Part shown: piece by piece, positions 1 through 64,000 of the stretch
How positions within the stretch are numbered: the stretch's first letter is position 1
Layout of the letters: every line of letters begins with the position of its first letter
Assembly (NCBI GenBank): GCA_028532855.1
Contig: JAQQAL010000024.1
Coordinates: forward strand, 62,001-126,000
DNA length: 64,000 nt
Reading direction: 5' to 3'
Origin: Candidatus Thalassospirochaeta sargassi
GTDB lineage: Bacteria; Spirochaetota; Spirochaetia; UBA9216
Translations under genes and position numbers: made by a program
The notes under the pieces: model-generated
The model's input: the letters and a program-made list of their open reading frames with translations, nothing else
Databases searched by the model: none
Told to the model about the DNA's origin: nothing

Positions 1-36
1 CTCACGGCTAAAAGATAACCGAGACGGGTAATATCG

Positions 37-1152
37 TCAATGATCGGGCTTAGGATTAAGATCCGGGTGAGGGTATACAACACCTATGCGCAATTCAGGC
101 TGTTCAAGCGGATCTTCTGGTCTGAGTTTAATATGTATGTTCTCACGTGGAAAACTGCATGAATCCCTTTTTATGAACTTGGTATCAAGCATTATTTTTT
201 CTTTCGGCCTGTCGGGGTTTTCTATTGTTTTAATAAGTATATCGACGGCTTTCTCTCCGATTTCTTCAAGCGGCTGCTTCATTGTTGATAGCGGCGGGGT
301 GAGGTATCCGGAGTAGGTTATATCATTATATCCGAAAATAGATAGATCCCTTGGAATCTTGAGTTTATTCAATCCAGCCTGGCGCATTATACCAAGAGCC
401 ATATGGTCGTTGGCGCAGAATATGGCGGTTGGAGGATCCTTGAGTCCGAAAAAATAATTAAAAGCCCGGACACCGCTTTCAGGATGCCAGTTTCCATAAT
501 AGACCAGTCTTTTGTCGACATCAATCTTATTATCTTTCAGTGCCTCGGTATATCCGTCAATCCTGTCGCGTCCGCAGATAAGTGTCGTACTGCCTGTTAC
601 CATTCCGATTCTTTTATGTCCGAGGCTGATGAGGTAGTTTACCGCTTCTTTTGCACCCTTCAGATTATCTGCGTCTATATAGTTGATATCCAGCTCTTCA
701 TCCCTGCTGTAAACAACCACTGAAGGGACATTATCCGTGATTAACTTTTTCATCAGCCATTGATCCACTGAAGGTGCAAGGACAATTACACCGTCAACCT
801 TGCGCTCCTTGTAAAGCTGTGAATAGTCAGACGCACTCTTGAATGAGCTCGGCAGTTTAAATACGAGATGATAGCCCATTTTGTCGATATTTCGTTCCAG
901 GCTGGATATAAGATCAAGAAAGTAAGGGGCTACATTCATGAATTCAGCATGAGGTATGACAATTCCAATTCCGTCGGTTTTATTATTGTTGAGCGCTCTT
1001 GCAGCTGCGTTAGGATAATAGCCCAGTTCTTCTATAGCTTTGAGGACTTTTTGTCTGGTTTCTTCTTTGACGTTTTCTTTGCCGTTTATAACCCTCGACA
1101 CCGTCATGAAAGATACATTTGCAAGTTTTGCAACATCGGATTGTGAAGGCAT
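37..1152 (-). CDS. LacI-family transcriptional regulator
   Basis: DNA-binding regulator of the LacI/GalR family, 371 aa. Residues about 1-50 form the LacI helix-turn-helix and hinge (SDVAKLANVSFMTVSRVING, then the YYPNAAARAL hinge helix). Residues about 60-335 are a periplasmic-binding-protein-like sensor domain. The last 35 or so residues are a proline-rich tail that makes it somewhat longer than the usual 330-340 aa. The start is supported by a GGAGGG Shine-Dalgarno just upstream on the minus strand. It is divergent from a hexokinase gene, so control of sugar use is a reasonable inference, but the effector sugar cannot be read from the sequence. Confidence 0.9.
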   Translation of the reverse strand: MPSQSDVAKLANVSFMTVSRVINGKENVKEETRQKVLKAIEELGYYPNAAARALNNNKTDGIGIVIPHAEFMNVAPYFLDLISSLERNIDKMGYHLVFKLPSSFKSASDYSQLYKERKVDGVIVLAPSVDQWLMKKLITDNVPSVVVYSRDEELDINYIDADNLKGAKEAVNYLISLGHKRIGMVTGSTTLICGRDRIDGYTEALKDNKIDVDKRLVYYGNWHPESGVRAFNYFFGLKDPPTAIFCANDHMALGIMRQAGLNKLKIPRDLSIFGYNDITYSGYLTPPLSTMKQPLEEIGEKAVDILIKTIENPDRPKEKIMLDTKFIKRDSCSFPRENIHIKLRPEDPLEQPELRIGVVYPHPDLNPKPDH

Positions 1153-1234
1153 ATGATCCCTCCGGGTAAAATAATTCAGGTTAAATATTGATTTTTACAA
1201 AATATTTATTCATTATACCTTAAAAGGAAGGGTT
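1153..1234. promoter_or_regulatory. Divergent lacI/hexokinase control region with AT-rich dyad
   Basis: The 82-bp spacer between the divergent genes contains an inverted repeat TAAATATT (1182-1189) / AATATTTA (1201-1208) with an 11-bp spacer. It could be an operator for the LacI-type regulator, but it is AT-rich and lacks the central CG typical of many LacI sites, so the call is tentative. A possible hexokinase -35 (TTGATT, 1188-1193) overlaps it. Confidence 0.35.
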
Positions 1235-2545
1235 ATGAAAGAAAAAGAGCTAGATGTTATAGAATTTTTAGATAAGAATCATATTAGTCTCGATTCATAC
1301 AATTTCAGAGAAAACCTGTACCTCTATCTGAAAGAAATGGAGAAGGGGTTGAATGATACTGCCAGTATGCCTATGCTTCCGACCTATATTGAGGACAGCG
1401 GTGAGCTGCCGGTGGATGAACCGGTTCTTGTTCTAGATGCCGGTGGAACTAATTTTAGAGCCGCTCTTGTTACTTTTACTGCCCAAAAAGAGCCGGTGAT
1501 CAGCCGATTCAGGAAGAGGGGAATGCCCGGTTTTGAAAAAGAGCTCAATCGGGAGGAGTTTTTTGGAGAATTTGCTGATTTTATTCTAGAGTTGGCTCCG
1601 GAAGTTGAGACAATCGGATTCTGCTTTTCATATCCTATGAGCAAGACCGCCGACAAGGACGGCAGATTGCTCGGGTTCAGCAAGGAAATAAAGGCTGCAG
1701 AGGTTGTCGGTGAAATGATAGGCCGCGGTGTGCTTGAAGCCCTTGAAGCCCGGGGGGTAGCCAATATCAGGAAGATTGTCCTTCTTAATGACACCATTGC
1801 AACCCTGCTAGCCGGAAAGGCTCAGATGACTGATGATGTAGACGGTTTCATCGGGCTTATCTACGGCACAGGATTTAATGCCTGCTATAATGAAAAAAAC
1901 ATAAATATCGGGAAGGTTGAAGGACTTATACCCGGGGGCAGTCAATTGATTAATATGGAGACAGGATCATGTTCTATCCTGCCGTCCGGGCCTCTCGATA
2001 GCCGTTTCCGTGATACAACTGCCAGGCCTGATGCTTATGTGCTTGAAAAAATGATTTCCGGCGGGTATCTGGGCCCTCTGTGGTTTTTTGTAATGAGAGA
2101 GGCCTCTGCTGCAGGATGTTTCAGTGATAAATTCAGGGAGGCACTTGATGCTGCATCAAAAAAAAACATGGCCGCTGCTTGCGATGCTTCAGATTTAAGC
2201 CGCTTTTTGTCAGACGGTGTTTTACCCGAGCCTCTTGAAGGAAGGGGGAGTAAGCAGGATATTGAAGACGCATTAATATTGAGCCGGGCTATAACCTCAA
2301 GGGCCGCTTATCTTGCGGCCCTGGTCATAACCGCAATAATAATTAAGAGCGGAAAAGGCCGGACTGCTGAGAAACCTATAGGGCTCTGTATTGACGGTAC
2401 AACCTTCTGGAAACTTCACGGGTTAAAAGAAGATGTCTTTAAGAATCTTGAAAAATTCGCTTTTGAAGAGGGCCTGTATTACAAGGTCATCCAGATAGAA
2501 AATGCCCCGGTCATAGGCGCGGCTGTTGCAGGGCTGACCAACTAA
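1235..2545 (+). CDS. Hexokinase (eukaryote-type HK family)
   Basis: ATP-dependent hexose kinase, 436 aa, cytoplasmic, first step of glycolysis. It carries the actin-fold sugar-kinase motifs of the eukaryotic hexokinase family rather than the bacterial ROK/Glk type: phosphate-1 loop DAGGTNFR (68-75), sugar-binding FCFSYPMSK (129-137) followed by GRLLGFSK, LLNDTIATLLAG with the catalytic Asp (about 183-194), phosphate-2 GLIYGTGFNACY (207-218), and an adenosine-site-like GLCIDGTTF near residue 385. The start has a strong AAGGAAGGG Shine-Dalgarno. It is divergent from a LacI regulator and overlaps the next convergent gene by 4 bp at its 3' end. Hexokinases of this type are known in treponemes. 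Sugar specificity cannot be told from the sequence. Confidence 0.9.
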   Translation: MKEKELDVIEFLDKNHISLDSYNFRENLYLYLKEMEKGLNDTASMPMLPTYIEDSGELPVDEPVLVLDAGGTNFRAALVTFTAQKEPVISRFRKRGMPGFEKELNREEFFGEFADFILELAPEVETIGFCFSYPMSKTADKDGRLLGFSKEIKAAEVVGEMIGRGVLEALEARGVANIRKIVLLNDTIATLLAGKAQMTDDVDGFIGLIYGTGFNACYNEKNINIGKVEGLIPGGSQLINMETGSCSILPSGPLDSRFRDTTARPDAYVLEKMISGGYLGPLWFFVMREASAAGCFSDKFREALDAASKKNMAAACDASDLSRFLSDGVLPEPLEGRGSKQDIEDALILSRAITSRAAYLAALVITAIIIKSGKGRTAEKPIGLCIDGTTFWKLHGLKEDVFKNLEKFAFEEGLYYKVIQIENAPVIGAAVAGLTN

Positions 2546-4614
2546 TCGATATATAGTGGTTGGGGTGTTGCTATTTCGTATCCCTGTGCGAAATCGACAC
2601 CGATTTCTTCAAGCATTTGAATTATCCTGGCGTTACATACGAACTCGGCTATGGTTTTCTTGCCCATGATCTGTCCCATGTTGTTAATGGCCTCAACCAT
2701 TGCCCGGTTTTCGTCATCTTCATGCATGTTTTTAACAAAAACACCGTCTATCTTCAGATAATCTACCGGAAGATTTTTCAGGTAATTGAACGAGGAAAAT
2801 CCACTGCCGAAATCATCAAGAGCAAAGGAGCAGCCTGTCTGTTTCAGATCATTTATAAATTCATGAGCTGAAGACATATTTGTGATCGCCGCAGTTTCCG
2901 TTATCTCAAAGCAGATTGTACTGGGAGAAATACCGGTTCGTGTAAACTCCTTCTTAATAAACTCCTGTATACTTTCATCCGACATTGACTGGGCGGAAAG
3001 GTTGACTGAAAGTTCTTTGATATCAGTCAGTCTGCCATTGGCTATATTTTTTAGATGAAGTTCAATCGACTGTCTTATTACCCATCGGTCAATCTGCGGC
3101 ATAATATTGTACCGCTCAGCTGCGGGTATGAAATCAGCCGGCATGACAATGTTGCCTTCCTCATCGCGCATCCTTATAAGGATTTCTCCCTTACTGTAAT
3201 CGGCACTGCCTCCACTCAAGGGGCGTATTTCCTGTATATAAAGCTCGAAACGGTTTTCATCAAGGGCTTTCGAGAGTTTACTCACCCATTCCATTTCCCC
3301 TCTGCGCTGTGTGAACTGACTTTCTTCCTGTTCATAAAGCTTTATCCGGTTTCCTCCTTCTTCCTTTGCAAGAAGACAGGCATCGTCGGCTTCAGCAAGC
3401 ACTTCCGAAACGTTTTTAGAATCTTCCCTGATGAGGGTGACACCTATGCTTGTGTCGAAAGCGAAGACCTTGCCCTCCCAATCCAGCTTGTTTTTGTGAA
3501 ACGCCTCATGAAGGATCTGTATTTTTTTTGTTACTTCTCTCTTGTTTTTTGCCTTCACAATAAGGCCGAATTGATCACCGCCCAGTCTTGCGCTGTAATC
3601 AGCTTTATCTGAAAAGTTTTTGATTATTGATGAGATTTCCTCGAGCATGGTGTCTGCGGTGGAATGTCCACAGGTATCATTTATGATCTTGAATCTGTCA
3701 ATATCGATGTATGCGAGGGCATATATTTCTTCGCTGTTCTTCTGCTTTTCGATTATTTTTTCAAGGACGAGTGAAAAATTATCCCGGTTTGACAACCCTG
3801 TCAGTTTATCATGACTTGTATGATAGGCTACTGCTTCGGATAGTTTTTTGACGGTTGTCATATCGCGGATAGCAAGAACAAGCCCTTCAAAATCCCCGTT
3901 CTTATCTGTTATTGATGAAAGGCTTCCTTCTACCTGAAGCTTCTCGCCGAATCTATTAGCTAGATAGCAGCTTTTAAAGGTGAAGGGGCGGTTTCGCTGT
4001 ATAGATGCTTTTGCTCCCGGCAGAGCCATTTTCGTATGACCGCTCTCGCTCATATCCTCTAGTTCGATGATGTCAGCAATATATTTACCAATTACCTCAG
4101 CTTCGCTCCAGCCGGTAATTTTTTCTGCGATGGGATTAAGCAGGCTGATCTTTTCGTCGGTTGACGTGGCTATGATACCGTCACCGATTGAATGCAGAAT
4201 GGCAGTGGACCATCGCTGCTGTCGTTTCAGTTGCTTATCAACCCTGTACTTGTAAAGCGAAATATCAATGGTGGTGTATAGTTCTTTATCTTTAAAAGGT
4301 TTTAGGATATATCCTGAAGGCTCGGCGACCTTGGCCCTTTCAAGAGTTTTTTCATCCGAATAAGCGGTAAGAAATATGACCGGAATGGCGTACTCGTTTT
4401 TGATAATTGTAGCGGTTTCGATACCGTCAATATCGCCCACGAGCATAATGTCCATAAGGATGATATCAGGTGAATGCTGATTAACCATATCAATGGCCTG
4501 ATTACCGGCAGCGGCAATACCAACGACACGGTAGCCGAAGCGCTCGAGACGGCGTTGCAGATCAATAGCGATTATTCTTTCGTCTTCAACAACAAGTATT
4601 TTCTCATTTTTCAT
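2542..4614 (-). CDS. Response regulator with PAS, GGDEF and EAL domains
   Basis: Cyclic-di-GMP signalling protein, 690 aa from the ATG at 4614. An upstream extension to 4797 would run into the divergent dGTPase gene and lacks homologous sequence, so I reject it. Order: receiver domain (1-120; phospho-Asp D55, Lys105), PAS (about 135-260), GGDEF (265-430), EAL (440-690). The diguanylate-cyclase signature reads GGDQF (345-349), with Gln in place of the second acidic residue, so cyclase activity is doubtful. The phosphodiesterase half keeps EIL (477-479), the NLS motif, CFEITE and DDFGSGFSS (600-608), but the usual AEGVE loop reads AEFVC (656-660). No sensor kinase is adjacent. It probably acts as a phosphodiesterase or c-di-GMP sensor. 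Confidence 0.85.
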   Translation of the reverse strand: MKNEKILVVEDERIIAIDLQRRLERFGYRVVGIAAAGNQAIDMVNQHSPDIILMDIMLVGDIDGIETATIIKNEYAIPVIFLTAYSDEKTLERAKVAEPSGYILKPFKDKELYTTIDISLYKYRVDKQLKRQQRWSTAILHSIGDGIIATSTDEKISLLNPIAEKITGWSEAEVIGKYIADIIELEDMSESGHTKMALPGAKASIQRNRPFTFKSCYLANRFGEKLQVEGSLSSITDKNGDFEGLVLAIRDMTTVKKLSEAVAYHTSHDKLTGLSNRDNFSLVLEKIIEKQKNSEEIYALAYIDIDRFKIINDTCGHSTADTMLEEISSIIKNFSDKADYSARLGGDQFGLIVKAKNKREVTKKIQILHEAFHKNKLDWEGKVFAFDTSIGVTLIREDSKNVSEVLAEADDACLLAKEEGGNRIKLYEQEESQFTQRRGEMEWVSKLSKALDENRFELYIQEIRPLSGGSADYSKGEILIRMRDEEGNIVMPADFIPAAERYNIMPQIDRWVIRQSIELHLKNIANGRLTDIKELSVNLSAQSMSDESIQEFIKKEFTRTGISPSTICFEITETAAITNMSSAHEFINDLKQTGCSFALDDFGSGFSSFNYLKNLPVDYLKIDGVFVKNMHEDDENRAMVEAINNMGQIMGKKTIAEFVCNARIIQMLEEIGVDFAQGYEIATPQPLYID

Positions 4615-4684
4615 TTGTTGACCATTCCACTGATAATGATATAAACTTTGATCGCAAAAAGCAATAAAGTTTTCAGGATTTTTT

Positions 4685-5821
4685 ATGAACAGCCTTTTTT
4701 TTGAAAATTCTATTCCTAATTCCGAGCTGACAGCAAGGAAAACGTCACGGAACAGGGATCTCCGCACTTCATACTTCAGGGACACAACCGCCATCATTCA
4801 TTCCTACCCGTTCAGACGGCTGAAACATAAAACACAGGTGTTTTTTTCACCCCACAATGATCATATCTGTACGAGAATAGAACATGTAATGCATGTTGCT
4901 TCAATTGCCGCAACCATCTGCAGGGCGCTTGATCTTGATGCAGATCTGGCCTGGGCCATAGGCATAGGTCATGATCTGGGACACACCCCCTTCGGGCATG
5001 TAGGTGAGACCATCCTTGCCTCAATGATGAAAGAGCATGGTGGTTTTAAGCATGAAATATACTCGCTGCGGGTTGTAGATTATCTTGCTAATTACGGCAA
5101 GGGGCTGAACCTTACCTACGCAGTCCGTGACGGAATTTTAAATCACTGCGGCGAAAAATTTGAACAGTCTATTGTGCCCGACCCTTCGGTCAAGGAGCTC
5201 TCGCTTATAAGCAACCGCGAGAATTATCCCGCTACCTGGGAGGGGGTAATAGTACGGATGTCGGATAAAATTGCCTACATGGGCCGCGATTTTGAAGATG
5301 CCCTGCAGCTTAAAATTATCAGTAAGGATGAGCTTTCCCGGGATGTGCGTGAGCTTCTCGGAACAAGCAACAGCGAGATTATAGATACAATGGTGAATGA
5401 TCTTATTACTACCTCGCTTGAGACGGGCCGGGTGGGTTTCTCTGACGAGATATTCGCAGCAATGCTGAAGCTGAAGGAGTTCAATTACAGCCGTATTTAT
5501 AAAAATCCCCGGTTGTCGTCATATCATCGTTATTTTGAAAGGGTGTTAACTACTTTGCAGAATTATCTGCAGGATCTTTTCGAGGTGGCTGGTGAGGATG
5601 ATACTGTATATAAGGCGGAAAATAACTTTCTTGCTGCACGATTTAGTGATTATTACCGTAAGATGAAACCATTTTATGAAGAAGTAGACGGCGGAACGGA
5701 AAGGGTAGTCTTTGATTATATTGCCGGTATGACTGATAACTATGCCTTAAGCTGTGTTAATGAAATAATGATACCGAGAAAATTCGAGTATCAGTTTAAT
5801 GAAATATTTCTAAATGAATAA
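4685..5821 (+). CDS. dgt: dGTPase-like HD-domain phosphohydrolase
   Basis: Deoxyguanosinetriphosphate triphosphohydrolase-like protein, 378 aa, which in the family cleaves dNTPs to nucleoside and tripolyphosphate. The HD metal site is clear: RIEHVMHV (first His), GIGHDLGHTPFGHVGE (His-Asp pair and following helix) and a later ILNHCGE. An AGGA element sits six bases before the ATG. The gene faces the anaerobic ribonucleotide reductase operon with only 3 bp between the two stop codons, so dNTP synthesis and dNTP removal genes are neighbours, though not co-transcribed. It could equally be a broad dNTPase. Confidence 0.85.
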   Translation: MNSLFFENSIPNSELTARKTSRNRDLRTSYFRDTTAIIHSYPFRRLKHKTQVFFSPHNDHICTRIEHVMHVASIAATICRALDLDADLAWAIGIGHDLGHTPFGHVGETILASMMKEHGGFKHEIYSLRVVDYLANYGKGLNLTYAVRDGILNHCGEKFEQSIVPDPSVKELSLISNRENYPATWEGVIVRMSDKIAYMGRDFEDALQLKIISKDELSRDVRELLGTSNSEIIDTMVNDLITTSLETGRVGFSDEIFAAMLKLKEFNYSRIYKNPRLSSYHRYFERVLTTLQNYLQDLFEVAGEDDTVYKAENNFLAARFSDYYRKMKPFYEEVDGGTERVVFDYIAGMTDNYALSCVNEIMIPRKFEYQFNEIFLNE

Positions 5822-5824
5822 TTA

Positions 5825-6526
5825 TCAGTTATTGTATCTGAGTACGCAGTTGATATTAGCAGATTCGAACATTGCCTGAAGATTATCTAGATATGCCGGC
5901 TCTGGTGCAAGAACCTCTGAATAAGCCGGATCAAGGGTGTTGCCCGGCCTGAAACCCTGAAGAACATAATCTGTTTCGCCTTCAATTAACTTGATAATAT
6001 CTTTGATAACATCTTCCGAAACAAAGCCCGGCACAACAGTCGTTCTAAAGTGATGGGCAATCCCCGATTCTTTGATCAGGTTAATTGATTCCTGTATTCT
6101 ACCGGCAAGTTCTGATGCGTTGCCTGAAAAGCCGAGTCTTCGGTATTGATTAAGCGAGGTTTTTATGTCCATCGCTATGTAATCTGCTTTAAGGCCGCGT
6201 AGTTTATCGGGAAGGGTTCCGTTTGTATCCACTTTGACTTCCAAACCTATTGAATGTATATCAGCAATATTTTGCGGAAGATCATCATGTAAAAGCGGTT
6301 CTCCGCCGGTGATACAGACTCCGCCAAGTAGGTGAGCACGCTTTTGCAGGTAGTCAGTAATTTGCTTCCAATTATAGAGATCAGGTATTTCCGCCCCTGT
6401 AACAAAATCGGGATTATGGCAGTATGGACAGCGGAGGTTGCATCCCCGGGTAAATACCGTTGCGGCAACCTTACCCGGGTAGTCAATTAATGTAGTTTTA
6501 TTAAGTCCGTAGAGCTTTTCGCTCAA
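5825..6526 (-). CDS. nrdG: Anaerobic ribonucleotide reductase activating protein
   Basis: Radical-SAM activase, 233 aa, that generates the glycyl radical on class III ribonucleotide reductase. The [4Fe-4S] motif CNLRCPYC (C29, C33, C36) follows TTLIDYPGKVAATVFTRG, and the SAM-binding GGEP is at 74-77. At 233 aa it is longer than the E. coli enzyme (about 154 aa) and resembles the longer NrdG/PflA-like form common in Clostridia and spirochaetes. It is the last gene of the nrdR-nrdD operon, and its ATG overlaps the stop codon of the gene before it by 4 bp, indicating translational coupling. Its substrate here would be the glycyl loop encoded by that preceding gene. Confidence 0.92.
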   Translation of the reverse strand: MSEKLYGLNKTTLIDYPGKVAATVFTRGCNLRCPYCHNPDFVTGAEIPDLYNWKQITDYLQKRAHLLGGVCITGGEPLLHDDLPQNIADIHSIGLEVKVDTNGTLPDKLRGLKADYIAMDIKTSLNQYRRLGFSGNASELAGRIQESINLIKESGIAHHFRTTVVPGFVSEDVIKDIIKLIEGETDYVLQGFRPGNTLDPAYSEVLAPEPAYLDNLQAMFESANINCVLRYNN

Positions 6527-7053
6527 ATCGTGACCTTCTCGAAAAGGGTATTGAGTTCGCGCACGTCGCTTGCTCTGTACATCTCTTTGCCTTCTTCATC
6601 ATGAAATATTACAGTTGGGGATGAGAAAATCTGGTATTCAGCAGCTTTTGCAAACCCCTCTTTCTCATCAACGTTTACTGCCGTTCCTTCAATTTGAAAA
6701 CCCTCAAGCCAGTTCTTCACCGGGGGGCAGTTCGGGCATGTTGTGCGGAAAAAGTAGTAATAACCTGCGGGTTCTGCTGTTGCTCCGGACAGAACCGCCC
6801 TCTGTGGTTCCGGTGCTTCATTGAAAGAGGCTGTACTTATAATTGTTTCTGCCGCTTCTCTTATTGAAGGTTTACCCGGCTGTGTGAATAGCTTTCTCTG
6901 ATTATATTCATCGCGTTTACCCTTGTTCCAGTTTTTCACGGAACGATAGTATCCCACTATTCTTGTATACACTTCAGTGTCTGTGCCCTTTACAGTCATC
7001 ATTCTTTCTTTAAGTTCTTTGATCTCGTTGTCAATAATCTCAATAGTTCTCAT
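6523..7053 (-). CDS. Separate NrdD glycyl-radical loop fused to a thioredoxin-like domain
   Basis: 176-aa protein with two parts. Residues about 1-20 form an amphipathic helix. Residues 25-56 (TEVYTRIVGYYRSVKNWNKG, then RKLF) match the extreme C-terminus of class III reductases, with G34 in the RIVGY motif as the predicted radical glycine. Residues about 95-176 are a thioredoxin/glutaredoxin-like domain with the redox pair C106-P-N-C109 and a cis-Pro motif SSPTV. The preceding nrdD lacks this loop. It has its own GGGAG Shine-Dalgarno six bases before ATG and starts 14 bp after the nrdD stop, so it is an independent product and not a frameshift artefact. Inference: it docks on NrdD to complete the active site while carrying the dithiol reductant. 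No assigned gene name is known to me. Confidence 0.85.
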   Translation of the reverse strand: MRTIEIIDNEIKELKERMMTVKGTDTEVYTRIVGYYRSVKNWNKGKRDEYNQRKLFTQPGKPSIREAAETIISTASFNEAPEPQRAVLSGATAEPAGYYYFFRTTCPNCPPVKNWLEGFQIEGTAVNVDEKEGFAKAAEYQIFSSPTVIFHDEEGKEMYRASDVRELNTLFEKVTI

Positions 7054-7067
7054 TTTTTTCTCCCAGT

Positions 7068-9179
7068 TTATTTTATAATCTCAGTCAGCTGATGTTTTTC
7101 TTTCTCAAGAGCCTCTATCTGTCGGGCTATCGCGGCTTTTTCTTCATCGGCGCATTTCGGACAATTGAAATGTTCTCCGGAAAGATATCCGTGTTTGGGA
7201 CAGATTGAGAAGGTCGGCGAAATTGTGAAAAACGGCAGATGATAATTCGATGCAATTGATTTAACCAGATTCATACAGGATTCCCAGTCGTCGACAGCTT
7301 CGCCGAGAAATCCATGAAACATGGTTCCTCCGGTATACTTGACCTGAAGCTCGTCCTGCTGATCAAGGGCTTCAAAAATGTCCGATGTGTAATCGACCGG
7401 AAGCTGTGATGAATTGGTGTAGAATGGAGCCTCTTCTCCTGATGTTATAATGTCCGGATACCTCTCCTTATCGTGTTTCGCGAGTCTGTAACTGGTACTT
7501 TCTGCCGGTGAAGCCTCAAGGTTGTAAAGATCCCCGGTCTTTTCCTGATAATCCGCAAGGCGGTTTCTCATAAACTCAAGAACTTCAAGGGCGAATTCCC
7601 TCCCTTCCGGTTCGACAATGTCTTTACCGAGGAAATTTAAAAGGGCTTCATTCATACCGCAAATTCCGATTGTTGAGAAATGGTTGTTCAGGTGTGACAG
7701 ATAACGCCTTGTGTAGGGGAAAAGACCCGCTTCCATAAGCCTGTTGACAACCTTCCTTTTTATCTTCAGAGATTGAGCCGCGAGATCCATAAGATCTGAA
7801 AGCCTACTGTAGAACTCCTGTTTTGAATTAGACAGATAGCCAATTTTCGGAAGGTTAAGGGTTACAACACCGATTGACCCGGTAAACTCGTCCGATCCGA
7901 AGAGGCCACCGCCTCGTTTCCGCAATTCTCTTTTATCCAGCTGAAGCCGGCAGCACATTGAGCGTACATCATCAGGGTTGAGATCAGAGTTTATGAAATT
8001 CTGAAAGTTCGGTGTGCCGTACTTAGCCGTCATTTCAAAAAGCAGTTTTGCGTTCGGAGAAGTCCAGTTGAATTCACGGGTAAGATTATATGTGGGAATT
8101 GGATACTGAAAACCGCGTCCGTTAGCATCGCCGGTAATCATAAGCTCTATAAAGGCTTTATTGATTATATCCATCTCTTCCTGGCATTCACCGTAGGTGA
8201 AATCCTGTTCCTTGCCGCCGACTATTGCGGGTTTGTCCTTCAGGTCATGCGGGACTGTCCAGTCAAGGGTAATATTTGTGAATGGTGCCTGTGACCCCCA
8301 GCGGGAAGGTGTGTTTACACCGAAGATGAAACTCTGGAGTCCCTGTTTTACTTCTTTATGTGAAAGCTTGTCGGCCTTGATGAAGGGAGCGAGATAGGTA
8401 TCGAAGCTCGACAGTGCCTGTGCACCCGCCCATTCGTTCTGCATAATACCGAGAAAGTTAACAATCTGCTGAATAAGGGTCGAAAGATGAGCAGCCGGCA
8501 GGGATGTAATCTTGTCGGGCACTCCGCCTAGTCCTTCCTGAATCAGCTGACGCAGTGACCATCCTGCGCAATATCCTGAAAACATGGACAGATCATGAAT
8601 GTGGAAATCCGCATTCCTGTGTGCTTCGGATATGGCTTCCGTATAAATATTCTTGAGCCAGTAGTTAGCTGTTATGGTTCCGGAGTTATGGAGAATCAGA
8701 CCTCCCAGAGAGAAATTTACGTTAGCGTTTTCATTAACACGCCAGTCGGACTGCTGCAGATAGCCGTCCATTGTGCCGTTGATGTCGAGCATGAGTTTTT
8801 TAGTGTCGCGCATAACCTCATGTCTGGCCCTGTAGATAATAAAGGACTTCGCTACTTCAACTTCGCCTGATTCTACCAGAATGGACTCTATAATATCCTG
8901 AATCTCTTCAATAGCCGGTGCCGAATTCGGATGTCTGCTGCTCATGAAGGCAGTGAGAGCCGCTTCAACCTTAGCCGTCAGTTCTTCAACAAGATCAAGA
9001 TCTTCATGCTTTTTTGCGGCGTTTATTGCTCGCCCGATAGCACTTGCAATCTTCCACCTGTCATATTTTTCGGTGGTGCCGTCACGTTTGACGATCTGAC
9101 GTACTGCTGTCTTTACAGCAGGTTTTTGTTCAACTCCCAGAAATTCCTTCCAGTCGTTGTCATTCTGCCTGAAATCCAC
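7068..9179 (-). CDS. nrdD: Anaerobic ribonucleoside-triphosphate reductase, large part lacking the glycyl loop
   Basis: Class III ribonucleotide reductase catalytic subunit, 703 aa, which reduces ribonucleotides to deoxyribonucleotides without oxygen. An ATP-cone allosteric domain lies at about 27-120 (QIVKRDGTTEKYDRWKIASA). The 10-stranded barrel follows, with candidate catalytic cysteines C409-C410 in RSMCC. The zinc site is complete at the C-terminus: C660, H663, C673, C676 in CPKHGYLSGEHFNCPKC. Normally the radical loop (RVVGY, then WN.GK) follows directly. Here the protein instead ends in a charged helix of about 27 residues, and the loop is encoded by the next gene. Second gene of the operon, 15 bp after nrdR. 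Confidence 0.93.
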   Translation of the reverse strand: MDFRQNDNDWKEFLGVEQKPAVKTAVRQIVKRDGTTEKYDRWKIASAIGRAINAAKKHEDLDLVEELTAKVEAALTAFMSSRHPNSAPAIEEIQDIIESILVESGEVEVAKSFIIYRARHEVMRDTKKLMLDINGTMDGYLQQSDWRVNENANVNFSLGGLILHNSGTITANYWLKNIYTEAISEAHRNADFHIHDLSMFSGYCAGWSLRQLIQEGLGGVPDKITSLPAAHLSTLIQQIVNFLGIMQNEWAGAQALSSFDTYLAPFIKADKLSHKEVKQGLQSFIFGVNTPSRWGSQAPFTNITLDWTVPHDLKDKPAIVGGKEQDFTYGECQEEMDIINKAFIELMITGDANGRGFQYPIPTYNLTREFNWTSPNAKLLFEMTAKYGTPNFQNFINSDLNPDDVRSMCCRLQLDKRELRKRGGGLFGSDEFTGSIGVVTLNLPKIGYLSNSKQEFYSRLSDLMDLAAQSLKIKRKVVNRLMEAGLFPYTRRYLSHLNNHFSTIGICGMNEALLNFLGKDIVEPEGREFALEVLEFMRNRLADYQEKTGDLYNLEASPAESTSYRLAKHDKERYPDIITSGEEAPFYTNSSQLPVDYTSDIFEALDQQDELQVKYTGGTMFHGFLGEAVDDWESCMNLVKSIASNYHLPFFTISPTFSICPKHGYLSGEHFNCPKCADEEKAAIARQIEALEKEKHQLTEIIK

Positions 9180-9194
9180 TCTAGCCTCCCAGTT

Positions 9195-9650
9195 TTAGTG
9201 TTTAAGTTTTTTTATCTCTTCTATAAATTCCTGAACATCGGCATAGGAGCGATAGACGGATGCAAACCGGATGTATGCAACATTGTCTATGCTGTAAAGT
9301 TTTTCGAGTACAATTTCACCTAGTTCAGCGGCTGATACCTCATGGGAACTTTTCCCGATCATATAAGCCTGATCTTCAATATGGGCCAGAATATCACTTA
9401 CTGTTTCAGCTGAAACAGGCCGCTTTTCCAGCGAGCGCTCAAGCCCTCTTGCTATTTTTGTTAAATCGAATGCTTCTCTTACTCCGCTGCGTTTAACAAC
9501 CATTAAGGGTCTTTCTTCAATTCGTTCATAAGATGTAAATCTGTATGAACATGCAAGGCATTCGCGTCTTCGACGGATTGATGTTCCGGATGAAGCCTGT
9601 CTTGACTCAAGAACTTTGTCGTTATCTTCACCGCAGCGCGGGCATCTCAT
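9195..9650 (-). CDS. nrdR: NrdR transcriptional repressor
   Basis: ATP/dATP-responsive repressor of ribonucleotide reductase genes, 151 aa, full family length. N-terminal zinc ribbon: C3, C6, C31, C34 (MRCPRC and CLAC). An ATP-cone domain follows from about residue 46 (VVKRSGVREAFDLTKIARGL). It is the first gene of the operon and lies directly behind two NrdR boxes, so it should repress its own operon when dATP is high. Confidence 0.95.
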   Translation of the reverse strand: MRCPRCGEDNDKVLESRQASSGTSIRRRRECLACSYRFTSYERIEERPLMVVKRSGVREAFDLTKIARGLERSLEKRPVSAETVSDILAHIEDQAYMIGKSSHEVSAAELGEIVLEKLYSIDNVAYIRFASVYRSYADVQEFIEEIKKLKH

Positions 9651-9702
9651 TTACTGCAACCTGACCTTTTTAATGTCATATTGAATTTATCGGCGAGAAA
9701 CA

Positions 9703-9718
9703 GCTCTATATGTAGTGT
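9703..9718 (-). promoter_or_regulatory. NrdR box, gene-proximal
   Basis: The 16-mer GCTCTATATGTAGTGT matches the NrdR box pattern (ACACTATATATAGTGT-like) well in its central and right halves. It lies 53 bp upstream of the nrdR start, 43 bp (start to start, about four helical turns) from the second box. Paired boxes on the same helix face are typical for NrdR. Confidence 0.75.
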
Positions 9719-9745
9719 TCCCTTGCGATCTTTTATTATTTTACC

Positions 9746-9761
9746 ACGCAATATATAGTGT
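9746..9761 (-). promoter_or_regulatory. NrdR box, distal
   Basis: The 16-mer ACGCAATATATAGTGT is a close match to the NrdR consensus, and its flanks extend the dyad (CCAC...GTGG). Together with the proximal box it marks the control region of the nrdR-nrdD-nrdG operon. The rest of the spacer up to 9901 is AT-rich, and I recognise nothing else in it. Confidence 0.8.
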
Positions 9762-9901
9762 GGCAATTAGTTAAATTGAAAAAAATAAGAAATATGTTAA
9801 TAAATAAACAATGAATAAACACTGGTTTCCGGGCAGCAAATTTAAATAATAGCGCAGAGGAAAATACTTTTCAGGATCAATTACGGAAAAATAATTTTTT
9901 T

Positions 9902-11515
9902 CTAAATCAATTCCGCTGCAGCCTTTTCAAAGGCTGCTGAAGCCGGTCTGAATGGAAAACCGACAATAATTCCAAGCCCGCTGTTTATTGAATTGTGCAG
10001 GAAGGCGGACAGAAGTTTAAGGTAGACATCCTTCTGAACACCATCAGAATTATTAAAAATGAGGCCTGCAATATTAAATGTTTCAACTACTGCCGCAACC
10101 TGCTTCAGGACAACCGGGAAGAGTACGTCGATAAGTCTGAGGAAATCCTTCTTGTAGGATTCTTCTTCATTTACGAGCTGAAGAATCTGACTGTGTTTAT
10201 CCCTGGACTCTTCACCCCGCTTGTTTTTTTTGACAGGGATGAAATCAATAATCAGGTCGGTAACTGTTTTTGATGCAAGCAGCTTGTACAGGGCGAAATC
10301 AAATAGAAGAAGACCGGCTGTGCTTTTTATATACGGGTTGTGGTTATTTCTTTCGGTATGAAGCTTCTGCAGCAGAAGACTGACTCTTTTATCTACAGCT
10401 TTAAGGCTTACTGCATCAGACCGGGAGAAGAATAGTCTTGTTGAGTTATTCTGATCATCCACAGCTATTTTAAGCTGTGCCGACGATTTTAATAAATCCG
10501 TTAACAAAGGATCATTCTGCATTGAGTCAAGAAGTGTTATGATTTTATCTTTTTCCGAATCCGAGAATACATCTACTGCGCCGTTGATTATTGCCTGATG
10601 GTATTCAGCACCTGTGCCGGTAAGCGACTTTGTATTCAAAAGTACGAATATATATTCTGACAGCTTGTTGAATGATATTTCAATGTTTCTGATATACGGA
10701 TTAAGGTGAAGGTAGTGTCTTATCAGTCCACCCGATCGGCCGGGCAGTGAAATCGAATAAGCAAGCTCGTCTATCCGCTGCTCAATCAGAAAATCAAGTC
10801 TTTCACTCATCTGCGCGAGGATGTTCACCGATAGTGAAGGGTTGCTCTGCAGAAGGTCCATCGCAGGATCATGGGGAATAAATGCGGCATCTTTTATATC
10901 AAGTTCATCAAAGTTAAATCTATCTTCTTCTGCAACATTTTTGTTGTAATTGCCCGGCAGATCTCCGGGATCAAATCCGGCTACAGTTATACCGGCATAT
11001 TTATTGTGCCACAGCAGGTATTCTTGTTCGTTTCCACCTGCATGTGCCTGTTTGATATAATGTCCCGATGCTGTATGTGATGTGGGTTCATCGTTGGTTA
11101 CGATAACCAGTTTTTTCGCGAATTCAAGGAATATCAGATTCTCTTCATAGAGGCTGCCTGCCGGTAGGTCAAGGATGAGTTTATCGTAGTTGTTCTCCAA
11201 TTCTTTTTTAAACTGGATCAGCTTATTATACGCGCCGGTGGTTCTGTCTTCAAGTTTGGACTCCGGAAATATTAAATCAAGGTTTGGGAGTACCCTGATT
11301 ATATTGGATTCAAAATCATCTCCCGTACCGGAGAGTTTTTCTTGTTCACCGATATCAAGGAGGGTGGCTGCATCTGAAAGCGGATCAAGATCTATTAGCC
11401 CGGTTTTTAATCCACTGCGTGCAAAGTATACAGCAAGGTTCACGCATGTTGTTGTTTTGCCGACTCCGCCTTTGCCAGATGCAACAGCTATCGATTTTTC
11501 GTTTATTGATGCCAT
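9902..11515 (-). CDS. ParA/MinD-type P-loop ATPase with long C-terminal region
   Basis: 537 aa. The N-terminal 250 residues are a deviant-Walker ParA/MinD ATPase: GKGGVGKTT at 14-22, [16 protein letters not shown] (Walker A' region) and LILDLPAG (Walker B, about 112-119). The C-terminal half (about 250-537) matches nothing I recognise; it is rich in predicted helix and ends in a Gly/Pro-containing segment. The start has a GGGAGGGG Shine-Dalgarno. No parB, minE or flagellar partner is adjacent, so the cargo is unknown. The protein is too long for a simple MinD or ParA. It is divergent from a secreted protein gene with overlapping promoters. Confidence 0.75.
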
Positions 11516-11530
11516 TATCCCCTCCCGAGG

Positions 11531-11543
11531 TGTTATAATTATA
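11531..11543. promoter_or_regulatory. Overlapping divergent -10 elements
   Basis: On the plus strand TGT-TATAAT (11531-11539) is an extended -10 for the secreted protein gene. On the minus strand TATAAT (11543-11538) can serve the ParA-like gene. The two hexamers share bases, so the promoters are probably mutually exclusive. Confidence 0.55.
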
Positions 11544-11579
11544 TTATCGGTAGGAAAACTGCTTTTTTCAGTTAAGGAT

Positions 11580-12761
11580 ATGGATTATAATGCTTATATG
11601 AAGGTTTTTTTCCGGGTTGCAGTTGTTTTTTTACTCTTTCTATCGGCTTCGGCGGTACTTACAGCGGAGGAAGCTGTGGTGGCTGTATATTCCGATGCTT
11701 CATCATCGAGATACGGCCGTGCGCTTAATCGAAGCAGGGTTATTACCGTGCCTCTGGACCGATTCAGCGAATCCGAATCAGTTGAAACCGGCGTAAATGG
11801 AATAGCTACAGCTGTGATGATTGACGCATCGGTCAAAAAAGCACTTGATGAGCTTTTATCAGAAAGAGAATATGTAATAATAGAAAATTCAGTTTTCAGC
11901 AGGCTTCAGGGGTACGAGACCGATGTCTATGGTTTCAGCTGGGACAAATACGGTTTTGACATAGCTTTTTCATTTGATGAAAACAGTAAAGGGCTAACTG
12001 ACGAAATTGAAAAGGTCTACGGCCGGGATGCCTATCTCTTCGGTGAGCTGCTTCGAAGCTATGATGATAATTATGCACTCAGGATTTTTAAGGCTGAAGA
12101 TTTATACAAAAACGACGGACCGGTGATAAGCTTCAGGGAGGTGATGATTTCAGCCACTGTAATCGGAAGCACATTTCAGCCTCTGCTGGGGATTCATGAC
12201 GGAATAGGTGTACTAAATGAACTTGGGATAGCTGCTGCAGGAGCGGAAATTCGTGAAGGCGGTCAGTTTGTCGAATACAGGCAGTTTCAGTCTGCGGGCG
12301 ACAGGATTTATTCCTTCCTTCATTCGGTAGAAGAAATGGAAGGTGACTTTGTCGACAACCTATATAATTCTATAGGGGCTATAACACATAAACATTCGGA
12401 AGACAACCGTATTATGCTGCCGGAAGAATTCTTTGATGAGCGCAGCGGTGACAATACCGACTATGCGCTGTTTTATTATGATATGCTGAAACGGAAGGAT
12501 TATCAGGTCAGATTCATTGTCATTGACTCCGGTTCCGGCGAGCTTTACAGTACTGTTTTCTTCAGAGAAAAAGGTGCCGATTTGTGGGGTGTAATAGACG
12601 GCAATGGCCTTGAACGGGAAAAAGCCTCTAAATGGCAAAGGCTTCCGGCTCTGGTTTTTACAGCATCTGTTAATTACTTTGAACCTGATATCGAATCCAT
12701 GATGAGCAGTGGAAATATAGAACTTCCACCTCCGTCGAGATGGACGAATTCTCCGTATTAG
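11580..12761 (+). CDS. Secreted protein of unknown function
   Basis: 393 aa from the ATG at 11580, or 387 aa from the ATG at 11598. An N-terminal extension of the frame is antisense to the ParA-like gene and is not used. A signal peptide is clear ([19 protein letters not shown], cleavage near VLTAEE). The mature part is acidic with an alpha/beta look ([34 protein letters not shown]) and no family I recognise. An AAGGA motif lies too close to the first ATG to decide between the starts. It is followed 21 bp later by ilvY. Likely periplasmic. Confidence 0.7.
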
Positions 12762-12782
12762 GCAAGGTAATGAGGCATATAC

Positions 12783-13664
12783 ATGGATAATTATTCGTTG
12801 AGGCTGTTTTTAACCCTCGCAGAGAATCTCCATTTCGGCAGGACTAGTCAACTCTGTAATATAAGCCGTTCGGCTCTCAGTCGTCAGATCCAGAGATTGG
12901 AAGACGAGGTGGGACAGAAGCTTTTCGAGCGCGACAATCGTATGGTATCCCTGACTCCAGCCGGTGTCCGGTTTTCAGAATATGCCTCGAAGGCAGTCGA
13001 TTTATGGAAGGAGATGAATGAGGAGCTGCTGGAGGAAAAAACTGTATTGAAGGGTGAACTGAGCGTCTACTGTTCAGTCACTGCCTGCTACAGTGTCCTT
13101 CCTGATATTCTGGTCAAGTTCAGGAAAAAATATCCTGATATTCACATCAAGCTGAAGACCGGTGATGCCTCCGCAGCAATCTCGAATATACAGGAAGGGA
13201 GGGCTGATATAGCCATTGCAGCCCGTCCGGACAGGCTTGCTTCAAGCATCAGCTTTCGTGAAATAGCTGTAACACCGCTTGTATTTATTCTTCCATCAGT
13301 GGACTGGGCTTATTCGGACTGCCAGCCTGAACAGCTCCCATGGGATTCCATTCCAATGATTCTGCCTGAGAGAGAGCTTGCCCGGAGGCGGGTAGATGTC
13401 TGGTTCAGGAAAAAGGGAATCAGGCCGAATGTTTATGCACAGGTTTCAGGTAATGAGGCTATACTTGCCATGGTTAATCTCGGTTTTGGGGTGGGGGTAA
13501 TTCCCCAACTTGTTTTCGAAAAAAGGCCCTTCGAGGTAGACGTAAGACCTATAAAAGTAGAGCCCCCGCTGCAGCCGTATTCTGTAGGATTATGTGCGCA
13601 GCAGAGGCGTCTTGGATCACCGCTAATAAAAGCGTTCTGGCAGATAGTCCGCCAGGCTGATTAA
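12783..13664 (+). CDS. ilvY: LysR-family regulator, IlvY-like
   Basis: 293 aa. The LysR winged helix (1-60: LRLFLTLAENLHFGRTSQLC, SRSALSRQIQRLEDEVGQKL) is followed by a LysR substrate-binding domain. It matches my memory of E. coli IlvY at many landmarks: GELSVYCSVTACYS, IHIKLKTGDASAAI, RRRVDVWFRKKGI, NEAILAMVNLGFGVGVIPQ and the C-terminal LIKAFWQI. IlvY activates ilvC in response to acetolactate or acetohydroxybutyrate. No ilv gene is in the window, so the target must be elsewhere. Convergent with ftsH. Confidence 0.8.
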   Translation: MDNYSLRLFLTLAENLHFGRTSQLCNISRSALSRQIQRLEDEVGQKLFERDNRMVSLTPAGVRFSEYASKAVDLWKEMNEELLEEKTVLKGELSVYCSVTACYSVLPDILVKFRKKYPDIHIKLKTGDASAAISNIQEGRADIAIAARPDRLASSISFREIAVTPLVFILPSVDWAYSDCQPEQLPWDSIPMILPERELARRRVDVWFRKKGIRPNVYAQVSGNEAILAMVNLGFGVGVIPQLVFEKRPFEVDVRPIKVEPPLQPYSVGLCAQQRRLGSPLIKAFWQIVRQAD

Positions 13665-13683
13665 TAGTTAAGCTGATGATTTT

Positions 13684-15633
13684 CTAAGCTGACAGCCCGG
13701 CCAAATCAAAAAACTCTTTTGAGGAGATAGTCTCCTGCTCAAGAAGTTTCGATGTAATTGATTCGAGGGTTTCGCGTTTCTCTTTAAGCAAGCCTATAAC
13801 CTTTTTATAACGTTCTCTTATTATGTTCGCAACCTCTTCATCAATATACTGCTGTGTTGTCTCTGCATATTCTTTCTGATTCATGCCGGATTCCTGCCCC
13901 AGGAAACTTGCCGATCGTTTGGTCAGAGCCATATTTTCGAATTTATCACTCATACCGTACTCGGTGATGAGGCTGCGGGCAATGTCGGTTGCTCTTGTTA
14001 TATCGTTGGATGCTCCCGTTGAAACTTCTTCAAAGATTATTTCTTCAGCTGCACGGCCACCGAGAAGAACATCTATTTTACCTAACAGTTCCTGCTTGGT
14101 CATGAGAAATCTGTCTTCCGTAGGAGTCTGAAGCGTGTACCCAAGGGCACCTATGCCGCGGGGTATGATGCTTATCTTCTGAACCGGATCAGCTCCCTCA
14201 GTGTAGGCTGCGGTAATAGCATGACCTGTTTCGTGGTATGCAACAATATTGCGTTCCTTCTTGTTTATAACACGGTTTTTTTTCTGCAGACCCGCCATAG
14301 TTTTCTCTATAGCCTCTTCAAGATCTTCCTGCTTAACCTCGGAGCGTCCTGCACGTACGGCAAGCAAAGCGCTCTCGTTGATAATGTTAGCAAGATCTGC
14401 CCCTACAAAGCCCGGGGTAGCCTTTGCTATCTCATGAAGATCAACATTGCCGCCCATCTTCACCTCGGAGGAGTGAATGCGAAGAATGGCCTCACGTCCG
14501 GTGAGATCCGGCTTATCAACGACAACCTGACGGTCAAAGCGTCCCGGCCGGAGTAATGCTGCGTCGAGCACCTCGGGCCTGTTTGTTGCGCCCAGGATGA
14601 TAACGCCCGATTTAGCGCTGAAGCCATCCATTTCAACAAGAAGCTGGTTCAAAGTCTGTTCACGCTCGTCGTTACCGCCGGCTACGTTCAGTCTGCTTTT
14701 GCCTATTGCGTCCAGCTCGTCTATGAATACAATACAGGGCGCCTTTTCCCGTGCCTGTTTAAACAGATCCCGGACTCGTGCCGCACCGACACCAACAAAC
14801 ATTTCAACGAAGTCAGCACCACTGAGTCTGAAGAAAGGTACACCGGCATCTCCGGCAACCGCCCGTGCAAGCAGGGTTTTTCCGGTGCCGGGACTCCCGA
14901 CAAGCAGAACCCCTTTAGGAATTTTACCGCCTATGTCGAGATATTTTTTCGGGTTTTTGAGAAAGTCTACAACTTCAACAAGTTCTTCTTTGGCTTCGTC
15001 GGCCCCCGCAACATCTTCAAATGTTGTTCCTGTATCACCTTCCGCCACAAGCTGTGCATTATTTTTTCCAAAATTCATTACTCCAGAGCCGCTGCCGCCC
15101 ATTTTGTTGAACATGAATCTCCATACAACAATAATGAGTGCAAAAGGAATTACCCATCCGAGCAGCATGCTTATAATATTACTGCTGCGTTCTGAGGCTG
15201 CACTGTATTTAACACCCATGCTGTCAAGCATCGGAACAAAATTCACATCATCAACCGGAACAGTCCGGTATATAGTATATTGAGTCCCGGGCATTTCTGA
15301 GTTACCGTTAATTACTCCGAGATAGTAGTCGTTTCCAATCTGCACCTCAGTTATTGTTCCGTTTGAAATCAGCTCTTTGAAGGTGCTGAATGATACAGTC
15401 TCATAGGCATTTGTGTTTACGAATGAGTTAATCAGCATAATTATGATGACTGCTGCTATGAAATACCAGATAGAGAATTTGAACTGCCCTTTGTTGAATT
15501 TGAAAATGGGTTCCTGATGATTATTACTAGGTCCGCTGGTCTGTTTTTTACAATCATCATCCCAGCAGCCGTCATCTTTCTTTTTTCCGGCAAGATTCAA
15601 ATCATCTTTTTCCATGTCATCCTGTGATGTCAT
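13684..15633 (-). CDS. ftsH: ATP-dependent zinc metalloprotease FtsH
   Basis: Membrane-anchored AAA+ protease, 649 aa, which degrades misassembled membrane proteins and unstable regulators. Two membrane segments flank a periplasmic domain (about 53-71 and 153-172). Walker A GSPGTGKT is at 246-253, Walker [12 protein letters not shown] at about 301-311, the SRH ends with RPGRFDR, and the zinc site HETGH is at 467-471. The cytosolic N-terminus (1-48) is unusually polar and acidic, with a CWDDDC pair. An AGGAG Shine-Dalgarno precedes the ATG. Transcribed alone. Confidence 0.96.
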
Positions 15634-15712
15634 TATATTACTCCTATATTCAGAAAATACGCAGGATAAGGGGCAAAGTAAAGTAAAAGCTGTTAAACAA
15701 ACCGTTTATATT

Positions 15713-16972
15713 TTATGCTGTTTTGTTCAGAAAGCTGCATGCCTTTGAAAAAACTTCTTCAAAGCCTGCATTGAGTTCCGGATGCTGACTGTTCAGAAGC
15801 GGAAAGGGATCTTCATGCCGGTATTCAAAGGGGAAATCCATGCTGCCGACTTCAATATCGATATCTTCATTAAAACCTTTAATTGTTTTTCTTGTGCTTG
15901 CAGGCGGGAATACCTTATCTTTGTCGAGTCCAAGAACCATTATATTTCCGCTCATTTTCCTGAGAGATGCCTCTCTGAATGACTGCATTCGGTCATAAAA
16001 AAGGAAGCTTTTGAAATTCAGTACCTCTGGAAGATCCTGAAAGAAAATGTCTCTGACCCTTCTGCTCATTTCGGTAACTGATTCAAAAAGAGTTCCAAAC
16101 CAGCTGAAAAGTTCAGTGTATGCAGCCTTGTCGATAATTGTTTTTGAAACCGGATCAGCGGTGTCCAGGGCCGCTCCCCCGCAGAACAGGAAGGCATTTG
16201 AGTTTTCGAAATAATTATTCTGATTGCTCGTAAGCAGAACCTCGGTCAGAGAAGCACCTATCGAATATGAGAAGAAATCGAATTTGCAATTTCTTTCAAG
16301 AAAGGGGTGGGTCCCAAGCCGGATTTCATCAATAAGGCTGATAATGTCGTAATATGTCTGCAGGCCAGATGAAAAAAATCTATGCGGAGCGAATTGGATT
16401 CTATGGCTCAGCGCAGCATTTAGAAAGCTGGTCTGAGTACCTTCATTCACAAAGTTTTTTCTTTCGGCGGCAACCTTCATCATGTCGCGTGGACTGCCCC
16501 ATGCTTCCGGAGCCCTGTTCATGTGAAATGCAATAGGAAATAGAATAACGGGTGAATCGGTTTCTTCCATTATTCTTAAGGCCCATGGTAGATACTTTTC
16601 CCATCGCTTTTCATTCAGCCCGTGAAGAAGAATGACAGCCCTGTTGAAACGTCTGTTTCCGGCAGGTTTAAAGATCGGAATTCTGAATTTGTTATTTTCC
16701 ATTACATTTTTATCCGGATTTTCAAGTTCATTGAAAATAAGCTCATTGCTGTATGTGTTTGTACTTAGATAATATTTCAGCAGGGCAGTGAATGTACTTC
16801 CCTTGGACGAATAATCACCAGATTCCGGATATACAAAATCAGCGGTACTTTTAAATGGACAGGAAAGAAGATCGAATGACTTATGTCCTTCAATATCAAT
16901 GGTTTTAAAAGATATATCCAGATCAAAGCTACGGGAAAGGGCATTAAAATCATTGATGTAATCAGTTTTCAT
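15713..16972 (-). CDS. Alpha/beta-hydrolase-fold protein (DUF6051-like)
   Basis: 419 aa, no signal peptide. The fold is suggested by an oxyanion-type AVILLHGLNEKRWEKYLPWA (112-131), a nucleophile elbow FSYSIGAS (S237), an acid candidate D350 or D352 (VLGLDKDKVF) and a late His (H386, EYRHEDPF). It looks like an uncharacterised lipase/esterase-like family; I think of DUF6051 but cannot confirm it. The start overlaps the end of the upstream double-MerR regulator by 11 bp, so the two are translated from one message and probably act together. Confidence 0.65.
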   Translation of the reverse strand: MKTDYINDFNALSRSFDLDISFKTIDIEGHKSFDLLSCPFKSTADFVYPESGDYSSKGSTFTALLKYYLSTNTYSNELIFNELENPDKNVMENNKFRIPIFKPAGNRRFNRAVILLHGLNEKRWEKYLPWALRIMEETDSPVILFPIAFHMNRAPEAWGSPRDMMKVAAERKNFVNEGTQTSFLNAALSHRIQFAPHRFFSSGLQTYYDIISLIDEIRLGTHPFLERNCKFDFFSYSIGASLTEVLLTSNQNNYFENSNAFLFCGGAALDTADPVSKTIIDKAAYTELFSWFGTLFESVTEMSRRVRDIFFQDLPEVLNFKSFLFYDRMQSFREASLRKMSGNIMVLGLDKDKVFPPASTRKTIKGFNEDIDIEVGSMDFPFEYRHEDPFPLLNSQHPELNAGFEEVFSKACSFLNKTA

Positions 16973-17684
16973 CGCTGTAATCCTTTTTAATTCGCTTCTT
17001 GTTTTTTTCTCTAAGAGAGGTAATCTGTTTTCGCTGCTTTTTCAGCAGATCCTCCCACCTTCTGATTCCGTTTTTAAGCTGATCTGTTTTTTCAAAAAGA
17101 TGTTTTATTTCATCATTCATTAGGTTTAGTTTTTGATCTGTATCTTCCGGTGAAATTTTATCCGGGTTTTCTCTGATATTGATGAAATCCCTGAAGTAGT
17201 CTGAGATAGTTTTTATTTGATCAAGAGAATAGCCGAATAGCTGCAGATCCTTAATGAGGTTGCAGAATAGTACATAGTAATCACGGTATAACCTGAATCC
17301 TCCCTGACTCCTTAGATCCGGTTCGATAATCCCTTTTTCTTCCCAGTGTTTGATGGTCCTTGTACTTACTTCTATCTTTTCAGCAAGATTGCCGACAGTG
17401 AGATAATTTTTTTTCTCGTTATTCTTTTTCCCGGCGTTACCTGAATCCGAAGGCAGGCCGACTTTTTTGATGATCTTCTTCACTTCTTCAGGATCGTAGC
17501 CGAGATCGATAAGTGATTTAATCTTATCAATCATGACCAGACTTCCTTCAGAGAAAAATGGCGTTGAGTCGCTTGCACGCCCTTCAGGAATGAATATGCC
17601 TCTTGCCACCCATTCTTCGATTGTCTCAATTGGTGTATTGCTCTTCAGGGATAGATCATCAATATGATAAAAATTCATTTCCAT
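16962..17684 (-). CDS. Regulator with two tandem MerR-type DNA-binding domains
   Basis: 240 aa. Residues about 3-72 and about 93-162 are each a MerR-like winged helix: FYHIDDLSLKSNTPIETIEE with LGYDPEEVKKIIKK, then YLTVGNLAEKIEVSTRTIKH with FGYSLDQIKTI. The second copy is canonical (RTIKHWEEKGII, GFRLYRD); the first is degenerate. The C-terminus (about 190-240) is a basic coiled coil with no ligand domain. An AAGG Shine-Dalgarno lies seven bases before the ATG at 17684. It is co-transcribed with the hydrolase downstream, and a long inverted repeat lies just upstream. Confidence 0.75.
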   Translation of the reverse strand: MEMNFYHIDDLSLKSNTPIETIEEWVARGIFIPEGRASDSTPFFSEGSLVMIDKIKSLIDLGYDPEEVKKIIKKVGLPSDSGNAGKKNNEKKNYLTVGNLAEKIEVSTRTIKHWEEKGIIEPDLRSQGGFRLYRDYYVLFCNLIKDLQLFGYSLDQIKTISDYFRDFINIRENPDKISPEDTDQKLNLMNDEIKHLFEKTDQLKNGIRRWEDLLKKQRKQITSLREKNKKRIKKDYSDEN

Positions 17685-17690
17685 AAGTAT

Positions 17691-17734
17691 ACCTTAACGT
17701 ACAGTTACAATAAGATGTACCTGTACGTATAGGT
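17691..17734 (-). promoter_or_regulatory. Long inverted repeat upstream of the double-MerR gene
   Basis: Arms ACCTTAACGTACAG (17691-17704) and CTGTACGTATAGGT (17721-17734) match at 12 of 14 positions with a 16-bp spacer. The repeat ends only 7 bp before the regulator's ATG. A TTGACA -35 candidate is at 17759-17754, but a good -10 was not found at 17-19 bp. This is the likely operator of the double-MerR protein; its size would suit a protein with two DNA-binding domains. Confidence 0.55.
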
Positions 17735-17766
17735 TATTACTCTTTTTTTTAATTGTCAAGAAACAA

Positions 17767-18525
17767 TCAATTGTTTTCCTTACAATATATCCTGATTGCC
17801 TCTGTCAAAAAGGCAGCGAGACCGGTTTTGATTTTATCAATGTTTTTTTTAAACCTATCATCACTGCTGTACATCTCTCCAAGACCTGCGAGAATCTCTA
17901 TCTTACACGTGTAGAAACTTTCAGTAATGTGTGCCCTCCATTTTTCTACTTCCATCTGTACAGCTTCGCTTCCCGCTCCTTCATCCATGAGGCTGCCTAT
18001 TTCAGCTAGTATAGCGTTGCCTTTTTCGGTAACATCTTTCCAATCTCTGTCGGTGTAGGACTCGGTTCTTTTGCTGCTCTCCCTGAATTCTGCCGTGGAA
18101 CCGTAACGTTTTTTTACTTCATCAGCATATTTCTTTCTATGCTCGTCGATTTTGCTCATATCAAATCCTTCAAAATTTTCTTTTGCGCTCATATCTTTAT
18201 TTTCCTCCGTCGCTGCTATTGTTTTTTCGAGGGTGTTGATGATGGATTCAAGTCTTTTCTTTTTCAGTTGGAGAAGAGCATGCTGTTTTTTCAGAGCATC
18301 AGTTCTATCAAAATGCGGTGAATTCAGAATACTGCTTATATCTGCAAGGCTGAAATCCAGCTCCCTGAAGAACAAGATCTGCTGAAGTCTCTGAAGATCA
18401 GTTTTGCTGTAGAGCCTGTAGCCGTTTTCAGCCTTAGTTTCCGGCTTAAGCAGACCTATGTTGTCATAGTGGTGGAGTGTACGTACGCTGACTCCTGCTA
18501 TTTCGGCAGCTTCTTTTATTTTCAT
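17767..18525 (-). CDS. MerR-family regulator with TipAS-like effector domain
   Basis: 252 aa. An N-terminal MerR winged helix (1-70: MKIKEAAEIAGVSVRTLHHY, NGYRLYSKTDLQRLQQI) is followed by a coiled-coil dimerisation helix (about 75-115) and a TipAS-type antibiotic-binding-like domain (about 120-252, KYADEVKKRYGSTAEFRESS). TipA/Mta-type proteins bind diverse hydrophobic drugs and activate their own and efflux genes. No efflux gene is adjacent. GGGAG Shine-Dalgarno. The upstream promoter has the wide spacer typical of MerR activation. Confidence 0.88.
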   Translation of the reverse strand: MKIKEAAEIAGVSVRTLHHYDNIGLLKPETKAENGYRLYSKTDLQRLQQILFFRELDFSLADISSILNSPHFDRTDALKKQHALLQLKKKRLESIINTLEKTIAATEENKDMSAKENFEGFDMSKIDEHRKKYADEVKKRYGSTAEFRESSKRTESYTDRDWKDVTEKGNAILAEIGSLMDEGAGSEAVQMEVEKWRAHITESFYTCKIEILAGLGEMYSSDDRFKKNIDKIKTGLAAFLTEAIRIYCKENN

Positions 18526-18547
18526 TCCATCATCTCCCTATAGCGAA

Positions 18548-18578
18548 AATATAAACTATCACGTTACGTAAGGGTCAA
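18548..18578 (-). promoter_or_regulatory. MerR-type promoter/operator of the TipA-like gene
   Basis: On the minus strand TTGACC (-35, 18578-18573) and TATATT (-10, 18553-18548) are separated by 19 bp. Within the spacer is the dyad TTACGT-A-ACGTGA. A 19-bp spacer with a central dyad is the hallmark of promoters that MerR-family proteins twist into activity, so autoactivation is likely. Confidence 0.7.
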
Positions 18579-18588
18579 TATAAAAATA

Positions 18589-19215
18589 TTATTTTTCAGG
18601 ATTATACCCGCGTGAATACCAGGCATCAGCGGCATCCTCGGTTTTAAGAAGCATATGGACCAAAAGAGGGAGACTTAAAAGCTTTATTGTTTTGACAATA
18701 TTACCGCGGTTCCTGAACGCTCGGGAGTATCTTGCTGTTTTTTGTTCTTCAACAGTCCTGAAAATTGTCGGCAGGAAGGCAAGAGCCATAACAATTAAAT
18801 CAGGCAGCTGTTTGATGCTTTTAAAGGGTAGAACAGCGGTTACTTTAGACAGGCTCAGGCGAAGCCTTGAGAGGCGTGTGCTTGAATAGAATAAAACTCC
18901 CACGCCGGACATTAAAATCAGACGCAGAGTAAAAAACAGCCCTGCAAAAACAGAGGAATGAGTAAGCCCCTTAACTGCACCTGATAACGCGAAGAAAACG
19001 AAGAGTCTCCACATTGAAGCAAACTGAATAAGCACCTGCTTCCCGGAGTTTAGAAGCAGGATGATGGTAAGGGCTGCCGGTATCGGCAGAAATAGTGGCT
19101 GAAGGATAGCTAAAAGAATGCAGAGAACTATCATCCCTGCTAGTTTTGGCCCGGGACCTGTTCGATGGAGAATGCCGGGGCCGCCTGTGTATTCAAAAAT
19201 GCGGTAGTCTTTCAT
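18589..19215 (-). CDS. bioN: Energy-coupling factor transporter transmembrane protein (EcfT/BioN)
   Basis: 208 aa integral membrane protein, the T component of an ECF importer. Several hydrophobic segments (for example LAGMIVLCILLAILQPLFL near residues 25-43) precede a cytoplasmic part with the Arg-containing coupling motifs ARYSRAFRNRG and DAWYSRGYNPE that contact the ATPase. Its ATG overlaps the bioM stop by one base (TGATG). Last gene of birA-bioY-bioM-bioN, so biotin is the expected substrate. Confidence 0.88.
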   Translation of the reverse strand: MKDYRIFEYTGGPGILHRTGPGPKLAGMIVLCILLAILQPLFLPIPAALTIILLLNSGKQVLIQFASMWRLFVFFALSGAVKGLTHSSVFAGLFFTLRLILMSGVGVLFYSSTRLSRLRLSLSKVTAVLPFKSIKQLPDLIVMALAFLPTIFRTVEEQKTARYSRAFRNRGNIVKTIKLLSLPLLVHMLLKTEDAADAWYSRGYNPEK

Positions 19216-19985
19216 CAGGTGTCCAGGTACCAGCTCATTGACTCAACTTTTACCCCAGCCGGTATCCGCATCCCGTAGGCCGCTGCAGTTTCAAGCATAT
19301 CTACAGGCGCACCGCATCCAGTAATGCGGCCGTCAGCCATAACAACCAGGGTATCGGCATGTGCAAGTATTTTTTCAAGGTCATGGCTGATTACAATAAC
19401 GGCTTTACCCGCCTTTCGCAGTTTAAGTATTTTTTCTATAAGCATCCTGACGCCGCGATAGTCGAGGCCGGCGAATGGCTCATCAAAGACTATCAGAGCC
19501 GGTTCCATTGCAAGAACCCCGGCTATAGCGGCTTTTTTTTTCTCTCCGCCGGAAAGTCTATGCGGAGATTTTTCGAGTATTGTCACAATGTCCAGGTCGG
19601 AAGCTACCGAGCTCACCCGCGCGGATATACATTCACTGTCCAGACCCAGATTCTCTGGGCCGAAGGCAATGTCGTCTCTCACTGTCTGGGCGACAAACTG
19701 GGTGTCGGAATTCTGGAATACAAAGCCTATCTTTCTGCAGGCATTTCCCGGATCTTTTCTGACTGAAATCCCGCTGACAGAGATCTCTCCGGCGCTAGGT
19801 TCAAGTATTCCGTTTAAATGCCGCATTAAAACCGTTTTTCCGCTGCCGTTTTCGCCGCAAATTACGGTGAAACTATCGGCTTCAATATCAAGATTAATGC
19901 TGTTAAGAGCAAGACGGCCGTCGGGAAATCTGTGAGAGAGGCCGGATATTCTTATTAATGGTTGTGAATCCTTTCTGCTGTTCAT
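19215..19985 (-). CDS. bioM: Energy-coupling factor ATPase (EcfA/BioM)
   Basis: ABC ATPase of the biotin ECF importer, 256 aa from the ATG at 19985. The frame stays open upstream to 20144, but that part overlaps bioY and is not ABC-like. Walker A GENGSGKT (44-51), Q-loop FQNSDTQF (90-97), signature LSGGEKK (144-150), Walker B LIVFDEP (164-170) and switch His in VISHDLEK. It starts 11 bp after bioY. A single ATPase gene suggests a homodimer rather than the EcfA/EcfA' pair. Confidence 0.9.
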   Translation of the reverse strand: MNSRKDSQPLIRISGLSHRFPDGRLALNSINLDIEADSFTVICGENGSGKTVLMRHLNGILEPSAGEISVSGISVRKDPGNACRKIGFVFQNSDTQFVAQTVRDDIAFGPENLGLDSECISARVSSVASDLDIVTILEKSPHRLSGGEKKKAAIAGVLAMEPALIVFDEPFAGLDYRGVRMLIEKILKLRKAGKAVIVISHDLEKILAHADTLVVMADGRITGCGAPVDMLETAAAYGMRIPAGVKVESMSWYLDT

Positions 19986-19996
19986 GTCAGATTTAA

Positions 19997-20557
19997 TCAC
20001 TCCCTTTCGGGTAGGAGCTCGGGTGCCGTACGGTTTAGAACCTGTCTGATAATCACAGCAGCTACCGCCTTGACTGCATCGCCTGGCAGAAAGGGCAGCA
20101 TGCCTGCGGAGAACGCAGCAGGCCACTGCATTCCCAGTCTCCATTTAAGCCAGGGCACGCCGATAGCATACAGTACAATGCTTCCGGTTATAACCGCGGC
20201 GATGTCTCGAACAGGCAGTCTGCGGTAGGCAGTTTGCGTGCTGCCTGCTGATATTATTCCGCATATGAATACAGCGACAAGGTAAGCTATCAGGAATCCA
20301 CCGGTTGGGCCAGCGAAAACGGCCGGTCCTGATCCGCCTGCGAAGGCCGGGAAGCCCATCAGCCCGATAATCAGATAAATAAGTACTGACAGGCTTCCTC
20401 CGACCGGTCCCAGCAGTAGACCTGCCGTCAGCATGAAGAAGCTTGTAAGGGTGACGGGTACAGGACCTACAGGAATCCGTATGAATGCACCTGCAATCAT
20501 CAATGATGAGAACAATGCCATTATCAGGCTGCGTTTAATTCTGTCTCTGCTGTTCAT
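19997..20557 (-). CDS. bioY: Biotin transporter substrate-binding subunit BioY
   Basis: 186 aa, six predicted membrane helices, S component of the biotin ECF transporter. Family landmarks: AGAFIRIPVGPVPVTLTSF, AGLLLGPVGGSLSVLIYLII, GLMGFPAFAGGSGP, GPTGGFLIAYL and FLPGDAVKAVAA. Its start lies inside the 3' end of birA (23-bp overlap), so the genes are translationally linked. Confidence 0.95.
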   Translation of the reverse strand: MNSRDRIKRSLIMALFSSLMIAGAFIRIPVGPVPVTLTSFFMLTAGLLLGPVGGSLSVLIYLIIGLMGFPAFAGGSGPAVFAGPTGGFLIAYLVAVFICGIISAGSTQTAYRRLPVRDIAAVITGSIVLYAIGVPWLKWRLGMQWPAAFSAGMLPFLPGDAVKAVAAVIIRQVLNRTAPELLPERE

Positions 20558-21494
20558 ATTCTATTTCATCTCCTGAAAATAAGTATTCTCTGTGGCCGTC
20601 TCCGGTCTCCATTATGAGGGCCCCGCTCAAATCAAGTCCTATGATTCGTCCTCGAATTTTTTTATCTGAATTTTTTGTTTTTATTACTGCTGCACCAGCC
20701 TGAAGAATGCAGTCATTATAAAGAGTTTCAGCGTTTGACGGCGGGAAACTCCCGTCAGCGGAGTCAAGAGCGTGAAGAAGCTCTGCTGCAAGTTGTTTGA
20801 CCGACACCGGAACACCTGTCAGGCTGCTGAGTGAGGCAGCATTTTCGGGTAGATCAGAAGTCGTATTCAGGTTGAGTCCGATTCCGGCAGCAGCGCCCAG
20901 AATCATATCGCCTGAGCCTTTGAACTCCGTAAGGATACCCCCGAGTTTTTTACCGCCCGATGAAATTCCACAAGGCCAGTCCACATAGGCTTCAATTGAA
21001 AAAGAGTGTCTAAGCGTTCTTACAGTTACCTCAGCAAGCACAAGGGTATAGATTTCCGAATAAAAGGCTGGAAAGGGGACGGTTCTGATTCTTGTAAGAT
21101 AAAGCCCCCCGTCCGGCGATACCCAGCTGCCACCGCTCCTGTTTTTACCCTCATTCTGTGTTCCGGCAATGACAGTCGTTCCATCGCTGCAACCTGCATC
21201 AAGCAGGCTTGATGCCTTTTTCATTGTGGAATCAAGCTGACTATGATATTCAACCGGTCCGGCCGTGCTGTCTAACTCCCAGGGTAGGGGTTTATCTGTG
21301 GAGGCTGTAAGTTTATAGCCGGAATGATTTGATTCTATCCGGTAACCCTTATCTTTAAGGCCTGAAATTATCTTCCATACGGCAACCCTTGATACGCCGA
21401 GGACAGCAGCCAGTTCTTCACCTGATACTGCTCTATTCGAGGTTTCGAGAATTTCAAGTATTTGTTTGATTCTTCCGGAATGATTGTTAACCAT
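20535..21494 (-). CDS. birA: Bifunctional biotin protein ligase / biotin operon repressor BirA
   Basis: 319 aa. An N-terminal winged helix (about 8-62: ILETSNRAVSGEELAAVLGV, SRVAVWKIISGLKDKGYRIE) makes it a repressor-type BirA. The catalytic domain has GTQNEGKNRSGGSWVSP in the biotinyl-AMP loop (the usual GRGRxGR is altered to GKNRSGG), then VDWPCGISSGGKKLGGILTE with the catalytic Lys. C-terminal SH3-like domain about 268-319. It attaches biotin to carboxylase carrier proteins and, loaded with biotinyl-AMP, should repress this operon through the operator over its start codon. Confidence 0.93.
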   Translation of the reverse strand: MVNNHSGRIKQILEILETSNRAVSGEELAAVLGVSRVAVWKIISGLKDKGYRIESNHSGYKLTASTDKPLPWELDSTAGPVEYHSQLDSTMKKASSLLDAGCSDGTTVIAGTQNEGKNRSGGSWVSPDGGLYLTRIRTVPFPAFYSEIYTLVLAEVTVRTLRHSFSIEAYVDWPCGISSGGKKLGGILTEFKGSGDMILGAAAGIGLNLNTTSDLPENAASLSSLTGVPVSVKQLAAELLHALDSADGSFPPSNAETLYNDCILQAGAAVIKTKNSDKKIRGRIIGLDLSGALIMETGDGHREYLFSGDEIEYEQQRQN

Positions 21495-21513
21495 CTATAA
21501 AAATAAGGTTAAC
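21486..21513 (-). promoter_or_regulatory. BirA operator overlapping the birA start codon
   Basis: Arms GTTAACC (21486-21492) and GGTTAAC (21507-21513) form a perfect dyad with a 14-bp spacer, extended to TTGTTAACC on the left. This matches the known BirA pattern TTGTAAACC-N14-16-GGTTTACAA. The left arm includes the first base pair of the birA ATG (21494-21492). It indicates biotin-dependent autorepression of birA-bioY-bioM-bioN. Confidence 0.85.
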
Positions 21514-21530
21514 GAAACTGGGGAATAGTG

Positions 21531-22055
21531 TCAAGTTATGGCACAGATTATATCAGCTGCACCCGAAATATCATTTCTTTCTATAAAAGTGTGGCTATAG
21601 GCAGTCCCGCTGCCGGCAGCAAGCTTCTGGCGCAAGTGCGTATTTCCGTACACTATCATATCAGCCTCGGCAGCCGGATTCTTCATTTCCTGAATAGATT
21701 CAGCCATACCTGTAACCTCAACCCTGTATGCCCCATCAGCTTTGAAGCCCTCCGCTATAATTATGTCGGCTTTTGGAAATAGCGAATAAAGGCCGTTCCC
21801 GTCTGCTATTCGTTCATGAAAAAAGACAGTAGTCATATTCTCCGCATTCAGGCATACCGATTCAGCACCGGCGTTGAAGTACCTGTCGCTGTCGCTGCCC
21901 GGTTTGTCTATCCTCAGATTTTTGTGGGCATTTTTGGCTGCCGCAACCTTTTTACCGCGTTTACTAAGCTCGCTAATAAGTTTTTCGCAGAATGTTGTTT
22001 TCCCTGATCCTGACCATCCGGTTACGGAAACAATAAAAGGAGTGTTTTTTTCCAT
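21531..22055 (-). CDS. mobB: Molybdopterin-guanine dinucleotide biosynthesis protein MobB
   Basis: GTP-binding adaptor for molybdenum cofactor synthesis, 174 aa. P-loop GWSGSGKT (13-20), AAAKNAHKNLRIDKPGSDSDR typical of MobB, and ADIIIAEGFKADGAYRVEV. No mobA or moa gene is in the window, so the partner is elsewhere. No Shine-Dalgarno precedes the ATG and a TATAAT lies six bases upstream, suggesting a leaderless message. Divergent from a THEP1-like NTPase. Confidence 0.88.
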   Translation of the reverse strand: MEKNTPFIVSVTGWSGSGKTTFCEKLISELSKRGKKVAAAKNAHKNLRIDKPGSDSDRYFNAGAESVCLNAENMTTVFFHERIADGNGLYSLFPKADIIIAEGFKADGAYRVEVTGMAESIQEMKNPAAEADMIVYGNTHLRQKLAAGSGTAYSHTFIERNDISGAADIICAIT

Positions 22056-22077
22056 GCATATATTATATTATCAGTCT
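22056..22077. promoter_or_regulatory. 22-bp divergent promoter, mobB / THEP1-like NTPase
   Basis: Minus-strand TATAAT at 22067-22062 with a TTTACT -35 candidate at 22091-22086 (18-bp spacer) predicts initiation at about 22055, the A of the mobB ATG. Plus-strand TATATT at 22064-22069 predicts initiation at about 22076, next to the ATG at 22078. Neither gene has a ribosome binding site. Confidence 0.45.
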
Positions 22078-22587
22078 ATGGCTTTAGTAAAGATAATCAG
22101 CGGAGCAAAGGACGCGGGAAAAACCAAAACCGCTGCTGCAATAGTGGAAGATCTGAAGAGGCAGGGCAAGAGAGTGGCCGGTTTTCTCTCTGTTGCCGAA
22201 ACGGTCTCTAAAAACAGCTATTTCCTTGTTAATATCGAAAGCGGAGAACGGATGAAGGCGGTCTCAATGATTAAACCTGCAGGGGGAGATTGCTGGATAC
22301 AGTATAATTTCAGCCGGTTCTGGTTTTCGGAGACGGCCTTCACAGCTGCAGGCAGACTTATTGACGAAATTGCCGTAAGCAGTCAGGACCATTTTCCAGA
22401 TGCTGTTTTTATTGATGAAATCGGTCCGCTTGAGCTTAGCGGCAAAGGATTCATGAATCCGTTAAAAAGGCTGCTGAAAGATTATAATGGTATAGTTTTT
22501 CTGGCTGTGAGAGAGAGTCTTGTTGATGTTATTATTTCAGAGCTTTGTTTGAAAACCCCGGAAATTATATCTGCTCAGGCCCAGTAG
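22078..22587 (+). CDS. THEP1-like P-loop nucleoside-triphosphatase
   Basis: 169 aa from the ATG at 22078; earlier in-frame ATGs lie inside mobB on the other strand. P-loop GAKDAGKTKT (9-18) and Walker B AVFIDEIGPLELSGKGF, typical of the THEP1/NTPase_1 family. Members hydrolyse NTPs, and their role is poorly known; some occur beside molybdenum genes. Pairing with mobB hints at metal-cofactor or nucleotide-linked function. Its 3' end overlaps the next convergent gene by 13 bp. Confidence 0.75.
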   Translation: MALVKIISGAKDAGKTKTAAAIVEDLKRQGKRVAGFLSVAETVSKNSYFLVNIESGERMKAVSMIKPAGGDCWIQYNFSRFWFSETAFTAAGRLIDEIAVSSQDHFPDAVFIDEIGPLELSGKGFMNPLKRLLKDYNGIVFLAVRESLVDVIISELCLKTPEIISAQAQ

Positions 22588-22817
22588 TTTGCTTTCCGTT
22601 TGCTGACCTTCATTCTGAAAATGCATCCTGCAATTGAACATGCCATCTTTATTTCGGCTTCGGGGTCCTTCGATGCAGTAACTACCACTACGCCGGAGTT
22701 CAATTTGACGGCTACATCGATAATTTTTGTGTTGCTCAATAGGGCCTTTCGGAGTAGTTCGGCGTTCTGTGCCGTTATATTGTCAACCAGATAGGTGTAT
22801 GCAGTATTTCTTGCCAT
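22575..22817 (-). CDS. Small conserved-looking protein of unknown function
   Basis: 80 aa from ATG 22817 (MARNTAYTYLVDNI). A longer TTG-started form would begin inside the promoter and is rejected. The pattern helix, strand (TKIIDVAVKLNSGVVVVTAS), helix (DPEAEIKMACSIAGCI), strand suggests a small ferredoxin-like alpha-beta fold. It has two Cys (MACSIAGC) and a basic end. No family recognised. The promoter is excellent and places the start of transcription at the ATG. Confidence 0.6.
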   Translation of the reverse strand: MARNTAYTYLVDNITAQNAELLRKALLSNTKIIDVAVKLNSGVVVVTASKDPEAEIKMACSIAGCIFRMKVSKRKANYWA

Positions 22818-22823
22818 ACATCC

Positions 22824-22852
22824 ATCATATAAAAAAGGAGATTTTTTGTCAA
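22824..22852 (-). promoter_or_regulatory. Near-consensus promoter, predicted leaderless
   Basis: Minus strand TTGACA (22852-22847), 17-bp spacer, TATGAT (22829-22824). Six bases separate the -10 from the ATG at 22817, so the expected +1 is the A of the start codon. This is the clearest sigma-70 promoter in the window. Confidence 0.75.
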
Positions 22853-22939
22853 AAAGCAAATTTTATGAATATAAGATTGATTTAATCGATGGAAGAGGTT
22901 AAATTTAAATAAATTGTAATAATTACAAGGAGTATGAAA

Positions 22940-23485
22940 ATGAAAAGGTTTATATTAACAGCGCTTGTTCTTGCCTCTGTTCTGCTTGTTTTTTCCTGTG
23001 GATCAGGCAAGGTAGCAGGAGTACCTGATTTTGTTCTTAACCCCCCGATCGCTGATGATGTTATCTACGGAGTAGGCTACGGCAACCAGTCCAAACTCGC
23101 TCTGTCGAAGACAGTTGCAGAGACAAATGCGCGTGCCGATATTGCACGACAGATTGAAACTACGATTCAGGCGTCTGTAACTGATTACGCACAGGAAGCC
23201 GGTGTTGATGATGGAACACAGGTTATAAGTTTTGTTGAGTCCGTAACTCGGGAAATCACCGATACAAAACTCAGCGGCGCCAAGCCCGTAAAGTTTGAGC
23301 AGGATAATGACGGCGGTATCTGGGTTCTTATGCAACTTGATAAGGCTGAATTAAGAGCTGCAGCGGAGGAAGCATTTGTAAGAAATGAAGATGCTGCTTT
23401 TGCTGAATTTAAGGCTGCCCAGGCTCTTGATAGACTTGATTACCAGCTTGAAAATAATCCTACGGTATCAGAACCCGTAAGATAA
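22940..23485 (+). CDS. LPP20-type lipoprotein
   Basis: 181 aa from the second ATG at 22940, because AAGGAG (22927-22932) is seven bases from it and only one base from the ATG at 22934. Lipoprotein signal with lipobox VFSC (MKRFILTALVLASVLLVFSC). The mature part is LPP20-like: VPDFVLNPPIADDVIYGVGY, repeated Ala-rich helix with NARADIARQIETTIQ, and a C-terminal WVLMQLDKAELRAA. Outer- or inner-membrane anchored, function unknown. It heads a tandem pair with the next gene, separated by a terminator. Confidence 0.82.
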   Translation: MKRFILTALVLASVLLVFSCGSGKVAGVPDFVLNPPIADDVIYGVGYGNQSKLALSKTVAETNARADIARQIETTIQASVTDYAQEAGVDDGTQVISFVESVTREITDTKLSGAKPVKFEQDNDGGIWVLMQLDKAELRAAAEEAFVRNEDAAFAEFKAAQALDRLDYQLENNPTVSEPVR

Positions 23486-23505
23486 TCCTGAATTAAATTA
23501 ATTAT

Positions 23506-23533
23506 AAAGCTGATCAGTCTTCTGATCAGCTTT
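23506..23533 (+). terminator. Rho-independent terminator
   Basis: Perfect 12-bp stem AAAGCTGATCAG / CTGATCAGCTTT, loop TCTT, followed by ATTCTTTT. Ends the first lipoprotein message; read-through to the second is possible as only 22 bp follow before its start. Confidence 0.85.
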
Positions 23534-23555
23534 ATTCTTTTGTAACGGGGGAAAT

Positions 23556-24923
23556 ATGTATAATAGAAAAACGCATCGAAAAAACTATCTTGTAATGATG
23601 ACGACGGCTTTGGCCGCCGTTTTACTGTTATTGGGGGCATGTTCCTCCGCACCGAATACTCCTTCCTGGATAACCGATTATCCCGCTGATAATGCTTATT
23701 ACATCGGGATAGGCGGTTCTTCCACCGGAAACGAGGCTGAAGATAATGAGATTGCCCGGAAGAGGGCCATGTCGAATCTTGCAGCCGAAATTTCAGCGGT
23801 AATTATGAGCGAAGTAAACTATCGCACAACAGAAGACAACAAGGGTAATGTAGAAGAGCAGGCAATGGAAGAGATTACACAGCTTGTTGAACAGAACCTC
23901 AAAGCTGTTGAAACAGTCGATGCCTTCTATTCCCCCGAAACTGGTTACTGGTATTATATGAGACTCAACAAGGCTGAATGGCTTGCCATACAGAAGCGTG
24001 AAATGGCCGACATTGAAAAACGTGTTAAGAACCTTGTTGAACCGGTTTTAGGGAATAACGGCAGAACAATAGCGGAAATACTTCAAGTATTGGTTGACGG
24101 ATGGTCAATAGTTGCAGAATCTGCTTACCCCGGAATGATTGATTCTACCCTTCTGGGAGAGCAGGGGAAGCTGATTGATCTGCTTGAGAGGCAGATTGCC
24201 ATGCATATCGGAGCCCTTTCAATCAGAATAGTAAACGAAGAGATTTCAGCAGAAGCCGGCAGACCCGTAAATCTGCAATTTAATGTTACATCATCTAAGC
24301 CCAACAAGGCGGGGCAGTTGCAGATTGATTTTCTTGAACGCAACAGTGATGAATTATTAATCAGCTGTACTACCCCCTCCAGCGGCATGTACGACGATAA
24401 TATTGATCTGTCCGGTCTCACTCCCGGTAAGAATTTTGTTACTGCAGTGCTGAACACCGATATTTTAGGCTTTGAAGGAAAGCCGATTCAGCTTAATCCT
24501 CCGAAATCCGACTTCATGATTGACCTTCAGAAGATTAAAACCGGCCTTGCCCTGAATTATACCGGAGATATTGAAGAGCTTGAAAATGAAACCGGAATAT
24601 ACGGAACGGTAAAGGCCCTGCTGTCCGATACTCTCCCTGTAAAGATTGAAAGTACCGGCGGACACACATTTGAGATTGATTTCAGACTCAATTACCGAAA
24701 CGCTCCGCCAAATGATTATGGTTTCACCATCATCTATATTAAGGCGAATATTTCGATCATCAGAAACGGCGCCAATGTCTACACCTATGAAACTGAAGAA
24801 TTCAAGGGTGCGGGGCTGAACTGGACCCAGGCGAACCAGAAGGGGCTTGATAAGCTTTTTGAGGATTTCGGTGAATACTCAGAGTTTGCCGAAGATGCCA
24901 ACAAGGCATTCAGTATTGATTAA
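23556..24923 (+). CDS. LPP20-domain lipoprotein, long form
   Basis: 455 aa. Lipobox LLGAC with a signal of about 29 residues, then an LPP20-type domain (PSWITDYPADNAYYIGIGGS, ARKRAMSNLAAEISAVI, YYMRLNKAEWLAIQ) like the preceding gene. A further 250 residues of beta-rich sequence follow (for example GRPVNLQFNVTSSKPNKAGQ, PVKIESTGGHTFEIDFRL). GGGGG Shine-Dalgarno. The first 150 residues and the preceding protein look like paralogues. Envelope role unknown. Confidence 0.75.
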   Translation: MYNRKTHRKNYLVMMTTALAAVLLLLGACSSAPNTPSWITDYPADNAYYIGIGGSSTGNEAEDNEIARKRAMSNLAAEISAVIMSEVNYRTTEDNKGNVEEQAMEEITQLVEQNLKAVETVDAFYSPETGYWYYMRLNKAEWLAIQKREMADIEKRVKNLVEPVLGNNGRTIAEILQVLVDGWSIVAESAYPGMIDSTLLGEQGKLIDLLERQIAMHIGALSIRIVNEEISAEAGRPVNLQFNVTSSKPNKAGQLQIDFLERNSDELLISCTTPSSGMYDDNIDLSGLTPGKNFVTAVLNTDILGFEGKPIQLNPPKSDFMIDLQKIKTGLALNYTGDIEELENETGIYGTVKALLSDTLPVKIESTGGHTFEIDFRLNYRNAPPNDYGFTIIYIKANISIIRNGANVYTYETEEFKGAGLNWTQANQKGLDKLFEDFGEYSEFAEDANKAFSID

Positions 24924-25127
24924 ACCGGGTTTTTTTGAGTGAAGAAAGCGGCTGAGGTTTGAACCAAGGAGTTTCACCTGTCATTTGACTATAAGTCTGA
25001 ACCGGGTGAAGCTGCAGATATTAAGAAGCCGGGGAATATTTAAGAATTACTGTTTTGTGATAAGCCCAATACATCTGATTGAAAAATATCTGCAGCAGCC
25101 TTCCGTGCTTCTTTTGTCAAGGAACAC

Positions 25128-25156
25128 TTGATATTCATCTGCAAAACAGTTAATAT
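25128..25156 (+). promoter_or_regulatory. Promoter of the preQ1-riboswitch transcript
   Basis: TTGATA (25128-25133), 17-bp spacer, TAATAT (25151-25156). The expected start of transcription, about 25163, is just before the riboswitch. The 200 bp upstream (24924-25127) contain nothing else I can support. Confidence 0.55.
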
Positions 25157-25164
25157 CTCCATCC

Positions 25165-25202
25165 GGCGGTCGCAGTTACCCGCCTTAACAAAACGACGGA
25201 GG
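25165..25202 (+). ncRNA. preQ1-I riboswitch
   Basis: The stem-loop GGCGGTCGCAGTTACCCGCC (25165-25184) followed by TTAACAAAACG (25185-25195) closely matches the preQ1 class I aptamer, in particular my memory of the Thermoanaerobacter tengcongensis sequence (GGGTCGCAGTAACCC...TTAACAAAAC). The A-rich tail folds back as a pseudoknot. The GGAGG Shine-Dalgarno (25198-25202) directly abuts it, so ligand binding should hide the ribosome site: translational off-switch. The downstream gene is a queuosine precursor transporter, as expected. Confidence 0.92.
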
Positions 25203-25209
25203 CAAATTC

Positions 25210-25890
25210 GTGAATATTCTTCTATGGTTTATAATGCTCATTATAAACTTTTCCGCAATAATGCTTGCATACAGGCTCTGGGGTAAACTGGGGCTCTTCA
25301 TCTGGATACCGATATCGGTAATTGCAGCCAACATTCAGGTAGTAAAAACTGTTGAAATCTTCGGATTTATAGCAACTCTAGGCAACATTGTTTATGCTAC
25401 ATCCTTTCTTGTTACAGACATTCTGAATGAAAACTACGGTAGAAAAGACGCTTCAAAGGCTGTCGGGATAGGTTTTTTTGCATTGATTTCTATGACTGCA
25501 CTCATGCAGTTTGCGCTGATGTTTGTTCCGCATGAATCGGATTTTGCACATGACAGCATACAGACAATCTTCGGCATTATGCCGCGCATCGCGCTCGGCT
25601 CGCTTGCCGCCTACGCACTTTCTCAGCTGCATGATGTATGGTCGTATGATAGATTGAAGGAAAAACGACCCGGGAAGCGCTACATATGGATAAGAAATAA
25701 CCTTTCAACGATGATAAGCCAGCTTATTGACAGCCTCGTTTTTACCCTGATAGCTTTTGCCGGTGTTTTTGAAACTGCTGTGCTTATGGAAATAATGCTG
25801 ACTACCTATATGTTCAAATGGATAGTGGCTGCTGCCGATACCCCGTTTATTTATTTGGCCCGCGACTGGAAAGATAAGGGGATTGTATAA
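25210..25890 (+). CDS. yhhQ: Queuosine precursor transporter (YhhQ/QPTR family)
   Basis: 226 aa, GTG start placed by GGAGG seven bases upstream. Six or more membrane helices; family landmarks include TLGNIVYATSFLVTDILNENYG, RIALGSLAAYALSQLHDVWSYD and the IRNNLSTMISQLIDSLVFTLIAFAG segment (quoted in part). It imports preQ0/preQ1 or queuine-type precursors for tRNA modification. Controlled by the preQ1-I riboswitch in its leader. Its last 44 bp overlap the convergent purine nucleoside phosphorylase gene. Confidence 0.93.
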   Translation: MNILLWFIMLIINFSAIMLAYRLWGKLGLFIWIPISVIAANIQVVKTVEIFGFIATLGNIVYATSFLVTDILNENYGRKDASKAVGIGFFALISMTALMQFALMFVPHESDFAHDSIQTIFGIMPRIALGSLAAYALSQLHDVWSYDRLKEKRPGKRYIWIRNNLSTMISQLIDSLVFTLIAFAGVFETAVLMEIMLTTYMFKWIVAAADTPFIYLARDWKDKGIV

Positions 25891-26686
25891 TAGCTGAGAT
25901 CAGGGCTGCGAATTTTTCAGCTATGGCATTCCCCACCTCGTTTACCTCTTCCGCTGAAACAGGCTGTTCAAGAATACCGGCAGCCATATTGCTTATGCAG
26001 GAGATGGCAATCACTTTTAATCCGGCATGAGACGCTGCTATAACCTCGGGTACGGTAGACATTCCAACTGTATCCGCCCCTATTATCTCAAGCATTCTAA
26101 TCTCGGCGGGTGTTTCGAATGAGGGGCCGGACATCCATGCGTATACACCTTTTTGCAGACCGATTCCGAGCTTTGCTGCGGATTTCTCAGCTATATCAAT
26201 AAGCTCCGGAGAGTATGCCCTGGTCATGTCTGGAAATCGCTCTCCAATTGTAATATCGTTAGGGCCTATCAGAGGATTTTGTCCTGTCAGATTTATATGA
26301 TCAGTAATAAGCATTAAATCTCCGGGGGTAAATCTTCGATTGATTCCGCCGCTGGCATTGGTAAGAAAAAGAGTGCTGCATCCTAGTTTTTTCAGAAACC
26401 GTACAGGATATGTAATCTGCTCCATTCTGTAGCCTTCATAATAGTGAAATCTACCCTGTAATATAATTATTTTAATTTTGTTCAGGTAACCGCAAACAAG
26501 CCTTGATGTATGTCCCGGAGCGGTTGATTCGGAGAAGCCGGGGATTTCGCTGTAGGGTATTGAGATGCCATCCCTCATTCTGCCGGCAATACTGCCGAGT
26601 CCGGAGCCCAGCACCAGGGCGATATCTGGAACTTTTCCGATCCGTGTTTTTACCATATCACAGGCGGAATCAATAATATTATCCAA
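25847..26686 (-). CDS. punA: Purine nucleoside phosphorylase
   Basis: 279 aa, trimeric PNP family (inosine/guanosine phosphorylase). Landmarks: ALVLGSGLGS (phosphate site, 23-32), PGHTSRLVCG, LQGRFHYYEGY, LTNASGGIN, GPSFETPAEIRM and VGMSTVPEVIAA. The start codon is TTG at 26686, with AAGGAG at a good distance. Salvages purine bases from nucleosides in the cytoplasm. Divergent from moxR. Confidence 0.93.
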   Translation of the reverse strand: MDNIIDSACDMVKTRIGKVPDIALVLGSGLGSIAGRMRDGISIPYSEIPGFSESTAPGHTSRLVCGYLNKIKIIILQGRFHYYEGYRMEQITYPVRFLKKLGCSTLFLTNASGGINRRFTPGDLMLITDHINLTGQNPLIGPNDITIGERFPDMTRAYSPELIDIAEKSAAKLGIGLQKGVYAWMSGPSFETPAEIRMLEIIGADTVGMSTVPEVIAASHAGLKVIAISCISNMAAGILEQPVSAEEVNEVGNAIAEKFAALISAIIQSPYLSSRGPNK

Positions 26687-26724
26687 TGGGTTTCTCCTTA
26701 TTTTGTAAACATAATACTAAGCGA

Positions 26725-26775
26725 TTGACGATTTGTCCTGATATTTTTATATTTATTTGATATAAAAACATCAGG
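26725..26775 (+). promoter_or_regulatory. moxR-bat operon promoter within a long dyad
   Basis: TTGACG (26725-26730), 17 bp, TATATT (26748-26753). A near-perfect inverted repeat, CCTGATATTTTTATAT (26737-26752) and ATATAAAAACATCAGG (26760-26775), 15 of 16 positions matching with a 7-bp spacer, covers the -10 and the expected start site, and its right arm runs into the AGGAG Shine-Dalgarno (26773-26777). Because only the right arm should be transcribed, it is more likely a protein operator than an RNA hairpin. Confidence 0.65.
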
Positions 26776-26783
26776 AGTAGAGC

Positions 26784-27785
26784 ATGTCAGACAATCAGCC
26801 TATAATTTTGCCGGATAAAAGTATTGAGCTGCCGAAGGAGCTTAAAAAGATCCTGGAAATTGAAAAAGAAATCAGAAAGGTTCTGATAGGGCAGGATAAG
26901 CTTGTAAACCGTTTGCTGATAGGCCTTATCTGTAATCAGCACGTGTTAATTGAAGGGGTACCGGGGCTTGCAAAAACCCTCAGTGTGAGCAGCCTTTCTC
27001 AAACTCTTGGTCTTGATTTCAACAGGATTCAGTTTACCCCTGATCTTTTACCAGCCGATATAATCGGAACCCAGATTTATAACCCCAAAACTGGTGATTT
27101 TTCACCGAAAAAGGGGCCAATCTTCAGTAACATTATACTTGCTGATGAAATTAACCGTGCGCCTGCAAAGGTGCAGTCCGCTCTGCTTGAGTCAATGCAG
27201 GAGAGACAGGTTACAATCGGCGATGAAACCTGGAAACTTAATCAGCCTTTTATGGTGATGGCAACACAGAATCCTGTTGAGCAGGAAGGGACATATCAAT
27301 TGCCGGAAGCGCAGGTTGACCGTTTCATGCTGAAGGTTAATATCAGTTATCCCGACAGAGCTGAAGAACTGCGTATTCTCAGACTGATGGCTAAATCTGC
27401 ATCCGTACCGGAGATTGAAACAGTTGCATCAGCTGATGATATTTTAAAACTGCGCGATTTTCTTGATTCGGTTCATATGGAGCCTGCTATAGAAGAGTAC
27501 ATTGTTGATCTGATTCAGGCCGGACGGGAACCTGAAGTCTATGGTATTGAAGCCGGCCATCTTATCAAATACGGTGCTTCTCCGCGTGCAACAATTTATC
27601 TGACAATGGCGGCTAAGGCTTACGCCCTTCTAAAGGGCCGCATGTATGTAGTGCCCGGGGATGTACTTGATATTGCTTACGACGTACTTAGACACCGGAT
27701 AATCCCGAGTTATGAGGCAGAGGCAGAGGGACTGTCTTCGGAAAATGTAATCAGGATGATTATTGAAAAGCTTCCAATGCCATAG
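26784..27785 (+). CDS. moxR: MoxR-family AAA+ ATPase
   Basis: 333 aa, chaperone-like ATPase. Walker A GVPGLAKT (58-65), Walker B ILADEINRAP (about 115-124), sensor ATQNPVEQEGTYQLPEAQVD. First gene of moxR-DUF58-batD-like-batA-batB-batC-batD-batE. MoxR proteins act with von Willebrand factor A (VWA) proteins in folding or metal insertion of envelope complexes. Confidence 0.95.
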   Translation: MSDNQPIILPDKSIELPKELKKILEIEKEIRKVLIGQDKLVNRLLIGLICNQHVLIEGVPGLAKTLSVSSLSQTLGLDFNRIQFTPDLLPADIIGTQIYNPKTGDFSPKKGPIFSNIILADEINRAPAKVQSALLESMQERQVTIGDETWKLNQPFMVMATQNPVEQEGTYQLPEAQVDRFMLKVNISYPDRAEELRILRLMAKSASVPEIETVASADDILKLRDFLDSVHMEPAIEEYIVDLIQAGREPEVYGIEAGHLIKYGASPRATIYLTMAAKAYALLKGRMYVVPGDVLDIAYDVLRHRIIPSYEAEAEGLSSENVIRMIIEKLPMP

Positions 27786-27800
27786 TGACCGGATACTATT

Positions 27801-28685
27801 ATGCCGATGCCGATAGACAAAGAAATTTTGAAGAAAGTTGAGCTTATCCGCATTATGACCAGGCAGAGGGTTACATCCGTCTTCGCTGGTGAATTTGAAA
27901 GTGCATTCAAGGGTGAAGGTCTTGAATTTGAAGAGGTTCGCGAATATCAACCGGGTGATGAGATAAGAACAATAGACTGGAATGTTACAGCACGAACCGG
28001 GTATCCCCATATAAAAAGGTACCGGGAGGAGCGGGAACAATCTATTTATTTTCTGGTTGATGTTTCGCCCTCCGGAGAGTTCGGGAGCGGAGGGCGTACG
28101 CGTTCTGAGCTTGCAGCTGAAATAGTTTCTGTACTGTCTTTCTCCGCATCAAACAACAATGATCGCACAGGTCTGTTACTGTTCTCCGACAAGCCCGAAC
28201 TTTTTATTCCTCCTGGCAAGGGTATGACTCATACGATGCACATGGTGCGCGAAATGCTGACCCATAAGCCTGAGGGGCACCGAACCTCGGTTTCAGCAGC
28301 TCTCGACTATCTCGGGCAGGTAGCTCACAGGCGAAGCATTGTTTTTATTCTATCCGATTTTTATGATCCGGGATTTCACCGCCAGTTGAGTATTTCAGCA
28401 AGGCGACACGAGATAGTCTGTCTGTATCTATATGACCCTGCGGAAAAAAGCCTGCCTGATGGCGGTCTCGTATCTTTTACCGATTCTGAAACCGGAAGGA
28501 GTACTTTACTTGATACATCAAGCCGAAGGGTCAGAACAGAATACGAAAGGCGCTTTTATGAGCGGCTTGATATGCTTAGATCTACATTCAGCCGTTACGG
28601 TTGTGATTTTCTGGATATTGATATATCGGAAGAATACATACGAAGTCTCTCGGAGTTTTTTATCCGAAGGGAGAAGAGACGGTGA
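27801..28685 (+). CDS. DUF58-domain protein
   Basis: 294 aa. Typical DUF58 block: EFESAFKGEGLEFEEVREYQ, PGDEIRTIDWNVTARTG and IKRYREEREQSIYFLVDVSP, followed by a degenerate VWA-like fold (DVSPSGEFGSGG replaces a full MIDAS). Almost always encoded directly after moxR, as here (15-bp gap). Probably a cytoplasmic or membrane-associated partner of MoxR. Confidence 0.92.
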   Translation: MPMPIDKEILKKVELIRIMTRQRVTSVFAGEFESAFKGEGLEFEEVREYQPGDEIRTIDWNVTARTGYPHIKRYREEREQSIYFLVDVSPSGEFGSGGRTRSELAAEIVSVLSFSASNNNDRTGLLLFSDKPELFIPPGKGMTHTMHMVREMLTHKPEGHRTSVSAALDYLGQVAHRRSIVFILSDFYDPGFHRQLSISARRHEIVCLYLYDPAEKSLPDGGLVSFTDSETGRSTLLDTSSRRVRTEYERRFYERLDMLRSTFSRYGCDFLDIDISEEYIRSLSEFFIRREKRR

Positions 28686-29581
28686 TGATTCAACAGCAGG
28701 TGGAAACAGTTTTGAGATCCTTTATCCTGACGGGGATATTACTTTTTTCCCTGTTAGGCTGTGATGCGTCAGAAGATCTGACTGTGTCTTCTGATGTAAT
28801 AACTGATACTTATTCAAGGAACGGCTACAGTCTTGAGATTAGCTACCCGGGCCGCGATATAGAATTTGGAAGCCGCATAAATATAACTATAGGAATTAGC
28901 AGACCGGCTGGTAAAGATTACATCCTTCTGCCGCCGGAAACCGGCTCAGCCGAGCAATACGCCAATACTGTCATAACCGGAGTGGAGCAAAGCGGTCCGA
29001 TTATTGATTCTGATGGTCGGGCTGTAGACACATACAGCTTCTCTGTTGAATCCTGGCTGCCCGGTGAACTCATCTTTCCGCCGGTGAGCCTTAGCTTTGG
29101 CGAAGAACTGAGCTCAAAAGAAATTGTGTTTCAGGTGCTTTCAGCCTTTGACGAGGAGGAAGAGGCATCGCTTGAACCAATATGGCAGCCGAAACCGCGA
29201 AGCCGGATACCGGTATGGATAGTAATTGCTGCAGTGTTTGTAATCCTTGCCGCGGTATCAGCTGTATTGATACTTATTCGAAGGCGTAGAAACAGAGCAG
29301 CTTCAGCAGAGCATGAACCAGGTGCCGCTGAACTGATTGAACTGTTCCGTACGCAATACATAGACTATGCCGGGGAGATTGATCAGAGGGCTGCTTTTGG
29401 GGCTTTTGAGAGATTGCCGAACGCCTTTGTCCCGTCGCAGCTGAGAGAGATTGTCGATGCGGCAAGGTTTTCTTCGGCTGGCGTTTCACCGGCAGAAGGA
29501 AAAAGAATATTGAACGAGCTGTTTGAAGCCTATCTTGCAGCAGCTGTGGAGCCGGTCGGGGAGGCTGAAGATGATTTTTGA
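28682..29581 (+). CDS. Membrane lipoprotein of the bat cluster (BatD/DUF4381-like)
   Basis: 299 aa. The start overlaps the previous gene by 4 bp. The N-terminus has a hydrophobic signal with lipobox LLGC (about residue 27), an Ig-like extracytoplasmic domain (GYSLEISYPGRDIEFGSRIN and following), a membrane helix (about 177-200, IPVWIVIAAVFVILAAVSAV) and a basic RRRRNR stop-transfer followed by a cytoplasmic helical domain. Corresponds in position to the DUF4381 or short BatD-like gene of other bat clusters. Confidence 0.65.
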   Translation: MMIQQQVETVLRSFILTGILLFSLLGCDASEDLTVSSDVITDTYSRNGYSLEISYPGRDIEFGSRINITIGISRPAGKDYILLPPETGSAEQYANTVITGVEQSGPIIDSDGRAVDTYSFSVESWLPGELIFPPVSLSFGEELSSKEIVFQVLSAFDEEEEASLEPIWQPKPRSRIPVWIVIAAVFVILAAVSAVLILIRRRRNRAASAEHEPGAAELIELFRTQYIDYAGEIDQRAAFGAFERLPNAFVPSQLREIVDAARFSSAGVSPAEGKRILNELFEAYLAAAVEPVGEAEDDF

Positions 29582-30614
29582 ATCCCCATGGGCATTCGGA
29601 TTTATACCGGTGACGGTCCTGATCTTTATTATCATCATCCTGAAACGCCGGAATCCTGACGGCGTGTTTTTTTCAAGTTCTTATCCGCTTTCAGTCGGGA
29701 TAAAATCTCTTCGTCAGCGAATAATCTGGCTGCCGGCAGCGCTGCTGTTTCTCGGATGCCTTCTGCTTATTACAGCCCTTGCGAGGCCCAGAGAACGGCT
29801 TGATGAGACAAAAAAGGTAACCAATGGAGTTGCAATCGAATTTGTGATTGACCGCAGTGGGAGTATGGCCGCTGAGGTTGAAAACAGAGGTAGTTTCACA
29901 AGGCGCATCGATATTGTTAAACAGAATATGCTGGATTTTATAAATGGCGATGGAGAGACCCTTAGTGGAAGGCCGGATGATCTTATCGGGCTGATTGCCT
30001 TTGCTCGATACGCTGATACACTTGCGCCGCTGTCTTTATCGCATGATGTGCTGAAGGATTTCACCTCAGGACTTGATGTCGTCACTACAAGGGAAGAAGA
30101 CGGGACTTCAATTGGAGATGCTCTTGCCCTTGCCGCAGCCAGATTGAAAACGGCTGGAGAGAATAATGATCCCGACAAGGGATATGATATAACAAGCCGG
30201 ATAATTATTCTGCTTACCGATGGTGAGAGCAATGCGGGAAATTATACTCCAAGAGAAGCTGCCGCGCTTGCAGCTCAATGGGGTGTCAGAATATATGCGA
30301 TAGGTTTTGGCGGGACAGCATATTATGAAACGGACGGACTCTTTGGTAAACGTAAAATACCTGTCGGCGCATCTGTGGATGAAGCGAGCCTGCGTGAGAT
30401 CGCTGAAATTACCGGCGGAATATATTTTGAGGCCGACTCAGCTGAAGAGCTGGGTGCGGTTTACGAAGAGATAGACAAGCTTGAGAAAACTGAAATTGTA
30501 TCTTTTACCGAATACAAATACAGGGAGCTTTTTGTAAGTTTCGCGCTTGCCGCAATCCTTTTTCTGGCCGCCGGCTTAATTCTTGATTCAACAATTTTCA
30601 GGAGGCTGCCGTGA
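29571..30614 (+). CDS. batA: BatA, VWA-domain membrane protein
   Basis: 347 aa from ATG 29571, chosen because GGGGAGG (29558-29564) precedes it; the frame continues upstream to 29523 without support. Membrane helices near 6-25 and 45-68, VWA domain with MIDAS DRSGS (VIDRSGSMA) and TDGES, and a C-terminal membrane helix. Overlaps the preceding gene by 11 bp. Aerotolerance-type protein that probably forms an inner-membrane complex with BatB. Confidence 0.92.
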   Translation: MIFESPWAFGFIPVTVLIFIIIILKRRNPDGVFFSSSYPLSVGIKSLRQRIIWLPAALLFLGCLLLITALARPRERLDETKKVTNGVAIEFVIDRSGSMAAEVENRGSFTRRIDIVKQNMLDFINGDGETLSGRPDDLIGLIAFARYADTLAPLSLSHDVLKDFTSGLDVVTTREEDGTSIGDALALAAARLKTAGENNDPDKGYDITSRIIILLTDGESNAGNYTPREAAALAAQWGVRIYAIGFGGTAYYETDGLFGKRKIPVGASVDEASLREIAEITGGIYFEADSAEELGAVYEEIDKLEKTEIVSFTEYKYRELFVSFALAAILFLAAGLILDSTIFRRLP

Positions 30615-31663
30615 TTAATGACTTCATTTTTCTGAATCCCGCTGCCCTGACTATGTTATGGATACCCGCCGCTGTTGCTGTTGCGGGTGTTTATGGTCTT
30701 ACCAGAAGCCGGCGGATTATGGCAAAATTGATGGCTGCAGACTGTGACGGTGAAAAGACCGCCAGAACGCGTGGAACTGATGTTTTCGCTCGGAAAGTAA
30801 CGGGCCTTGTACTTATAAGTTCTGCGCTGATTTTGATCATTATAGGTGCGGCTCGTCCAAGCTGGAACAGCACCGAAACAATAGTTTCAAAAAAGGGTCG
30901 TGATGTAGTCTTTGTAATTGATGTATCCAGAAGTATGCTGGCCGAGGACCTGTACCCTAACCGGCTGGGGAGGGCCAGGCTTGCAGTTCTTGATGCGCTT
31001 TCAGTAATGGACGGCGACCGTGTGGGGCTCGTTGCATTTGCCGGTTCATCGGTTGTGAAATGCCCCCTCACAATTGATTACAGCTTTTTCAGGATGGCCG
31101 TAGAAGACTTGTCTCCTGACGCGGTATCCATCGGGGGCAGCATGATTGGCGACGCACTGCGTAAAACTGTAGAGGATGTTCTTGCAGGCGGGAGCGGCGG
31201 CTACCGGGATATAATTCTTATAACCGACGGTGAAGATCAGGACAGCTATCCTCTTGAAGCCGCTGAAATGCTCGGCGAACTCGATATTAGACTTATTGCG
31301 ATAGGGCTTGGTGATGAGAATGAAGGCCGGCGGATACCTGTGACTGATAAAAACGGCAATAAGGTTTTTGTTACTCATGAAGGTCAGGAAGTATGGAGCC
31401 GCCTTGATGCCGATACCTTGAGGAAAATGACTTCGGCAACACCCGGGGGGAGATATCTGAATGTATCTACAGGCACCTTCGATATGGCTGAAATCTATTC
31501 CTCACTTATAAAAACGCGTGAAGCAAGGTTTATCGAAGAAGAAACCTCAATTGACTATGAAGAAGATTTCCAATATTTTCTCCTGCCTGCAATGATCCTC
31601 GTTCTCTATTATATCTTTATAAGTTTTGCTTATCCGCAAAAGCAGAAGAGGAGGCGTAAATGA
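30611..31663 (+). CDS. batB: BatB, VWA-domain membrane protein
   Basis: 350 aa, GTG start overlapping the batA stop (GTGA). Two N-terminal membrane helices, VWA domain with VIDVSRSMLAEDLYPNRLGR (MIDAS DVSRS), ITDGEDQ and C-terminal helix (LLPAMILVLYYIFISFA). Paralogous to BatA. The MIDAS has Arg where BatA has Gly, as in other BatB proteins. Confidence 0.92.
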   Translation: MINDFIFLNPAALTMLWIPAAVAVAGVYGLTRSRRIMAKLMAADCDGEKTARTRGTDVFARKVTGLVLISSALILIIIGAARPSWNSTETIVSKKGRDVVFVIDVSRSMLAEDLYPNRLGRARLAVLDALSVMDGDRVGLVAFAGSSVVKCPLTIDYSFFRMAVEDLSPDAVSIGGSMIGDALRKTVEDVLAGGSGGYRDIILITDGEDQDSYPLEAAEMLGELDIRLIAIGLGDENEGRRIPVTDKNGNKVFVTHEGQEVWSRLDADTLRKMTSATPGGRYLNVSTGTFDMAEIYSSLIKTREARFIEEETSIDYEEDFQYFLLPAMILVLYYIFISFAYPQKQKRRRK

Positions 31664-32517
31664 AAGTATTGCGAACTCTATTGGCTTCAGCTTTTATTTT
31701 ATCCGCAGCGGGTTTGTCTGCAGCGGGACAGTCTGAGGATGATATAGCCCGTGCGCTAGCCGGTGGAATTGAGGCTTTTAATAATGGTGAGATAGAAGCA
31801 GCTGCACAGGAGTTTCGTGCGGCTGCCCGCTCTGAGAATGACGACATTGCTGCCGCCGGTTATTTTAACGAAGGGACTCTACTTGCTGCCTCGGCAGAAC
31901 AGATTGAAGACCCGGAACAGAAGCGCAGCATACTTGAAAATGCTTATTCTTCCCTTCAGAGGGCAGTGGAGATAGGAGCCCTGCCGAAACAGCAGCAGCA
32001 GTCGGCCCGGAAGAATATGGAGATTGTCAGGCGTGAGCTTTCAAAGCTTCCTGAGCCCACCGAAAAGCAGCAGAACAGTGAGGGGCAGCAAAGCAGTGAG
32101 GGACAGCAAAGCAGTGAGGGACAGCAAAATCAGTCCGGCAGTGATACAAGTGACGGAGGAACCTCTCCAGAGGACATTCTCCAGAAGCAGAAAGACCTCA
32201 GCCGCAGGACCCAAGACGGAGTAGGCAACGGTAGCAGTCTTGCCGATGAGCAGAAAAAACTTCAAAGAGCTTCGGAAGAAGAAGGCTTGAATGAAGCTGC
32301 AATCAACCAGCAGAAGGCAGCAGAAGCGCTTCAGGAGGGAGACCGCGAAAAAGCGCAGGATTACCAGAAGGCGGCCGAAAAGGCTCTTGCAGAGGCTTCC
32401 GGCGGAAATAGCTCTGAAGAAGCGGAGGCCATTCTGGATTCCGAGGCCGAAAATAAGGCAAAACGAAATCGACTTGATATCAAGGGAGGTATAGGTGAAA
32501 CTGATCGCAACTGGTAA
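31660..32517 (+). CDS. batC: BatC-like periplasmic TPR protein
   Basis: 285 aa, starts 4 bp inside batB. Signal peptide (MKVLRTLLASAFILSAAGLS). Residues about 27-130 are TPR-like helices (GIEAFNNGEIEAAAQEFRAA). Then comes a low-complexity Gln/Ser/Glu stretch with three EGQQSS-type repeats, then charged coiled coil. Fits BatC, the small TPR protein of the cluster. Confidence 0.75.
   Translation: MKVLRTLLASAFILSAAGLSAAGQSEDDIARALAGGIEAFNNGEIEAAAQEFRAAARSENDDIAAAGYFNEGTLLAASAEQIEDPEQKRSILENAYSSLQRAVEIGALPKQQQQSARKNMEIVRRELSKLPEPTEKQQNSEGQQSSEGQQSSEGQQNQSGSDTSDGGTSPEDILQKQKDLSRRTQDGVGNGSSLADEQKKLQRASEEEGLNEAAINQQKAAEALQEGDREKAQDYQKAAEKALAEASGGNSSEEAEAILDSEAENKAKRNRLDIKGGIGETDRNW
32074..32127 (+). 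repeat. Three 18-bp tandem repeats inside batC
   Basis: Unit AGCAGTGAGGGACAGCAA; copies at 32074-32091 (three changes), 32092-32109 and 32110-32127 (identical). Encodes the SSEGQQ repeats, in frame, so copy number can vary without breaking the gene. Confidence 0.9.
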
Positions 32518-34240
32518 ACAAATATTGCTTTTTCTGATATTTTTATTCACAGCATCTGTTCTATCAGCACAGGGGTTGAGTCTTACAGCAGAGCTTAGCG
32601 ATGATCAAGTTTGGCTCGGAGATTCAGTCCAGCTTATGCTTTATCTGCAAGGCAGTGAAGAAGCTATATCTCCGGAGTTGAATATCCCCGGCGTTAATGT
32701 TGAGCCGCTCGGCGGTACGGTTCGAAGCAGCAGATCGGTGACAAGTATAAACGGAAAGGTTACCGAAGATATCAGGAAGGCATATGTCTGCAGTTACAGG
32801 CTTACACCCACCAGCCCCGGACGAATTGTAATTCCCTCTATTGAGGTTAATGTTGAAGGTCAGACGCTTAAAAGCAGTCAGGCGGTGTTAGCGGTTCGTG
32901 AACCGGCGGCATCGGATGACTTCAGCCTTGAACTGGAATTCGACAGGAATGCTGTTTATATAGATGAACGTGTTTATCTCAAGATAGGTTTCTTTTACGG
33001 GCAGAGCCTTAGGACTCTGGAATTAAGCATTCCGGGACTTGAAGGATTAAATTACGAAAGCATGCCGGTTGATGATGAAAGGGAAAGATATGAAATTCTT
33101 ATAAACGGAAATCCGGTTATTTTCGGTCGGGACGACAAGGGGAATTTCGCAGGTTTGTCGGCACTGATATCGATAAGGCCTGAAATGGCCGGACAGATAT
33201 TACTACAGAGATCAACAGCGTCATTTGAGAGTGTAAGTGGTTACAAGCGCGTTCAGGATTTTTTTGGACGTATTCAGAATCAGGAAGTATACAGCCGAAC
33301 TGTAATACCGGGAAACACCACGGTAGTTGATGTCCTGCCGTTTCCAAAGTTCGATCAACCGGAGGATTTTTTCGGACTCTCAGGCGATATTGATATTGAC
33401 GTTGTAGTCACTCCGCAGGAAGTTCACATCGGAGACCCGATTACCCTGACTCTCAACATCAACAAAATGAATAATCCTGATGTCGCAATTCCCCCTCTCG
33501 GCAGGTATCTAGGCGGAGGAATTGATATACCTGATACAAGGGCTTCCGCTGCAATAAACGGTTCTACAAAAACAATCACACAGACTATCCGGATCTCGGA
33601 GGACTGGGTGACAGAGATTCCTACTATCACTTTTCCATATTTTGATCCTGATGCTGAAAAATATAAGAATGCTTCATCAGCTGCAGTACCTCTTACCGTA
33701 CTGGAAACAAAGATTGTTACATCAGCTGAACTGGAAGGAGTCAGTCAGACTGGAGATCCAACCGGTAAGGTTCTGCTTGAGAGAAAGAAGGAGGGGATTT
33801 ATCATAACTATACAGGAAAAAAACTTTTACAGGATTCTATTCCCGTTATAGAGAGATTGCAGTCATCGTTTTTAATTAAATTTTTACTGCTGGTTCCTCC
33901 AGCCGCCTTCATTGCAGTTCTGATACTAACCCGGATTCGACCGCATATTCGTCGTCGTGCGTCTGCAAGGATTGATAAACATAGAGACCTCCGTAAACTT
34001 AAAAAGCAGTGGAAAAAGGTTGATTTCAGCAATGTACATGATGTTTTGAAGTTATTTAACAGGCAGGTTTCGGTGTATCTTGAGAGATGGGGCCTGCCGG
34101 ATGATGACAAGCTGATACATGTTCTTGAAGCTCTTGAAGCAGCTGTATACGGACGAGTTGAAATTGAGCCGTTACAAGCTCAGGAGCTTACAGCAGAGAT
34201 ATTAATTTTACTTGATGAAGGAGTGAAAGATGCGGAATAG
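32495..34240 (+). CDS. batD: BatD, oxygen-tolerance family membrane protein
   Basis: 581 aa. GTG start at 32495 with GGGAGG upstream, inside the batC 3' end (23-bp overlap). Signal peptide (LLFLIFLFTASVLSAQG), repeated BatD Ig-like domains (TAELSDDQVWLGDSVQLMLY, EVHIGDPITLTLNINKM), a membrane helix about 460-480 (FLLLVPPAAFIAVLILTRI) and a basic cytoplasmic tail. Typical BatD architecture. Confidence 0.9.
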   Translation: MKLIATGKQILLFLIFLFTASVLSAQGLSLTAELSDDQVWLGDSVQLMLYLQGSEEAISPELNIPGVNVEPLGGTVRSSRSVTSINGKVTEDIRKAYVCSYRLTPTSPGRIVIPSIEVNVEGQTLKSSQAVLAVREPAASDDFSLELEFDRNAVYIDERVYLKIGFFYGQSLRTLELSIPGLEGLNYESMPVDDERERYEILINGNPVIFGRDDKGNFAGLSALISIRPEMAGQILLQRSTASFESVSGYKRVQDFFGRIQNQEVYSRTVIPGNTTVVDVLPFPKFDQPEDFFGLSGDIDIDVVVTPQEVHIGDPITLTLNINKMNNPDVAIPPLGRYLGGGIDIPDTRASAAINGSTKTITQTIRISEDWVTEIPTITFPYFDPDAEKYKNASSAAVPLTVLETKIVTSAELEGVSQTGDPTGKVLLERKKEGIYHNYTGKKLLQDSIPVIERLQSSFLIKFLLLVPPAAFIAVLILTRIRPHIRRRASARIDKHRDLRKLKKQWKKVDFSNVHDVLKLFNRQVSVYLERWGLPDDDKLIHVLEALEAAVYGRVEIEPLQAQELTAEILILLDEGVKDAE

Positions 34241-35036
34241 AGTGATCTTTTCTATTATTTCAGTTCTCATTCTAATTAACATTGCCGCATCTCTCCAGGC
34301 AGAAGATGACGGTGTTGAAGTGCTGCTTGAGAATGCAGAAAAAGCTTTTCGAAAAGGAAACGAACTCCTGGATATCAATCCGGAACAGGCTGCGGAATCA
34401 TATCGCGCCGCTGTTGTTTTCTATGAGTCTGTGATATCCGGCGGAACAGTAAATGCCGCATTATACTATAATACTGCCAACTGTTATCTGAGGCTGGAAA
34501 AAATTGGTTACGCAATTCTTAACTACCGGAGAGCATTGCTCTATGACCCATTTGACAGGCAAATAAGATATAATCTGGACTATGCGCGGGACCTGCAGAA
34601 AAATGATTTTGAATCAAGAGCTGAAAATGAAATACTTCGCATACTGTTTTTCTGGCATTACCTCATACCGTTTGGCTGGAAAACAATTGTTCTGATTTCT
34701 GCAAATCTTATCTTCTGGACAGCTTTTATACTGCAGCAAATTGGATTGAGACTGCGAAACACCCTGATAATTCCGTTGATTATACTCATTGCGTTCGGTG
34801 TTTCGCTGGGATTTGATATCAGAAGTTCAGAGATTGAATACGGTGTGATAACTGCAGACAGTACTATCGGAAGACTTGGCGATAGTCTTAGCTATGAATC
34901 TGCCTTTGATGCTCCGCTATACGAAGGGGTTGAGTTTAAAATAAAGCAGAGAAGGGTCGGGTGGATTCTTGCTGAACTGCCGGACGGTGCGCTGGTCTGG
35001 TTTGAAGAGGATGATTGCGGTATTGTTGAAGAATAG
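34230..35036 (+). CDS. batE: BatE, TPR and SH3-like membrane protein
   Basis: 268 aa, overlaps batD by 11 bp. Signal/anchor at the N-terminus, TPR repeats about 30-130 (NAALYYNTANCYLRLEKIGY, AILNYRRALLYDP), two membrane helices about 150-190, and a C-terminal SH3b-like domain (VEFKIKQRRVGWILAELPDG). Last gene of the cluster; a terminator follows. Confidence 0.88.
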   Translation: MRNRVIFSIISVLILINIAASLQAEDDGVEVLLENAEKAFRKGNELLDINPEQAAESYRAAVVFYESVISGGTVNAALYYNTANCYLRLEKIGYAILNYRRALLYDPFDRQIRYNLDYARDLQKNDFESRAENEILRILFFWHYLIPFGWKTIVLISANLIFWTAFILQQIGLRLRNTLIIPLIILIAFGVSLGFDIRSSEIEYGVITADSTIGRLGDSLSYESAFDAPLYEGVEFKIKQRRVGWILAELPDGALVWFEEDDCGIVEE

Positions 35037-35045
35037 AGCATGAAA

Positions 35046-35075
35046 AAAGGGAACTGAAAAACATCAGTTCCCTTT
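35046..35075. terminator. Bidirectional terminator between batE and fabV
   Basis: Stem AAAGGGAACTGA / TCAGTTCCCTTT with 6-base loop. On the minus strand the stem is followed by a run of T (end of fabV); on the plus strand the tail is weaker. Confidence 0.8.
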
Positions 35076-35095
35076 GTAAATTATAAATCCCGGAT

Positions 35096-36262
35096 TTAAC
35101 GAGGGTCTACGTCGGCTTCGTAGTCGACCCCTGGGACCTCAAAGCCGTGCATATTCATAAAATCAGCGTGATAGCCTTCGATATCACTGAGTGCTTCAAT
35201 ATTATCATCATTGGCTTTATTCCAGATTTCATCTACGGCAGCCTGTACGTCTTCACGCATCTCCCAGTCATCCATTCTTACCCTGTTTTCATCGTCAATT
35301 GTAAGATTCCCTTTATACAACCCCCGGAAAAATCTGTCCATCTGCTCAATACATCCCTCATGAATATTTTTATCTTTCATAACCCTGAACAGGATTGAGA
35401 TGTAAAGTGATATAGCAGGAATCACAGCAGCTGCTCTGGTTACAAGCGCTTTGTTAACCGATGTAAAGGCTGAACCTCCAAGAGCGGCCGCGAGCTTGTT
35501 GTCTAGTTTTTGTGCGGTTGCTTCAAGATGTTTTTTCGCGTTGCCGATTGTTCCGTTACGGTAAATCGGCATAGTCATATCAGGGCCAATGTAGGAGAAG
35601 GCTGATGTCTTTACACCTTCTGAAAGTACATCAGCTTCAAGAAGAGCATCGATCCAGAGCTGCCAGTCTTCGCCGCCCATAACCTTTTCTGTGTTCGAGA
35701 TCTCCTCTTCGCTGGCAGGTCCGATTTCCATCGTGATGATCTTGCCGCTCATAGTATCAAGGGCTCTGGATCTATATTCCCCGCCTATAGGCTTAAGTGA
35801 TGATCTGTACATCGTGCCGTCTGCGGGGTCAACCCTCACGCCTGAGGCAAGACTGTAGATTACAAGGTCTACCTTTCCGAGACCCTCTTTTATTGCTTCT
35901 ATAGTCTGATACTTTAATTCATTTGAGAAGGCATCGCCGTTAATACTTTTCGAAAACAGACCCGCATCAGCAGCCTCTTTATCGAAAGCTTTCATATTGT
36001 AGTAACCCGGGGTACCGGGACGTTTTTCTGCACCTTCTTTTTCAAAGAAAACACCGATAGTAGCTGCACCGCAGCCAAATGCCGCTGCAATACGGCAGGC
36101 AAGGCCGTAGCCTGTAGAAGAGCCGATAATTAACGCACTTTTAGTGCCTTCGATTCTTCCATTTTTCTTTACGTAATCTATTTGTCTGTGTACCTCAGCT
36201 GCACAGCCTTCAGGGTGCGCTGTGAGGCAGATGTTATTTCTGATTCTGGGTGATATTACCAC
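35096..36262 (-). CDS. fabV: Trans-2-enoyl-CoA/ACP reductase FabV
   Basis: NADH-dependent enoyl reductase, 388 aa, last step of the fatty-acid elongation cycle. Nucleotide motif GSSTGYGLA (48-56), the Y-x8-K active site (Y234, K243: YRNGTIGNAK), N-terminal MVISPRIRNNICLTAHPEGC, and HAD region SVNKALVTRAAAVIPAI. The treponemal homologue is known as trans-2-enoyl-CoA reductase. It follows fabZ but is separated by a hairpin at 36301-36318, so its level may differ from the upstream fab genes. No fabI, fabK or fabL is in the window. Confidence 0.94.
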   Translation of the reverse strand: MVISPRIRNNICLTAHPEGCAAEVHRQIDYVKKNGRIEGTKSALIIGSSTGYGLACRIAAAFGCGAATIGVFFEKEGAEKRPGTPGYYNMKAFDKEAADAGLFSKSINGDAFSNELKYQTIEAIKEGLGKVDLVIYSLASGVRVDPADGTMYRSSLKPIGGEYRSRALDTMSGKIITMEIGPASEEEISNTEKVMGGEDWQLWIDALLEADVLSEGVKTSAFSYIGPDMTMPIYRNGTIGNAKKHLEATAQKLDNKLAAALGGSAFTSVNKALVTRAAAVIPAISLYISILFRVMKDKNIHEGCIEQMDRFFRGLYKGNLTIDDENRVRMDDWEMREDVQAAVDEIWNKANDDNIEALSDIEGYHADFMNMHGFEVPGVDYEADVDPR

Positions 36263-36300
36263 ATTTTCTCCATTACTGCTGTTAAGCAGGAAAAAAGTAA

Positions 36301-36318
36301 GGCCGGCAAATGCCGGCC
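36301..36318 (-). terminator. Hairpin between fabZ and fabV
   Basis: GGCCGGC / GCCGGCC stem with 4-base loop; on the minus strand it is followed by TTACTTTTTT. Likely terminator or attenuator that lowers read-through from fabZ into fabV. Confidence 0.75.
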
Positions 36319-36323
36319 GTTAA

Positions 36324-36758
36324 TTATTTCATATTGTCGGCACTGCCTAATAGACAAAGCCAGGTCGCTTCCGCCGCCACATCGTCGCCGACGTAAGCTT
36401 TTCCGGTTTGTTTAATCATCGCTTTGGAAACTCTCATGTTCTCCACTTCGACTCTTACAGTGTCGCCCGGTCTTACCTGCTGTCTGAACTTAACCTTTTC
36501 TGCTGTAGCAAAAAAGAATATCTGTCCAGGAGGAATAAGACCGGCCTTGCCAATTCCAGCTCCACCGCACTGGGCCATGGTTTCAACCAGAATTACCCCT
36601 GGTACAACCGGATAATCCGGAAAATGGCCTTTGAAGAAAAAATCATCTTCGGTGAATTTCCGGTAACCCGTATAGGTTCCGTCCTCATTAACATCTACTG
36701 AATCAACAAAGAGAAAAGGCTCTCTGTGCGGCAGTAGTTTTTTAATCTCGTCTGACAT
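36324..36758 (-). CDS. fabZ: 3-hydroxyacyl-ACP dehydratase FabZ
   Basis: 144 aa, hot-dog fold. LLPHREPFLFVDSV start, catalytic His45 in GHFPDYPVVPGVILVETMAQ and Glu59. Dehydrates beta-hydroxyacyl-ACP. Starts 3 bp after fabF. Confidence 0.95.
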   Translation of the reverse strand: MSDEIKKLLPHREPFLFVDSVDVNEDGTYTGYRKFTEDDFFFKGHFPDYPVVPGVILVETMAQCGGAGIGKAGLIPPGQIFFFATAEKVKFRQQVRPGDTVRVEVENMRVSKAMIKQTGKAYVGDDVAAEATWLCLLGSADNMK

Positions 36759-36761
36759 ATT

Positions 36762-38006
36762 CTATTCCGTAAATTTTTTGATAATCACAATTGAATTGTG
36801 ACCGCCGAAACCGAGAGAGTTTGACATAGCAACATTAATTTCGCCCTCAACGCCCTTGTTGGGGACGTAGTCGAGGTCACATGCCGGATCGGGTTCGTCA
36901 AGATTTATTGTAGCAGGATAAAAGCCGTCCTGTATAGCCTTTACACAGATAATTGCCTCAACAGCACCCGCACCACCAATACAGTGGCCGGTCATACCCT
37001 TTGTTGATGAAACCTTGATTTTGTATGCGTGATCACCAAGGGCGTCTTTAATTGATTTTGTCTCAATCGGGTCGTTAGTCGGTGTTGAAGTTCCATGGGC
37101 ATTTACATAGTCGATGTCTTCCGGCTTCATTCCGGCATCTTCAAGTGCAAGTTTGATTGCCCGGGTTGCGCCTTCGCCTTCCGGATTAGGTGCAGTAAGG
37201 TGGTAAGCATCACATGTGTTGCCGTACCCTGCCAGTTCAGCGTATATCTGTGCACCGCGGGCCTTTGCGTGCTCAAGTTCTTCAAGTACAAGGCATGCAG
37301 CACCTTCACCGATAACAAAACCGTCGCGGTCCTTGTCGAAGGGGCGGCTTGCTTTCTGCGGCTCGTCGTTGTATTTGGTTGAAAGAGCGCCGATCACGTT
37401 AAAGCCTGCAACACCAAGCTGTGTGATGCTCGCTTCTGAACCGCCTGCAACAATGGCATCGGCGCGACCTGACTGAATAGTCATCATTGCGTTTCCAATA
37501 GCATCAGTTGCTGATGCACATGCTGTTGTGACAACCCAGCAGGGCCCTTTCAGTCCGTATGTAATGGCTACATTTCCGGGGATCTCGTTGGATATCAGTT
37601 TTGGAATCGTCATCGGCGGAGTTCTCTGAGGACCTTTTTCAAAAAGTGATTTATGAGACGATTCAGTTATCTCAAATCCTCCGATACCGTTGCCGATGAT
37701 TGCACCGGCTCTTTCGGGGTTGAAATTACCTTCTGTAAGTCCTGCGTCTTTTACAGCCTCGCCTGCCGCTATTACAGCAAACTGAGTGCAAAGAGCCATC
37801 TTTCTGGCGTCTTTCTTATCCATCATATCAGATGCCTTGAAGTCTTTTACTTCAGCTGCAACCTTTGTAGAAAGTTCAGTTGGATCAGTACGGGTAATGA
37901 GACCTACGCCGCATTTCTCTGATTTTATGCCTGCCCAGAATTCGTCAACATTGTGACCAAGTGAATTAATAGTTCCAAGTCCTGTAATTACTACTCTTCT
38001 TTTCAT
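36762..38006 (-). CDS. fabF: Beta-ketoacyl-ACP synthase II FabF
   Basis: 414 aa condensing enzyme. Catalytic Cys163 in TTACASATDAIG, His in NAHGTSTPTNDPIE and KGMTGHCIGGAG, C-terminal NSLGFGGHNS. Lies 10 bp after fabG; there is no acpP gene between them, where it is commonly found. Confidence 0.95.
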   Translation of the reverse strand: MKRRVVITGLGTINSLGHNVDEFWAGIKSEKCGVGLITRTDPTELSTKVAAEVKDFKASDMMDKKDARKMALCTQFAVIAAGEAVKDAGLTEGNFNPERAGAIIGNGIGGFEITESSHKSLFEKGPQRTPPMTIPKLISNEIPGNVAITYGLKGPCWVVTTACASATDAIGNAMMTIQSGRADAIVAGGSEASITQLGVAGFNVIGALSTKYNDEPQKASRPFDKDRDGFVIGEGAACLVLEELEHAKARGAQIYAELAGYGNTCDAYHLTAPNPEGEGATRAIKLALEDAGMKPEDIDYVNAHGTSTPTNDPIETKSIKDALGDHAYKIKVSSTKGMTGHCIGGAGAVEAIICVKAIQDGFYPATINLDEPDPACDLDYVPNKGVEGEINVAMSNSLGFGGHNSIVIIKKFTE

Positions 38007-38016
38007 TTTCCTCTCC

Positions 38017-38757
38017 TTACATTCCCATTCCGCCGTCTATACTTATAACCTGACCGGTAATGTAGGACGACATTTCAGATGCTAGAAACAAAACTGTATT
38101 TGCAACTTCTTCGGGGGTGCCAATTCTTCCAAATGGAATCTTAGTTTTAAGTTCTTCTTTTGCTGCATCGGGGATTGCATCAGTCATATCAGACTGAATA
38201 AAACCCGGTGCTATAGCATTTACTCTAACGCCTCTTCCTGCTGTTTCCCTGGCCAGACTCTTTGTATAACCGATGATACCGGCCTTGGCCGCTGCATAAT
38301 TACACTGACCGGCATTTCCGATAATGCCTACTACTGAGCTGACATTGATGATTGAACCGGATCTCTTTTTTGCCATGGATCTTGAAATCGGACGGGAGAG
38401 ATAGAAAACACTTGAGAGGTTTGTTTCAATTACGTCGTTCCATGCCTCGTCCTTCATCATGAATGAAAGGCCGTCACGGGTAATACCTGCATTATTTACC
38501 AGTATATCAACCTGACCCTTTTCCTTGATTATTTCAGTTGCAATCTCATTCATTTTGGAAGAATCACTTACTGAGCCCTGTTTCCATTTAACCTCAGTTC
38601 CGGCTTCGTTTGCAAGAGCTTCAAAGCCGGCAGTATCGCCTTCGCTTCTACTTATATAGTAAACTGATGCTCCTTCCTTAAGGAAGAGTTCAACAATTGC
38701 CTTGCCGATTCCTTTTGACCCGCCTGTTACAACGGCTGTTTTATCTTTTAATAACAT
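38017..38757 (-). CDS. fabG: 3-oxoacyl-ACP reductase FabG
   Basis: 246 aa short-chain dehydrogenase. Cofactor loop TGGSKGIG (11-18), NNAGITRDG, catalytic Ser in NVSSVVG, and Y-x3-K (NYAAAK). C-terminal ITGQVISIDGGMGM. Reduces beta-ketoacyl-ACP. GGAGA-type Shine-Dalgarno; 16 bp after fabD. Confidence 0.95.
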   Translation of the reverse strand: MLLKDKTAVVTGGSKGIGKAIVELFLKEGASVYYISRSEGDTAGFEALANEAGTEVKWKQGSVSDSSKMNEIATEIIKEKGQVDILVNNAGITRDGLSFMMKDEAWNDVIETNLSSVFYLSRPISRSMAKKRSGSIINVSSVVGIIGNAGQCNYAAAKAGIIGYTKSLARETAGRGVRVNAIAPGFIQSDMTDAIPDAAKEELKTKIPFGRIGTPEEVANTVLFLASEMSSYITGQVISIDGGMGM

Positions 38758-38773
38758 ACATTTCTCCTGTTGT

Positions 38774-39700
38774 TTAACCTGTTACTGTTTCAATCTGTTC
38801 CGCAGTACCGCAAAGCTGTACCAATATATCTGAAGTAACGCTCTTCATAAGACCGGAAAGTACCTTTCCCGGGCCTGCTTCAATAATTATATCATAACCG
38901 TCAGCAAGAATACTCTTTTCTTCATCAACCCAGAGGACTGATGATACGATCTGCTTAAGCGCGAGTTCTTTAGCCTCAGCGCCGCTTGATGCAAGCTTGC
39001 CTGATACGTTTGAGTAAAGCGACTTTGATGGATCCTTGAATGTGAGTCCATCAAGATATCCGGTGAATTTTTCTTTCGCTTCATCAAGAAGGGGGGAATG
39101 ACAGGGGGCGGAAACCTTGAGTCTGATAACTCTTCTTGCTCCTGCTTCTTTTAAAGCCCCTTCAGCTGCTTCAAGACCGTCCTGCGTTCCGGAAATAACT
39201 ATCTGTGTCGGTGCGTTCCAGTTAGCCATGAATGCTCCGTCAATAGATTTTATTGCAGCTTCAACCTTCTCCAAATCGAGACCGATTACAGCAGCCATGC
39301 TTGAATCTGCACCCTCACCGCAGGCTTTTTCTCCGGCTTCGTGCATATATTTTCCTCTGAGCGCAACCGCTTTGAGAACTTCTTCATCAGTAAGAACACC
39401 GGCATCTGCGTAAGCGGCCCATTCTCCAAGACTATGACCGGCACAACCGTCAGAATTTATTCCGAGTGAACCAAGAACGTTCTTTACGGCAAGGTTGACT
39501 ACAGTGATTGCGGGCTGTGTGTTATCTGTTCTCCCGAGAACTGCGGCGTCACCCTCAAAAATAAGCGCTTCCATGTCCCGTTCAAGGACATCAGACGCAA
39601 GTTTGAACATATCTTTCGCAGCGGGATACTTCTCAAAGAGATCCTTTCCCATTGCCGGAAACTGGGCACCCTGGCCCGGATAAAGAAAACAGGTTTTCAT
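38774..39700 (-). CDS. fabD: Malonyl-CoA:ACP transacylase FabD
   Basis: 308 aa from ATG 39700 (a TTG codon lies one codon earlier; GGGAG spacing fits the ATG better). Acyl-enzyme Ser in GHSLGEWAAY (about 89-98), QGAQ near the N-terminus, catalytic His in SAPCHSPLL. First gene of fabD-fabG-fabF-fabZ-fabV. Confidence 0.94.
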   Translation of the reverse strand: MKTCFLYPGQGAQFPAMGKDLFEKYPAAKDMFKLASDVLERDMEALIFEGDAAVLGRTDNTQPAITVVNLAVKNVLGSLGINSDGCAGHSLGEWAAYADAGVLTDEEVLKAVALRGKYMHEAGEKACGEGADSSMAAVIGLDLEKVEAAIKSIDGAFMANWNAPTQIVISGTQDGLEAAEGALKEAGARRVIRLKVSAPCHSPLLDEAKEKFTGYLDGLTFKDPSKSLYSNVSGKLASSGAEAKELALKQIVSSVLWVDEEKSILADGYDIIIEAGPGKVLSGLMKSVTSDILVQLCGTAEQIETVTG

Positions 39701-39743
39701 CAAAAATACTCCCTCTGTATTAAATATTATATTTTACATGATA

Positions 39744-39772
39744 TTAATACCACTTTTTTACTTATCGGTCAA
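39744..39772 (-). promoter_or_regulatory. fabD promoter
   Basis: Minus strand TTGACC (39772-39767), 17-bp spacer, TATTAA (39749-39744). The -35 lies inside the operator palindrome, which would block RNA polymerase when occupied. Confidence 0.6.
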
Positions 39773-39787
39773 TGACCGATAAGTAAA
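39757..39787. promoter_or_regulatory. Fatty-acid operator 1 (fabD / XRE-cupin)
   Basis: Perfect 14-bp arms TTTACTTATCGGTC (39757-39770) and GACCGATAAGTAAA (39774-39787) with a 3-bp centre. Core ATCGGT-N5-ACCGAT at 39764-39780. The same core recurs at 39801-39817 and in the fabH promoter. Confidence 0.8.
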
Positions 39788-39800
39788 TAGAACCAAATTT

Positions 39801-39817
39801 ATCGGTTAATGGCCGAA
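39801..39817. promoter_or_regulatory. Fatty-acid operator 2
   Basis: ATCGGT-TAATG-GCCGAA, a variant of the operator 1 core, 37 bp away from it and upstream of a candidate promoter for the XRE-cupin gene (TTGCAA 39825-39830, 17 bp, TATCCT 39848-39853). Confidence 0.65.
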
Positions 39818-39889
39818 ATAAAACTTGCAAAATAGAAAAATATGCAATATCCTGTTAACGGACTTAAATAATACTTAAAGAGGTTTAGT

Positions 39890-40459
39890 GTGACTTATAA
39901 TGAAAAACTCGGAGAAAAAATCAGGCTTACCCGGGAAAAAAATGATATGTCTGTAGAACAGCTAGCAGAACGAGCCGGAGTTGATGTAAAGATGGTTGAA
40001 AGCATTGAGTACGGTGCACTTGTGCCTTATCTTAGCCCGCTTGTAAAGCTTTCAAGAGCGCTAGGTGTGAGGCTCGGAACTTTTCTTGATGATCAGGAAC
40101 ATCTTGGACCGGTAGTAAATAGAAAAGATGATCAAGCTCATATTTCAAGATTCAGGGGGGCTGATGCTGATGAAGATGAGGGCAGAACTTTTTACTCTCT
40201 TGCTTTGAACAAGAGCTCACGTCATATGGAGCCTTTGATGGTAGAACTTTCTCCTTCAGATGAGGCAGTAAAGAAGTCATCGCATGAGGGGGAAGAGTTC
40301 ATATATGTGCTGGAAGGGAATATCGAAGTCAACTATGGTAAGGAAGTTTATAAACTATCTGCCGGCGATAGTATTTATTACGATTCAATTGTAGAACATG
40401 ATGTAATGGCAGACGGGGCTTCTGCCAGGATTCTAGCTGTCATTCATGAACCGGCGTAA
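39890..40459 (+). CDS. XRE-family regulator with cupin sensor domain
   Basis: 189 aa, GTG start with AAAGAGG six bases upstream. N-terminal Xre/Cro helix-turn-helix (8-65: KIRLTREKNDMSVEQLAERA, VDVKMVESIEYG) and C-terminal cupin (about 110-187: SSHEGEEFIYVLEGNIEVNY, HDVMADGASARILAV). Divergent from the fab operon and 15 bp upstream of an acyl-CoA synthetase, so fatty-acid or acyl-CoA control is likely. It is the best local candidate to bind the ATCGGT-N5-ACCGAT sites. Confidence 0.88.
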   Translation: MTYNEKLGEKIRLTREKNDMSVEQLAERAGVDVKMVESIEYGALVPYLSPLVKLSRALGVRLGTFLDDQEHLGPVVNRKDDQAHISRFRGADADEDEGRTFYSLALNKSSRHMEPLMVELSPSDEAVKKSSHEGEEFIYVLEGNIEVNYGKEVYKLSAGDSIYYDSIVEHDVMADGASARILAVIHEPA

Positions 40460-40474
40460 GGCTCTGGGGGAATA

Positions 40475-42118
40475 ATGGAATTAATAGAGAAAACCCTAGG
40501 CGGGCTGCTTGAAGAACAGACGGCGGCTTTTCCCGATAAAGAGTTTATTGTTTATTCGGATAGAAACCTCAGGTTTACCTATTCGCAGTTTAACGAAAGG
40601 GTCGACAGGCTGGCAAAAGGACTGATTGCAATAGGAATAGGGAAGGATTCCAAGGTAGGAATCTGGGCTACAAACGTTCCGGATTGGTGTACCTTCATGT
40701 TTGCAACAGCAAAGATAGGAGCAATCCTTGTAACAGTTAATATCGAATACAAATCGCATGAGCTTGAATATCTGGTGAAACAGGCAGATCTTGATACGCT
40801 ATGTATAATCGACGGTTATAAAGACAGTGATTATGTTCAGATAGTAAATGATCTCCTTCCTGAGCTTAAAACCTCACAGCGCGGAGAGTTGAAGGCGGAA
40901 AAATTCCCTGAACTGAGGAACCTTATTTTTATCGGCCAGGAAAAACACCGAGGTATGTATAATACCCAGGAGCTGCTGCTCCTCGGCCAGCATATTGATG
41001 ATGCAGACCTGCGAATAGCCTTCGAAGCATGCGACTGTCAGGATGTTGTTAACATGCAGTATACCTCCGGGACAACCGGTTTTCCGAAAGGCGTTATGCT
41101 CACCCATTACAACATTCTGAACAACGGTTACAACATCGGAGAATGTCAGAAATTTACTGAAAAGGATGTGCTCTGCCTTCCTGTCCCGCTGTTTCACTGT
41201 TTCGGTATTGTCCTGGGCGTCATGGCAATTCTTACGCATGGCGGTTCTATGGCGATAGTCGAAAAATTCGATCCGCTTGTAGTTATGGCCTCGGTACAGA
41301 AAGAAAAATGTACAGCCCTCTACGGTGTGCCGACAATGTTCATCGCTGAGCTTAACCATCCTATGTTTGATATTTTTGATTTTTCAAGCCTGAGAACCGG
41401 TATAATGGCCGGTTCTCCCTGTCCCATGGAGACTATGAAGCAGGTGATTGAGAAGATGAACATGGCCGATGTTACTATCGCATACGGGCTTACTGAGGCT
41501 TCACCGGTAATGACGCAGACCGTTACTGATGATCCGATTGAAAAACGTGTATCAACCGTCGGTCGCGAGCTGCACGGTATCGAGGTAAAGGTTCTGAACC
41601 CTGAAACCGGTGAAGAATGCGAGGTGGAAGAGCAGGGCGAATTATGCTGCCGCGGCTACAACAGCATGAAGGGATATTATAAAAATCCAGAAGCAACTGC
41701 TGCCTGTATAGACAAAAACGGATGGCTTCATTCCGGCGACCTTGGTATAAAGGATGTTGACGGTTACTTCAGGGTGACTGGTCGCATAAAAGACATGATA
41801 ATCCGCGGCGGAGAGAACATCTATCCGCGTGAGATTGAAGAATTTCTGTATACCTTACCTGAAATCAAGGATATTCAGGTTGCCGGCGTACCCGATGAAA
41901 AATTCGGCGAGCAGGTGGGGGCCTTTATTATTCTCCATGATGGAAAAACGCTGAGGTCTGAAGATGTAAAAGACTTCTGCCGCGGTAAGATTTCCCGTCA
42001 CAAGATTCCCAAATATGTATTCTTTGTAGATGGGTATCCGTTAACGGCAAGCGGTAAGATTCAAAAGTATAAAATAGGGGAGATTGCACTTGAGTTGATT
42101 AAGGACGGTCAGGGCTGA
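40475..42118 (+). CDS. AMP-forming fatty acyl-CoA synthetase
   Basis: 547 aa ANL-superfamily ligase. P-loop-like motif [16 protein letters not shown] (196-211), [12 protein letters not shown], hinge [20 protein letters not shown] and C-terminal Lys in [10 protein letters not shown]. Activates fatty acids (probably medium to long chain) as CoA thioesters; substrate length cannot be read. Co-transcribed with the XRE-cupin regulator. A strong terminator follows. Confidence 0.9.
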
Positions 42119-42152
42119 TAGCTCTCCGGCAATGCGCCTGTGGGTGTAGATA

Positions 42153-42194
42153 AAAAAAGGCTCAGCCCGGGTTATTCCGGACTGAGCCTTTTTT
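42153..42194. terminator. Bidirectional terminator, acyl-CoA synthetase / fabH
   Basis: Stem GGCTCAG (42159-42165) and CCGG with CCGG and CTGAGCC (42082-42088 type arm at 42182-42188), one internal mismatch, loop of six, flanked by A6 on the left and T6 on the right, so it works in both directions for the convergent genes. Confidence 0.9.
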
Positions 42195-42201
42195 ATGATG
42201 A

Positions 42202-43188
42202 TTACCAGCGGATAAGGTTACCGCCATAGGTAAGGCCTGCACCGAAACCTGAGGTTAGAATCAGATCGCCTTTATTTAGCTCGCCGCGTTCCTGCATCGC
42301 GTTCAGTGCAATAGGAATTGAAGCTGCCGAGGTGTTGGCATATTCCTCAATAACAACGAAGAATTTCTCCATCGGAATACTGAGCCTTTTCGCTGCCGCC
42401 TGTATTATTCTTATGTTTGCCTGATGTGGGATTATCTTGTGCAGGTCGTCAACAGTCAGGCTGTTTCTGTCAAGAAGAGTATTGATGATAGTTTCGTTTA
42501 CCCTGACAGCAAATCCGTACACACGGCGGCCGTTCATGCTGATGTAAAGATCCTTTTCCGGTGTATCTTCACAGTGAAAGGGGTGCTTTGCACCGCCGGC
42601 TTTTCTCATAAGATGCATGTAGCCGTCACCTTCCGCGCCGAGGAAGTAATCAAGAATTCCCCGACCGTCGCCGCTTTTATTCTTTCCCATAACTACTGCA
42701 CCGGCTCCGTCTCCGAAGAGAACGCATGTGTCACGGTCTTTCCAGTTTGTAATTCTTGAAAGTGCTTCTACACCAATCACAAGAGCTTTCTTAACGCTGC
42801 CCGAAAGTATCATGCTTCTTGCAACCTCAACCCCGTATACAAAACCTGTACACCCGGCAGCAAGATCCATTGCGGCAGTATGTCGTATTTCAAGTTTATG
42901 CTGAACAACACAGGCAGTAGACGGAAAGGTTGAATAATCACCTGAAGCAGAAGCCACAATGATCATATCGATTTCCTCTTTATCGATTCCGGCGCGTTCA
43001 ATTGCGATTTTCGCGGCTTCAACAGCCATATCGGATGTCGTTTTGTCTTCAGCTATAATATGACGTTTGCCTATTCCGGTATGAGAGCGAATCCATTCAT
43101 CGCTTGTATCGACAGTCTTTGCAAGTTCGTCGTTTGTAATCACGTTTTCAGGGATGTGAGCCCCAAGTCCTAAAATTTCCGCAGTCAT
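42202..43188 (-). CDS. fabH: Beta-ketoacyl-ACP synthase III FabH
   Basis: 328 aa, initiates fatty-acid synthesis from acyl-CoA and malonyl-ACP. Catalytic triad Cys113 (LAAGCTGFVYG), His255 (IIPHQANIR) and Asn285 (EYANTSAAS). AAGGAGG Shine-Dalgarno. Separate transcription unit from fabD-fabV, but with the same operator in its promoter. Confidence 0.95.
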   Translation of the reverse strand: MTAEILGLGAHIPENVITNDELAKTVDTSDEWIRSHTGIGKRHIIAEDKTTSDMAVEAAKIAIERAGIDKEEIDMIIVASASGDYSTFPSTACVVQHKLEIRHTAAMDLAAGCTGFVYGVEVARSMILSGSVKKALVIGVEALSRITNWKDRDTCVLFGDGAGAVVMGKNKSGDGRGILDYFLGAEGDGYMHLMRKAGGAKHPFHCEDTPEKDLYISMNGRRVYGFAVRVNETIINTLLDRNSLTVDDLHKIIPHQANIRIIQAAAKRLSIPMEKFFVVIEEYANTSAASIPIALNAMQERGELNKGDLILTSGFGAGLTYGGNLIRW

Positions 43189-43220
43189 AGAACCTCCTTG
43201 AGTGCGATTATTTATAATAT

Positions 43221-43237
43221 ATCGGTTGCAGACCGAT
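43221..43237 (-). promoter_or_regulatory. Fatty-acid operator in the fabH promoter
   Basis: ATCGGT-TGCAG-ACCGAT, a perfect dyad, fills the spacer between a TTGATT -35 candidate (43243-43238) and an AT-rich -10 region (ATATTATA, 43220-43213). An extra half-site ACCGAT lies at 43292-43297. Confidence 0.75.
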
Positions 43238-43299
43238 AATCAAGTTAAATTATTCTAAATGGGCTCGAATTCAGCTATGTTAGGGCAAAAAACCGATAA

Positions 43300-43818
43300 T
43301 TATTTAACTTTACGCTCTTCTGCCGTCTCTTTTGAATGGATCCTGTATCGTTCAGCTGCGGCATCTATCTCTTTTATATCTTCATCCGTCAATTCTCGAA
43401 CAACCTTTGCTGGAGAACCCAGTATCAGGGAACGGGGAGGGAACTTCTTGCCTCCAGTTACGAGAGAACCGGCTCCAACAATGCTGTAATCACCTATTTC
43501 GGCCTTATCGAGGACTATAGCACCCATTCCAATCAGGCAATGATTTCCAATTGTGCATGAGTGAATGATTGCATTATGTCCTACAGTGACCCAGTCGCCT
43601 ACTGTGAGCTGCCTATCGACACTTATATGGCATACTGCACCATCCTGAATATTAGTTGAGTTGCCTATTCTGATTGGTGCAATGTCCCCTCTGATAGTTG
43701 CACTGAACCATACTGATGACTCCGCCCCTAGTACAACATCGCCGCTAACATCGGCATTCCAGGCTATAAAATTGGCTTTGTCTGTATCTGGGGTTTTGTT
43801 TAAAAATTTATTAATCAT
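43300..43818 (-). CDS. Gamma-carbonic anhydrase-like left-handed beta-helix protein
   Basis: 172 aa with hexapeptide repeats (left-handed beta-helix trimer). The three zinc His of the gamma-carbonic anhydrase/YrdA/CaiE group are present: H64, H81 and H86 (VCHISVD, VTVGHNAIIH). ATIRGDIAPIRIGNSTNIQD is typical. Could be a carbonic anhydrase or an acyltransferase-related metal protein. Divergent from the AI-2E permease gene. Confidence 0.88.
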   Translation of the reverse strand: MINKFLNKTPDTDKANFIAWNADVSGDVVLGAESSVWFSATIRGDIAPIRIGNSTNIQDGAVCHISVDRQLTVGDWVTVGHNAIIHSCTIGNHCLIGMGAIVLDKAEIGDYSIVGAGSLVTGGKKFPPRSLILGSPAKVVRELTDEDIKEIDAAAERYRIHSKETAEERKVK

Positions 43819-43850
43819 AATTTATTCTCCATAATAAAATGAAAATGGGC

Positions 43851-43856
43851 TATAAT
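43851..43856 (+). promoter_or_regulatory. -10 element that rules out an early start
   Basis: TATAAT at 43851-43856 overlaps an ATG at 43855, so that ATG cannot be in the message. The next in-frame ATG, 43879, has AGGA upstream. No good -35 was found. Confidence 0.5.
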
Positions 43857-43878
43857 GATATTAACAGGAATAGAAATT

Positions 43879-44937
43879 ATGAACAATCAGAGAGCTAATA
43901 CGATATTCATCGGCGTTATTGCCATTGTTGCAACAGTAGCTGCTTTAAAGATAGCAAGCTCCGTTATGCTGCCTATTTTTTTTGCGATTCTTCTGTCGTT
44001 TACACTGTCGCCTGTTGTCGACGGTCTTACCCGGATTAAGGTTCCCCGAGGAATATCCATTACGCTTGCAATCCTGATTATTGCAGGTATCGGCTATCTT
44101 GTAGGTTTGTTTCTTTTCTCAAGTCTTAATTCCTTTATAGATGAAGCTCCAAAATATTATCACCGGTTTGAAGATATCACCAGTCAGATTTCAGGTGCCC
44201 TGAATACCAATTTTGCAATGGAACTGCCTGAAAACCCGATGGCAGAAATAGATTTTACAGCAACCTTTATAAATTCTATCAATTCACTGTCGCAGAACGT
44301 TGTGTCTTTTGCGAGCGCAATGGTAATTGTCATTTTATCAACTATATTTTTACTTCTTGAATCACCATATATTCAGGTAACAATCGCAAAGGCCTTTCCC
44401 CGCAAAGCCGGAAAGAGAATTATAATCATAATGCGTCATACCATCAGACAGATTGGCCGATATCTTTCGGTAAAATTCCTGGTCAGCGCAATGACCGGTG
44501 TTTTTGTGTGGCTGTTTCTTGAGATTATCGGGATGGATTTCTCATTAATCTGGGGCGTCCTTGCCTTTATTCTCAACTTTATACCGAATATCGGCTCTGT
44601 CATTCTCATGGCGGTTACGATAATTATGGGATTTATACAGTTTTTCCCGCAGCCTGGACCAATAGTAGCAGTTGTAGTATCAATGATAAGTGTTCAGATA
44701 GTAGTTGGGAATTTCCTTGACCCTAGAATGCAGGGCAGACGCCTTAATCTAAGCCCGATAATAATCATTTTTTCTCTCTTTCTCTGGGGCTGGATATGGG
44801 GGCCTGTAGGTATGTTCATTGCTGTACCAATTACTGCGGTAATAAAGATTATCTGTGAGAATGTACCGCCATTGAAGCCGATAGCCATGCTTATGGAGAA
44901 CGGTCGGAAAGTATCAAAAAACCGCCGGTTCATTTAA
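43879..44937 (+). CDS. AI-2E family transporter (PerM/TqsA-like)
   Basis: 352 aa from ATG 43879. Seven or eight hydrophobic segments, including MLPIFFAILLSFTLSPVVDG and FSLIWGVLAFILNFIPNIGS, and the family end NLSPIIIIFSLFLWGWIWGP with GMFIAVPITAVIKII. Family members are exporters or Na+/H+-type permeases; autoinducer-2 export is only one possibility. C-terminus basic, cytoplasmic. Confidence 0.88.
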   Translation: MNNQRANTIFIGVIAIVATVAALKIASSVMLPIFFAILLSFTLSPVVDGLTRIKVPRGISITLAILIIAGIGYLVGLFLFSSLNSFIDEAPKYYHRFEDITSQISGALNTNFAMELPENPMAEIDFTATFINSINSLSQNVVSFASAMVIVILSTIFLLLESPYIQVTIAKAFPRKAGKRIIIIMRHTIRQIGRYLSVKFLVSAMTGVFVWLFLEIIGMDFSLIWGVLAFILNFIPNIGSVILMAVTIIMGFIQFFPQPGPIVAVVVSMISVQIVVGNFLDPRMQGRRLNLSPIIIIFSLFLWGWIWGPVGMFIAVPITAVIKIICENVPPLKPIAMLMENGRKVSKNRRFI

Positions 44938-44967
44938 CTGCAACCCATTTTGATTTTTTAATACTAC

Positions 44968-44996
44968 TTGTTTAAAACAGCCTACATAGGTATTAT
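44968..44996 (+). promoter_or_regulatory. trpS promoter, predicted leaderless
   Basis: TTGTTT (44968-44973), 17 bp, TATTAT (44991-44996). Six bases separate the -10 from the ATG at 45003, and no ribosome binding site is present. No T-box or trp leader was seen. Confidence 0.6.
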
Positions 44997-45002
44997 AAAT
45001 CC

Positions 45003-46070
45003 ATGGAAAGAAAACGCATACTGACGGGTGACAGACCTACCGGAAAACTGCATCTAGGGCACTACGTCGGTTCACTACAAAACAGAGTCAAACTACAGGA
45101 AGACTACGATTGCTTCTTTATAATTGCAGATCTGCATATGCTTACCACAAAACCGGATGCTTCTGCTATAGCCCAGATTGGTCAGAATGCCAGAGATATG
45201 GTGCTTGATTACATCGCAGCCGGTATTGATCCGCATAAGTCGAAAATTTACCTTCAGTCCGCAGTGCATGAAGTGTATGAAATGAACCTGATTTTCGAAA
45301 TGATGGTGTCAGTTCCAAGACTTCAGAGGGTGCCGAGCATCAAGGACATGGCCAGAGCCGCTGATATTACAGAGATACCGCTTGGACTGCTCGGATACCC
45401 TGTCCTTCAGGCCGCTGATATTTTAATGCCCAGGGCAAATCTTGTTCCGGTTGGTAAGGATAATGTTTCTCACGTTGAGCTTACCCGGGAGATAGCAAGG
45501 CGCTTTAACAGTATGTACGATGAGGTTTTTCCCATTCCTGATGTGATGGTCGGTGATGTACCAACCCTTGTCGGGACTGACGGTGACGCGAAAATGTCAA
45601 AATCTCTCGGTAATGCGATAATGCTTTCTGATGATGAAAAAGCCGTAAACAAAAAAGTTCGCGGTATGTATACCGATCCTAACAGGGTACGTGCTGATAT
45701 TCCCGGCAAGGTTGAGGGTAACCCTGTTTTTATTTATCATGATATTTTCAATCCCGACAAGGCCGAGGTAGAGGATCTTAAATCCCGCTATCAACAGGGA
45801 AAGGTTGGGGATGTTGAGGTTAAAGACAAGCTTGCTGCGGCAATAAACGCTTTTCTGGATCCCATGAGAGAGAGAAGGGCTGAATATGAATCCAGGTCGG
45901 GATTTGTTGAAGAGGTTCTTTTTGACGGAACAATAGCCGCACGAGAGGAAGCCAGGGCTACCCTCGGAGCTATGAAGAAGGCAATGGGGCTCACTGGCGT
46001 CTGGAACAGTATCAGTCGAAAAGCTGAGAAGACAAAGAAAAAACGCGGGAAAGAATCGGCTCAAAATTAA
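45003..46070 (+). CDS. trpS: Tryptophanyl-tRNA synthetase
   Basis: Class I aminoacyl-tRNA synthetase, 355 aa. HIGH-type motif [11 protein letters not shown] (14-24), KMSKSLGN (about 198-205), [11 protein letters not shown] and the [10 protein letters not shown] region. C-terminus ends in a short basic tail ([11 protein letters not shown]). Confidence 0.95.
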
Positions 46071-46141
46071 AATTTTACTGGAACTAGGCCGGCTGATGTA
46101 CTAAACTTTATAATAGAACTATAGTTTATCCGGAGGATAAA

Positions 46142-47251
46142 ATGAAGAAGTTTTTAGTGTTAATTTTAGCATTGATGTTATTCACCGGCGTTGCTTCAGT
46201 ATTTTCAGATGCTGCTGAAGACGCCTTCAACGAGCTGGTGAACACCCTTGTAGGAACGATGGAAGGTGATTTCAGTCTCCTGCTTGACGGCCTTGGACAG
46301 GATCTGGATCCTATCTTGATGCAGAATGCGCTTGACGGGCAGAATATCGGGATGGCTGAATTAGGCAGTAAGCGATTCAATCATTTTTATTTCAGCATTC
46401 TGCCTACTGTCTCCATAACTGCAGCGAACGGAGTGTTTACTTTCACTGATACACAGGCATATGAGGATTCCCTTGTACTCAAAGGTATGCTTGATTCAAT
46501 TCTTTTTGATGAGGAAGAAGGTCTTCTGGGAAGTCTGCTTGCTAATGAAGATTATGAGGTTCTGGCGGACGTTTTATTGAACAAAGCCACACCTATTCCT
46601 GCATTAAAGCTGAACGCCGGTGCAAAGCTTCCGTCCAATATTGAGCTGCTTCTATACGGAATGTGGGTTCCGCCATTTCTCTGGGATATGATTCCAGCTG
46701 ATACCATGTCTTCACTTCCCGACGGTTTGATGCCCACCTTCAATTATCTTAATATAGGCGCAGAGCTTCGATATGTTCTGCTGCGCGACAGCAAGGACAC
46801 CCCGGGTGTTTCCATCGGGCTGGGCGGAGCATACAATCACCTGCTGTTAGGTGTTGGACTCGGAGACTTGTTGTATGAATCATTAGGCGATTCCTTAGGT
46901 ACAATACCTGCCAGTTTCGGTGCTGACTATAACCCATTTGAAGATGCCGGCATGGAATTCAGTTCAGATACCATTGTTTTGGGAATCAACACGACAATTT
47001 CAAAGAAGCTTGCAGTCCTTTATCCCTTTATAAAGCTTGGCGCGTATTACGCTATTACTGATTTCAGCGGCATTGCAACACTGACCGAGACGGCAGTAAT
47101 CGAGGGGGGAGACGGTCATAATGATATGGATATGCTGGTCAGTACAGGCTTTGATTTAATGCTCGGCCCGCTCGGGACCAATCTTACTGTTGACTACAAT
47201 CTCGGTTCCGGGGTTTGGGGTCTGGATCTCGGTTCAAGGCTGCAGTTTTAA
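46142..47251 (+). CDS. Outer-membrane beta-barrel-like protein
   Basis: 369 aa. Signal peptide MKKFLVLILALMLFTGVASV, acidic mature protein with alternating beta segments (LNIGAELRYVLL, GVSIGLGGAYNHLLLGVGLG) and a C-terminal aromatic residue (GLDLGSRLQF), as in outer-membrane barrels. GGAGG Shine-Dalgarno; a TATAAT at 46109-46114 may be its -10. No named family recognised. Terminator follows. Confidence 0.65.
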   Translation: MKKFLVLILALMLFTGVASVFSDAAEDAFNELVNTLVGTMEGDFSLLLDGLGQDLDPILMQNALDGQNIGMAELGSKRFNHFYFSILPTVSITAANGVFTFTDTQAYEDSLVLKGMLDSILFDEEEGLLGSLLANEDYEVLADVLLNKATPIPALKLNAGAKLPSNIELLLYGMWVPPFLWDMIPADTMSSLPDGLMPTFNYLNIGAELRYVLLRDSKDTPGVSIGLGGAYNHLLLGVGLGDLLYESLGDSLGTIPASFGADYNPFEDAGMEFSSDTIVLGINTTISKKLAVLYPFIKLGAYYAITDFSGIATLTETAVIEGGDGHNDMDMLVSTGFDLMLGPLGTNLTVDYNLGSGVWGLDLGSRLQF

Positions 47252-47293
47252 CCGGTTTCGGTTATTTATCAGCCGATTATCTTATAACAGAGA

Positions 47294-47322
47294 GGCTGAC
47301 AAGGATTCTTTCCTTGTCAGCC
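47294..47322 (+). terminator. Rho-independent terminator
   Basis: Perfect 12-bp stem GGCTGACAAGGA / TCCTTGTCAGCC, loop TTCTT, then C and six T. Confidence 0.92.
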
Positions 47323-47448
47323 CTTTTTTATGCTGTATGAAGTATCAATATAAAGCCAAACTGATAAGCAGGTTTTGATATCATCCTGCAGTACCTGCGT
47401 CAGAACTGTACCTGCTGCCGTCTGCACTTATGAACAAAGCAAATTAAA

Positions 47449-47474
47449 AAGCCCCCGCCGGACGGCGGGGGCTT
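47449..47474 (-). terminator. Rho-independent terminator of the lipoprotein operon
   Basis: Stem AAGCCCCCGCCG / CGGCGGGGGCTT with only 2 loop bases in the paired form; on the minus strand it is followed by TTTTTAATTT. Ends the operon at 47496-51681. The interval 47323-47448 holds no gene I can support. Confidence 0.88.
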
Positions 47475-47495
47475 GATTCTCCAGTAAATTGATTC

Positions 47496-49019
47496 TTATT
47501 CTGTTTCCCAGTCCAAATCTACATTTGCAGGGCTTACATCAAGTGAAACAAGACCATAGCTTCCTGCTACATAGAGAGTGCTATCGTCCCAGGCCAGTCC
47601 TGTTATGCCGTCGTCGTTGAGTTTGCCCAAAGCAGGCAGCCCCTGGTTGAAGGCGACCCTTGCAACATTACCGTTTTCATTGTTAATTACAAGCAGTTCC
47701 ATCGCGGTAACACAGGCTGTGTAGTCTTCGCTGCAGGCAAGCAGCTCAATACGTTCGCCCTCGGCAAATATCTCTTCAGCTTCCATATCACTTACAGAAG
47801 CTTCTGCAGTCATCTTATAGAGGCCGCTGTCGGTTCCTACAAAGAGGTAGTCATTATTGTAGTTACCAAGATTCAAGACAACTCTGTCTTCAAGGTATGT
47901 ATTGTTAAGGGCAAAGTCGGTAAACATGTTAAGGATGGTATCTTCACCCTCAACATCCTCATCATCGAATGCGCTGTCGTCCAGGCCGTCTTCGTTGAGA
48001 GGGATCTGAAATCTGAAGTTGCCTAATTTTGAAGCAACAAATAACCATACATATTCATCACCGTCCGTGTTTTCATAGCTTAATACTGAAAAGCCCTTGA
48101 AAAACTCGCCGCTGAGATCAATTTCAAACTCTTCTAAAGCCTCAAGAACCTCAGAGAAGTCAACTGCCAGCCACTCGGTAGCTGTTTCGGTGCCTTCACC
48201 ATAGTCAAACTCCCCATATACCGATAAAACTATGCCTCCGTCCATCTGGGAAAGACCAAGCTGCATATTCAGATCATCATCATAGAAGATATAGGACGAG
48301 AGGAGATCGATTGTTGTATCGCCCGCGTAATCTACACCGAACATTGCTTCAGGTAAATCGGATGAAAAATCAAAATTGAAAACTTCTTCTTCTTTGTCGA
48401 AAAGGCCCACTGCCTGGCCGTTGGTAGCCTTTGCAGTGATTATGACATTGTCTTCATACCCTTTGTCCACATCTCTGAGAACTGTGTCGCCGGGTGCAGC
48501 TTTTTCATTTATGGATGTGCTACCGTAATAAAGCACTGACCCGTCCGCACCAACCGTATAAACACTGTCATCTATAAAGGCTGCACCATTTACTGCAGTC
48601 CCGATTAGTTCAGTGAAGGCAGTTGTCTTTATTTCCTCAGACTGAATTGTTGTTGTGGTTAGCGCGCCCCCGGTAACATTGATTATCCCGTTGGCTGATC
48701 TTTCTACAGTAAAAATATCGTCTGTTTTAACACCAAGAGACATGAATATTTTATAGGCCGGACCTACGGGAAGACTTTCAAGTGTTATGGTATCCTGTCC
48801 GGTAGCAAGATCGAAGGATTCTTCTCTGTAGAAAGAGTTTGTGCCTTCGATGGCGAGCCAGACCTTCAGGTGATTATAGTCATCACCGACAGCCTTTGAC
48901 GTTACTGATGATAAATCAATGCTTACATCTTCCGAATCAGCTGTCATTCCTCCACATGAGGATAATAACAGAATTAATGCGGTTAAAAGCAATAATCCTG
49001 CTGTTTTTATTTTATTCAT
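47496..49019 (-). CDS. Lipoprotein, possibly beta-propeller
   Basis: 507 aa. Lipoprotein signal with lipobox LLSSC (MNKIKTAGLLLLTALILLLS). Very acidic mature region with repeated short strands such as DDSVYTVGADGSVLYYG, NDYLFVGTDSGLYKMT and DDSTLYVAGSYGLVSLDV, suggesting beta-propeller blades. Fourth and last gene of a minus-strand envelope operon, 9 bp after the FecR-domain gene. Confidence 0.7.
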   Translation of the reverse strand: MNKIKTAGLLLLTALILLLSSCGGMTADSEDVSIDLSSVTSKAVGDDYNHLKVWLAIEGTNSFYREESFDLATGQDTITLESLPVGPAYKIFMSLGVKTDDIFTVERSANGIINVTGGALTTTTIQSEEIKTTAFTELIGTAVNGAAFIDDSVYTVGADGSVLYYGSTSINEKAAPGDTVLRDVDKGYEDNVIITAKATNGQAVGLFDKEEEVFNFDFSSDLPEAMFGVDYAGDTTIDLLSSYIFYDDDLNMQLGLSQMDGGIVLSVYGEFDYGEGTETATEWLAVDFSEVLEALEEFEIDLSGEFFKGFSVLSYENTDGDEYVWLFVASKLGNFRFQIPLNEDGLDDSAFDDEDVEGEDTILNMFTDFALNNTYLEDRVVLNLGNYNNDYLFVGTDSGLYKMTAEASVSDMEAEEIFAEGERIELLACSEDYTACVTAMELLVINNENGNVARVAFNQGLPALGKLNDDGITGLAWDDSTLYVAGSYGLVSLDVSPANVDLDWETE

Positions 49020-49028
49020 TCTATCCTC

Positions 49029-49712
49029 CTATTCCACCACCGTAATGGATATGTCGCCGTAGAGATCAACTGCTGGTGCTCCACCGGCGTTGCCGCCCTG
49101 AAAACTTCCGTTCTGTGCTGTTGAGTTCTCTTTTTTCTCAAGGTTGCCCTGGGTAGTTGATTCCTTAAGCTTTTCAGCAAGCGGGCTGTTCGGTTTACCG
49201 CTGCCTGATACAGTACAGCTTTCTCCGGCTGCGACAAGAACTTCCCTGTCTATCGAAGCACTGATGAGTGCAACGACTCCCTTGCTGACCTTGACTGAAT
49301 TGCCGTCAAAGGTAAACTCGGTTCCGCGAACAGCAGCTGTTGATGAAGGGCTCCTGAGTCTGAAATCATGGCTCAGGTTTTGATCACGTTTTACTTCAGC
49401 TTTTACCTTGCCGACTCTGAGAAAGAGTCCGGTAGTCTGTGCTCCCTGGCTCTCGATAAGTTCTTCAAGTTTCATTCTTGTGAGGGCATCAACCGTCAGG
49501 GTTGAAGCTCCGACATCAAGAACAGCAGAAGCTCCGAAGCCTGTGGAAATGCTTGCGCCCTTCGGCAGTGAATCACCGACAGAAGCCGTCTGCCAGCTAC
49601 TTCCGGGCAGTTGTATTTCCACCCTTCCGCTTGTCTCTTTAACAACGGCATTCTCCGCAAACAGCGGCAGCGCTGCTAACAGAACAACCAATATAATCAA
49701 TAACTTCTTCAT
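49029..49712 (-). CDS. FecR-domain secreted protein
   Basis: 227 aa. Signal peptide (MKKLLIILVVLLAALPLFA), FecR domain: GRVEIQLPGSSWQTASVGDS, GASISTGFGASAVLDVGAST, LRSPSSTAAVRGTEFTFDGN. The C-terminus is Asn/Gly/Ser-rich. Freestanding FecR proteins without a membrane helix are often encoded with CHASE2 cyclases; here the CHASE2 cyclase is divergent from this operon. Probably periplasmic, partner unknown. Confidence 0.85.
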   Translation of the reverse strand: MKKLLIILVVLLAALPLFAENAVVKETSGRVEIQLPGSSWQTASVGDSLPKGASISTGFGASAVLDVGASTLTVDALTRMKLEELIESQGAQTTGLFLRVGKVKAEVKRDQNLSHDFRLRSPSSTAAVRGTEFTFDGNSVKVSKGVVALISASIDREVLVAAGESCTVSGSGKPNSPLAEKLKESTTQGNLEKKENSTAQNGSFQGGNAGGAPAVDLYGDISITVVE

Positions 49713-49729
49713 TAAGAATGTACCTCCTG

Positions 49730-51220
49730 TTAAAAACTGAACGAAACATTAAGTTTCGCCATAAATGTTGGATTGGACATATCTGAACCAGCTTCAAAAG
49801 CATTGCTGTTAGGCAGGAAGTAACCGACCTGAGCAATTGCGCCAAGATCGGAAAACGGTCGCCAGTTCACTGTTAAATCTATCTCAGAACCTAGATAATT
49901 TCTTGATTCTGCCTCAAAATCAGACGAAATACCGGAAATTGAAACCGGTCCTTCAGTCAGTCGGTAGAACTGCAGCAGATTGGCTGAAACCTGCAGATCC
50001 TTAACTATCCGGAGCGGCATCCATCCAAGCGGTTTCATTGAATAGCTGGCGTTAGCAGTCAGGATGTTGCTTACACCCGGAGAGAATATTATTCCGCCGC
50101 CGCCGGATGTGATCGGAGTAAACTGAGTGTAATACCCCTCCTTATTACCTTCATAATAGTAATCAGCATCACTATCGCCGGTTCCGAAGTATGCGCCCCC
50201 GCTGATTCTTGAGTTAAAAAGCCATGGAAGGAAATAGTCGAGGCTGAAACCTGCCATATGCGAAATGATAGTGTCATACTGGTATGAATACCCCTCTGAA
50301 CTGTTGCCATCAGCCTTATAGCTAAGCGTGCGGCCGGTGCCGAAGTAGTAAAAAACATTATGGTAGAGCGAGCCAATAATTGGTCCGGAAACTCCGGCTC
50401 CTATATACTGTGTATCAACTGCGCCACCGCCGTCGGCGTCATAATAGATATCGCCTTCCTGAACCAGAGGATAATCAGTTGTTTCACCGAAATAGTCCGC
50501 TGCAACAGCCATCATTGGTCTAAGATCCTCCTGTGCAACCAGTGAGAATGTCAGACTTTGTCTTGCTATAGCCTCAGGAAGACTCAACGTAATTATTTCT
50601 ACAGCACGCGGACTGTCAAAAATTGTCAAACCATCGGTTCCATCGGGATCAAACAGCTTTTTTGTCAGGGTCGTGGAATTTGAGGTTTGAGCTAAATCTG
50701 TTTTCGACATGATTGTAGGTGATGAAGAATTCAGTATACTACCCGATTCAGTAAACATTAAAGCTGTAGTCCCTGCAGTAATTGTCAGTTCAGCTTTCGG
50801 ATAGTTGAAGTTCATCGTTAATCCGTCCAGCTGCTGTGAAAACACCTTCGATGAAAAATCAGAAGCTGAAAACCGGCCGAAACTGGTTGCAAGGATGGAC
50901 GGACCGTAATCAAGATCATCCCAGAGCCCGTCTAATTTAAGATAGTCGGGGTTGAAATAAAAGTTAAATAGTACTTCATCCTCAAGCAGATCCTTAGTAA
51001 TAGCTGCAGTGAGGTCGAATTTCATTTCAAATGAATAATGCTCCCCCTTTCCTGATTCAAGCCAGAGTCCCAGCTGGGCTTCTGTTGAGGCCCCTTCTAT
51101 GTCCAGGGTGGAAAGGTCCGTTCCTGAAGTTAAGGACCCGCCGACATCAAAGGCCGAGGCATTAACCGCAGCACCCAGAATCAGGATTAACGCAAGAAGC
51201 GTTATGGTTAATCGTTTCAT
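49730..51220 (-). CDS. Outer-membrane beta-barrel protein
   Basis: 496 aa with signal peptide (MKRLTITLLALILILGAAVN) and a C-terminal FMAKLNVSFSF ending in Phe, typical of outer-membrane barrels. Many alternating amphipathic strands, for example GLWLESGKGEHYSFEMKFDL and AEINVR-like segments; glycine- and aromatic-rich. Resembles porin or alginate-export-like barrels only in general. Starts at the stop of the gene before it (1-bp overlap at 51220). Confidence 0.75.
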   Translation of the reverse strand: MKRLTITLLALILILGAAVNASAFDVGGSLTSGTDLSTLDIEGASTEAQLGLWLESGKGEHYSFEMKFDLTAAITKDLLEDEVLFNFYFNPDYLKLDGLWDDLDYGPSILATSFGRFSASDFSSKVFSQQLDGLTMNFNYPKAELTITAGTTALMFTESGSILNSSSPTIMSKTDLAQTSNSTTLTKKLFDPDGTDGLTIFDSPRAVEIITLSLPEAIARQSLTFSLVAQEDLRPMMAVAADYFGETTDYPLVQEGDIYYDADGGGAVDTQYIGAGVSGPIIGSLYHNVFYYFGTGRTLSYKADGNSSEGYSYQYDTIISHMAGFSLDYFLPWLFNSRISGGAYFGTGDSDADYYYEGNKEGYYTQFTPITSGGGGIIFSPGVSNILTANASYSMKPLGWMPLRIVKDLQVSANLLQFYRLTEGPVSISGISSDFEAESRNYLGSEIDLTVNWRPFSDLGAIAQVGYFLPNSNAFEAGSDMSNPTFMAKLNVSFSF

Positions 51221-51681
51221 TATATTCCCTCCTTGAAGTCTATGGCCCGGGAGAGTATGTTCATAACATCTTCACCGCTGAGATTATCGCCCGGATGAGC
51301 CTGTCCTGTAACAATTTCAAGATAGGCGAGCTCTCTAACCGCATATCGCGGAGACGGGAATAGTTTATACATCAGACCGCCCCTGATTTTAAGTGATTTC
51401 ATAATAATATATGAAACCTCCCCAAGTGAAATTGAATCGTCTGCATCAGCCCGTTTGCTGATCCATTTTTCTTCCGCTGCTGTGCTCATGGCCTCCGATA
51501 TAGAAGCTGATTCGTTAACAGCGCCGCTGCCGACAGTTATCAGATATACCGCTTCACCGTATTCAGCAACTTCCTGATCAAGCAGGTCATCGATAATATT
51601 CATCGACTGGGCGGACAATCCAACCGCCGAGATGAAAATCAATAGCGAGGTTAAAATAAGAAAAACTTTAATTTTTTGCAT
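51220..51681 (-). CDS. Small secreted protein of unknown function
   Basis: 153 aa, signal peptide MQKIKVFLILTSLLIFISAV to about residue 24. The mature part is helical and acidic (NIIDDLLDQEVAEYGEAVYL, SISLGEVSYIIMKSLKIRGG). First gene of the envelope operon; a GGAGAAAAGG ribosome site precedes it. No family recognised. Confidence 0.7.
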   Translation of the reverse strand: MQKIKVFLILTSLLIFISAVGLSAQSMNIIDDLLDQEVAEYGEAVYLITVGSGAVNESASISEAMSTAAEEKWISKRADADDSISLGEVSYIIMKSLKIRGGLMYKLFPSPRYAVRELAYLEIVTGQAHPGDNLSGEDVMNILSRAIDFKEGI

Positions 51682-51708
51682 ACCTTTTCTCCATAATATG
51701 GACTATAC

Positions 51709-51721
51709 TACTTTAAAAGTA
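51709..51721. promoter_or_regulatory. Small palindrome in the divergent cyclase/envelope region
   Basis: TACTTT-A-AAAGTA lies between the divergent envelope operon (start 51681) and the CHASE2 cyclase (start 51775). It could be an operator shared by both, but it is short and AT-rich. Confidence 0.35.
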
Positions 51722-51774
51722 TATTACTTACACGCTTAGCTTTCAAATGTTTTTTAAATAAAGGTTAGTTAATT

Positions 51775-54483
51775 ATGGAACGAAAATTTAGCATAAGAAT
51801 ACTGATTGCAATCCTTATAGTAATTGTTTTTTCACTACTCACATACTTCAATATTCTTACTACCCTGGAACATCGGCTCTATGATGTTCTTTTGCATCTT
51901 AAAAAAGATATTCCTGAGGACCAGCGCATACTTCTGGTCGATATCGATGATACCTCTATAGAAAAAGTTGGTGTCTGGCCTTGGAGCCGTGATATTGTTG
52001 CTAACGGACTGTTGACTATGAGTGAACTTGGTGCTGATTATGCAGTTTTTGATATAGAGTACGTACAGAGCAGCCCTACCGCTGTTGACCCGGATTTTCT
52101 GGAAAATACCCTGCCTCAGGCCTTTGCCGATGAGTTTGATATTATTAACGGGAACATTATTGATCTTTTTGGTGCGATTGCAAGCGGTGCAATTCCCGGA
52201 GATGCGGCTGAAGAGTATATAAGTCAGCTGACTATGCTTAATGAACAGGCTCGTGATGTTCTTATTTCTAAAGTCGATGAAATTTCACAGGATAATGATG
52301 AATATTTCAGCAGTACAATCTATTTTTTCGGCAATGCCTATATGACCGTTAACATGGTTGATGACTACGAGGTTGAGATGAGCCCCGCTTTTGAAGAATG
52401 GCTGCGTGAAAATATTGCCTATGATAAACTCAGTGTTGAGACGGAAAAATATCCGAAGGCCGAAAGTCTTGATCCGGCGTTGGCTGAGCTTATTACCATG
52501 AGCGCCGGAGCCGGATTTCCGAATATAATAATTGATGAGGATGGTGTCAGACGCCGAATTGATTTCTTCACGGAATACAAGGGTGATTTCTACGGTCAGC
52601 TTGTAATTTCCCCCTTTCTTGACTGGGCCGGCAATCCCTCTTTGACTTTGACTGATGATTATCTTTTGATTGAAGATGCATATATACCGGGTGAGGATGG
52701 GCCACGTGATTTAAAGGTTCCCAGAGCCGAGGACGGAACATTCCTTATAAACTGGCCGGCAAAAGGATACTGGGAAAGTTTCAGGCATCTGTCATTCTAT
52801 TATATGGTTTTGCACAACTGGCAGGAAGAGGCTCTGATTGCCAGTCTAGGAAGTCTTGAGGCAGATAATTTCTTTACTTATTACGAAGGCGATCAGGATA
52901 TTTTTGCCGGTTATGACTATGCAGAATCAATTAAGGCGGAGGTTCTCTCAGGAGGTGACAGAACTTACCTTCAGGATTACCGTGACTCAAGGGAATATTT
53001 CTATTCTGAGGTTGGGAGTTTTATTAACGGTCAGAGCGAATCGGCAATAAGAGGGCAGATTCAGGATATTCTGGCTATGGAAGGTTTGTCCGATGCAGAT
53101 ACTGCCTATTATGAGGATACCGATGCCTATGTTGAATCTTCATTTGCCGAAGTAAGGCTGATGTATGAAGATTATATGAAAACCCGTGAGATAATAAGAG
53201 AGGCAGTAGACGGTTCTTTCTGTATTATAGGTTCATCAGCAACATCAACCTTTGATAGGGGAGTAAATCCGTTTTCAAAAGAGTATGCAAATGTAGGTAC
53301 CCATGCTGCTGTATTCAATATGCTTATTCAGGACAGCTATCTTGATGATTCACCACAATGGCTGTCAATTTTGCTTGCATTTGTCATAACAATGCTGCTG
53401 TATATTATTATCCACCGGATGGATGCGCTGCCGACAATACTCTGGGGGATCGCGATTATCATTGTTCTTGCCGGGGTAGAAATTGCGGTATTCCTGCTGC
53501 TGGGAATATATATTCAGCTGCTGACGCCTATACTTTCAGTGCTCTGTACATTCCTGTTTATCAGTGTTATGAAATTTCTGGAAACTGCAAGAGAACGGTC
53601 TTATATCAGGAGCGCTTTCGGTCATTATCTTTCTGATGCGGTTATTGAGAATCTGATAGATGATCCCGATAAACTCAGTCTGGGCGGTGAAAAGAAGTAT
53701 ATGTCCGCTGTATTCACCGATGTAAAGGGATTTTCAAGCATATCTGAAAAGCTTGATCCGACTGATCTTGTAAAGATACTCAATATGTATCTTACCGAAA
53801 TGAGTAATCTTATTATGGATCAGGGCGGAACAATCGATAAATATGAGGGTGATGCAATTATAGCCTTCTTCGGAGCTCCGGTTGAGTTTGATGACCACGC
53901 AAAACGTGCATGTCGGGCGGCAGTCCGGATGAAAAAGCTTGAGAATATTATGAACCAGCATTTTATGGAAGATGAACTTGTTCCTGACCCGCTTCTAACC
54001 CGTATAGGAATTAATACGGGCGAGATGGTTGTTGGAAATATGGGAACAGCGCGTAAGATGGATTATACAATTATGGGGAATGCTGTTAACCTTGCAGCCC
54101 GCCTTGAGGGGGTGAACAAACAGTATAATTGCTGGAAACTTATCAGTTCAATGACTGCTGATGATCTTGGTGATGAGTTTGTTCTGCGTAAGCTGGACCG
54201 GGTCCGTGTTGTAGGAATCAATGAACCTGTTCGATTGTATGAACTTGTAGATGAGAGTGATCTTGCCAATGAGCAGACTGTTGAGGTTGTTGATTTATTC
54301 CATACAGCCCTTGAGCTTTTTGAAGACAAAAGATGGATTGAAGCCGGAGCTGAGTTCCAGAAAATTCTGAGTATCGCCCCTGAAGACGGACCAGCTGGAA
54401 TATACATAAAGCGCTGTGAAGAATACAAGAAGAAAGCCCCCCCGGCAAACTGGGACGGTGTGTTTAATTTAACCACGAAGTAG
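51775..54483 (+). CDS. CHASE2-domain adenylate cyclase
   Basis: 902 aa membrane-bound class III cyclase that makes cAMP. Membrane helix about 7-25, a long extracytoplasmic CHASE2 domain (about 30-520, beginning RILLVDIDDTSIEKVGVWPW), three membrane helices about 525-600, then the cyclase domain about 640-820. Catalytic features: metal Asp D649 (FTDVKGF) and D693 (KYEGDAIIAFFG), adenine-specifying K689 and D763, transition-state N772 and R776 (NAVNLAARLE). The tail (about 835-902) has a TPR-like helix pair. The CHASE2 domain is longer than usual because of an acidic insertion (about 110-250). Confidence 0.9.
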   Translation: MERKFSIRILIAILIVIVFSLLTYFNILTTLEHRLYDVLLHLKKDIPEDQRILLVDIDDTSIEKVGVWPWSRDIVANGLLTMSELGADYAVFDIEYVQSSPTAVDPDFLENTLPQAFADEFDIINGNIIDLFGAIASGAIPGDAAEEYISQLTMLNEQARDVLISKVDEISQDNDEYFSSTIYFFGNAYMTVNMVDDYEVEMSPAFEEWLRENIAYDKLSVETEKYPKAESLDPALAELITMSAGAGFPNIIIDEDGVRRRIDFFTEYKGDFYGQLVISPFLDWAGNPSLTLTDDYLLIEDAYIPGEDGPRDLKVPRAEDGTFLINWPAKGYWESFRHLSFYYMVLHNWQEEALIASLGSLEADNFFTYYEGDQDIFAGYDYAESIKAEVLSGGDRTYLQDYRDSREYFYSEVGSFINGQSESAIRGQIQDILAMEGLSDADTAYYEDTDAYVESSFAEVRLMYEDYMKTREIIREAVDGSFCIIGSSATSTFDRGVNPFSKEYANVGTHAAVFNMLIQDSYLDDSPQWLSILLAFVITMLLYIIIHRMDALPTILWGIAIIIVLAGVEIAVFLLLGIYIQLLTPILSVLCTFLFISVMKFLETARERSYIRSAFGHYLSDAVIENLIDDPDKLSLGGEKKYMSAVFTDVKGFSSISEKLDPTDLVKILNMYLTEMSNLIMDQGGTIDKYEGDAIIAFFGAPVEFDDHAKRACRAAVRMKKLENIMNQHFMEDELVPDPLLTRIGINTGEMVVGNMGTARKMDYTIMGNAVNLAARLEGVNKQYNCWKLISSMTADDLGDEFVLRKLDRVRVVGINEPVRLYELVDESDLANEQTVEVVDLFHTALELFEDKRWIEAGAEFQKILSIAPEDGPAGIYIKRCEEYKKKAPPANWDGVFNLTTK

Positions 54484-54496
54484 AGCTTTGCTGATT

Positions 54497-54523
54497 CACA
54501 ACCCGGTGTATAGGCGGGTTGTG
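54497..54523 (+). terminator. Stem-loop after the CHASE2 cyclase
   Basis: Perfect 9-bp stem CACAACCCG / CGGGTTGTG with a 9-base loop. Followed by TAAAAATTG rather than a T run, so termination is uncertain. Confidence 0.45.
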
Positions 54524-54611
54524 TAAAAATTGTGTAACATTGAAGTACATACTCTCTCTTATTGTTGAAAGTTTATTAGTGAAATGGTAATTTATACGTC
54601 CCGGAGGAATT

Positions 54612-55523
54612 GTGCTTGAACCATCATTAATCAATGAAACTGCAGAGTTAGTTTCACAGAATTTCAGTGCTGACGAGATAGACAGGATAGGCGGTATGCT
54701 GATAAAGGGCTACAGCAGCCATAATATCTGCGGAGAGGCTGAGCATATCACCTTCTCATCGGGCAAAGCCTCAAGAATCCTGATTTCATATATGAACAGC
54801 AAGCGAAAGACCTTTGATCTATTAAAGCTTTTAATTGAACTTGACGGGAGTTCTCTGAGCGGTAAGCCCATCGCGCTTAAAGGTCTGGAAGAGTATCTGA
54901 ATAAGTTAACCCGGACTGGAGTAGTATATGACTTTCATAAACGAAAGATACATCACAGCAGGAAGGATGTTGAAAACCTTGTTAACTGGGGAGCTCTTAA
55001 AGAGGGAAAATACTACGGTTTTACCATAATCAGTCTTGATATTGTCGGAAATTCAAAACTGGTTAAGGCTCACGGATTGAAAAAAATGGAAAAAGTCTAT
55101 TTTCATTTAAGACAGTTCATAACCAATAAGGTGTATGAATATGATGGTAGAATATGGAGTTTTGCCGGAGACGGGGGTATAATTGCGTTCACCGCGAAGG
55201 GGAATGAGCAGCGGGCAGTATTATGCGCTTTGGATATACAATCATCGCTGCCTGTTTTCAACCTGCGGCCGGAGATCCCTATAAAGGATAAGATCATACT
55301 CAGGCTCGGGCTGGACTGCGGTAAATTCAGGTTTTCAATGGATACAGGCCATATTGTCTCAGATGCAATCAATTATGCGGCCCATCTTGAAAAATCGGGA
55401 ACCGAACCCGGGCAGATATCAATATCCTCCAGAGTGAAGAAAGAGCTGAATGCTAAAATGGGTAAATATTTCCCTAATCCATTTGAGTTTGAATCTGAAC
55501 GTTCTTTTACTTCCTGTTTGTAA
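54612..55523 (+). CDS. Cytoplasmic divergent class III nucleotide cyclase-like protein
   Basis: 303 aa, GTG start placed by GGAGG at 54603-54607. Residues about 1-110 are a helical domain (SADEIDRIGGMLIKGYSSHN, ASRILISYMNSKRKTFDLLK) that recalls death-like or effector-associated domains, at low confidence. Residues about 133-285 are a class III cyclase fold: metal Asp D143 (ISLDIVGNSKL) and D187 (SFAGDGGIIAF) are present. Substrate positions differ from adenylate cyclases: Ser183 for the Lys, no Asp at the adenine site, Asn254 kept, and His258 for the transition-state Arg. It may make another cyclic nucleotide, or be a degenerate sensor. It follows the CHASE2 cyclase by 128 bp. Confidence 0.7.
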   Translation: MLEPSLINETAELVSQNFSADEIDRIGGMLIKGYSSHNICGEAEHITFSSGKASRILISYMNSKRKTFDLLKLLIELDGSSLSGKPIALKGLEEYLNKLTRTGVVYDFHKRKIHHSRKDVENLVNWGALKEGKYYGFTIISLDIVGNSKLVKAHGLKKMEKVYFHLRQFITNKVYEYDGRIWSFAGDGGIIAFTAKGNEQRAVLCALDIQSSLPVFNLRPEIPIKDKIILRLGLDCGKFRFSMDTGHIVSDAINYAAHLEKSGTEPGQISISSRVKKELNAKMGKYFPNPFEFESERSFTSCL

Positions 55524-55613
55524 TAATAATTAACGGTTCTTAAACAATATTATCCTTGCCTCAATAATGAATAAATTATTAACTTAATTGTAATGTAAAG
55601 TAAGGAGAGTTAC

Positions 55614-56222
55614 ATGGCTAACAGAGCATTGAAGATTATTATCCCGATTGCAATCGTGGTAATTCTTATTCTTATCATCTACGGTTCTTTTACCGGAACC
55701 TACAACAAAATGGTTACTATGGAAGAAGGGGTCAAGGCTTCCTGGAGCCAGGTAGAGAACCAGTATCAGAGAAGACTTGATCTAATTCCGAATCTTGTTG
55801 AGACTGTAAAGGGTTATGCTTCACATGAAAGTGATACTCTGACGGCTGTGGCGGAAGCACGCGCGAGTGCAGGCGGAGTTATGAATATGTCGGATGACCT
55901 ATTAGATGATCCTGCTGCATTTGAACGATTTCAGGAGGCGCAGTCCAGCCTCGGCGGAGCCCTGCAGCGTCTGCTTGTTGTTACCGAGAATTATCCGGAG
56001 CTGAAGGCCAATCAGAACTTTCTGGCTCTGCAGGATCAGCTGGAGGGAACTGAGAACAGGATTTCTGTTGAGCGAAAGAGGTTTAACGACAGTGTTCAGT
56101 CATATAACACATATATTAAGCAGTTTCCTAGAATGATAATTGCCAATATGGCGGGATTTGACGAGAAACCGTATTTTGAAGCATCCTCGGGCGCCGAAAA
56201 CGCTCCCAAGGTAGAATTTTAA
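55614..56222 (+). CDS. lemA: LemA-family protein
   Basis: 202 aa. N-terminal membrane helix (about 8-27), then the LemA helical bundle: GVKASWSQVENQYQRRLDLI, PNLVETVKGYASHE, YPELKANQNFLALQDQLEGT and FNDSVQSYNTYIKQFP. AAGGAG Shine-Dalgarno. Usually linked to TPM-domain genes, as here. Confidence 0.95.
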   Translation: MANRALKIIIPIAIVVILILIIYGSFTGTYNKMVTMEEGVKASWSQVENQYQRRLDLIPNLVETVKGYASHESDTLTAVAEARASAGGVMNMSDDLLDDPAAFERFQEAQSSLGGALQRLLVVTENYPELKANQNFLALQDQLEGTENRISVERKRFNDSVQSYNTYIKQFPRMIIANMAGFDEKPYFEASSGAENAPKVEF

Positions 56223-56233
56223 GGCGGCATTTA

Positions 56234-56908
56234 ATGGCGGATATTAAATTCAGCGATGAAGAAATAAAAAGAATCAACAAGGCTGCAGCACATGTTGAAT
56301 CGGTATCGTCCGGGGAGGTTTTGACAGCGGTAATTCGGGAAAGTTCGAATTATGCAGCCGCTGAGCTTCTGTTCTCGGTAATAGGCGGTTTTATCTATTA
56401 CCTGATAGCGCTCGGGTTTCACAGCGGTATTGAATCTGCAGTATCGAAAATGTTCTGGCTGCCCCAGGCCTGGCATATTACAGCATTCTATGGAGCAAGT
56501 ACGATAGTTATTATCGGGCTGATATATATTCTGACCAATATTCCCGGTTTTGACCGAATGATAGTTCCTAAGCCAATTATTGCCCGCAGCGTTCATCGGC
56601 GGGCACTTGTCCATTTTACAGAATCAGGGGCTGTGAATACCCGAGACCGTACAGGAATCTTATTCTTTATTTCAATGCGCGAACGGCGTGTAGAGATAAT
56701 TGCAGATGAGGGTATTAACGCGAAGGTTCAGCCCGGAGACTGGGAAGATATACTGAACAACCTTCTTGCAGCGATTAAAGAGGGGAAGGCTGCTGAGGGA
56801 CTTGAGAAGGCAGTGCTTGATTGTGCTGAAATACTGGGTGAGCATTTTCCCGTTAAGGGCGACGACACGAATGAGCTTCCCGACGGGATAGTTTTTCTGG
56901 AGGACTGA
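56234..56908 (+). CDS. TPM-domain membrane protein
   Basis: 224 aa with a TPM (TLP18.3/Psb32/MOLO-1) domain split by two membrane helices: N-terminal IKRINKAAAHVESVSSGEVL, helices about 45-65 and 78-100, then RTGILFFISMRERRVEIIAD and WEDILNNLLAAIKEGKAAEG. Eleven bp after lemA. Function of this trio is unknown; membrane-associated. Confidence 0.88.
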   Translation: MADIKFSDEEIKRINKAAAHVESVSSGEVLTAVIRESSNYAAAELLFSVIGGFIYYLIALGFHSGIESAVSKMFWLPQAWHITAFYGASTIVIIGLIYILTNIPGFDRMIVPKPIIARSVHRRALVHFTESGAVNTRDRTGILFFISMRERRVEIIADEGINAKVQPGDWEDILNNLLAAIKEGKAAEGLEKAVLDCAEILGEHFPVKGDDTNELPDGIVFLED

Positions 56909-56910
56909 GC

Positions 56911-57729
56911 ATGAAGAAAAGAATACTTAAATCCTTAGTTCTATCGTTGGCTCTGTTCGCTGTAGGCAGTACCCAGGCTTTCGCTCTGAATATCCCCAAA
57001 CTAGACAGCCCGGTTGTAGACAAGGCCGGGGTTATTTCAAATAACGATGAGGCTGTAATTGAGCAGATGCTCTATGAGCTTGAACAGACAACCGGCGCCC
57101 AGCTTGCCGTCCTGACTGTTCCGGATCTTGGCGACGAATCACTTGAATCGTATTCAATTGCCGTTGCGGACGAATGGGAACTGGGGCAGGCTGGTGAAGA
57201 TAACGGCGTCCTTATTCTTCTTGCCCTTCGCGAGCGTAAGGTCAGAATTGAGGTTGGCTACGGGCTTGAGGGAGATTTAACTGATGTTAAATCGGGTTAC
57301 ATTATCCGCGAGTTAATGCTGCCACAGTTCAGGGACGGCAATTATGCTCAAGGTATTTATGACGGTGCATCCGCTGTGAGCGGTGTAATCCTTCAGACGG
57401 CTGATATATCTGCTGAGGAGATTGCAGCAGCTGAGCAGGCGGCTCAGCAGAATAACAGGTCGAGCCGAGCTGGAATTCCGTTTAACCTGGTTGTTTTTTT
57501 CATTATCATTGTTTTTTCATCCATTAGTAGACTAGGTCGCCACGGAAGATACGCAAGACGCCGCGGAGGCATTCTTCCATGGTTATTTCTGGGCTCTATG
57601 ATGGGGTCAGGAAGGCGATACGGCAGGGATGACGATTTCAGAGGCGGCGGTTTTGGCGGTGGCGGCTTCGGCGGCTTCTCCGGTGGAGGCGGCAGCTTCG
57701 GAGGCGGCGGTGCTTCAGGGGGCTGGTAA
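56911..57729 (+). CDS. TPM-domain (YgcG-like) secreted protein with Gly-rich tail
   Basis: 272 aa, 2 bp after the previous gene. Signal peptide (MKKRILKSLVLSLALFAVGS), TPM domain about 28-170 (VVDKAGVISNNDEAVIEQML, GVLILLALRERKVRIEVGYG), membrane helix about 190-207, and a Gly/Phe/Ser-rich tail. This is the standard partner of LemA. Terminator follows. Confidence 0.92.
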   Translation: MKKRILKSLVLSLALFAVGSTQAFALNIPKLDSPVVDKAGVISNNDEAVIEQMLYELEQTTGAQLAVLTVPDLGDESLESYSIAVADEWELGQAGEDNGVLILLALRERKVRIEVGYGLEGDLTDVKSGYIIRELMLPQFRDGNYAQGIYDGASAVSGVILQTADISAEEIAAAEQAAQQNNRSSRAGIPFNLVVFFIIIVFSSISRLGRHGRYARRRGGILPWLFLGSMMGSGRRYGRDDDFRGGGFGGGGFGGFSGGGGSFGGGGASGGW

Positions 57730-57752
57730 AACAAGTCTGATAAAAATAATAG

Positions 57753-57790
57753 CGGGATTATCCTGGTTTCGATAGTCCCGTTTTTTTTTG
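57753..57790 (+). terminator. Rho-independent terminator of the lemA-TPM operon
   Basis: Stem CGGGATTATC (57753-57762) / GATAGTCCCG (57771-57780), loop of eight, followed by T9. Confidence 0.9.
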
Positions 57791-57825
57791 CTTTAACATT
57801 TTTACATGATTATAGCTTTCACTTG

Positions 57826-57854
57826 TTGACTTAAATTAGTCATATGACTAATCT
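57826..57854 (+). promoter_or_regulatory. Promoter of the activase-TetR operon
   Basis: TTGACT (57826-57831), 17-bp spacer, TAATCT (57849-57854). The first operator fills the spacer, so binding would block polymerase. Confidence 0.5.
57836..57851. promoter_or_regulatory. TetR operator 1
   Basis: TTAGTC-ATAT-GACTAA, a perfect palindrome (18 bp with its flanking A and T). Confidence 0.8.
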
Positions 57855-57861
57855 ACGTTTG

Positions 57862-57877
57862 TTAGTCGGGCGACTAA
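57862..57877. promoter_or_regulatory. TetR operator 2
   Basis: TTAGTC-GGGC-GACTAA, part of a larger dyad TTTGTTAGTCG / CGACTAACAAA. It has the same half-sites as operator 1, 26 bp away, and lies just before the coding start. Confidence 0.8.
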
Positions 57878-57911
57878 CAAAATACAGAATATATTAATGA
57901 GGTTCTTATAT

Positions 57912-60900
57912 ATGGATACAATCCTTAAAGCGGGTCTGGATATCGGATCAACAACAGTGAAACTTGTTTTACTTAATCAGAATGATGAAATTGTTTTCAG
58001 CCGATATGCAAGGCACATGGCCAATGTAAAGAGCAGTGTTGCAGATTTACTTGAAGAAGCCTACGGGATGTTTCCCCACAATGAATTAACGATCAGCGCT
58101 GCAGGTTCAGCCGGTATTTCAATTGCCCAATGGTTGGGAATACCATTTGTTCAGGAGGTCATTGCGGGGACAAAGGCAATTGAGACTTTTATTCCTGAAA
58201 CAGATGTAGCGATTGAGCTTGGTGGAGAGGATGCAAAGGTTACATATTTTTCAGGTGTTCCTGATCAAAGGATGAATGGTACATGTGCTGGAGGAACCGG
58301 GGCCTTTATTGATCAGATGGCCGTCTTGCTGCAGACAGATGCTGCAGGTTTAAATGAAATGGCTCGATCTGCGACTACAATATATCCCATAGCAGCCCGA
58401 TGTGGTGTTTTTGCTAAAACTGATATACAGCCTCTTCTTAATGAGGGTGGGGCTAAAGAAGATATTGCAGCTTCAATTCTACAGGCGGTTGTTAACCAGA
58501 CCATCGGAGGTCTGGCTCAGGGAAAACCAATCAAAGGAAATGTCGCTTTTTTAGGCGGGCCTTTGTACTTTTTATCAGAGCTTAGAAAAAGATTTATTAT
58601 CACACTGGATTTGAATGATGAGAATGTTATTTTCCCCGAAAATTCTCAGTTCTTTGTTGCTCTTGGCGCTGCACTGGAATCTGAAAAAGAAAAATGTATA
58701 TCTTTCCAGTCGCTGCATGAAAGGGTTCCAGGGCTTCTGAATGCCAATGTTGTTGAGGTTAAAAGACTTTCTCCGCTTTTTAACGATCAGGCTGAACTTG
58801 AATCTTTCAGAGCGCGACATGAGAAGGCCCGGGTTAAAAGGAGAGAGCTGGCCGGGTATTCAGGCAAATGTTATCTTGGAATAGACGCCGGTTCTACAAC
58901 AACAAAGGCAGCTCTGATTGATGATGAAGGTGCGCTGCTGTACTCCACATACGGAAGCAATGAAGGAAGCCCTCTTAATTCTACAATTAAAATTATTAGA
59001 GAACTCTATTCAATTCTTCCGGAAAAGGCTGAAATTGCAAAGGCAACGGTTACCGGCTATGGTGAAAAGCTATTGAAGGCTGCCCTGAAACTGGATATTG
59101 GCGAAATAGAAACTGTTGCCCACTTCAAGGCCGCCGCATTTTTTCTTCCCGGAGTTGATTTCATTCTTGATATCGGCGGGCAGGACATGAAATGTCTGAG
59201 AATAAAAGACGGTGTGATTGATGAGATACTACTGAATGAGGCATGTTCTTCAGGCTGCGGGTCATTTATTGAAACCTTTGCAATTTCGATGGGTACTCCA
59301 GTGAAAGATTTCGCTATAACAGCTCTTACTGCAGAACAGCCGGTAGATCTCGGGTCACGCTGTACGGTCTTTATGAACTCCAGGGTTAAACAGGCTCAGA
59401 AAGAAGGGGTTTCCGTTGGTGATATTTCCGCCGGTCTTTCTTATTCAGTAATAAAGAATGCAATTACCAAGGTTATCAAGGTCAAAAATCCGGAGGATCT
59501 CGGTGAAAAGATAATTGTACAGGGCGGCACATTCTATAATGAAGCTGTTTTGAGAGCGTTTGAGCAGATATCCGGCAGAGAGGCTGTCCGACCTGATATT
59601 AGCGGAATCATGGGGGCATTCGGGGCTGCATTGATATCAAAAGAACGCAGCAGTGAAAATGATAAATCTGAAATGCTTAATCCGGATGAGATTGAATCAT
59701 TTCAGGTGACAACAAGCCTGAAGAGATGCGGTCTCTGCGGCAACAACTGTCTCCTTACTCTGAGCTCATTTTCTGATGGACGGGTCTTTACTTCTGGTAA
59801 TCGTTGTGAAAGAGGCGCCGGTGTTGAGAGGTCAAAAAAGGATAAACTTCCTAATCTTTACGATTACAAATATAAAAAACTATGTTCCTACACTCCTCTA
59901 AAGAAAGAAGATGCTGTAGCTACAGTCGGGATTCCGCGTGTTCTGAATATGTATGAAAATTATCCTTTCTGGTTTACCTTTCTCACAGGTCTTGGTTACA
60001 GGGTAGTTCTCTCAAAGCCATCGGATAAGAAGCTTTTTGATTCGGGGCTGGATACAATACCGGCCGAATCAGTTTGTTATCCTGCCAAACTTGTTCATGG
60101 ACACATAGTAGATTTAATGAAGAAAAATGTAGATATGATATTTTATCCTTCAATTCCTTTTGAAAAACAGGAGGATGAGGGTGCAAATAACCATTATAAC
60201 TGTCCAATTGTGGCAACATATCCCGAAGTAATACGAACCAATATGGATGATGTCGCATCGGATAACGGCCCGGAGTTTCTGGCGCCATTTTTGAGTCTTA
60301 ATGACGCGGAAAAGCTTGGAAAGCGTCTGAAGCAGATTTTTGGTGAACGTGGATTCTCAAGCCAGAAGATAAAAGATGCCCTGACCCGGGCAATGAAAGA
60401 GCGGGAGAGTTTCAAGAAGGATATTCAAAAGGAAGGTGAAGAAACACTTGAGTATATAAAGCAGAATAAAATACAAAGTGTAGTTCTTGCCGGGAGACCC
60501 TATCATGTGGATCCTGAGATTAATCATGGAATTCCTACTCTCATAAATGAAATGGGGATGGCAGTACTATCAGAAGATTCAGTTTGTCATCTGGCAGAAG
60601 TGGACAGACCACTGAGAGTTGTTGATCAATGGGTTTATCATTCCCGTCTTTATTCAGCGGCCCGCTTTGTTGCTTCTAATCCATACCTTGAAATGGTTCA
60701 GCTTAATTCATTCAGCTGCGGTATCGATGCCGTAACCACCGACCAGGTACAGGAAATACTTCAGGGATATGGAAAGATTTTTACTGTGCTGAAGATTGAT
60801 GAGGGTAATCAGCTTGGTGCAGCACGAATCAGGCTTCGTTCACTCAAAGCTGTTATGGAAGAACGAGAATCTACAACCGGCAATCCTGAAAGTAAGGCTA

Positions 60901-62192
60901 AACCGGCGGAAAGGGTCGTTTTTACCAAGGAGATGAAAGAAAAATATACAATTTTAGCCCCACAGATGTCTCCAATTCACTTTCAGTTTGTTGAGGAGGC
61001 CTTCAGGTTATGCGACTATAACCTTGTCATACTTCCATCGGTAGATAAGGCAGCAGTTGATTACGGACTGAAATATGTAAATAATGATGCATGTTATCCA
61101 TCAATTATTACAGTTGGACAGATACTGGAAGCTCTAGATTCAGGGGATTACAATAAGGACAGGGTTGCTATAATGATAACCCAGACAGGCGGGGGCTGCC
61201 GAGCCACTAACTATATTGCATTCTTAAGAAAGGCGTTGTCCGATGCGGGTATGTCGCACATCCCTGTTGTTTCTGTGAATGCCCTGGGTATGGAAAAGAA
61301 TCCCGGTTTTTCATTTTCGATGAAGCTGATAAATAAGAGCCTCCAGGCTCTGGTTTATGGGGATACCCTTATGAGGGTTCTTTTGAAAACCCGTCCGTAT
61401 GAATTATTTGAAGGAAGTGCTGATAAACTTTATAACAAATGGGTTGCTGTTTGTAAGAAATCCTTAAGTGACGGCAGTAGAAAGACTTTCCGGCGAAACC
61501 TGAAAGGAATAATCCAGGATTTTGATAATCTGGAGCTGAGCGAGCAGATAAAGCCACGGGTCGGACTTGTAGGTGAGATACTTGTGAAATTTCACCCTAC
61601 TGCTAATAATAATATAATTGATGTAGTTGAGGCTGAGGGCTGCGAGGCAGTTATGCCGGATCTTATCGATTTCTTTCTTTATACTGCTTATAACAGTGAA
61701 TTCCGCTATCACTTCCTTTCTGGCAGTTATCGTTCCATGATGCTTAACCGGATAGGGATTTCTTTTATTGAATACTACCGGAAGGATATGAAAAGATATT
61801 TAAAGAGCAGCAGGCGTTTTGATGCTCCAGAAGCTATTCAGAAGTTGGCAAAAAAGGCGGAGCCCGTTGTATCTCTTGGAACACAGATGGGAGAGGGGTG
61901 GTTTCTAACGGCTGAAATGATAGAACTCATTGAAAGCGGTGCTGATAATGTTCTATGCATGCAGCCCTTTGCCTGTCTTCCTAATCAGGTTACGGGCAAG
62001 GGGATGATCAAAGCTTTGAAAGAACGTTATCCAATGTCCAATATAGCCGCAATTGACTATGACCCCGGTGCAAGCGAAGTTAATCAGCTCAACAGAATAA
62101 AGTTAATGCTTTCCGTTGCTTTCAGGAAAATAGAAGACGAGACAGCTGAATCCGTATCTGCTGAAGATGATTCTGTATCAATCAGAGCATGA
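57912..62192 (+). CDS. Giant acyl-CoA-dehydratase-activase-type protein
   Basis: 1426 aa from ATG 57912 (GAGG nine bases upstream; the ATG five codons earlier lacks one). Two ASKHA ATPase domains of the BadF/BcrA/HgdC type (about 5-255, KAGLDIGSTTVKL; about 320-585, LGIDAGSTTTKAAL), each with the cysteines that in HgdC hold a bridging [4Fe-4S] cluster (CAGGTGAF and ARCGVF; CSSGCGSF and SRCTVF). The rest (about 600-1400) contains a DUF2229-like and two HgdB-like regions with conserved Cys (ESVCYPAKL, SFSCGIDAV, DACYPSI, GGGCRATNY). Inferred to be an ATP-driven electron-transfer iron-sulfur protein; substrate unknown. Confidence 0.88.
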   Translation: MDTILKAGLDIGSTTVKLVLLNQNDEIVFSRYARHMANVKSSVADLLEEAYGMFPHNELTISAAGSAGISIAQWLGIPFVQEVIAGTKAIETFIPETDVAIELGGEDAKVTYFSGVPDQRMNGTCAGGTGAFIDQMAVLLQTDAAGLNEMARSATTIYPIAARCGVFAKTDIQPLLNEGGAKEDIAASILQAVVNQTIGGLAQGKPIKGNVAFLGGPLYFLSELRKRFIITLDLNDENVIFPENSQFFVALGAALESEKEKCISFQSLHERVPGLLNANVVEVKRLSPLFNDQAELESFRARHEKARVKRRELAGYSGKCYLGIDAGSTTTKAALIDDEGALLYSTYGSNEGSPLNSTIKIIRELYSILPEKAEIAKATVTGYGEKLLKAALKLDIGEIETVAHFKAAAFFLPGVDFILDIGGQDMKCLRIKDGVIDEILLNEACSSGCGSFIETFAISMGTPVKDFAITALTAEQPVDLGSRCTVFMNSRVKQAQKEGVSVGDISAGLSYSVIKNAITKVIKVKNPEDLGEKIIVQGGTFYNEAVLRAFEQISGREAVRPDISGIMGAFGAALISKERSSENDKSEMLNPDEIESFQVTTSLKRCGLCGNNCLLTLSSFSDGRVFTSGNRCERGAGVERSKKDKLPNLYDYKYKKLCSYTPLKKEDAVATVGIPRVLNMYENYPFWFTFLTGLGYRVVLSKPSDKKLFDSGLDTIPAESVCYPAKLVHGHIVDLMKKNVDMIFYPSIPFEKQEDEGANNHYNCPIVATYPEVIRTNMDDVASDNGPEFLAPFLSLNDAEKLGKRLKQIFGERGFSSQKIKDALTRAMKERESFKKDIQKEGEETLEYIKQNKIQSVVLAGRPYHVDPEINHGIPTLINEMGMAVLSEDSVCHLAEVDRPLRVVDQWVYHSRLYSAARFVASNPYLEMVQLNSFSCGIDAVTTDQVQEILQGYGKIFTVLKIDEGNQLGAARIRLRSLKAVMEERESTTGNPESKAKPAERVVFTKEMKEKYTILAPQMSPIHFQFVEEAFRLCDYNLVILPSVDKAAVDYGLKYVNNDACYPSIITVGQILEALDSGDYNKDRVAIMITQTGGGCRATNYIAFLRKALSDAGMSHIPVVSVNALGMEKNPGFSFSMKLINKSLQALVYGDTLMRVLLKTRPYELFEGSADKLYNKWVAVCKKSLSDGSRKTFRRNLKGIIQDFDNLELSEQIKPRVGLVGEILVKFHPTANNNIIDVVEAEGCEAVMPDLIDFFLYTAYNSEFRYHFLSGSYRSMMLNRIGISFIEYYRKDMKRYLKSSRRFDAPEAIQKLAKKAEPVVSLGTQMGEGWFLTAEMIELIESGADNVLCMQPFACLPNQVTGKGMIKALKERYPMSNIAAIDYDPGASEVNQLNRIKLMLSVAFRKIEDETAESVSAEDDSVSIRA

Positions 62193-62683
62193 AAAAGGTT
62201 GATGCTAAAGATAAACTGCTGGAAGCTGCGGAACGATGTCTTATGGAGAAGGGTAGTCATGCGGCTAGTGTTAAAGCTATTGCCGCAATGGCTGATGTTA
62301 ATCACGGACTTGTTCATCATTATTTTGGATCAAAGGAAGGTTTGTTTATTGAGCTCGCAAAGGAGCATCTGAAAATTACAACCCCTCTGAAAACTGTAGC
62401 CACAGAGAATGAAGTAATAGATTTTTTAGAGGAGACTGTTTTCTTTTATTCGAGAATGATGGTAGAACTTAGAGCCCTGTCATATCAAATGCCGGAGCTT
62501 AATAATGTATTAATAAATATTCTGAAGGAACGAAGAAAGAACCTGCAGGAGATTCTTAATATTGATGATGAGCAGGCTGTTATTCTTATTTCATCAGTTG
62601 CCGGCCTGGCTTTTCAAGCTGGTCTTGATACCTCCATGAAACTCAAAGACGCCTTGAGGAAGGTTTTTAATCTTATAAACTGA
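62189..62683 (+). CDS. TetR-family regulator
   Basis: 164 aa. N-terminal TetR helix-turn-helix (KLLEAAERCLMEKGSHAASV, KAIAAMADVNHGLVHHYFGS) and a short, all-helical ligand domain. ATG overlaps the activase stop by 4 bp (ATGA). The two palindromes before the activase are the likely binding sites, giving autorepression of the operon. Shorter than the usual 190 aa. Confidence 0.88.
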   Translation: MKKVDAKDKLLEAAERCLMEKGSHAASVKAIAAMADVNHGLVHHYFGSKEGLFIELAKEHLKITTPLKTVATENEVIDFLEETVFFYSRMMVELRALSYQMPELNNVLINILKERRKNLQEILNIDDEQAVILISSVAGLAFQAGLDTSMKLKDALRKVFNLIN

Positions 62684-62890
62684 GCGTGTTGTGCCGCAGA
62701 AATTCTGAATGATGGCTACCTGGAAGCGGAAACAGGTTACGGTTTTTTAGATGACGGAAGTGTCGTAGCGGCAAAAAAGGTGTTTATGCCTGAGGTGACG
62801 CCGGATATGATAGACTGCTGGTTCAACTGGCATCCTTTCTACCGCAGATTTATCAGGAGCAGGATGGAAAAATTGTATAGTCAGGTTTAA
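62684..62890 (+). pseudogene. Remnant of a DAPG-hydrolase-like gene
   Basis: An open stretch with no start codon translates as a fragment reminiscent of the 2,4-diacetylphloroglucinol hydrolase (PhlG-like) family: AEILNDGYLEAETGYGFLDD, then VTPDMIDCWFNWHPFYRRF and a stop at 62888-62890. The family normally has about 280 residues; only about 65 remain, N-terminus missing and most of the C-terminus gone. It continues in frame directly from the TetR stop, probably by chance. Family call is from memory. Confidence 0.55.
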
Positions 62891-62910
62891 TGAAAAAAGA
62901 CTTTCCCAAA

Positions 62911-63264
62911 CTAATGAGAAAAACTCTCGCGTTCTTTCTTCGGCAGCTTTGAAAGAACCAGTTCATATGAATGATCGATCAGCCAATAAAGCTTTTCAGT
63001 AGTCAGGCTGCCTTCCATATTGATTGTGTTCCAGTGTGTTTTATTCATATGAAAGCCCGGCTCTATATCTTTGAATGAATCACGGAGATTCTGTACCATA
63101 TCAGGATCACATTTTAGATTAATTTTAAAGGGTTTTTTTGAAATGCTGCCGCAGGCGAACATTTTTGTTCCAACCTTCATTACGAGGGTTTCTTCACCAA
63201 AAGGAAAACCTTCGCTGACACCCTTTTTGGTATAACAGTATGTTTTGAATTCTTCGATTGTCAT
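62911..63264 (-). CDS. YjbR/MmcQ-family protein
   Basis: 117 aa, CyaY-like fold (MTIEEFKTYCYTKKGVSEGF, PFGEETLVMKVGTKMFACG, NKTHWNTINMEG, HSYELVLSKLPKKERE). Function unknown; family members are proposed DNA-binding. TATATT at 63276-63271 lies six bases before the ATG with no ribosome site, so the message may be leaderless. Confidence 0.88.
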   Translation of the reverse strand: MTIEEFKTYCYTKKGVSEGFPFGEETLVMKVGTKMFACGSISKKPFKINLKCDPDMVQNLRDSFKDIEPGFHMNKTHWNTINMEGSLTTEKLYWLIDHSYELVLSKLPKKERESFSH

Positions 63265-63347
63265 AATCTTAATATAGCATACATCAGCTAACTTGAAAGT
63301 GCATCTTCGGATGCTGCTCTCAATCCGATATGGGATCTGGTTTTAAT

Positions 63348-64000
63348 CTATATGCCGGCAGCCATTGCTACAAGCGCCCTCTGCCAGTTGAGGAGCCGGT
63401 GCATAGCTTCTGAATTGCTGCTTTCGATATCAGTCATTACCCTGAAAACCGGTTCAGTGCCTGAGCCTCGCATCCAGAGGTAAGCCTTATCGACTATTGC
63501 TTCGGTGCCGTCTTCATTTTGAACGGGACCGGTAAGCATGATCTTAAGACCTCCGGTTTCCTTTCCACTGCGGAACGCGGGACCGACACCTTTGCGTGCT
63601 GATGTCCCTTCGTAATTGATCTCATACCAGCCTGTTATGCCGAAATCTGCTTCAAGCTCAACCTTCCTTTTTTCGAAGGATGCAGGAAATATTTTTTCGT
63701 AATTAGCTTTAAGTTCCGCATGACTGATACTTCCAATCTGCATCTTGGCCTCGGATTCGTAGGCGCTTGTGGTTGAAAAATCCGGAAGTGATTCGACTGC
63801 TTCTGTTAAGGAAGAGTAGCCGCCGAAGATCTGCAGCTTTACAAGCGCAAAGATGGTGTTTAGCGGATCTCGTACCGTCGCGGGATGGGTGATGTTGCCG
63901 CCGTTTGATCCCTCTCCGAGGATTCGAACCTCGAAGCCTTCTGACCGTTTTTCAGCTGCAAGGTTTACAACGTTTGCTTCACCGACCTCTGCCCTGAAAA
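63348..64000 (-). CDS. Phosphoglucomutase/phosphomannomutase, C-terminal part, cut by window edge
   Basis: The frame is open from the stop at 63348 to the window end (at least 217 residues), so the start lies beyond 64000. Upstream of the first in-frame ATG (63743) it reads ANVVNLAAEKRSEGFEVRIL, GEGSNGGN and HPATVRDPLNTIFALVKLQI, and downstream WYEINYEGTSARKGVGPAFR and YLWMRGSGTEPVFRVMTDIE (phosphate-binding loop RGSGTEPVFR). Interconverts sugar 1- and 6-phosphates. Confidence 0.88.
   Translation of the reverse strand, partial: FRAEVGEANVVNLAAEKRSEGFEVRILGEGSNGGNITHPATVRDPLNTIFALVKLQIFGGYSSLTEAVESLPDFSTTSAYESEAKMQIGSISHAELKANYEKIFPASFEKRKVELEADFGITGWYEINYEGTSARKGVGPAFRSGKETGGLKIMLTGPVQNEDGTEAIVDKAYLWMRGSGTEPVFRVMTDIESSNSEAMHRLLNWQRALVAMAAGI

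Follow-up and report, generated by a model that had tools for sequence, protein, structure and literature searches.

It is ordinary for regulators to bind dyads close to promoters, in spirochaetes as elsewhere. The TroR locus of Treponema denticola is described as having a sigma70-like promoter and 18 bp of dyad symmetry, under repressor control (PMC2628430), and the ospC operator of Borrelia burgdorferi is likewise described as an inverted repeat near a promoter with a regulatory role (PMC3700930). Bat operons are widespread, and little is known of their control. The one direct bat-operon regulator that we found in the open-licence literature is PhoP of Riemerella anatipestifer, which is reported to bind before moxR and to control the Bat operon (PMC9603813); a second paper on that species suggests that MoxR feeds back negatively on its own expression at the transcript level (PMC11834572). 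By title and abstract opening, we recognized no paper in that literature as naming a bat-operon regulator from a spirochaete. Independent promoters for the bat genes of Leptospira biflexa are hypothesised by the authors of one report, who also note that microarray data on an L. interrogans mutant in PerR showed bat transcripts unchanged (PMC3557215).

Here we analyse an inverted repeat over the promoter of a moxR-bat operon in Candidatus Thalassospirochaeta sargassi, within a 64,000-nucleotide stretch of its genome (the window). Like the TroR site as described, it is a dyad at the promoter of a spirochaete locus; the TroR site has a repressor, whereas the moxR-bat arms are longer and of other sequence, and Pfam finds no regulator gene in the operon. 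The ospC repeats are placed upstream of their promoter (PMC3700930), whereas the moxR-bat dyad spans the -10 element and the predicted start. The Riemerella system has in common with a regulated version of this locus that a regulator acts at a moxR-bat promoter (PMC9603813, PMC11834572). By contrast, PhoP is a response regulator from another phylum, the most conserved bases of its motif are TTTAACA, and the text available from those reports mentions no long dyad. As a 41-bp site over a conserved promoter, the dyad offers a concrete bait for a spirochaete regulator, and the repeats, which are present at this promoter in three of four relatives but differ among them, constitute a small test of sequence versus symmetry retention.

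An inverted repeat over the moxR-bat promoter

The repeat has 17-base arms, with 16 of 17 positions paired, and a 7-base spacer (Table 1). An earlier note had described a near-perfect 16-bp dyad, CCTGATATTTTTATAT (26737-26752) and ATATAAAAACATCAGG (26760-26775), and these arms are present with 15 of 16 pairs; an extra pair, T26736/A26776, lengthens them to 17 bases. The span that it gave, 26737-26777, ends one base too far. It was also right that the repeat overlaps the -10 element, the predicted start (about 26760, judged from the -10) and part of the ribosome site, the first four Shine-Dalgarno bases (AGGA) falling inside the right arm. The promoter call combines a consensus match with conservation, and the start is predicted. 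TTGACG and TATATT, 17 bases apart, match the consensus at 10 of 12 positions, with the -10 within the dyad. A weaker promoter-like match toward moxR (26649-26677, 9/12) lies upstream of the dyad, and the same consensus scan counts 23 promoter-like matches in the region, against 16.9 in shuffles.

Table 1. Features of the moxR-bat promoter region (window coordinates)
Feature	Position	Strand	Sequence, basis or remark
-35 element of moxR-bat promoter	26725..26730	+	TTGACG; consensus scan; TTGAC invariant in 4/4 genus orthologues
Dyad left arm	26736..26752	+	TCCTGATATTTTTATAT; in promoter spacer and most of -10
-10 element	26748..26753	+	TATATT; consensus scan; invariant in 4/4 genus orthologues
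Dyad spacer (loop)	26753..26759	+	TTATTTG
Dyad right arm	26760..26776	+	ATATAAAAACATCAGGA; predicted start near its first base, judged from the -10
Shine-Dalgarno of moxR	26773..26777	+	AGGAG; sequence; GGAGT invariant in 4/4 orthologues
moxR, AAA+ ATPase, first gene of operon	26784..27785	+	Pfam AAA_3, AAA_lid_2
Seven more operon genes	27801..35036	+	Open reading frames; Pfam match for 4/7, none for 3
Purine nucleoside phosphorylase gene, divergent	25847..26686	-	Pfam PNP_UDP_1

The proposed eight-gene operon (26784-35036) fits the list of open reading frames, and Pfam matches five of the eight products. After moxR the order is DUF58, an unnamed gene, a BatA-like VWA gene, a second VWA gene, an unnamed gene, BatD and a last unnamed gene; by reading of the products, the gene after the second VWA appears TPR/BatC-like and that after BatD BatE-like, and one VWA product has a BatA N-terminus slightly below the Pfam cut-off. 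The dyad sits within the 97 bases that separate moxR from the divergent phosphorylase gene, whose candidate -35 (AGGACA, 26739-26734, 9/12) touches the left arm. The other four genus members, two of whose genomes are 81% complete, hold only distant homologues of the phosphorylase gene, and G001 of the family has a homologue at 52%; the presence of this gene beside moxR may reflect either gain or repeated loss. We rejected the idea that the dyad was brought by the phosphorylase gene, as relatives have only distant matches to it and yet G003 has a dyad.

The inverted repeat at the moxR-bat promoter goes far beyond chance. Three distinct places in the window have arms of 16 bases with no more than one mismatch and a spacer of 0-30 bases, namely this dyad, the palindrome at 39757 and a stem at 42153 that resembles a terminator; 20 dinucleotide shuffles of the window contain none. 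Across a 384-kb sample of the genome, made up of the window and 16 20-kb stretches, seven dyads with spacers of up to 20 bases reach an ungapped score of at least 14, the moxR-bat dyad included. None of 300 shuffles is as good in gapped stem score, and 26720-26783 folds as single-stranded DNA at -10.7 kcal/mol (z -6.8; 0/200 shuffles equal). Folding energy alone separates the dyad poorly from other upstream regions: it ranks only 8th of 171, and energies of -10 kcal/mol or below are found in 15/106 upstream regions of this genome (G000), 8/26 of G003 and 4/34 of G005, a set that takes in terminators and probable coding stretches. We also rejected an intrinsic terminator, since there is no T-run, GTAGAGCA following the right arm and CAAATCGT standing on the other strand, and the site is absent from the terminator list.

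Conservation, controls and copies

The family comprises seven genomes here, and a clear moxR orthologue is present in four of the five genus members; those of the three relatives (G003, G005 and G006) are 79-80% identical to that of G000, and G004 has only paralogue-like matches. The aligned leaders all have TTGAC, TATATT and GGAGT before ATG in common, with 17-18 bases from TTGAC to TATATT, and the conservation of the first two elements supports the predicted promoter. In G003, CGGTCTGTCTTTTTATT and AATAAAAACGGCAGACCG flank that -10 and pair with a single mismatch once one bulged base is allowed; this dyad reaches a DNA-fold z of -5.35 and a gapped score of 11 (0/300 shuffles), and the leader has no ungapped stem of score 9. 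Common to the G000 and G003 dyads are the promoter and, within the right arm, its inner part ATAAAAAC, but not the outer arms (CCTGAT versus CGGTCTG), which do not derive from one ancestral sequence, nor the position of the left arm, which falls at non-matching places in the aligned leaders. In G000 the left arm takes in most of the -10 and the right arm ends with the Shine-Dalgarno; the -10 of G003 is in the spacer, with the left inner arm upstream of it and the Shine-Dalgarno 3' of the dyad. G006 has a strong hairpin right after its predicted start (score 12, 0/300 shuffles, DNA z -3.15). The G005 leader, with the promoter conserved, has no dyad (score 7, reached by 87/300 shuffles; z 0.40). 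The G000 left arm resembles the promoter spacer of G005 (TCCTGATATTTTTATATT versus TCCTTATAGTTTTTATATT), where there is no right arm, which suggests that the left arm is probably old and its right complement newer.

A gapped score of at least 11 on 130-base leaders is reached by three of four genus moxR leaders, a generous count that pools the downstream hairpin of G006 with the promoter-spanning repeats, versus 4/162 other upstream regions, taken from stretches of G000, G003 and G005 and picked post hoc, after the data had been seen. The raw control count was 6/164, from which the moxR and phosphorylase regions, holding the same dyad, were dropped; two of the remaining four flank one palindrome, that at 39757. 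At the control rate, our own post hoc arithmetic gives a chance of about 2 in 1000 for at least two of three relatives and about 7 in 100 for at least one of three at score 11, the latter being all that the promoter-spanning form of the repeat shows. Paralogous moxR leaders score 4-6, and none of eight of them (out of 18, L007-L024) reaches 11. Outside the genus, 1/26 moxR leaders reaches 11 by gapped score on 130 bases (L105) and 3/26 by ungapped score on 220 bases (L105, L106 and L116). These 26 Spirochaetia leaders are the loci kept from 34 matching genomes of 394, with four further matches, without a locus, outside the set; for some of the distant leaders the start codon is a scripted guess.

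No second copy of the dyad occurs in the 3,835,059-base genome with up to three mismatches allowed. The inner core, TTTTTATAT-N3-16-ATATAAAAA, is found at no other place in G000 (G004 has one elsewhere), and a composite motif that combines the promoter with the inner right arm, drawn up from the G000 and G003 sites, TTGAC-N17-20-TATATTTAT-N0-12-ATAAAAAC, has no other match in the seven family genomes. The outer motif CCTGAT-N22-32-ATCAGG is present at 18 places in G000 versus one for its reversed control; by eye, none of the other 17 has a two-sided AT core, and neither of two AT-rich loci read with their flanks (L201, L202) has one. A single half-site with up to three mismatches gives at least 119 matches versus 40 for the reversed control, both dyad arms counted, and no other pair within 60 bases is seen among the matches listed; ATG, GTG or TTG follows the half-site by 2-10 bases at 5/17 plus-strand loci of L150-L177, as a raw count. 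Pfam detects no DNA-binding domain in the eight operon products, three of which matched no family. A repeat or mobile element was rejected on the single copy, and a regulon of further sites was rejected because the inner core is single in G000 and the other CCTGAT/ATCAGG places have, by eye, no two-sided AT core. The earlier suggestion that the dyad be sought in close relatives and elsewhere in the genome thus found a partial answer in the former, G003 having a looser dyad across the moxR promoter, G005 none and G006 a downstream hairpin, and a single copy in the latter.

Operator, replication by-product or hairpin

We tentatively favor reading the dyad as an operator specific to this operon, where a bound protein would block RNA polymerase at the moxR-bat promoter, although we regard this as somewhat short of probable. 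A dimeric or tetrameric DNA-binding protein would bind both arms, which flank the melting region, and once bound could either keep RNA polymerase off or stop promoter opening; its release in response to a signal would then switch on all eight genes. The reading builds on direct observations, namely the dyad, the conserved promoter beneath it, its single copy and the looser dyad of G003. Conservation of the promoter in all four orthologues makes transcription of the left arm improbable, so that the target is likely to be DNA and not RNA; the proposal that only one arm is transcribed gains support from the same conservation, which argues against an RNA hairpin. An inverted repeat exceeding chance at a promoter, as expected of a dimeric regulator's site, is what we find, the G003 dyad covers the same promoter with the inner right arm in common, and strong inverted repeats are concentrated in genus leaders relative to controls. 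Against an operator, the G003 dyad needs a bulge and its arms are shifted and different, half-site matches outnumber those of the reversed control, and 17 nearly perfect bases per arm are longer than most dimers need. Further copies or a linked regulator gene, usual though not required for the operator of a dimeric regulator, were not found in the genome or, by Pfam, in the operon. The differing arms, the single copy and the absence in G005 weigh against a conserved regulon. The idea of a protein operator, already put forward in the earlier note, therefore draws support from the conserved promoter and the bulged G003 dyad, and loses some to the dyad-free G005 leader, the differing arms and the single copy. 

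The non-matching positions of the left arms in G000 and G003 led us to weigh the operator lower and a quasi-palindrome higher. Template switching during replication could have perfected a quasi-palindrome at an AT-rich promoter with no regulator involved, a possibility that we rank just below the operator and consider nearly as likely. Its ingredients would be the T-run before the -10, the A-run after the start, and TCCT in the spacer versus AGGA in the ribosome site. Template switching is reported to create and maintain hairpins (PMC8794818), and the resemblance of the left arm to the G005 spacer, the variation of arms and positions among relatives while complementarity recurs, and the single copy with no regulon found are all consistent with such an origin. 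A random process, however, is unlikely to concentrate strong repeats upstream of this operon, where three of four leaders have one, and to leave few elsewhere, unless the promoter is a local hot spot. Symmetry could also matter in its own right, through a putative cruciform or non-template-strand hairpin that forms under negative supercoiling without a dedicated protein and thereby couples the promoter to supercoiling. The AT-rich 17-base arms, the short spacer, the single-stranded fold energy and the outer arms, in which G000 and G003 have pairing but not sequence in common, are in line with this structure, but the repeat is absent in G005 and dyads at bacterial promoters are mostly sites for proteins, and we consider it improbable. 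We give similarly little weight to a genus-wide version, in which the moxR-bat promoter would be selected for a repeat able to form a hairpin, whatever the sequence of its arms, and expression would be tied to supercoiling; the element would then act through DNA (or nascent-strand) structure.

An RNA hairpin is unlikely as well. A transcript starting upstream of 26736 would contain both arms and hide AGGA, making moxR translation dependent on temperature or ligand. The RNA of 26725-26800 has a predicted fold of -22.2 kcal/mol (z -5.1) in which the Shine-Dalgarno is paired, the weaker promoter-like match lies upstream of the dyad and points toward moxR, and the G006 hairpin is entirely within the predicted 5' leader. 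By contrast, the better promoter match, in the dyad and conserved in all four orthologues, puts the predicted start at the right arm, whereas the weaker one sits at the phosphorylase gene, which is absent here in relatives; RNA from the predicted start has no unusual structure (z 0.24), and the G003 Shine-Dalgarno lies outside its dyad. Rfam gives no match in 22500-36500 at the gathering threshold, and on that result we rejected a known RNA family such as a thermometer or riboswitch.

Other repeats and motifs

Before moxR in other Spirochaetia families, TGTAAT or TGTAAC words are present (leaders L105, L106, L107, L108, L110, L109, L112, L113 and L114, and further L116, L117, L120, L122 and L129), which presumably resemble the boxes of PhoB/OmpR-type regulators. 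CTGTAA occurs in 11/30 moxR leaders versus 1.4 expected and TGTAAC in 9/30 versus 1.0, in genomes that are related and not independent; the moxR leaders of the window's own genus have none of these words. In one genus the TGTAAT-type words repeat 11 or 22 bases apart, as in TGTAATATATCTGTAATGTTCATGTAAT of L105, and the L110 leader has tandem GC-rich repeats, with units containing GGTCGGGACTTCGTCCCTGCTCGGCCATGCAACCGTGGCT, between the TGTAAT words and moxR. Such words are of interest alongside PhoP control in Riemerella.

Several further repeats were seen. The moxR leader of G006 (L003) has its hairpin, TGAAAATCTCCAAAGGCTGTAAGTCTTTAGAGATTTTCA, close to the predicted mRNA 5' end. The palindrome at 39757-39787, TTTACTTATCGGTCAATGACCGATAAGTAAA, is bounded on one side by the minus-strand gene 38774-39703 and on the other by an open reading frame of the plus strand at 39890; a second, imperfect copy follows at about 39798-39822. 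This palindrome looks like a repressor operator near genes read as fatty acid synthesis. A long imperfect palindrome, ACGTACAG...CTGTACGT, occupies 17690-17735 directly before the minus-strand gene 16962-17684, which reads like a MerR regulator, so that the palindrome is perhaps its own operator. Inverted repeats with GGCACCTCTAA arms occur in two spirochaete families, in L212 (about 10231-10315) and in the moxR leader of L111, and are perhaps a shared small repeat element. Finally, two tandem hairpins with TTAGTC/GACTAA in common lie at 57827-57911, before a large open reading frame at 57912.
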